DNA from: a virus
IMG/VR virus record: IMGVR_UViG_3300032238_000250
Coordinates: 1-26,954 of that record
Strand: one strand, 5' to 3'
DNA: 26,954 nucleotides
Every line of letters starts with the position of its first letter. Within the stretch, counting starts at the first letter, position 1. Shown here one piece after another: positions 1-26,954 of this stretch. The translations under genes were made by a program, and so were the position numbers. The notes beneath the pieces were generated by a model that searched no databases, was not told the DNA's origin, and saw only the letters and a list, made by a program, of their open reading frames with translations.

Positions 1-1494
1 ATTAATTTATCAGCAGGGAGAACTATTAATTTACATTCGTCATCTAGAACAAATATTAATGCTATTGATGCTGTAAACATTAGATCTGATTCTACAATTT
101 ATTTTAGTGCTGATAGTAATCTGCATCTAAAAGCAACTGGTAAGTTAATGATTAGTGGAGACTCTAATGTTGAAATAAAAACACAGACTTTTAAATTAGG
201 TAGCACAACAACTGATATCTTAACAGGTGGCGCAATACATATAACTGCTACAGGTAATTTAGAATTTAAAGGATCAACTACATTAATAAGCTCTAAAAAT
301 AATACAGACATATTAAGTGGTGTTAGTACTAATCTAACCTCAAGTGATTTCCAAGTTAATGCTTCCGGTAGCGCAATAATAACTAGTTTTAGAACTCACT
401 TAGACACTGCTGGAAATGTTGTTGTTGGTGCTGGTGCTATACATTTAGGAGCTTCAGGAAACATCATTGCTAAGGGCGCACAGGTACATCTAAATGGTCC
501 TGCTCCTGATACTCCAAATACTGCTACTACAGCTAAACAAGCTAACGAAGCTACTATAGCAGGCGGTGCCGAATCTGCTCCTAAATTGGTCTTATTTCCT
601 GTTCCAGGTGTAGGTCCTCTTATTGTTAAAAGAGCACCTACACAGGAACCATGGGATCATCATGAGAATACTAATCCAGCAGGATTTACATTTGATCTTA
701 CTGACAGAGAATCATCGCAGATGCCATATGCCAAAGATGGACCAAAGATTGAAATTAGAAGTTCGTCAGACATTGAAAAAGTCCCTTCTGAACAGGGCGG
801 TAATGCTGGGTATAATGGGCAATCGAATGAAGGCGCAGCAGGCGGCGGAATTGGAAACAGTCGTCGACAATCAAAGCTTCCACCTGAATCATCTAATTCT
901 ACTACTGAAACTATTAACGAAGCACAACTTGCTAGGATGCCTAGTGAATGGACTAAAGACCAAGATTTCCTTAGTGCTGTACAAGCTCTTGCTAAAAAGA
1001 TGGGAGCTAAACCTATTGAGTTGCTTGCACTTATGAGTTTTGAATCAGCGGGCACAATGAGTCCTTCGATTACTAACAGTTTAGGTTATACTGGGTTGAT
1101 ACAGTTTGGAAATTCAGCTTGTGAGACATTATCTAAGTACTATAAGATTAATCCACCCTTAACTACTTCTATGTTAAGACAGATGAGTCGTGCTCAGCAG
1201 ATGGAATGGGTTGACAAATATTTTAGTTTCTGGATAAAAAATAAAAATGTAAAACCACCAATGACATTAGCACAGATGTATATTCTAGTAGCATTGCCTG
1301 GGTATGTTAATGCTCCAGCAAATGAAACTCTTGCCGGACCTAATGGTCCTAACTATCCTATATGGAAAGCCAATCCAGGATGGAGAATAGGCACTGGTGA
1401 TGTTATTACAAGAGAATCAATCGGAAATGCTCCACGTAAGCATATTCCTCGTGTACAAGGGCTGTTAGATAGAAACGGTGTAAAATTTGAATAG
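1..1494 (+). CDS. 5: gp5-like baseplate central spike with C-terminal lytic transglycosylase domain (5' partial)
   Basis: The frame is open from base 1, so the gene starts upstream; the ATG at 148 is internal. The first ~60 visible residues fall into gapless octads with a hydrophobic residue at positions 1 and 3 and often a small one at 5 (INLSAGRT, INLHSSSR, TNINAIDA, VNIRSDST, IYFSADSN, LHLKATGK). This is the pattern of the triple-stranded beta-helix needle of T4 gp5, and looser repeats continue to about visible residue 165. The segment around 631-720 (RAPTQEPWDHHEN, FDLTDRE) matches the conserved block after the needle in marine T4-like gp5 proteins. After a Gly/Ser/Asn-rich linker, residues from about 310 form a lytic-transglycosylase-like fold: catalytic-type Glu at 1042-1044 in MSFESAG, then GYTGLIQF. 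It probably cuts peptidoglycan during tail penetration. The N-terminal OB region, and any T4-type lysozyme, are outside the window. Confidence 0.85.
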   Translation: MNLSAGRTINLHSSSRTNINAIDAVNIRSDSTIYFSADSNLHLKATGKLMISGDSNVEIKTQTFKLGSTTTDILTGGAIHITATGNLEFKGSTTLISSKNNTDILSGVSTNLTSSDFQVNASGSAIITSFRTHLDTAGNVVVGAGAIHLGASGNIIAKGAQVHLNGPAPDTPNTATTAKQANEATIAGGAESAPKLVLFPVPGVGPLIVKRAPTQEPWDHHENTNPAGFTFDLTDRESSQMPYAKDGPKIEIRSSSDIEKVPSEQGGNAGYNGQSNEGAAGGGIGNSRRQSKLPPESSNSTTETINEAQLARMPSEWTKDQDFLSAVQALAKKMGAKPIELLALMSFESAGTMSPSITNSLGYTGLIQFGNSACETLSKYYKINPPLTTSMLRQMSRAQQMEWVDKYFSFWIKNKNVKPPMTLAQMYILVALPGYVNAPANETLAGPNGPNYPIWKANPGWRIGTGDVITRESIGNAPRKHIPRVQGLLDRNGVKFE

Positions 1495-1504
1495 GAGCAA
1501 TTAA

Positions 1505-1936
1505 ATGTCAATCCAAGGTTATAGAAATCCACAGATAGGATCTGGAAATACTTCAAAAATGTTTCTTCCAAGGACATATAAAGGATTTAGTACGGTTAGT
1601 ACTGATTCTATCAAAGGGTCTCTATATGATCTAGCTCTAATAAAGCAAGATTTAATCAATCAATTCCATATTAGAAAAGGTGAGAAATTAGAAAATCCTA
1701 ACTTCGGCACAATTATATGGGATATGTTATTTGAACCCATGACTGAACAAGTAAAATCTCTAATAGTTAATGATGTTACAGACATAGTTAATAGTGATCC
1801 TAGAATTCAATCAATTGAAACTATTGTTTCTGAATTTGAACAAGGCCTACAGATTGAACTAACATTGTTATATGTTCCCTATAACATACAAGAAAACATG
1901 CAATTTTCCTTTGATAGGAATAGCACTATGATCTAA
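1505..1936 (+). CDS. 25: gp25-like baseplate wedge protein
   Basis: A 143-aa protein of the GPW/gp25 family (T4 gp25 is about 132 aa). The hallmark stretch runs from about residue 40 to 90: DLALIKQDLINQF, then RKGEKLENPNFGTIIWDMLFEP and a helix beginning MTEQVKSLI. The C-terminal half (IQSIETIVSEFEQGLQIELTL) matches the family's beta strand and end. The first ~25 residues are an extension rich in Gly, Asn and Ser. In T4, gp25 sits in the inner baseplate and helps start sheath polymerisation; the old 'lysozyme' family name does not mean it is an enzyme. An AGGAG-type site lies at 1493-1497, just before the ATG and overlapping the gp5 stop, so it is very likely in the same operon as gp5. Confidence 0.92.
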   Translation: MSIQGYRNPQIGSGNTSKMFLPRTYKGFSTVSTDSIKGSLYDLALIKQDLINQFHIRKGEKLENPNFGTIIWDMLFEPMTEQVKSLIVNDVTDIVNSDPRIQSIETIVSEFEQGLQIELTLLYVPYNIQENMQFSFDRNSTMI

Positions 1937-1958
1937 TAAAACACCATATTTTAATTAA

Positions 1959-1966
1959 AATAAATA
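1959..1966 (+). promoter_or_regulatory. Candidate T4-type late promoter box upstream of gp6
   Basis: AATAAATA differs at one base from the T4 late consensus TATAAATA. It lies in the 52-base gap between gp25 and gp6. A start about six bases downstream (~1972) would leave a short leader that still includes the GGGA site at 1975-1978. In such AT-rich DNA a chance match is quite possible. Confidence 0.35.
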
Positions 1967-1988
1967 AAGTAAATGGGATGCTCGATAA

Positions 1989-4900
1989 ATGTCAGTAACT
2001 AGTCGCCAAAATAATGTATTTCTAGCAGAGGATTGGAAAAAAGTATACCAATCTTTTAAGAATTCCAACTTTACTAGCTATGATTTTGAAAATCTACGCC
2101 GTGTGATGATTGCGTATCTTAGAGAAAATTATCCTGAAGATTTTAATGATTATATTGAATCTAGTGAATATATTGCCTTAATCGATCTTATCGCATTCTT
2201 AGGACAGAGTTTAGCGTTCCGTATTGATATGAATGCCCGTGAAAACTTTTTAGAATTAGCAGAGCGTAGAGAAAGCATCTTACGACTCGCACAGTTAATA
2301 AGTTATAATCCAAAACGTAGTATTTGTGCCAACGGATTACTTAAGGTTGAATCTGTTTCTACAACAGAATCAATAATTGATGCTACAGGTAGGAACATAC
2401 AAAATATTGAAGTATTATGGAATGATATGACAAACACTAATTGGTTTGATCAGTTTATTAAAATAGTTAATGCTTCAATGATATCAGAAAATGAATTTGG
2501 TGTACCAGGTCCTAGTGATTGGGTAGACGGCATTTGGACTGAGCAGTATACGATTAACAGTAATATTACAAACTTACCAGTATTTCCTTATTCTAAAACA
2601 ATTGATGGAAAATCATATACATTTGAAGCTACAAGCACAATTGTTAGTACAGATCCAATTACAAAATACAGTATAATAAAAGAAGATGCTCCACTAGTCA
2701 ATAATCAAGTTTCCTTTATATATAGAGATGATCTTTCTGGGTATGGTAGTATTAACACTGGATTTTTCTTCCACTTCCGTGAAGGGTCATTACAACAACA
2801 AGATTTTAGTTTAACTAATCCTACTACTAATCAGATAGTTAGTGTAAATGATACTAATATCAATGATAGCGATGTTTGGTTGTATTCACTAACAGATACT
2901 GGAACTGAATCTACATTATGGACTAAAGTTCCTGCTATTGTAGGAAATAATATAATTTACAACAGTATTGACAAGACTATTAAGAATATTTTTAGTGTAC
3001 AGACAACAGCTAACGATTCGGTTAATTTAATATTTGCTGACGGTGTATTTGGTAATTTACCAAAAGGATCTTTCCGTTGTTATTATCGAACATCTAATGG
3101 TATATCTTATATTATTAATCCTAAAGATATGCGTAGCATTGTTATCAGTATACCTTATTCATCAGCATCGGGATCTTCTGAAACGATTAGATTTGTTGTA
3201 TCGTTGAAGTCATCTGTAACAACAGCAACAGCCAGTGAATCAAATGATGAGATTAGATTAAACGCTCCATCAACTTACTATACCCAAAATAGAATGATTA
3301 CTGGCGAAGATTATAATTTAGCACCGCTGGCTGTTAGTCAAAACATAGCCAAGATTAAATCAATTAATCGCACTTCGAGTGGAATTAGTAGAAATTTTGA
3401 TATTATTGATGCTACTGGAAATTACAGCACTACATCTGCTTTTTGTACAGATGGAATTTTGTATAGAGAACCAATACAAAACAAATTTGAATTTAAATTT
3501 AACTCACGTACTGATATTGATAATGTTATAGTAAATGAAATTGAGCCTATAACTAAGCTTCCTATTTTACGTGATTTTTATTATGAATATTATAACAAAG
3601 TTACATTATCAGATCCGTTTCCAATTTTTAATCAAGTAACTACTAGCTATAATGAAACCAGCGGTTATTTTACTAATAATATCGGAGATAAATTAAAGAT
3701 AGGTTCTTTTACTGGCGATACTATCAAATATATTGAACCCGGGGCTTTAGTTAAATTCACAGCACCTTCTGGAAAATCTTTTAAGAATGGTAAGATAGTA
3801 ACTACAAATATTACTGATTTAGGTCAAACAGATCGACTATGGGCTAAAGTAGTATCAGTAGTTGGTGATGGAACAGCTGATAATAAAGGAAAGTTAACAT
3901 CTGGTATCGGACCAGTAGTTTTCAATATACTGATTCCAACAGGTGCATTAGTTAATCAAATTATACCAAAATTTTTAGGATATATTCCTAAAGATATACA
4001 ATCATTAATGATGGATTTAATTTTTAATTATAAAAACTTTGGATTGAGATATGATCTAGTAACTAGATCTTGGAACATCATACAGGAGAGAAATTTAAAT
4101 CTTTATGATGGTTGGAACCCTAGTTCTTCTGGCGATAATACCGGAAATAAATTAGACAGAAGTTGGGTAATCGCTTTAGAAACTAACGGTGAAAAATATA
4201 CAGTAACATATAGAGGCTTAGAATATTATTTTGAATCTATTATTGAAAATCGTTTTTTCTTTGACGGAACAAGAAAAGTATATGATAGCACTACTGGTAA
4301 AGTACAGAAAGATAAAATTTCTATATTAAAAATCAATAATAAGCCCGATTCTACATCCGGATTAGGACTTGATTATCCTTGGCAAATTATTGGTAATACT
4401 ATTGAAAATGATGGATATATCAGCAGCAAAGCTGTAAAGGTTACTTTCTGGGACGACAATGATGATGGTATTGTTGATAATCCTGATGCTTTTGATTTAA
4501 TAGTTAATCCTAGTGCATCTACATTTGATGCTACAGACAACAAAAACTATGTAAAGAATTTTATTTTCTTTGAAAAATATACTACTGACAATTACGTAGA
4601 AGATTATCGATATATTACAAATGATGACGGAATGTTTATTATTAAAGATTTAGAAACTTCAATTGGTAATTTAATGTCATATACAGACGGTCAATTATTT
4701 TATTTTTATCAAAGTGATATGATAAAACAGTTTAACAAGTCGACAAATTCGTTAATTGTATCAATGGATTATTATGCTGTTATGGGAAGACAGGGAATGT
4801 ATTTCCACTACCTACATAATGCTGATTCAACTACTAGAATTGACCCAAGTGCTACTAATATAATTGATTTATATGTATTAACAAAAGATTATGATAAAAG

Positions 4901-5474
4901 CTATCGTCAATATCTCAACGGTGTTATTGATTCTCCACCATTACCTCCTAGTAGTACTAGTTTGAGATTAATGTATGGAAAAAATCTTGATATGATTAAA
5001 AGTCTTAGCGATGATTTAATTTATCATCCAGTTAACTATAAAGTATTATTTGGGAAAACAGCAGATTTGAGATTACAAGCATCTTTTAAAGTTGTTAAAA
5101 ACAACGAACAAGTTATAACTGATAATGATATTAAAGCAAGAATCATAATTGCTATCAATGAATTTTTTGTGTTAGATAATTGGGATTTTGGCGATACATT
5201 TTATTTTAGTGAACTATCTGCTTATATTATGAATAAGGTTACTCCTTATATAACAACTTTTGTTATTGTACCAACAAACAATAATCAAGTATTTGGTAGT
5301 TTACAGCAAATAACATCAGCACCTAATGAAATTTTTATTAGCGGAGCTACAGTCAATGATATTGATATAATTCCTGCCATAACTGCTACAAGATTAAAAG
5401 CATCGGGTTACATAGTAACTACATCAGTTGTTGATATTCACAGTACTAATATACAAAGTTCTACAAGCTACTAA
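1989..5474 (+). CDS. 6: gp6-like baseplate wedge protein, long form
   Basis: This 1161-aa protein is recognised by its N-terminus: DWKKVYQSFKNSNFTSYDF, LRENYPEDFNDYIESSEYIALIDL, GQSLAFRIDMNARENFLELA and RRESILRLAQLISYNPKR (residues ~15-115). All are typical of T4-like gp6, whose dimers form the ring that holds the wedges. QNRMITGEDYN (residues ~433-443) is the baseplate-J-like motif. The C-terminus (DLRLQASFKVVKN, NWDFGDTFYFSELSAYI, NEIFISGATVNDIDI) matches the gp6 end in marine phages. T4 gp6 is about 660 aa, so several hundred residues are extra, mostly in the middle (~480-1000). Residues 822-833 fit a 12-residue EF-hand-like calcium loop (DDNDDGIVDNPD). GGGA at 1975-1978 is ten bases from the ATG. 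Confidence 0.9.
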   Translation: MSVTSRQNNVFLAEDWKKVYQSFKNSNFTSYDFENLRRVMIAYLRENYPEDFNDYIESSEYIALIDLIAFLGQSLAFRIDMNARENFLELAERRESILRLAQLISYNPKRSICANGLLKVESVSTTESIIDATGRNIQNIEVLWNDMTNTNWFDQFIKIVNASMISENEFGVPGPSDWVDGIWTEQYTINSNITNLPVFPYSKTIDGKSYTFEATSTIVSTDPITKYSIIKEDAPLVNNQVSFIYRDDLSGYGSINTGFFFHFREGSLQQQDFSLTNPTTNQIVSVNDTNINDSDVWLYSLTDTGTESTLWTKVPAIVGNNIIYNSIDKTIKNIFSVQTTANDSVNLIFADGVFGNLPKGSFRCYYRTSNGISYIINPKDMRSIVISIPYSSASGSSETIRFVVSLKSSVTTATASESNDEIRLNAPSTYYTQNRMITGEDYNLAPLAVSQNIAKIKSINRTSSGISRNFDIIDATGNYSTTSAFCTDGILYREPIQNKFEFKFNSRTDIDNVIVNEIEPITKLPILRDFYYEYYNKVTLSDPFPIFNQVTTSYNETSGYFTNNIGDKLKIGSFTGDTIKYIEPGALVKFTAPSGKSFKNGKIVTTNITDLGQTDRLWAKVVSVVGDGTADNKGKLTSGIGPVVFNILIPTGALVNQIIPKFLGYIPKDIQSLMMDLIFNYKNFGLRYDLVTRSWNIIQERNLNLYDGWNPSSSGDNTGNKLDRSWVIALETNGEKYTVTYRGLEYYFESIIENRFFFDGTRKVYDSTTGKVQKDKISILKINNKPDSTSGLGLDYPWQIIGNTIENDGYISSKAVKVTFWDDNDDGIVDNPDAFDLIVNPSASTFDATDNKNYVKNFIFFEKYTTDNYVEDYRYITNDDGMFIIKDLETSIGNLMSYTDGQLFYFYQSDMIKQFNKSTNSLIVSMDYYAVMGRQGMYFHYLHNADSTTRIDPSATNIIDLYVLTKDYDKSYRQYLNGVIDSPPLPPSSTSLRLMYGKNLDMIKSLSDDLIYHPVNYKVLFGKTADLRLQASFKVVKNNEQVITDNDIKARIIIAINEFFVLDNWDFGDTFYFSELSAYIMNKVTPYITTFVIVPTNNNQVFGSLQQITSAPNEIFISGATVNDIDIIPAITATRLKASGYIVTTSVVDIHSTNIQSSTSY
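4452..4487 (+). other. EF-hand-like calcium-loop motif inside gp6
   Basis: Residues 822-833 of gp6, DDNDDGIVDNPD, have acidic or Asn ligands at loop positions 1, 3, 5, 9 and 12, Gly at 6 and a hydrophobic residue at 8. This is the canonical DxDxDG loop. No flanking EF helix pair is evident, so it is more likely a lone calcium loop of the dockerin or thrombospondin-3 type. Metal binding is inferred. Confidence 0.5.
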
Positions 5475-5493
5475 ATGGAGTTTTTATAGATAA

Positions 5494-8400
5494 ATGGCTC
5501 AAAATAATCAAGATGAATTTCCACTTCCTACTGGTTCTGAAAACCAAATAACTAGACGAACTGCTAGGCATCTTCCTAGTTTCTTTCGTACGGATTCTAA
5601 CAAGAAATTCTTAGGCGGTACATTAGATCCGTTAACTCAGCCAGGAAAATTAACTAGAATTAACTCATATGTTGGTCGTAGAGATATTCCAAATTATAAT
5701 TTTAGTGACAATTATATAGAAGAATCTACAAATACTAGACAGTATTATCAACTAGAACCATCATTCGTTTATGACGATACTGTTTCTGGTAAAGTTAAAT
5801 GGTATGCTGATTATGTTGATTATATGAACAGTTTAAAGTATTTTAATGTTTATACAGGAAACCATAGTAATTTAAACAAGAGTGAATCATATTCTTGGGA
5901 TCCTAATATTGATTGGGACAAGTTTGTAAACTACAGAGAATACTATTGGCTTCCTAACGGACCAGATCCAATAACTATTTACGGTGAGAATGAATCAATA
6001 GTTTCAACATATTCAGTAACTAGTCGTTTAGATAATGACAATTCTGTTTATATATTTTCTCCAAATGGTCTTACAGCCAATCCTCGTTTAACTCTTTACA
6101 GAGGTCAAACTTATAAATTTAGCATTAATACTAAAGGAAATCCATTTTGTATCAAATCTAGACCAGAGATAGGTGTAAGTTATTTTTATAATGTTGGTAT
6201 CAATCAACAGTTAATTGATACTGGAACTCTTGAATTTACTGTTCCATATGAAGCTCCAAGTGTACTTTATTATCTAAACAATAAAGATATTAATTCAGTT
6301 GGAATAATAGAAATTAAAGACATCAAAGAAGCAGCATTCCTTGATGTTGATCTAACGATATCTGGTAAAAAAACATTTACTAGTTCTAACGGTGTTGAAT
6401 TTATTAACGGACTTAAAATTAAATTTTCTGGTAATGTAGTTCCTGAAAAATATTCTAAAGGATACTGGTATGTAGAAGGTGTTGGGAGTAAGATTAAATT
6501 AATAAACACTGCTGATTTAAACACTCCTGTAACATATGGTACTACTGTAGAATCACCATTTGATGCGCAGCCATTTGACACATCACCTTGGGAAATTGCT
6601 GAGAATTATTCTGCAACTAAAGATTATATGGTTATTAATAGGGCATCAGTAGATCGAAATCCGTGGTCAAGAAATAATTGTTGGTTCCATATTAATGTAA
6701 TCGACACTACATCAAAAGCTAATAAACAAATTTCTTTATTTGATCAGAAACAACGAGCTATAAGACCAATTATTGAATTTTCTTCTAATATAAAGTTATT
6801 TCAAAACGGTTGGATTGCTAAACAGGATGTTGATCTCGTAGATACAAAAACAACAGATGTATTTTCAACTATTGAAGGTAGTACTGATTTTTGGATAGAT
6901 GAAGAAAAAATATATCCTGGATATCGTATTTTGTTTACAGCAGATACTGATAACTTAGTTGCTGGAAAAATTTTCAAAGTAGTTAAAATTTTTAATGCCA
7001 ACGAGAATAAGATGCAGATATCACTGCAGAGTGTTGATGACACAGAACCATTAGAAGGACAAGTTGTTTATGTTACAAAAGGAACAACTAATAAAGGAAA
7101 TTCTTACTATTTCCAAAATGGTGTTTGGTCTAAATCTCAAACAAAAACTAAAGTAAATCAACCACCGTTGTTTGATCTATTTGATGAAAATTATAATAGT
7201 TTTTCTGATATAACAGCTTATCCTTACAATAATTTTTCTGGTAATAAGATATTCAGTTATCAAATTGGAACAACTGGAAAAGATGATGATCAGTTAGGAT
7301 TTACGTTAGCTCATAGGGCAATTAACAATATTGGAGATATTGAATTTTCTTTTGATTTACAGAAGCAATCTTGGACGTTCCAGGAAAATAATATCTTAAA
7401 CACTGTGTATTCTTATACTGGATTTGTTAGAAAATATAACGATAATGCTAGTTTTTCTTACTCTAACGGATGGGTTCGTACCTATAAAGATTTAGAACAA
7501 CCCGTTGTGAGAATATTAAAAGTAGAGAGTGAAACAGATTTAGTTCCAATTGATGTATATGATGATAGTTCTAATTTAATTGGTTTATCAATAAGAGTCT
7601 ATTTTGCTAAAGAGAATGAAGTTCCTAAAAAAGTAGATCCTGCGACAATTTCATTTGAAGTTATACAAGGATACTATTATATAAAATTCTCTTCATTACT
7701 ACCTGTTAATTCTAAAGTTATATATAAGGTTAAATCTAGTGCTAGCAAAAATACCAGAGGATATTATGAAATACCTCACAACTGGCAAAATAACCCATTA
7801 AATGAAACTATAGATACATTTACATTTGGTGAAGTTTCAGATCATGTTAGTACTATTATAGATAACATATTACCTTTCAGTGGTAATTTTCCAGGAGTTA
7901 GTAACTTAGCTAACTTAGGACCAATATCTCAATATGGTCAAAGATTCTTACAACATGCTGGATCAATGCCTCTTGCTGCGTTTGTTCTAAATGACAAGCA
8001 TGCCAATATTGTAAAATCATTAAGATATATCGCTAAGAAATATACTGCTTTTAAGAAAGAATTTGTACGATTAGCAACTACAACAGCCGTTGACGGAACT
8101 ATTGCTGAAATAGTTGATTCTATATTAACTGATTATGGGTATTCAAAGTATGTTAATACTTTTGCATTTTATTATTCAGATATGGCCGCAGCAGGCGCAG
8201 CTTCTGTAAGAAATTATACTGTAGTTGATCCAAGGCTTCCAGTATTTGTTATCGATAGCATTTTTACACCAATGACTACTAGTAAAAGACAAATACTAGT
8301 TTACGTTAATGATGTTCAATTAATTTACGGAATTGATTATAATTTTGAAACTACAGATGCATTTGTTAAGATATTATTACCACTAACTGTTGGAGATAAG

Positions 8401-11400
8401 ATATTAATTAAAGATTATTCCAACACTGATGGTCGTTCATATATTCCTTATACCCCATCTAAACTTGGAATATTTCCAATTTATGTTCCTAGAATTTATA
8501 TTGACGATACGTTTGCTACACCAACTAAGGTCATAGAAGGACATGATGGTAGTATCACAGTAGCGTATAATGATTATCGTGATGAACTTATCCTTGAATT
8601 AGAAAAAAGAATTTTTAATTCTCGTAAGGTCGAATATGATCCAAGTATCTTTAATATTAATGATGTAATTGGCGGATATTATAGAAAAACTGATTTTTCT
8701 CCAATTGAAATTAATAACGTATTAATAGGAGATTTTCTAAAATGGAATTCTATAGCTGATTTAGATATTAGTAGCAATGAATATTACATTGAAGAAAACT
8801 CATTTACATTTAACTATAACAACTCTTTAGCACCAAATAATAGAGAAAATTTATATGGTTATTGGAGAGGCGTTTACAAATATTTTTATGATACTGATCG
8901 TCCACACACTTGTCCTTGGGAAATGCAAGGGTTTACTATTAAGCCTACTTGGTGGGACACAGTATATGGAGAAGCTCCATATACTAATGAAAATAAGATA
9001 ATGTGGGATAATATTGAAAAAGGACTAATTGCTGATCCGTCATATAGTAGGATAAATCTTAGATATGTTAGACCCGGATTAAGCACTTACATTCCTGTAG
9101 ATGCTGACGGTAATCTTCTTAGCCCACTAGACAGTAACTTAGCACAAAATTTTTCATTAATCAATGCTAAAAATGATTATACATTTGGTGATCAAGCACC
9201 AGTTGAAACTGCTTGGAGACGTTCTAGTGAATTCCCATATTCGGTCGTTGCCGCAATGTGCGTCTTGAGAGGAGCTGAATTTATTGGTAAAATGTGGGAT
9301 AGATTTACTATTAAACGAAATATAGCAGGTCAGATTTATTCTACAGTTTCGGGATTAAAAATACAACCTTCAAAATTAACATATCCAAATCAAGTAATTG
9401 GAAACATAAACGATACAACGGCTCCTGTTACAGTTACTTCCGGACTTGTAAATTTTATTGAAGAATATTTATTTGATGCCAAATATACAGACATAGATTC
9501 ATACAAAGAAACATTAAAATATTTAGATTCTAAATTGTCATATCGTATGGCAGGATTTACAAGTAAAGAACAAATAAAGATTTTACTTGACAGTCGCAGT
9601 CCAAACGCATCTGGTACAGTATTTTTACCACAAGAAAACTTTAAGATATTTTACAATAAAAGTACTCCTGTTGATACTGTTTCTTATAGTGGAGTTATTA
9701 TTGAAAAGATCGGAAGTTCTTATCCGCAATGGATTTCCGGACATCGTTATCATTCAGGCGAAAGAGTTTCATTCCAGGGAGAAGTATATCACTGCATCGC
9801 TACCCATACGAGTAATGCTAGTTCTTCCTCTACCGCGGTTCAACAGTTTAATGAAGATATTAATTATTGGAATAGAGAAACAATACCGAGAATTGGTTAC
9901 AAAGTTAGAGGATATGATTCTGAAAAAAACTATTTTGAAATATTTGGATATCGTAACAGTCAAAATGATCCAATTTTAAATGTTGGTGGAATTTCTGAAT
10001 CATACGTTGAATGGGTTGGAAATCAAGATCATTCTTTAGAAATTTTAACAGAAGCTCAAAAAGCAGTTATGATTTCTAAAAAGAAGTATTATACTAAAGG
10101 ACAAATAGCTAAAGTAGGCAATACTGGATATTACCGAGCTTTAATTGGTCATACTGCTTCAATTAACTTTAACGATGATATTTCAAAGTGGGTTAAATTA
10201 TCTAAGCTTCCAATCGTTGGAGGGGTTTCTGCGATACGTCGTTCTAGATTTGGAAAAATACCAATTAAAATTAATTACGGAACTATTTTTTCTACAGTAC
10301 AAGAAATAGTTGATTTCCTATTAGGTTATCAAAAGAGATTAGAATATAACGGATTTATCTTTGACGATTATAATAAAGATTTAGATGTTCCATTGACATG
10401 GTTAACAAGTGCTAAAGAATTTATGTTCTGGACTTTACAAAATTGGGCAGCTGGTTCTGTTATAACACTAAGTCCGTCTGCTAACAGAATAAATTTTGTT
10501 CCTCAAATAACTGCTTCAGTTGATAATACTGATACTGATTTTTATGATTATAGTATTTTTAAAGCTGACGGATCTCCTCTTAAAGCAGATTTAACTGATG
10601 TATATAGAGAAGGTGCTGGATTTGTTCTTAAACCATCAACTGAAGTTAATGATGGAATATTCCATATTAGAGCCAATTTAGTCTACAAAGAACATGTAAT
10701 CTTATTTGATAATGTTTCTATATTCAATGATATTCTATATGATAAAGTTCCAGGATATCGTCAAGGTAGATTAAAAATACTTGGATATAAGACAACAAAC
10801 TGGAATGGTAGTTTTACTAGTCCTGGATTTATGTATGACGCTGCCGAAATAAATGATTGGAAGCCAAATACAGATTATATGATTGGAGATATAGTTAAGT
10901 TTAAGAGCTACTATTTTACTGCTTTAGTAAAAGTATTAAGTAAAACTGAATTTGATTATACAAATTGGAAACAATTAACATCTCCACCAACTGCTGGCTT
11001 AATTCCTAATTTTGACTACAGAGTAGAGCAGTTTCGTGATTTCTATAGCCTAGATGCTAGCAGTTTTGATTCAACACAGGAGTCGTTAGCGCGACATCTC
11101 ATTGGTTATCAACCTAGACAATATCTTGCTAATATTATTAATGATGAAGTTTCTCAGTATAAGTTCTATCAGGGATTTATCAAGGAAAAAGGTACGCTCA
11201 ATAGTATAACTAAACTATTTGATGTTCTACGTGCTAGTGGATGGAGCAATATTGATGTTAAGGAAGAATGGGCATTTAAATTAGGTGAGTACGGTGCTAC
11301 TGATGCCTATACTGAAATAGAATTTTCGTTAGATGAAAAGAAATTTCTACATAATCCACAAAATATTAATCTAACACAAAACACTAAAGAATTTACAGAT

Positions 11401-14400
11401 CTTTCTATCTATAATATAATCAATAATGAAGTTTCTATTAAGCCTAGCAATTATAATAGCAATCCTTTTAAAACAGTTAAAATTGATACGACAGAAAATA
11501 ATTTTGGAATATTTAAGTATCAGGTAGCTGGATATGTTATGGATGAAGATGTTGATCATATTGTTATAAATGAATCAGCATTGTTAAATTATGATACATC
11601 ACTTTTTAAAGAAAAAGATAAGATATGGTTAGGTTATACATCAAATAATGATTGGAATGTTTATGAATATATTAATACTGATATAAAAATTACAGGATGG
11701 ACAGTATCTGATAATATTATTTCTTTAGCATGTAACGTCATACCTGATGTTAGTATTGATGATATAATAGTAATTTCAAATCTTGATTCAATTGATGGTT
11801 CTTACAAAGTACAACGTGTTTATAATAACATTATCGAAATCTATACATTTAATTCTACTATTTTTACAATACAGGATAATGTAACTTCTGGTGTAGTGCA
11901 TTTATTAAAATCAGCTAGATACTCATCATTAGATGCTGTGTCGGCAAATAGATATAACACTAAAAATATTAGAGGAGAACTTATCTGGGTTGATAGCGAT
12001 ACATCTGGTAAATGGTTAGTATTACAAAACCAAGATGCATTTACTGAATCAGAAGTACCAGCTCGATACTTAGTTGAAAGCCAACAATATGGGCATACAG
12101 TTAAAGTTAGTGCAAATGGTAATTGGATGTTTGTTACTTCCTTATATAATGGATTTGGTAAAGTTAATGTTTTTAATCGTCCATCAAATGTAATTAATTG
12201 GAATTTAATACAAACACTAACATTACCTGAAAGTTACATACATTGGCCATCTAATAATCCAACAGTGCCTCGTACTAATACAAAATTTGGAATAAGCCTT
12301 GATGCTACTGATGACGGATATGTAGTAGTTGTTGGAAGTACTGATATTTCTAAATTAAAAACATATTCAGCTTATGGTGTTAATGTTGGAAGTGAAGTTG
12401 GAGAGTATAATGATACTCTACTTAATCAAGGTGCAGTTTTTGTTTACGTTTATGATACAATTAATAGTCGATACGAATTAGATGCTGTTATAGGATCGTA
12501 TTCACCTGTTGCTAATGAAAAATTTGGTAGCAAAGTAAAGATATCTAATGATGGCACCAATCTCTGGCTATTTGTTTCTAGTAATAATCCTGGACCAAAC
12601 GTTGGACAAGTACAAATATTTAGGAAGACAGACGGACATTGGAAAGTTAACGAACAGCAATACTTAAACTTTGATAATATATTAGAGGGAGTATCAGTTC
12701 CTTCGTTAGCTTCGGGCGGACAATACGGCTATGGATTAGATTGTACATCAAGCGCATCGTTAGTTGCTGTTTCGGCTCCATTTACTGGTGCTGGTTCTGT
12801 TTATGTGTTTAAGAGATTTAATTATGAATTTTATCTAACTGAAGTCATTAATTCAACTACAATGAATACTGGATTAATTCCAAATACAGTGAATAATACA
12901 GTATATCTTTATGATAACGATTATTTTGGATATAGTCTTGCTATAACAGAAAGATCATTATTTGTATCCTGTCCAAATAACGACACTAAGGGATATAATG
13001 TTGGTTCAGTCTTTGTATTTTCAAAGATAGTTAACAGCATAACAACTAGTAATATCTATCAGCTAGAGCAGTTTATCTTGCCTCCTATAGTTAATACTAG
13101 TGAACAGTTTGGTACAGATCTATCAATTAATCCATCTAACAATGTATTGGCTATTTCATCAAGAGGTGGTAGTAGTATAATACATCTAACTTTTGACAAC
13201 TACTCAGATAGAATCTCATCATCAAGTTATGAGCTAGATCCATTCAGCACAAAGATTGAAGGAACTACTTTTGATGGAAACTCAACTGTTTACTATGACA
13301 AGACTCCATATACTGGTGCTGTTTATGTTTACAATAGATTTGATGATAAATTTATCTACGGAGACAGATTACGACCAGTTAACGATCTTGAATTAAACGA
13401 TAATTTTGGTCAATCAATATCAGTAGTTGATTCTACAATAGTTGTTGGAACACCAAACAGACATGTCAGTGGAAAAATGTATGGTACAGTCTTTACATTT
13501 GATTTTACAGAACCAAGTTGGAAGATTAAACAGTCACAAGACTCTGTAGTTGACATTTCTAAATTTAAAAAAGCATTTATCTATAATACTAAGAAAAATA
13601 CACTAATTGAGCATCTTGATTTTTATGATCCTGCTAAAGGTCGTATACCTACCATAGCCGAGCAAGAACTTAAGTATCAAACTTATTATGATCCTGCGAT
13701 ATATCAGTATGGTGTTCCAAGTGAAGTTGCGGTTGATGAGAGTATACCGTGGACTGATGAGCATGTTGGTGAATTATGGTGGGATTTATCTAAAGTAAAG
13801 TTCACTTGGTATGAACAGAGTGATTCAACATTTAGGAATAATAACTGGGGCCGTATATTTACAGGATGTACTATTGATATCTACGAATGGGTTGAAACTA
13901 CATATCTTCCAAGCAAGTGGGCTGAGTTAGCAGACACTGAAGCAGGAATCGCATTAGGAATTAGTGGTATACCTAAGGACATTGATAATTTTACTTGGAG
14001 TAGCAAATATAAGTATGATCCAATTAGTGGTAGCAAAACAACTTTATATTATTACTGGGTTAAAAGTAAAACAATAATTCCTAATATCTATGGTAGAAAA
14101 TTAAGTTCTGCTGATGTATCTAAACTAATATTAGATCCAAAATCAATGGGATATCATTTTGTATCCATAACAGATAAAAATACTCTATCATTAACAAACA
14201 TCGGAAGCAAGTTAGTAGATAGCGATGTATCTTTAAATCTCCAATTCTATGAAGTTGAAAATACAGAATTATTAACACATAGAGAATATGTATTAATAGC
14301 CAACAATGATCCTGATACAATAATTCCTCAATCTATCGAAACTAAATGGTTTGATAGTTTAATAGGGTATAACCGTCTAGGACAATCATTACCTGACATG

Positions 14401-17400
14401 AAACTTAATCAAAAGCAACGTTATGGTAATCTTAATAGCCCAAGACAATCATGGTTTATTAATAGATTTGAAGCATTGAAGCAATTATTTACATATGTAA
14501 ATTCTGTTCTAGCAAATCAGATTATTGTTGATAATGTTGATTTTTCTAAATTAAACAAGCATGATCCAGAACCAACATTAAATTCTGGAGAAATTGACGA
14601 AATTATTGATGTATTGTATGAGTTAAGATTTGTAGGAACTCTACGACTCAAGACAGCAAAGTTATCATTACAGGTTATTAATGGAAAGTTAGATAATGTG
14701 TTTATAGAAGACACCGGCTACGGATATGGTCGTAATAAAACTTATGCTATTAATGATCAAGGTACTGCTATTAGTTGGTATGGTCCAGAAGTTAATATCC
14801 TCGGAGTAGGAACTGGCGGATTTGTTCAAACTGTAATAGATGAACAAGGGCGTATTATAGAAGCAAAGATTATTAAATCTGGCATGAGATACGATTCTGA
14901 TACAAAAATAGTTGTAAGACCATATACTGTACTAGTTAGAAATGATGAAGAAGCTAATAATGCTTGGAGCGTACAGACATATAATCCATCAACTCAAGAA
15001 TGGAATAGAAGTAAAACTCAAGCATATGATGTACGACGTTATTGGTCTTATAAAGATTGGTATTTGACAGGATATGGACTATCAGCAGATGTTAGTTATC
15101 AGCTAGACAGAACAGTTGATCTTAATGGTCTTCAAGCTAAAGTTGGAGATATAATTAAAATTAATAATGTTGGTTACGAAAATTGGCTTCTATTAGAAAG
15201 AGTTGCTACTACTAACAGTTCGGATTTTACTAATGATTATCGAGTAGTAGGAAAGCAGAATGGCACTATTGAATTTTCTAATAAAATTTATAATCTAAAT
15301 CAACAATTAGGTTTTGATACTAATTTTAGTTTTGATTTAAATTTCTATGATCAAAGCGCAACTACAGAATTGCGAATAATATTAGAAACATTACGAGATG
15401 ACATATTAACTGATAAAAATAATAGGTTAAGAGAAGAATATATAAAAACATTCTTTAATAGTGTTTACTATGTTATGAGTGAGCAACTATATACTGATTG
15501 GTGTTTTAAAACTAGTTTCTTAAAAGTTAATCATAATGTTGGAACTCTTCGACAGAGAATAACTTTCCAAAGCGACGAAGTAGATAGCTATGAATCATTC
15601 TTAGACGAAGCTAAACCTTATAGAACTAAGATACGTGAATGGGTTAGTTCTTATCAGAGATTAGAAGAATCAGATTTAGGAATTACTGATTTTGATTTAC
15701 CTTCTTATTATAATAATGATCCTAAATCAGATAGGATCGAAAGGACTACTCTTCTATCTAGTAATATTAATACATATCCATGGAAGAGTTGGTTAGACTA
15801 TCATACATATAAGCTTAGTGATATAATATTAATGGATGGAGGAAAAAACTACACAACTACTCCTATAGTAATCATAACTGGAAATGGAACAGGTGCAAAA
15901 GCTTCTGCTTACATTGCCAACGGAAGTGTATACAAGATAGTTATAGATGATCCGGGTTACGGATATACTAGCACTCCTACGATTTTAATAAGCGGCGGCA
16001 ATGGTAATGTTGAAGGTAATAGAGCTAAGGCATATGCTAGAATTGGTAATAGCTTAGTTCGAACTAATCATATTGCTATGAAGTTTGATCGTTATACTAA
16101 TTCTTATGTAGTAAATGATTTTAAGCATACTGATTATTTTAGTGGAACGGGTAACCGATCTAAATTTAAACTAACATTTGCTCCTGAACCAATAAAGAAC
16201 AAATTTACAATATTTGTTGATAATATTGAATATTATGGATCTCAGTACGAAATATCAATTGTAGAAACAACACATGATACTTACACAGCATTAGAAGGAT
16301 ATATCGTATTTTCTCAAGCGCCAATTACAGGTATTAACAATATTGAAATAACCTATAACAAAAATATCAAACTGTATTCAGCGGCTGATAGAATTGATTA
16401 TGCTTATTCTCCAACTGCTGGACAATATGGTAAAGATCTTGCTCAGTTAATGACAGGTATTGATTACAGTGGAGTTACTGTTACTAGTATTGATTTTGAA
16501 GTAGGCGGAGGGTGGGATGTTCTCCCATGGGATGTAACTTCATGGGACAACGTACTTTCTAGTAATGATGATTTTATGGTTATATCTAATGGCACTACTA
16601 GAACCTTTACACTTCCATATGTTCCTGCTGTTGGAGAAACAATCAACATTTATCTAAACAATATTAGAATTGATGATAACGATAAACTAAATTCTTTTGT
16701 TGGAGACGGTATACATAATGTTATTACTTTACCAAGTGGTCCGTATGGAATACAGTTATCTAATGGTGATATGTTAAATTTCCGTAAGAGTACTAGTGAT
16801 GGATCTATATTGCCTTCAGATAGGAGTTTAGTTGATTCTCTAGTTTCAGGTGGAGCATTTAGTTATTCATCAGCAACTGGTATTAAACCTGAAGACATAA
16901 TTATTGACGGTGATGGATTCATTACAACAGATACAAGTCATGGTCCTGAAGAACTTGTACAAGGCCAAGTGTTTGATACTTTAGATATCAAAGTTTATCA
17001 TACACCATCTTCGGGTGGTCCTAATGTTTATGTTAACAATTATACAAGCGATGGATCTACTCTAACTTATAAAATTAATCAACTACCAGGAACAAGTGAT
17101 GGTATATTAGTATTGATTAATAATGTACCAGTTAAGTTTTCTATCAATTATATAGATAAAACCGTTACGTTTGTTGATACACCAGCAGCTGGATCTAAGA
17201 TCGTTATTATTATATTTGATATAGCAGGATATGATATATTAGATCGACAGACTTATATTGGTGATGGATCTACTATAGATTTCTCAACATCTGCGATATA
17301 TTCCAAAGATAATTTTACTGTTTTTATAACAGTTGATGGGATTGAAACAGGAACAAAAATTAAATCAGTAGCTGGGTATGTTACAGTTCAGTTTGCTACA

Positions 17401-18996
17401 GCTCCTGCTATTGATTCAGTTATTCAGATAGTAGTATTTTCTGGAACTATACAGAAATATAGTAAAGTTACAGATGAATATATTCCAATAGTTCCTGGTC
17501 AAAAAACATATACTCTATCTACAGTTCCAGCAAATCTTCCACCGTTATCAGCAAATGTTCTTGTTGTTATTGATGGTGAATATCTATCAGCTCCGGATTA
17601 TAAAAATTATTTGTATAATGGAAATGATTTAGAAATTCTTGATCCTAGATATATGCCATACATGTTAAGTCAGTCAGATATTAATATGTACATTAACGGA
17701 AAAATTTTAATTCCAACACAAGATTTCCTATTAGATTCTTCTCAAAATTCTATATCTTTAGCAACAAATGTAGCAGTTAATGGTGATGAAATTATTGTAG
17801 AAATTATCAAACAAAATGATTATCAGATAATAGATAATCAATTAGTTCTTAGTGGAAACTACAATATTATTAATAAAAATAATATAACAGTAACTACATT
17901 TACTAATCATGATATAGCAAAAATTAAAAGAACTAACAAAGGATTTACATTCACTACTGGATATGATTTACTTGGATACGATTCTAATAGATATGATTTA
18001 ATGACTGCTTCATTCAATACAAGTGGTATATTTGATCTTCCTAGAACAGTATCTAATACTAGTGGAGTATTTGTAATCTTAAGTCATAAGATATTAGCAC
18101 CAAATATAGATTATGTTGTTCTTGATAATAGAAGACAAATTAGAGTAACTCTGCCTGAGTTATTGTCAGGTCATGACTACATAGAAATTATTACAACAAA
18201 TGACCAAACCGTACAACCTAGTTTTGGATTTAAAATATTTAAAGACATGTTAAATAGAACATCTTATAAAGTATTAGATAAAACAAAGATAACAACACTT
18301 GCGCAAGATTTTAATATAAATGATACTAGTATAACAGTAGTTGACGGAACTGTTTTAACTACAGTTATTAATGATCAAACAACAGGAACTAAGCTTCCTG
18401 GAATTATCGAAATCAATGGTGAACGCATTGAATATTTTATAAAGAATGGAAATGTACTCAGTCAGCTACGTCGCGGAACTTTAGGTACTAGCGTTAGTAT
18501 TTCAATTCCAGCAGGAACTAAAGTTTATGATTTTGGATCTAAATTGACCATTCCGTATGTTGATACTGAAGTTAAAAGAACTGCCCTCGGTGATGGAACA
18601 AATCAGATATTTGATTTTGATTTTGTTCCTATAAAGACTTCTACTACTACATGGTATAGAGATACTATTCCTAGTAACTTTGGACAGTGCGATACAATTG
18701 AAGTATATGTTGCTGGACGTCGACTAGTCAAGACTCCTACATATGTTTATGATCAAAATCTAGGTCAAGACAGCTATCTAGGTGCTGGTGACAAACAGAT
18801 TGAAGCAGAATTTTCAGTAGATGGTGTTAGTAACTCAGTAAGATTAACAGTAGCACCAAATGCTGGAGAAATGGTAGTAATTATATCAAAACAAGGTAAA
18901 AAATGGCAAAAACCAAATGAAACTGGTCCGCTAGTTTATAGCACTACTGATATTGCTAGATTCTTGAACACTAAGCAGGTAGATTTACCTAAATAA
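5494..18996 (+). CDS. Giant virion structural protein (4500 aa), baseplate/tail associated
   Basis: One uninterrupted 4500-codon frame; GGAG at 5477-5480 lies 13 bases before the ATG. It matches the giant protein placed after gp6 in marine T4-like phages: LPSFFRTDSNKKF (27-39), IDWDKFVNYREYYWLPNGP (139-157), CPWEMQGFTIKPTWWDTVYG, FGKIPIKINYGTIF with EFMFWTLQNWAAGS, HLIGYQPRQYL, SEQLYTDWCFKTSF, and EAKPYRTKIRE near 3370. Modules in order: cupredoxin-like domain without ligands (196-274); beta-sandwich-like unit (917-1000); three CBM5/12-like modules (1410-1459, 1530-1569, 1787-1828); seven-blade FG-GAP-type propeller (~2195-2675); Gly/Tyr-rich repeats (~3060-3145, 3448-3506); repeated sandwich units (~3550-4250); a GIIEINGERIEY module (4261-4350); a last sandwich unit. 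No signal peptide or membrane segment was seen. It may stand in for T4 gp7 by position, which is inference. Virion role is well supported; exact role unknown. Confidence 0.88.
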   Translation: MAQNNQDEFPLPTGSENQITRRTARHLPSFFRTDSNKKFLGGTLDPLTQPGKLTRINSYVGRRDIPNYNFSDNYIEESTNTRQYYQLEPSFVYDDTVSGKVKWYADYVDYMNSLKYFNVYTGNHSNLNKSESYSWDPNIDWDKFVNYREYYWLPNGPDPITIYGENESIVSTYSVTSRLDNDNSVYIFSPNGLTANPRLTLYRGQTYKFSINTKGNPFCIKSRPEIGVSYFYNVGINQQLIDTGTLEFTVPYEAPSVLYYLNNKDINSVGIIEIKDIKEAAFLDVDLTISGKKTFTSSNGVEFINGLKIKFSGNVVPEKYSKGYWYVEGVGSKIKLINTADLNTPVTYGTTVESPFDAQPFDTSPWEIAENYSATKDYMVINRASVDRNPWSRNNCWFHINVIDTTSKANKQISLFDQKQRAIRPIIEFSSNIKLFQNGWIAKQDVDLVDTKTTDVFSTIEGSTDFWIDEEKIYPGYRILFTADTDNLVAGKIFKVVKIFNANENKMQISLQSVDDTEPLEGQVVYVTKGTTNKGNSYYFQNGVWSKSQTKTKVNQPPLFDLFDENYNSFSDITAYPYNNFSGNKIFSYQIGTTGKDDDQLGFTLAHRAINNIGDIEFSFDLQKQSWTFQENNILNTVYSYTGFVRKYNDNASFSYSNGWVRTYKDLEQPVVRILKVESETDLVPIDVYDDSSNLIGLSIRVYFAKENEVPKKVDPATISFEVIQGYYYIKFSSLLPVNSKVIYKVKSSASKNTRGYYEIPHNWQNNPLNETIDTFTFGEVSDHVSTIIDNILPFSGNFPGVSNLANLGPISQYGQRFLQHAGSMPLAAFVLNDKHANIVKSLRYIAKKYTAFKKEFVRLATTTAVDGTIAEIVDSILTDYGYSKYVNTFAFYYSDMAAAGAASVRNYTVVDPRLPVFVIDSIFTPMTTSKRQILVYVNDVQLIYGIDYNFETTDAFVKILLPLTVGDKILIKDYSNTDGRSYIPYTPSKLGIFPIYVPRIYIDDTFATPTKVIEGHDGSITVAYNDYRDELILELEKRIFNSRKVEYDPSIFNINDVIGGYYRKTDFSPIEINNVLIGDFLKWNSIADLDISSNEYYIEENSFTFNYNNSLAPNNRENLYGYWRGVYKYFYDTDRPHTCPWEMQGFTIKPTWWDTVYGEAPYTNENKIMWDNIEKGLIADPSYSRINLRYVRPGLSTYIPVDADGNLLSPLDSNLAQNFSLINAKNDYTFGDQAPVETAWRRSSEFPYSVVAAMCVLRGAEFIGKMWDRFTIKRNIAGQIYSTVSGLKIQPSKLTYPNQVIGNINDTTAPVTVTSGLVNFIEEYLFDAKYTDIDSYKETLKYLDSKLSYRMAGFTSKEQIKILLDSRSPNASGTVFLPQENFKIFYNKSTPVDTVSYSGVIIEKIGSSYPQWISGHRYHSGERVSFQGEVYHCIATHTSNASSSSTAVQQFNEDINYWNRETIPRIGYKVRGYDSEKNYFEIFGYRNSQNDPILNVGGISESYVEWVGNQDHSLEILTEAQKAVMISKKKYYTKGQIAKVGNTGYYRALIGHTASINFNDDISKWVKLSKLPIVGGVSAIRRSRFGKIPIKINYGTIFSTVQEIVDFLLGYQKRLEYNGFIFDDYNKDLDVPLTWLTSAKEFMFWTLQNWAAGSVITLSPSANRINFVPQITASVDNTDTDFYDYSIFKADGSPLKADLTDVYREGAGFVLKPSTEVNDGIFHIRANLVYKEHVILFDNVSIFNDILYDKVPGYRQGRLKILGYKTTNWNGSFTSPGFMYDAAEINDWKPNTDYMIGDIVKFKSYYFTALVKVLSKTEFDYTNWKQLTSPPTAGLIPNFDYRVEQFRDFYSLDASSFDSTQESLARHLIGYQPRQYLANIINDEVSQYKFYQGFIKEKGTLNSITKLFDVLRASGWSNIDVKEEWAFKLGEYGATDAYTEIEFSLDEKKFLHNPQNINLTQNTKEFTDLSIYNIINNEVSIKPSNYNSNPFKTVKIDTTENNFGIFKYQVAGYVMDEDVDHIVINESALLNYDTSLFKEKDKIWLGYTSNNDWNVYEYINTDIKITGWTVSDNIISLACNVIPDVSIDDIIVISNLDSIDGSYKVQRVYNNIIEIYTFNSTIFTIQDNVTSGVVHLLKSARYSSLDAVSANRYNTKNIRGELIWVDSDTSGKWLVLQNQDAFTESEVPARYLVESQQYGHTVKVSANGNWMFVTSLYNGFGKVNVFNRPSNVINWNLIQTLTLPESYIHWPSNNPTVPRTNTKFGISLDATDDGYVVVVGSTDISKLKTYSAYGVNVGSEVGEYNDTLLNQGAVFVYVYDTINSRYELDAVIGSYSPVANEKFGSKVKISNDGTNLWLFVSSNNPGPNVGQVQIFRKTDGHWKVNEQQYLNFDNILEGVSVPSLASGGQYGYGLDCTSSASLVAVSAPFTGAGSVYVFKRFNYEFYLTEVINSTTMNTGLIPNTVNNTVYLYDNDYFGYSLAITERSLFVSCPNNDTKGYNVGSVFVFSKIVNSITTSNIYQLEQFILPPIVNTSEQFGTDLSINPSNNVLAISSRGGSSIIHLTFDNYSDRISSSSYELDPFSTKIEGTTFDGNSTVYYDKTPYTGAVYVYNRFDDKFIYGDRLRPVNDLELNDNFGQSISVVDSTIVVGTPNRHVSGKMYGTVFTFDFTEPSWKIKQSQDSVVDISKFKKAFIYNTKKNTLIEHLDFYDPAKGRIPTIAEQELKYQTYYDPAIYQYGVPSEVAVDESIPWTDEHVGELWWDLSKVKFTWYEQSDSTFRNNNWGRIFTGCTIDIYEWVETTYLPSKWAELADTEAGIALGISGIPKDIDNFTWSSKYKYDPISGSKTTLYYYWVKSKTIIPNIYGRKLSSADVSKLILDPKSMGYHFVSITDKNTLSLTNIGSKLVDSDVSLNLQFYEVENTELLTHREYVLIANNDPDTIIPQSIETKWFDSLIGYNRLGQSLPDMKLNQKQRYGNLNSPRQSWFINRFEALKQLFTYVNSVLANQIIVDNVDFSKLNKHDPEPTLNSGEIDEIIDVLYELRFVGTLRLKTAKLSLQVINGKLDNVFIEDTGYGYGRNKTYAINDQGTAISWYGPEVNILGVGTGGFVQTVIDEQGRIIEAKIIKSGMRYDSDTKIVVRPYTVLVRNDEEANNAWSVQTYNPSTQEWNRSKTQAYDVRRYWSYKDWYLTGYGLSADVSYQLDRTVDLNGLQAKVGDIIKINNVGYENWLLLERVATTNSSDFTNDYRVVGKQNGTIEFSNKIYNLNQQLGFDTNFSFDLNFYDQSATTELRIILETLRDDILTDKNNRLREEYIKTFFNSVYYVMSEQLYTDWCFKTSFLKVNHNVGTLRQRITFQSDEVDSYESFLDEAKPYRTKIREWVSSYQRLEESDLGITDFDLPSYYNNDPKSDRIERTTLLSSNINTYPWKSWLDYHTYKLSDIILMDGGKNYTTTPIVIITGNGTGAKASAYIANGSVYKIVIDDPGYGYTSTPTILISGGNGNVEGNRAKAYARIGNSLVRTNHIAMKFDRYTNSYVVNDFKHTDYFSGTGNRSKFKLTFAPEPIKNKFTIFVDNIEYYGSQYEISIVETTHDTYTALEGYIVFSQAPITGINNIEITYNKNIKLYSAADRIDYAYSPTAGQYGKDLAQLMTGIDYSGVTVTSIDFEVGGGWDVLPWDVTSWDNVLSSNDDFMVISNGTTRTFTLPYVPAVGETINIYLNNIRIDDNDKLNSFVGDGIHNVITLPSGPYGIQLSNGDMLNFRKSTSDGSILPSDRSLVDSLVSGGAFSYSSATGIKPEDIIIDGDGFITTDTSHGPEELVQGQVFDTLDIKVYHTPSSGGPNVYVNNYTSDGSTLTYKINQLPGTSDGILVLINNVPVKFSINYIDKTVTFVDTPAAGSKIVIIIFDIAGYDILDRQTYIGDGSTIDFSTSAIYSKDNFTVFITVDGIETGTKIKSVAGYVTVQFATAPAIDSVIQIVVFSGTIQKYSKVTDEYIPIVPGQKTYTLSTVPANLPPLSANVLVVIDGEYLSAPDYKNYLYNGNDLEILDPRYMPYMLSQSDINMYINGKILIPTQDFLLDSSQNSISLATNVAVNGDEIIVEIIKQNDYQIIDNQLVLSGNYNIINKNNITVTTFTNHDIAKIKRTNKGFTFTTGYDLLGYDSNRYDLMTASFNTSGIFDLPRTVSNTSGVFVILSHKILAPNIDYVVLDNRRQIRVTLPELLSGHDYIEIITTNDQTVQPSFGFKIFKDMLNRTSYKVLDKTKITTLAQDFNINDTSITVVDGTVLTTVINDQTTGTKLPGIIEINGERIEYFIKNGNVLSQLRRGTLGTSVSISIPAGTKVYDFGSKLTIPYVDTEVKRTALGDGTNQIFDFDFVPIKTSTTTWYRDTIPSNFGQCDTIEVYVAGRRLVKTPTYVYDQNLGQDSYLGAGDKQIEAEFSVDGVSNSVRLTVAPNAGEMVVIISKQGKKWQKPNETGPLVYSTTDIARFLNTKQVDLPK
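6079..6315 (+). other. Cupredoxin-like domain with lost metal ligands (inside giant protein)
   Basis: Residues 196-274 follow the pattern L-x-L-x-RG-x-TY-x-F, G-x-PF, YNVGI, F-x-VP-x-APS-x-LYY, GIIEI, seen in cupredoxin-like domains of marine virus structural proteins. Where those usually have GHPF and a C-x-x-H-x-x-M-like end, this copy has GNPF and LNNKDIN. The copper ligands are absent, so it is probably only a structural fold. Confidence 0.5.
9721..9870 (+). other. CBM5/12-like module 1 (inside giant protein)
   Basis: Residues 1410-1459. The pattern is QW-x(4)-Y-x-x-GE-x-V-x-F-x-GEVYHC-x-A-x-HT and then Trp about 25 residues later (INYW). This is the usual signature of small chitin/cellulose-binding modules of the CBM5/12 type. 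Sugar binding is inferred, and the module could be purely structural. Confidence 0.5.
10081..10200 (+). other. CBM5/12-like module 2 (inside giant protein)
   Basis: Residues 1530-1569: YYTKGQIAKVGNTGYYRAL, then GHT, then SKWVKL. This has the same Y-x-x-G, YY-x-A, HT and W-x-x-L order as module 1, in shorter form. It leads directly into the conserved RRSRFGKIPIKINYG block. Confidence 0.45.
10852..10977 (+). other. CBM5/12-like module 3 (inside giant protein)
   Basis: Residues 1787-1828: DWKPNTDYMIGDIVKFKSYY, FTALVKV, then NWKQL. It has the W-x(4)-Y-x-x-GD-x-V-x-F-x-x-x-YY-x-A-x(n)-W pattern but lacks the His-Thr pair of modules 1 and 2. Confidence 0.45.
12070..13515 (+). other. Seven-blade FG-GAP-type beta-propeller (inside giant protein)
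   Basis: Seven repeats begin with an aromatic-Gly pair and a strand: YGHTVKV (residue 2199), FGISLDA (2265), FGSKVKI (2344), YGYGLDC (2411), FGYSLAI (2478), FGTDLSI (2539) and FGQSISV (2638). Most continue with a strand such as VAVSAP, LFVSCP or IVVGTP and then G-x-VYVF-like strands (GAGSVYVFKR, VGSVFVFSK, GAVYVYNR). Spacing is 61-99 residues, as in integrin-alpha-like FG-GAP propellers. Clear DxDxDG calcium loops are not kept in the blades. Confidence 0.7.
16141..18910 (+). repeat. C-terminal array of repeated beta-sandwich-like units (inside giant protein)
   Basis: Divergent units of about 70-100 residues recur. Each has a start like GDGST/GNRS/GTTR followed by x-F-x-L, a strand like F-x-V-x-V-DG/NN, and an end like V-x-F-x-x-AP-x-x-G-x-x-I-x-I. 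Unit starts include residues 3550, 3700, 3852, 3923, 4000 and 4366. One insert at 4261-4350 (PGIIEINGERIEY, LSQLRRGTLGT) is a different module common in phage structural proteins. The repeats are at protein level only; I saw no near-identical DNA copies. Confidence 0.6.
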
Positions 18997-19013
18997 ATAA
19001 GAGAGTGAAGATT

Positions 19014-19682
19014 ATGAAGACACCAGACAGCACACCTAAAAAAACCAAGGATCAGGATAAAGATATGAAGACACAGCCTAACGAAAAGGGACCTTTCCAT
19101 ATAGAAGGACATATTAAGATATTTGACCCAGAATCAGGACAGGTCTACATCAATAAGCGTAATGCTATCCATTATGAAAATATGAGTATAGCATTAGCAC
19201 AAAGTATCGCTAATTCGGGTCAAGGTACTATCTATCAGATGGTATTTGGAAATGGTGGTACGATTGTTGATCCAACAGGTGTTATTACGTATCTAACTCC
19301 AAACAGTGTCGGAACGAACAGTACTCTCTATAACGAAACATACAAGAAGATCATTGATGATCGTAATGTTGGTAATACTGATCCTACTCGTAATAAAATA
19401 GATACTGTTCATGTTACTGGTGCTACGTACACTGATATTATTATATCTTGTTTGCTTGATTATGGTGAACCAGCAGGACAAGAAGCATTTGATAATGCTA
19501 CTAATACTGGTGATTATGTGTTTGACGAATTAGGTCTTAGAGCATATGATCCGACAGCTGAAAATAATGAAGGAAAATTATTAACTCATGTAATGTTCCA
19601 CCCTGTTCAAAAAAGCTTAAACAGGTTGATACAGATAGATTATACAGTTCGCATACAGAGCTTATCGGGGTTTAATGGATAA
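19014..19682 (+). CDS. Putative virion structural protein (222 aa)
   Basis: The first ~30 residues are charged, Lys/Asp/Thr-rich and likely disordered, followed by a globular part. FHIEGHIKIFDPESGQVYINKRNAIHYENM, MVFGNGGT and the end THVMFHPVQKSLNRLIQIDYTVRI resemble small structural proteins found next to the fibres of marine T4-like phages. I cannot give it a T4 gene number. The frame also allows a GTG at 19005, but ATG 19014 is preferred because GAGAG at 19001-19005 gives normal spacing. Its stop overlaps the next start by one base (TAATG), so translation is probably coupled to the 772-aa fibre gene, and it may take part in fibre attachment. Confidence 0.75.
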   Translation: MKTPDSTPKKTKDQDKDMKTQPNEKGPFHIEGHIKIFDPESGQVYINKRNAIHYENMSIALAQSIANSGQGTIYQMVFGNGGTIVDPTGVITYLTPNSVGTNSTLYNETYKKIIDDRNVGNTDPTRNKIDTVHVTGATYTDIIISCLLDYGEPAGQEAFDNATNTGDYVFDELGLRAYDPTAENNEGKLLTHVMFHPVQKSLNRLIQIDYTVRIQSLSGFNG

Positions 19683-22000
19683 TGTCTTACACAGTTAATT
19701 TTACAGATCAAACAAATAACGGTAATATTACAGTTAATGATAATACTATCAACACTGCTACAAGTTTAGGATTTCCTGGAAGAAATCAAAAAGGATATGC
19801 GGTTACAGTTGCTGAAAATTTCTTACACCTATTAGAAAATTTTGCCAAGATGACTCCCCCTTCAAACCCAATTGAAGGACAGTTGTGGTATGATACTTCT
19901 CCAGGTATAGAATCTCTAAAGGTTTACGATGGCACTAACTGGAAATCATCTGGATCAGTAAAGAAGGGATCTAGTCAGCCAGATATTGGCGGTAGTATCC
20001 TAGGCGACATTTGGGTTGATACTGCTAATCAACAGTTATATCTTTATAATGGAGCTAACTGGATTCTAGTTGGACCAACATTTAGTAGTGGTCTTCAAAC
20101 TGGTGCTAAACCTGAAAAAATTAAAGACTCAACTACTGCGCAGACTGAACACATAGTTTTAATGAATTATGTTGACGATAGAGTAGTTTCTATATTAAGT
20201 AATTCGGAATTTACTCCTCAGTCTGGAATATCAGGTTTTGAGAATATCAAGGTAGGTGTAAACCTTAGTAGTAATTCTAATAAATTTTGGGGTGTCAGTG
20301 AGAAAGCAGAAAATCTTATCATCGGCGGCTCAATTATTCCTGCTGCTAACTTCCTTAGAGCAGATGTCCCTAATATAACTACTAAAATACTAACCGTTAA
20401 AAGTGATTCCGGATTAAATGTAGGTGGAGATTCACAGTTACAACTCCGTATAACTGAACAGACTGGAGTATTATATTATTCTACTCCAGGATCTAGATTT
20501 GATATAAGACTCAATGTTGGTTCAGGAACTCACGTTGAAACTACACTAATAAGTTTAGATGCTACTAGCGGACGTATTGGAATTGGACTAAATAATTTAG
20601 CTCCAGCAGAAACTTTATCAGTTAAAGGTACAGGTAGTTTTACTGAGCAAGTTAAAATTACAGATACTACTGATACTATCAATGTAGCAACGGGCGCACT
20701 AATAATCGACGGCGGAACTGTTATTAAAAAGAAATTGAGAGTTTCGGGAGAAATATCTGCTTCTTCTACTATTAATAGTTCAAACATACTTCCAATAACT
20801 AATAACACAGTTGATATTGGCTCAGTTGATTTAGTAACTCCATCTAATAATAAAATATATAGAAATGTCTACGCTACTACATTTAATGGATCGTTAATCG
20901 GAAATGTTACAGGTAGTGTAGTTGGTAGTGTTACAGGTACTGCAAGTAGTTTGATATCTAGTACTGTATTTAGAATGACTGGTGACGTAACCAGTTCTGG
21001 ATTTAGCTTTGATGGATCAGCAACACTTGTTTCATCCGGCGCATTTGTTACTGGTCAACAATATAAAATCACATCATTAGCAAGAATTGATCCAATCACT
21101 AAAGCTCCTATTAATCCTACAGATTTTACATTAATTGGTGCTTCTTCAAACACTATCGGATTAATTTTTACAGCAACCGGTGTTGGATTAGGAACTGGTA
21201 CTGCTACTACATCTACTGACAAAGTATTTACTACACAAATATCTCCAGAGTTTATAACTAATCAAAATCCTACTACAGTAACAGCAAATACTGACGAGAT
21301 AATAATTAATAGACCATTTGTTGAAGGTGGTGATCCTTCTGGTGTATATAAAACAACTAAAAAAGATTTTGTAAGTAATTTGCCTGTTGTACCTGTTGGA
21401 GCTATTTTTCCATTTGCTGGAGCAGCAATTCCTCCAGGATATTTACTATGTGATGGCAGTGAAAAATTAATTGGTGTATATCAAGATTTATATAATGTTA
21501 TTGGATACATATATACTCCAAATACTAATTCATTAGTTGGTTCAGGTACATTTAAAATTCCAGACCTAAGAGGAAGATTTCCTTTAGGTCTTGATAATAT
21601 GGACAATGGTGATAAGGTTCCAGACAAGACAGTTACTAATACTATAAGTCTTATTGATAGCGGTGGCGGTCCTGCTGGACGTGTTAATGCTTCAACAGCA
21701 AGCGTATTAGGTCAAGTCGCAGGACAAGAACAGGTTACTCTTGATATTACTCAGATGCCAGATCATAAACATGATTTAAGCGGGTCAACTGGTGGTCAGT
21801 ATTACGCAATTAACAATACATCTGTAGTTCCAACTGACGAAGATGCGTTCTTAGGAAAAGGCCCAACTGGTGCTAATCAAAGCCAATATATATCAACTAC
21901 TGGTAATATTAAAACAAATCAACCAATTGGTAATGCTGTAAGTTTAATGAATCCATATATGGCTATTAACTACATAATCTATTCAGGGGTAATTATCTAA
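19682..22000 (+). CDS. Tail fibre protein with C-terminal tail-collar domain (fibre paralogue 1)
   Basis: A 772-aa protein. Residues ~1-200 form a module shared with the next two genes: ENFLHLLENFAKMTPPSNPI, GQLWYDT, LKVYDG, GDIWVDT, LYLYNGANWILVGP. The middle has fibre-type features: an IGIG/LSVKGTGSF segment and a short GNVTGSVVGSVTGTASS repeat (~405-425). A FTLIGASSNTIGLIFTATG module common in marine phage virion proteins lies at ~458-512. From residue 571, PVGAIFPFAGAAIPPGYLLC, then FKIPDLRGRFPLGLDN, is a tail-collar domain as in T4 gp12. The end (ITQMPDHKHDLSG, then NPYMAINYIIYSG) fits a collar/receptor-tip family. It probably contacts the cell surface. A GGGG-containing site lies shortly before the ATG. 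Confidence 0.88.
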   Translation: MSYTVNFTDQTNNGNITVNDNTINTATSLGFPGRNQKGYAVTVAENFLHLLENFAKMTPPSNPIEGQLWYDTSPGIESLKVYDGTNWKSSGSVKKGSSQPDIGGSILGDIWVDTANQQLYLYNGANWILVGPTFSSGLQTGAKPEKIKDSTTAQTEHIVLMNYVDDRVVSILSNSEFTPQSGISGFENIKVGVNLSSNSNKFWGVSEKAENLIIGGSIIPAANFLRADVPNITTKILTVKSDSGLNVGGDSQLQLRITEQTGVLYYSTPGSRFDIRLNVGSGTHVETTLISLDATSGRIGIGLNNLAPAETLSVKGTGSFTEQVKITDTTDTINVATGALIIDGGTVIKKKLRVSGEISASSTINSSNILPITNNTVDIGSVDLVTPSNNKIYRNVYATTFNGSLIGNVTGSVVGSVTGTASSLISSTVFRMTGDVTSSGFSFDGSATLVSSGAFVTGQQYKITSLARIDPITKAPINPTDFTLIGASSNTIGLIFTATGVGLGTGTATTSTDKVFTTQISPEFITNQNPTTVTANTDEIIINRPFVEGGDPSGVYKTTKKDFVSNLPVVPVGAIFPFAGAAIPPGYLLCDGSEKLIGVYQDLYNVIGYIYTPNTNSLVGSGTFKIPDLRGRFPLGLDNMDNGDKVPDKTVTNTISLIDSGGGPAGRVNASTASVLGQVAGQEQVTLDITQMPDHKHDLSGSTGGQYYAINNTSVVPTDEDAFLGKGPTGANQSQYISTTGNIKTNQPIGNAVSLMNPYMAINYIIYSGVII

Positions 22001-23199
22001 TGACATATACTATTAATAAATCCGATGGAACAAAATTAGTTGATATTCTAGATGGTACAATTGATAATACTACTGATCTTAAATTAATTGGAAAAAATTC
22101 TACAACATTTGGGGAATCTCTAAATGAAGATCTTGTACATCTCTTAGAAAATTTTTCTAACTCTTTACCTCCAGGTAAACCAATAACAGGACAGTTATGG
22201 TATAATACAGCTGAATCGAGATTACAAGTTTATACTGGAACTACCAACGGATGGAGAGCAACTGGAGCACCAGTTGTTAGCCAAGAAGAACCTACTAATT
22301 TTATAACTGGTGATTTTTGGATTAATAGTAAAGACAGACAACTATATTTCTTTGATGGTTCAGCTCTAACATTAGCAGGACCAATATGGTCACATGGCCA
22401 AGGTAGAACTGGCTTTGTTGCTGAAACTCTTTATGACAGTTTTGGTAATTCTAAACCAACATTACAACTATTTGTTAATGACTCTCTTCTTGGAATTTAT
22501 TCTTCGTCAGAATTTGATCCAGTTCCAGCTATTACTGGATTTACTACTATAGTAAAAGGATATACTTCGAGTTCAGCAGTTTCAAACTTGTTTAATATAA
22601 CAGTTTCTAATGCTCAACAATTGGGAGGATTAAATGCTGCGAGTTATTTGGTAAGAGATAGCAGTAACGGAAATGTTGGATCTACAATGAGTGTTCCTCT
22701 TTCAATCGCTTCTAATAATGGATTAACACTTGGATCTACATCTAATGTTAAAATTAAACTTTCTGGATTTGCCTTACAGATAGAAAATTCTAGACAAAAC
22801 GGCGATGTTTCAATTAGAACTACTAATGCTGGTGGTACGAATTCTAGCATTTATATTAATGCTAGTGCTGGACATGTTGGTATATTAACAGATAATCCTC
22901 AACAGGTACTTGATGTTAACGGTAATACTAGGATCAGAGGAGACTTTGAAGTTAACGGTAGAACATTAACAAAACCATTTGTACTCACACTAATTGATAA
23001 TGATATACTCACTAACACAAATGCTAAAACAATTTTAATATTAAACGACATTGCTGATACTTCACTTTATTTAGATGGGCAAGGAGCATTTGTTCATTAT
23101 CAGCACATCAATGGAGCAGTTATTACTAGATATAATAAGAAATTTGTTATAACAAATGGCGAATGGACCTTTGAGACAGATTTAAGTAGTAGTGTTTGA
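22000..23199 (+). CDS. Tail fibre-like protein (fibre paralogue 2)
   Basis: A 399-aa paralogue of its two neighbours. Matching landmarks are NEDLVHLLENFSN, GKPITGQLWYNT, LQVYTG, GDFWINS, LYFFDG, LTLAGP and SSSEFDPVPAITGF (residues ~40-185). A middle module (QQLGGLNAASYLVRD, GLTLGS, GHVGILTDNPQQVLDVNGNTRI) corresponds to the middle of paralogue 1. The end of ~80 residues is short and has neither a collar nor an ADLAEKY module, and I do not recognise it. The start overlaps the upstream stop by one base (TAATG), with AGGGG upstream. It may be a shorter fibre segment or partner subunit of the other two. Confidence 0.8.
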   Translation: MTYTINKSDGTKLVDILDGTIDNTTDLKLIGKNSTTFGESLNEDLVHLLENFSNSLPPGKPITGQLWYNTAESRLQVYTGTTNGWRATGAPVVSQEEPTNFITGDFWINSKDRQLYFFDGSALTLAGPIWSHGQGRTGFVAETLYDSFGNSKPTLQLFVNDSLLGIYSSSEFDPVPAITGFTTIVKGYTSSSAVSNLFNITVSNAQQLGGLNAASYLVRDSSNGNVGSTMSVPLSIASNNGLTLGSTSNVKIKLSGFALQIENSRQNGDVSIRTTNAGGTNSSIYINASAGHVGILTDNPQQVLDVNGNTRIRGDFEVNGRTLTKPFVLTLIDNDILTNTNAKTILILNDIADTSLYLDGQGAFVHYQHINGAVITRYNKKFVITNGEWTFETDLSSSV

Positions 23200-23205
23200 T
23201 AAATA
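23198..23205 (+). promoter_or_regulatory. Candidate T4-type late promoter box upstream of fibre paralogue 3
   Basis: GATAAATA overlaps the stop of the upstream gene and differs from TATAAATA by one base. A start near 23211 would leave a leader of about 25 bases that keeps the AGGAG site at 23223-23227. It is the best-placed of the three boxes seen. Chance matches are common in AT-rich DNA. Confidence 0.4.
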
Positions 23206-23235
23206 GCTTATAGACATGATTTAGGAGCCAATAGT

Positions 23236-24759
23236 ATGCCATATCAATTAAATCGATATAATAGAGCACCGTTAGTAACTGTAGAGGACGGTGCTACTGA
23301 TCAAAGTGCTACATCTTTAACATTTGTAGGTAAGAATTTTGCTGGATATGGCGGTATACAGAACGAAAATTTCCTTTATCTTTTAGAGAATTTTGCCAAC
23401 GGAAGCGCTCCAAGTAATCCAATTGCTGGGCAAATTTGGTATGATAGTATCAATAAGAAATTAAAATTTTACGACCCATCTATTTCAGATGCAGATAAAT
23501 GGAGAACAACTGGTGGGTCCTATGTTAGCGCAGTTTCTCCAACAACTACTCTTAATACTGGTGATTTTTGGTTTGATACTACAACAAAACAATTAAAAGC
23601 TTGGAACGGTACTAGTTTTACATTAGTTGGGCCACAAGCAGTTAGTGGAGCTAATCAAACTAATTTAGAAAGTATCTCTGTTAAAGATACTAATGGTAAT
23701 TCTCATGCTATTGTTAAAGCAGTTGCTGATGGTGTTGTTACTTACTTGATTAGTAAAGATTCATTTACATTAGATAGCACTACTAATCCAATAGCAGGAT
23801 TTACTTATGTAAATCAAGGTATAACTATAGTTAATAGTGCCGACGGTCACACTACAAGTGATTATAGATTTTGGGGAACAGCAAGCGATGCTGATAGATT
23901 AAACAATAGACCTGCCGAAGACTATATCTTAAATAATAGTGCGACATTTACTACTTTAGCCTCATTTCCAAACGCAGGTATTACAGTAGGTAGTGCTAAT
24001 GATATAAAAATATTTATTGATGAAGCAAATTCAAATCTAGGTACTATTAAGAATATGGTATCGAGTACTTTATCATTTAAGGTAACAAATGTCGGAGCTG
24101 AAAGAGAACCATTAAAACTTTCTAATTATGATGTTATTCCGGGTGCTACTGAAACTTACAGTTTAGGTACAGCAGTTATTAAATGGAATCACATATATGG
24201 CAAAACAATACATGCTGATAGTTTTGTTGGAGCAATGACAGGAACATCTTCACAATCTGATACTTTGCTTTACAATTCTGGATATAGAGCAGCTACTGAT
24301 GCTAACACTCCGAGTACTATAGTTGCTAGAAATTCAAGCGGAGATTTCGCAGCTAATGTTATTACTGCTACAGTTACACAAGCAAGATATGCTGACTTGG
24401 CAGAAAAGTATGATGCTGATGATGTCTATGATCCAGGAACAGTTGTTGTATTTGGTGGTGCTAGAGAAATAACAGTTACTAACATTGAAGAAGATACACG
24501 AGTTGCTGGTGTTATTTCAACTAATCCTGCTTACTTAATGAATGTTGAATCAGAGGGGTTAGCAGTAGCACTACGAGGAAAAGTTCCTTGTAAAGTTATT
24601 GGTCCAGTTAGAAAAGGTGATATATTAGTATCATCAACAACATCTGGGTGTGCTATGGCAAGTAATAGTAATAATCCATTAGCAGCATCTATAATTGGGA
24701 AGAGCTTAGAAGATAAGTTTGATTCTGACTTTGGTATTGTTATGATAGTAGTTACATAA
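23236..24759 (+). CDS. Tail fibre-like protein with ADLAEKY-type C-terminal module (fibre paralogue 3)
   Basis: A 507-aa protein. The N-terminal 200 residues repeat the family module: NENFLYLLENFANGSAPSNPI, GQIWYDS, LKFYDP, GDFWFDT, LKAWNG, FTLVGP. The middle carries RFWGTASDADRLNNRPAEDYI, AGITVGSANDIKIF and ETYSLGTAVIKWNHIYGKTI, a fibre-shaft type. Residues 385-507 (YADLAEKYDADDVYDPGTVV, then VAGVISTNPAYLMN, VALRGKVPCKVIGPVRKGDI, ASIIGKSLED) form a conserved C-terminal module known from T4-like marine phage fibre proteins. Its function is unknown to me; a chaperone or tip role is possible. A clear AGGAG lies nine bases before the ATG. Unlike paralogues 1 and 2, it is separated from the gene before it by 36 bases with a late-promoter-like box. 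Confidence 0.85.
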   Translation: MPYQLNRYNRAPLVTVEDGATDQSATSLTFVGKNFAGYGGIQNENFLYLLENFANGSAPSNPIAGQIWYDSINKKLKFYDPSISDADKWRTTGGSYVSAVSPTTTLNTGDFWFDTTTKQLKAWNGTSFTLVGPQAVSGANQTNLESISVKDTNGNSHAIVKAVADGVVTYLISKDSFTLDSTTNPIAGFTYVNQGITIVNSADGHTTSDYRFWGTASDADRLNNRPAEDYILNNSATFTTLASFPNAGITVGSANDIKIFIDEANSNLGTIKNMVSSTLSFKVTNVGAEREPLKLSNYDVIPGATETYSLGTAVIKWNHIYGKTIHADSFVGAMTGTSSQSDTLLYNSGYRAATDANTPSTIVARNSSGDFAANVITATVTQARYADLAEKYDADDVYDPGTVVVFGGAREITVTNIEEDTRVAGVISTNPAYLMNVESEGLAVALRGKVPCKVIGPVRKGDILVSSTTSGCAMASNSNNPLAASIIGKSLEDKFDSDFGIVMIVVT

Positions 24760-24791
24760 GTAATTGAATGAATTAATAGGATGATTATACG

Positions 24792-25712
24792 ATGGTCGCA
24801 CAAAACGCAATAATTTACGCTGGTGATTACAATTCTATACAGACAAAGGTTGCTAATGTTTTAGGAACCGGTTCAGGTACATTAGGATATGGACAAGCTG
24901 TTACTAGCGCACAAACAACTTCAGGAACAGTTATAACTGCTGCTCCCTCTACAACACAGTGGACCTATTTGTATGCGGATATGCTAAAGATAGCAAATCA
25001 TCAAGGTACTTCAATCGCAGCACTTACTACTGCTGTTACAAATAATGTCAGTTCTGGAAAATTAATACAAGCAGCTGATGTTAATTTGTTTTCTACTACA
25101 GCAGATACATTACAGACTAATGCGCTTAACGCTACTGATACAACAGTTATAACTACTATGCTTACCTCAACAAGAACAACTGCTTGGGGTTCTGGAACTC
25201 CAGATGCACCAATACAACATATTTTTACAGTCCAATTTGGAACTTATGATAATCTACGTTATTTCTTCAATTCAGGCGGCGCCATACAATTTACAGCTTC
25301 TAGAACTGGTGGAACTTCTGGTTGGGCACAAAATACCGATTGGACAAATATCTTAACTAATTCTGGTACTGTTACATATGGCGCTACTGGATCAACAAAT
25401 TCTACTATCTATGGATCTAATCGAACTATTGCTTATGGGTCTCTCACATCATCTGCGCAACTTTTGTATACAATAAGTGGTACACAAGGTGGTGCCGATG
25501 GTGGATTATACGCAAATAACTTATATGCTATATCTGCTAGCGTAAGTGGATCGGTAATGACATTTTCTGTTGTATTTGACGACGCAGCTAAACAGAAATC
25601 AACTTTTGACTTTGTTGACGGTACTATTTCAAGTACAATTCTCATGAAGAAATCTAACACTAACTATGTGACTATAGCTTCGCCATCATTTACTACAACA
25701 ACTAACCTATAA
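24792..25712 (+). CDS. Putative virion structural protein (306 aa)
   Basis: A protein rich in Thr, Ser, Gly and Ala. Landmarks are YNSIQTKVANVLGTGSGTLGYGQ near the start, then LYADMLKIANHQG, IFTVQFGTYDNLRYFFNSGG and IQFTASRTGGTSG (residues ~145-180). These match a family of virion proteins common in marine T4-like phages, where the RYFFNSGG and SRTGG motifs are most conserved. The second half is beta-rich and low in charge. AGGA at 24778-24781 precedes the ATG after a 32-base gap. Whether it is a fibre, a whisker or a baseplate decoration is not shown by the sequence. Confidence 0.78.
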   Translation: MVAQNAIIYAGDYNSIQTKVANVLGTGSGTLGYGQAVTSAQTTSGTVITAAPSTTQWTYLYADMLKIANHQGTSIAALTTAVTNNVSSGKLIQAADVNLFSTTADTLQTNALNATDTTVITTMLTSTRTTAWGSGTPDAPIQHIFTVQFGTYDNLRYFFNSGGAIQFTASRTGGTSGWAQNTDWTNILTNSGTVTYGATGSTNSTIYGSNRTIAYGSLTSSAQLLYTISGTQGGADGGLYANNLYAISASVSGSVMTFSVVFDDAAKQKSTFDFVDGTISSTILMKKSNTNYVTIASPSFTTTTNL

Positions 25713-25719
25713 TCAAAAC

Positions 25720-25748
25720 TTGTTTTATCTCCAATAATAATATATAAT
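25720..25748 (+). promoter_or_regulatory. Candidate sigma70-type promoter with -10 box in a hairpin loop
   Basis: TTGTTT at 25720-25725 and a perfect TATAAT at 25743-25748 are separated by 17 bases. The -35 box matches the consensus only in TTG. A start about seven bases downstream (~25755) falls within the right arm of the hairpin at 25727-25766, so a transcript from here would lack the left arm and leave the ribosome-binding site of the 116-aa gene free. Confidence 0.45.
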
Positions 25749-25766
25749 TACTTTATTATTGGAGAT
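25727..25766 (+). promoter_or_regulatory. 14-bp perfect hairpin masking a ribosome-binding site
   Basis: ATCTCCAATAATAA (25727-25740) and TTATTATTGGAGAT (25753-25766) are exact reverse complements, separated by a 12-base loop. The right arm contains the GGAG (25761-25764) that precedes the ATG at 25772. Read-through transcripts from upstream would fold over this site. The stem is not followed by a T-run on either strand, so a simple intrinsic terminator is less likely. Confidence 0.75.
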
Positions 25767-25771
25767 TTCTT

Positions 25772-26122
25772 ATGGATGACAGATTAAAATCTGCTCTCGA
25801 TGTAGCAAATAGGATGGCTACATTTAATACACAAAAAGAACTAATCAAACAAGAGTATAAAGAAAAGAGCCTTTACTATGAAAATGGTCATCAATTTACG
25901 ATTGACAGAGAACTTATAAATTTCCTCACCTCATTGATACAGATGGGGTATACTGAAGATGTTGTAGTTATTGATGATTTTGAAAATCCTTATATGATAT
26001 CTAGTTTAGAAGATTTTCGTTCAGCTATTTTTTCTATATATTCTGAAACAAGCAATGAATATTATCACAAGTTTATTGAATTAAAGAAAAATCGTTCAGT
26101 ATTAACTATGATAGGAATATAA
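25772..26122 (+). CDS. Conserved small protein of T4-like marine phages, function unknown (116 aa)
   Basis: A 116-aa acidic and charged protein with no membrane segment or signal peptide. The pattern DDRLKSALDVANRMATFNTQKELIKQEYKEKSLYYENGHQFTIDRELINFLTSL, then VVVIDDFENPYMISSLEDF, then NEYYHKFIELKKNRSV resembles a short conserved protein that I recall in T4-like marine phage genomes without a known role. The N-terminal 30 residues look helical. GGAG lies seven bases before the ATG, inside the hairpin's right arm, so translation may be blocked on long transcripts and open on transcripts from the loop promoter. The TAA abuts the next ATG (TAAATG), suggesting coupling to the downstream gene. The structural-cluster location does not prove it is in the virion. 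Confidence 0.72.
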   Translation: MDDRLKSALDVANRMATFNTQKELIKQEYKEKSLYYENGHQFTIDRELINFLTSLIQMGYTEDVVVIDDFENPYMISSLEDFRSAIFSIYSETSNEYYHKFIELKKNRSVLTMIGI

Positions 26123-26954
26123 ATGTCATCAGGTGTTGTAATGTTTGCTCACAATAATCGAGAAATTGATTATGGAATGATGGCGTATGTTTCGGCTAGA
26201 TATGTAGAAAAAAATCTAAAAGTACCTACTAGTTTAGTAACAGATTCAGGAACTGTTAAATGGTTAGATATGAAGGATCCTGGGTTAAAGAATATTTTTG
26301 ATAAAATTATTTTAACCGACGATTTACCTCAACCTGAAAAACAAGATAAAAGATTTTATGATGGATCTTTAGATTATAAAAAAACATCTTTTAATAATGG
26401 ATTTCGTGCTAACGCATATGATTTTACTCCTTATAATAAAACACTAGTAATCGATACTGATGTCTTAATTAAGAATGATAGATTGAAAAATATATGGAAT
26501 TCTAATACTGATTTTATGATCAATTCTAAACATATTGATGTGGATCATAAACGAAACTATTCAGATTTTAATAGAGTAAGTGAATATACTGTAGATTTTT
26601 ATTGGGCTACTATTTTTTATTTTGAAAAGACAGAATGGACAAACACTTTTTTTAATCTATGTAAGCACATATATGAAAATTACGAATATTATAGATTTAT
26701 ATACCAGATTTCTTCTCCTCTTTTACGTAATGATTATGTCTTTAGTATAGCTATTCATATAATAAACGGATTTAACAACAAGACTAAACCTCAAACATTA
26801 CCAGCTGATATGTATTATACGATTGATAGAGATATATTACATCAAGTTAATTCAAATGGAGATCTTGTATTTTTAATACAAAAAGATAAGTTATTAGGTG
26901 AATACATTTTGGCTAAGACAAATACCCAGAATATCCATATCATGAACAAGTATA
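26123..26954 (+). CDS. Putative glycosyltransferase-like protein (3' partial)
   Basis: The frame is open from ATG 26123 to the right edge, giving 277 visible residues. The start GVVMFAHNNREIDYGMMAY, then VPTSLVTDSG (~35-45), then NKTLVIDTDVLIKND (~105-118) resembles GT-A type glycosyltransferase-like proteins. A hydrophobic strand leads into an Asp-Thr-Asp at 111-113, the usual DxD metal site for nucleotide-sugar binding, and a Trp/Tyr-rich acceptor side follows. Similar proteins occur near structural genes in marine T4-like phages. A possible role is to modify virion or host-surface sugars; this is inference, and the C-terminus is missing. AGGA at 26113-26116 is a good ribosome-binding site, and the upstream stop directly abuts the start. 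Confidence 0.6.
   Translation, partial: MSSGVVMFAHNNREIDYGMMAYVSARYVEKNLKVPTSLVTDSGTVKWLDMKDPGLKNIFDKIILTDDLPQPEKQDKRFYDGSLDYKKTSFNNGFRANAYDFTPYNKTLVIDTDVLIKNDRLKNIWNSNTDFMINSKHIDVDHKRNYSDFNRVSEYTVDFYWATIFYFEKTEWTNTFFNLCKHIYENYEYYRFIYQISSPLLRNDYVFSIAIHIINGFNNKTKPQTLPADMYYTIDRDILHQVNSNGDLVFLIQKDKLLGEYILAKTNTQNIHIMNKY

Follow-up and report, generated by a model that had tools for sequence, protein, structure and literature searches.

T4-like jumbo phages carry a known and widespread family of giant virion proteins in their baseplate region. The protein of 4500 amino acids encoded by the stretch of viral DNA analysed here (26,954 b, ~31% GC; hereafter the window) is an ordinary member of this family. 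Although the gene is ordinary within it, the family itself is understudied. Few virion proteins of T4-like jumbo phages are larger than its members, which have no solved structure and sit in the place of gp7. We consider it probable that the giant is a wedge protein in the gp7 position, with a spine on the gp25-gp6 core and with added modules that are peripheral and dock fibres.

An uninterrupted giant gene behind gp25 and gp6

The gene (5494-18996, + strand) starts with ATG and runs through 4500 codons as a single ORF without internal stop, as the original prediction had read it. Its product is 4.4 times as long as T4 gp7 (1032 aa), in agreement with the predicted length of about four gp7 proteins. 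With a stop frequency of ~0.078 per random codon, estimated from the GC content, the chance probability of such an open frame is ~e^-365. The frame is kept in relatives with roughly 73-78% protein identity to the window giant, and in none of the 43 other complete environmental relatives (4437-5343 aa) is it interrupted. Since these relatives come from separate contigs, an origin of the ORF by sequencing or assembly fusion was rejected. Compared with three relatives (L013, L015, L016), Ka is ~0.17-0.20 and Ks ~1.1-1.2, and Ka stays far below Ks in each 500-codon block. Purifying selection acts along the whole length of the giant gene.

Concerning the genes around it, the + strand of the window carries, in this order, a partial hub-like gene, gp25, gp6, the giant, a 225-aa gene, three paralogous fibre genes and three further genes (Table 1). 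The gp6 gene (1989-5474) lies immediately 5' of the giant, which begins at 5494, and its product aligns with T4 gp6 over 311 columns (hhalign E 3.7e-05). The same adjacency is found in all testable environmental contigs (73/73) and in PA5oct, Atu_ph07, Phosso, RaK2, XaC1, Vibrio 2.275.O, CBB, 121Q, RAS14 and XacN1. SCTP-2 is the exception, its gp6 homologue being located ~90 kb from the giant. Upstream of the SCTP-2 giant, where gp6 stands elsewhere, a 3096-aa propeller-repeat protein (PHROG 8401) is encoded (L005, Salicola phage SCTP-2, 4624-13914).

The gene of the 225-aa protein follows the giant in 28 of 30 environmental contigs, and its homologues have the same place in PA5oct, Atu_ph07, Phosso, SCTP-2 and Vibrio 2.275.O. 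Profile-profile comparison of this protein with T4 gp8, gp9, gp11 and gp53 gave no match. The N-terminal domains of the three fibre proteins are 31-33% identical to each other, and Atu_ph07, Phosso and PA5oct have fibre genes with this domain at the corresponding position. Near the end of the window, a partial ORF of 277 aa (26123-26953) looks glycosyltransferase-like by eye (VIDTDVLIKND), with no convincing match in Pfam or NCBIfam.

The original prediction proposed a single virion-type gene after gp6 and suggested virion mass spectrometry as a check. Position and homologues bear this out, since members of the family have already been reported from virions. The record of PA5oct gp355 carries an ESI-MS/MS note. 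CBB_236 (3340 aa) was detected in the virion with 21 peptides (PMC5259590). In phAPEC6, gp245 (381.88 kDa) was detected with 17 peptides, and its neighbour in the table is gp244, a 131-kDa wedge protein (PMC7247149).

Table 1. Genes of the window, and modules and spine segments of the giant protein (residue numbers refer to the giant)
Feature	Position	Strand	Support or remark
gp25-like baseplate wedge protein, 143 aa	1505..1936	+	PHROG 261, E 1.3e-14; Pfam GPW_gp25 4e-06, just under cut-off
gp6-like baseplate wedge protein, 1161 aa	1989..5474	+	PHROG 10646, E 8.2e-289; PHROG 219 (T4 gp6 family), 2.1e-21
Giant virion protein, 4500 aa, ~500 kDa	5494..18996	+	ORF; PHROG 10938, E 1.7e-295
Residues 166-285, module read as degenerate cupredoxin	5989..6348	+	44/44 environmental relatives, 0/7 isolates
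Residues 902-977, beta-sandwich, fold of TSP4 XD2 / T7 gp17 N-terminal / T4 gp6 171-275	8197..8424	+	AlphaFold model and VIA-align
Residues 990-1400, conserved spine, many invariant Trp, Pro, Gly	8461..9693	+	alignments
Residues 1408-1462, CBM5/12-like module 1 (optional)	9715..9879	+	Pfam CBM_5_12; structure match to chitinase CBMs
Residues 1500-1570, CBM5/12-like module 2	9991..10203	+	profile cross-match
Residues 1784-1832, CBM-like module 3, resembles Milano baseplate / 7-7-1 tail fibre module	10843..10989	+	VIA-align Z 8.3, 1.2 A, 45 residues
Residues 1889-1916, spine motif, KGT core resembling gp7 signature FYSTKGIEASYKFLFKVLY	11158..11241	+	profile, E ~0.02
Residues 2200-2680, FG-GAP beta-propeller repeats, variable insert	12091..13533	+	Pfam FG-GAP_2; self-similar units
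Residues 2700-3000, conserved spine, C-terminal block	13591..14493	+	alignment; model
Residues 3055-3139, Gly/Tyr repeat a	14656..14910	+	profile matches
Residues 3160-3400, conserved, partly helical spine, motif EAKPYRTKIRE	14971..15693	+	alignment; model
Residues 3440-3522, Gly/Tyr repeat b	15811..16059	+	profile matches
Residues 3545-4470, array of ~seven beta-sandwich units	16126..18903	+	some unit profiles also find the 902-977 domain
225-aa protein downstream of the giant	19005..19682	+	PHROG 11259
Three paralogous fibre genes, 772, 399 and 507 aa, common N-terminal domain	19682..24759	+	first: tail-collar domain near C-terminus

Family members, spine and inserted modules

The giant matches one PHROG, 10938 ('virion structural protein', 3324 positions), in four stretches (E 1.7e-295), and has no match in NCBIfam. 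Named members of this PHROG are RaK2 ORF070, 121Q gp582, CBB_236, PA5oct gp355, Atu_ph07 gp180 and Phosso 294. With residues 1-1500 as query, tblastn found relatives in the PA5oct group (PA5oct, 3857 aa), Atu_ph07 (4449 aa), Phosso (4555 aa), SCTP-2 (3807 aa), RaK2-like phages (RaK2, 3326 aa), XaC1 (3332 aa), Vibrio 2.275.O (3771 aa), RAS14 (3138 aa) and XacN1 (3313 aa) and, more weakly, in some cyanophage records. Altogether, ~60 sequenced phage records hold family members, and an alignment-based scan revealed at least 596 environmental viral contigs with relatives. Megablast of 25 kb against phages gave no match, and single-sequence scans of viral contigs with the Vibrio 2.275.O and Atu_ph07 homologues yielded nothing new. 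The giant was found in all ten jumbo genomes scanned and is absent from T4. A 4455-aa 'structural protein' of Sinorhizobium phage AP-J-162 is listed beside two baseplate wedge proteins (PMC11242549); this protein, ORF58, probably also belongs to the family. In Klebsiella phage K64-1 (NC_027399.1), the annotation overlays the giant gene with about ten short hypothetical proteins.

The whole ORF is present in 38 of the 80 environmental relatives retrieved from the at least 596 (4437-5343 aa), and five further complete close relatives measure 4510-5139 aa. The window copy is among the shorter ones in its clade. By the original prediction's own standard, a length and module order common to all close relatives would make the giant ordinary. 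This is essentially the case, the same modules occurring in the same order in 43/43 other complete environmental relatives. The mosaic as such was correctly recognised: three CBM-like copies, a propeller, two Gly/Tyr repeats and a C-terminal array of beta-sandwich units were found by Pfam (CBM5/12, 5.6e-07; FG-GAP propeller repeats, 2.4e-07) and by profiles. Only its combination is not special to the window.

When 42 sequences are aligned, almost every part of the window protein has counterparts in the near clade, the clear exception being the first CBM (1401-1450, ~22% occupancy). With the same exception, the modules score in 44/44 complete environmental sequences (window copy and 43 others), a figure that is partly so by construction, since the scored relatives were themselves in the alignments behind the module profiles. 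Alignment occupancy and Pfam give support independent of these profiles.

The spine consists of shared blocks near residues 1-160, 380-890, 990-1400, 1600-1780, 1845-1940, 2700-3000 and 3160-3400. Its order is never violated in the 44 environmental and seven isolate sequences, all of them single chains of at least 3100 aa. The seven isolates share the spine without the 166-285 module, the propeller and several sandwich units. Because the spine is common to isolates that lack these modules, the giant grew by insertion on the spine, the shortest member already exceeding 3100 aa. The PHROG 10938 giants of jumbo phages have a spine collinear with that of the window giant (24-29% identity) and the same position after gp6, and several are virion-confirmed; compared to them, the window clade has in addition the 166-285 module, the propeller and most C-terminal sandwich units. 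A Pfam scan of the C-terminal spine in 50 members gave scattered chance matches only.

Residues 166-285 had been interpreted as a degenerate cupredoxin. A conserved module does exist there (44/44), and none of the relatives shows a copper-ligand pattern, but the cupredoxin fold itself was confirmed by no independent tool. Several relatives (L104, L065, L100 and others) contain an extra CBM-like insertion within this module, at the part aligned to window residues 213-276.

AlphaFold models of residues 770-1969 (mean pLDDT 76.5) and 2680-3460 (mean pLDDT 79.8) are of only moderate confidence. In the first model, residues 902-977 align with 7rfv (VIA-align Z 8.5, 2.0 A over 64 residues) and with T4 gp6 171-275 (5iv5_A, Z 5.8; chain A is taken as gp6 because of its length of 658 residues). 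The model further contains a CBM at ~1409-1467 and a CBM-like fold at ~1783-1830 that resembles a Milano baseplate protein. Among predicted viral structures, the best matches are apparent homologues from uncultured phages and Atu_ph07. With the C-terminal block, Foldseek returned no match with E <0.001, and the best VIA-align Z was only 3.5. Sequence search of solved structures found CBM5/12 domains only, weakly, and no family member in the PDB. Neither modelled block gave a gp7-like match in the PDB, in searches that are weak for long multi-domain models and with VIA-align lists that do not hold T4 gp7, so that its absence there says nothing on a difference in fold.

XD2/XD3 domains of CBA120 TSP4 and T4 gp10 dock other trimers (PMC8825819). 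The fold of residues 902-977 is the point of likeness to the giant; TSP4 and gp10 are trimeric fibre or pin proteins, and the likeness is at fold level only. By analogy, the sandwich array may act as docking sites.

T4 gp7 and the giants of cyanophages

Whole genomes of ten jumbo isolates with the giant were searched for the gp6, gp7, gp8 and gp11 families, with T4 as positive control. The gp6 family is present in 11/11 genomes, and gp7, gp8 and gp11 were detected in T4 only; the giant and these three families are thus complementary in distribution. Besides T4, two PA5oct genes match the gp10 family over parts of their length and Vibrio 2.275.O gives a marginal match; the gp10-like C-terminus of PA5oct belongs to a gene other than the giant. 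The predicted lack of gp7-gp11 homologues is supported for gp7, gp8 and gp11 in the ten isolate genomes. Another gp7-type family, Tail_P2_I, gave nothing over the cut-off in the ten jumbo genomes, in a weak test that missed T4 too.

Profile-profile comparison of 15 pieces of the giant with T4 gp6-gp12 and gp53 gave no match; the control, window gp6 against T4 gp6, worked. The proposal that the giant had absorbed several T4 wedge proteins finds hints at fold level only (the XD2-like sandwich). The same comparison bears on a polyprotein that is cut into several virion proteins. Sheer size and the reported MS coverage of homologues (<8%) are compatible with such cleavage, but none of the pieces can be equated with a known T4 protein, the modules keep a fixed order and no processing signal was seen, and we consider it very improbable.

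T4 gp7, the baseplate wedge initiator (PHROG 964), has the same gene position as the giant, after gp6 and before the outer wedge and fibre genes, and the two are mutually exclusive in distribution. They differ in length (1032 versus 4500 aa) and have no significant sequence similarity; a KGT motif is possibly common to both. No gp7 homologue was found in the ten jumbo genomes, and gp7 may be either hidden in the giant or replaced. The conserved motif FYQGFIKEKGTLNSITKLFDVL (within 1889-1916) has its KGT core in register with the gp7 signature FYSTKGIEASYKFLFKVL. It is near-invariant and the top-ranking site of the giant against a gp7 and cyanophage profile, at E ~0.02 and with other sites nearly equal. 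This resemblance is suggestive, not significant, and not evidence by itself.

Giants follow gp6 in cyanophages as well (S-CAM22, 6273 aa; P-RSM6, 8573 aa). They have the gp25-gp6-giant gene order and the Gly/Tyr repeat modules in common with the window giant, but do not share its spine, are longer and carry a gp7 signature. Profile pieces of the window giant matched them in the Gly/Tyr repeats only (3055-3140, 3440-3522), the spine remaining unmatched, and PHROG 10938 is absent from the genomes of S-CAM22, P-RSM6 and S-H9-1. The original prediction saw in the window giant motifs of the giant after gp6 in marine T4-like phages; the closest counterparts, however, are not there, and the real relatives are in jumbo phages. 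The signature of the cyanophage giants is a 30-residue match to T4 gp7 (FYSTKG...LFKLLYGE; hhalign E 3.8e-07, 50% identity) and suggests that they are enlarged gp7 proteins, a statement that we did not find in the literature examined. In S-CAM22, another gene is annotated as gp7, despite the gp7 signature in its giant.

It is possible, though short of probable, that the giant of the jumbo phages is likewise a highly diverged and enlarged true homologue of T4 gp7. Besides the signature in the cyanophage giants, its place after gp6, the mutual exclusion with gp7 and the first rank and register of the KGT motif fit such a descent. The KGT match, however, is at noise level, no other part of gp7 was found in the giant, and nothing detectable is common to its spine and the cyanophage giants.

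The strong form of the absorption idea regards the giant as a non-homologous replacement of gp7 and parts of gp8-gp11, invented separately in the jumbo lineage, and seems to us rather unlikely. It can draw on the failure to detect gp7, gp8 and gp11 in ten genomes, on the large unshared spine and on the docking-type sandwich modules. At such distance, however, missing sequence similarity is weak evidence, the gp6 homologue being detectable only in parts, and separate fibre genes are still present downstream. That T4-like jumbo phages as a class build the outer half of the wedge from one giant chain not descended from gp7, in place of gp7, gp8 and gp11, appears unlikely. Were it true, there would be T4-like contractile phages without a gp6-gp7 wedge core.

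Proposed place in the wedge

Contractile systems share a heterotrimer plan, with (gp6)2-gp7 and (TssF)2-TssG (PMC6300606). In the arrangement that we favour, the giant would take the gp7 position in the wedge, probably with one chain per wedge, and the spine common to all members would lie against gp6 and gp25. Its inserts (CBM-like, propeller, Gly/Tyr and beta-sandwich) would extend outwards as spacers and docking sites for the 225-aa protein and the paralogous fibres, and the giant might relay the signal for contraction from these fibres to the inner part of the wedge.

The inserts may also be viewed differently. As CBM5/12 modules and FG-GAP repeats are present, and the modules vary where the spine does not, the giant could lie outside the wedge proper, as a large peripheral decoration or adhesion protein whose CBM and propeller modules bind carbohydrate near the baseplate. 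We regard this as improbable. CBM-like modules also occur as building blocks in the baseplates, fibres and capsids of phages, the spine is kept in every member and tied to gp6, and there is no other known occupant of the gp7 place.

The wedge reading is supported by the family, the adjacency to gp6, the complementary distribution with gp7, gp8 and gp11, the virion MS of homologues and the XD2-like fold. Speaking against it are the lack of a gp7 match by profile or fold, the insignificance of the KGT motif, the broken adjacency in SCTP-2 and the category 'head and packaging', under which PHROG 10938 is filed in the PHROG database. Baseplate wedge genes adjoin the giant in every examined genome but SCTP-2, and this locus argues against the head-and-packaging filing.
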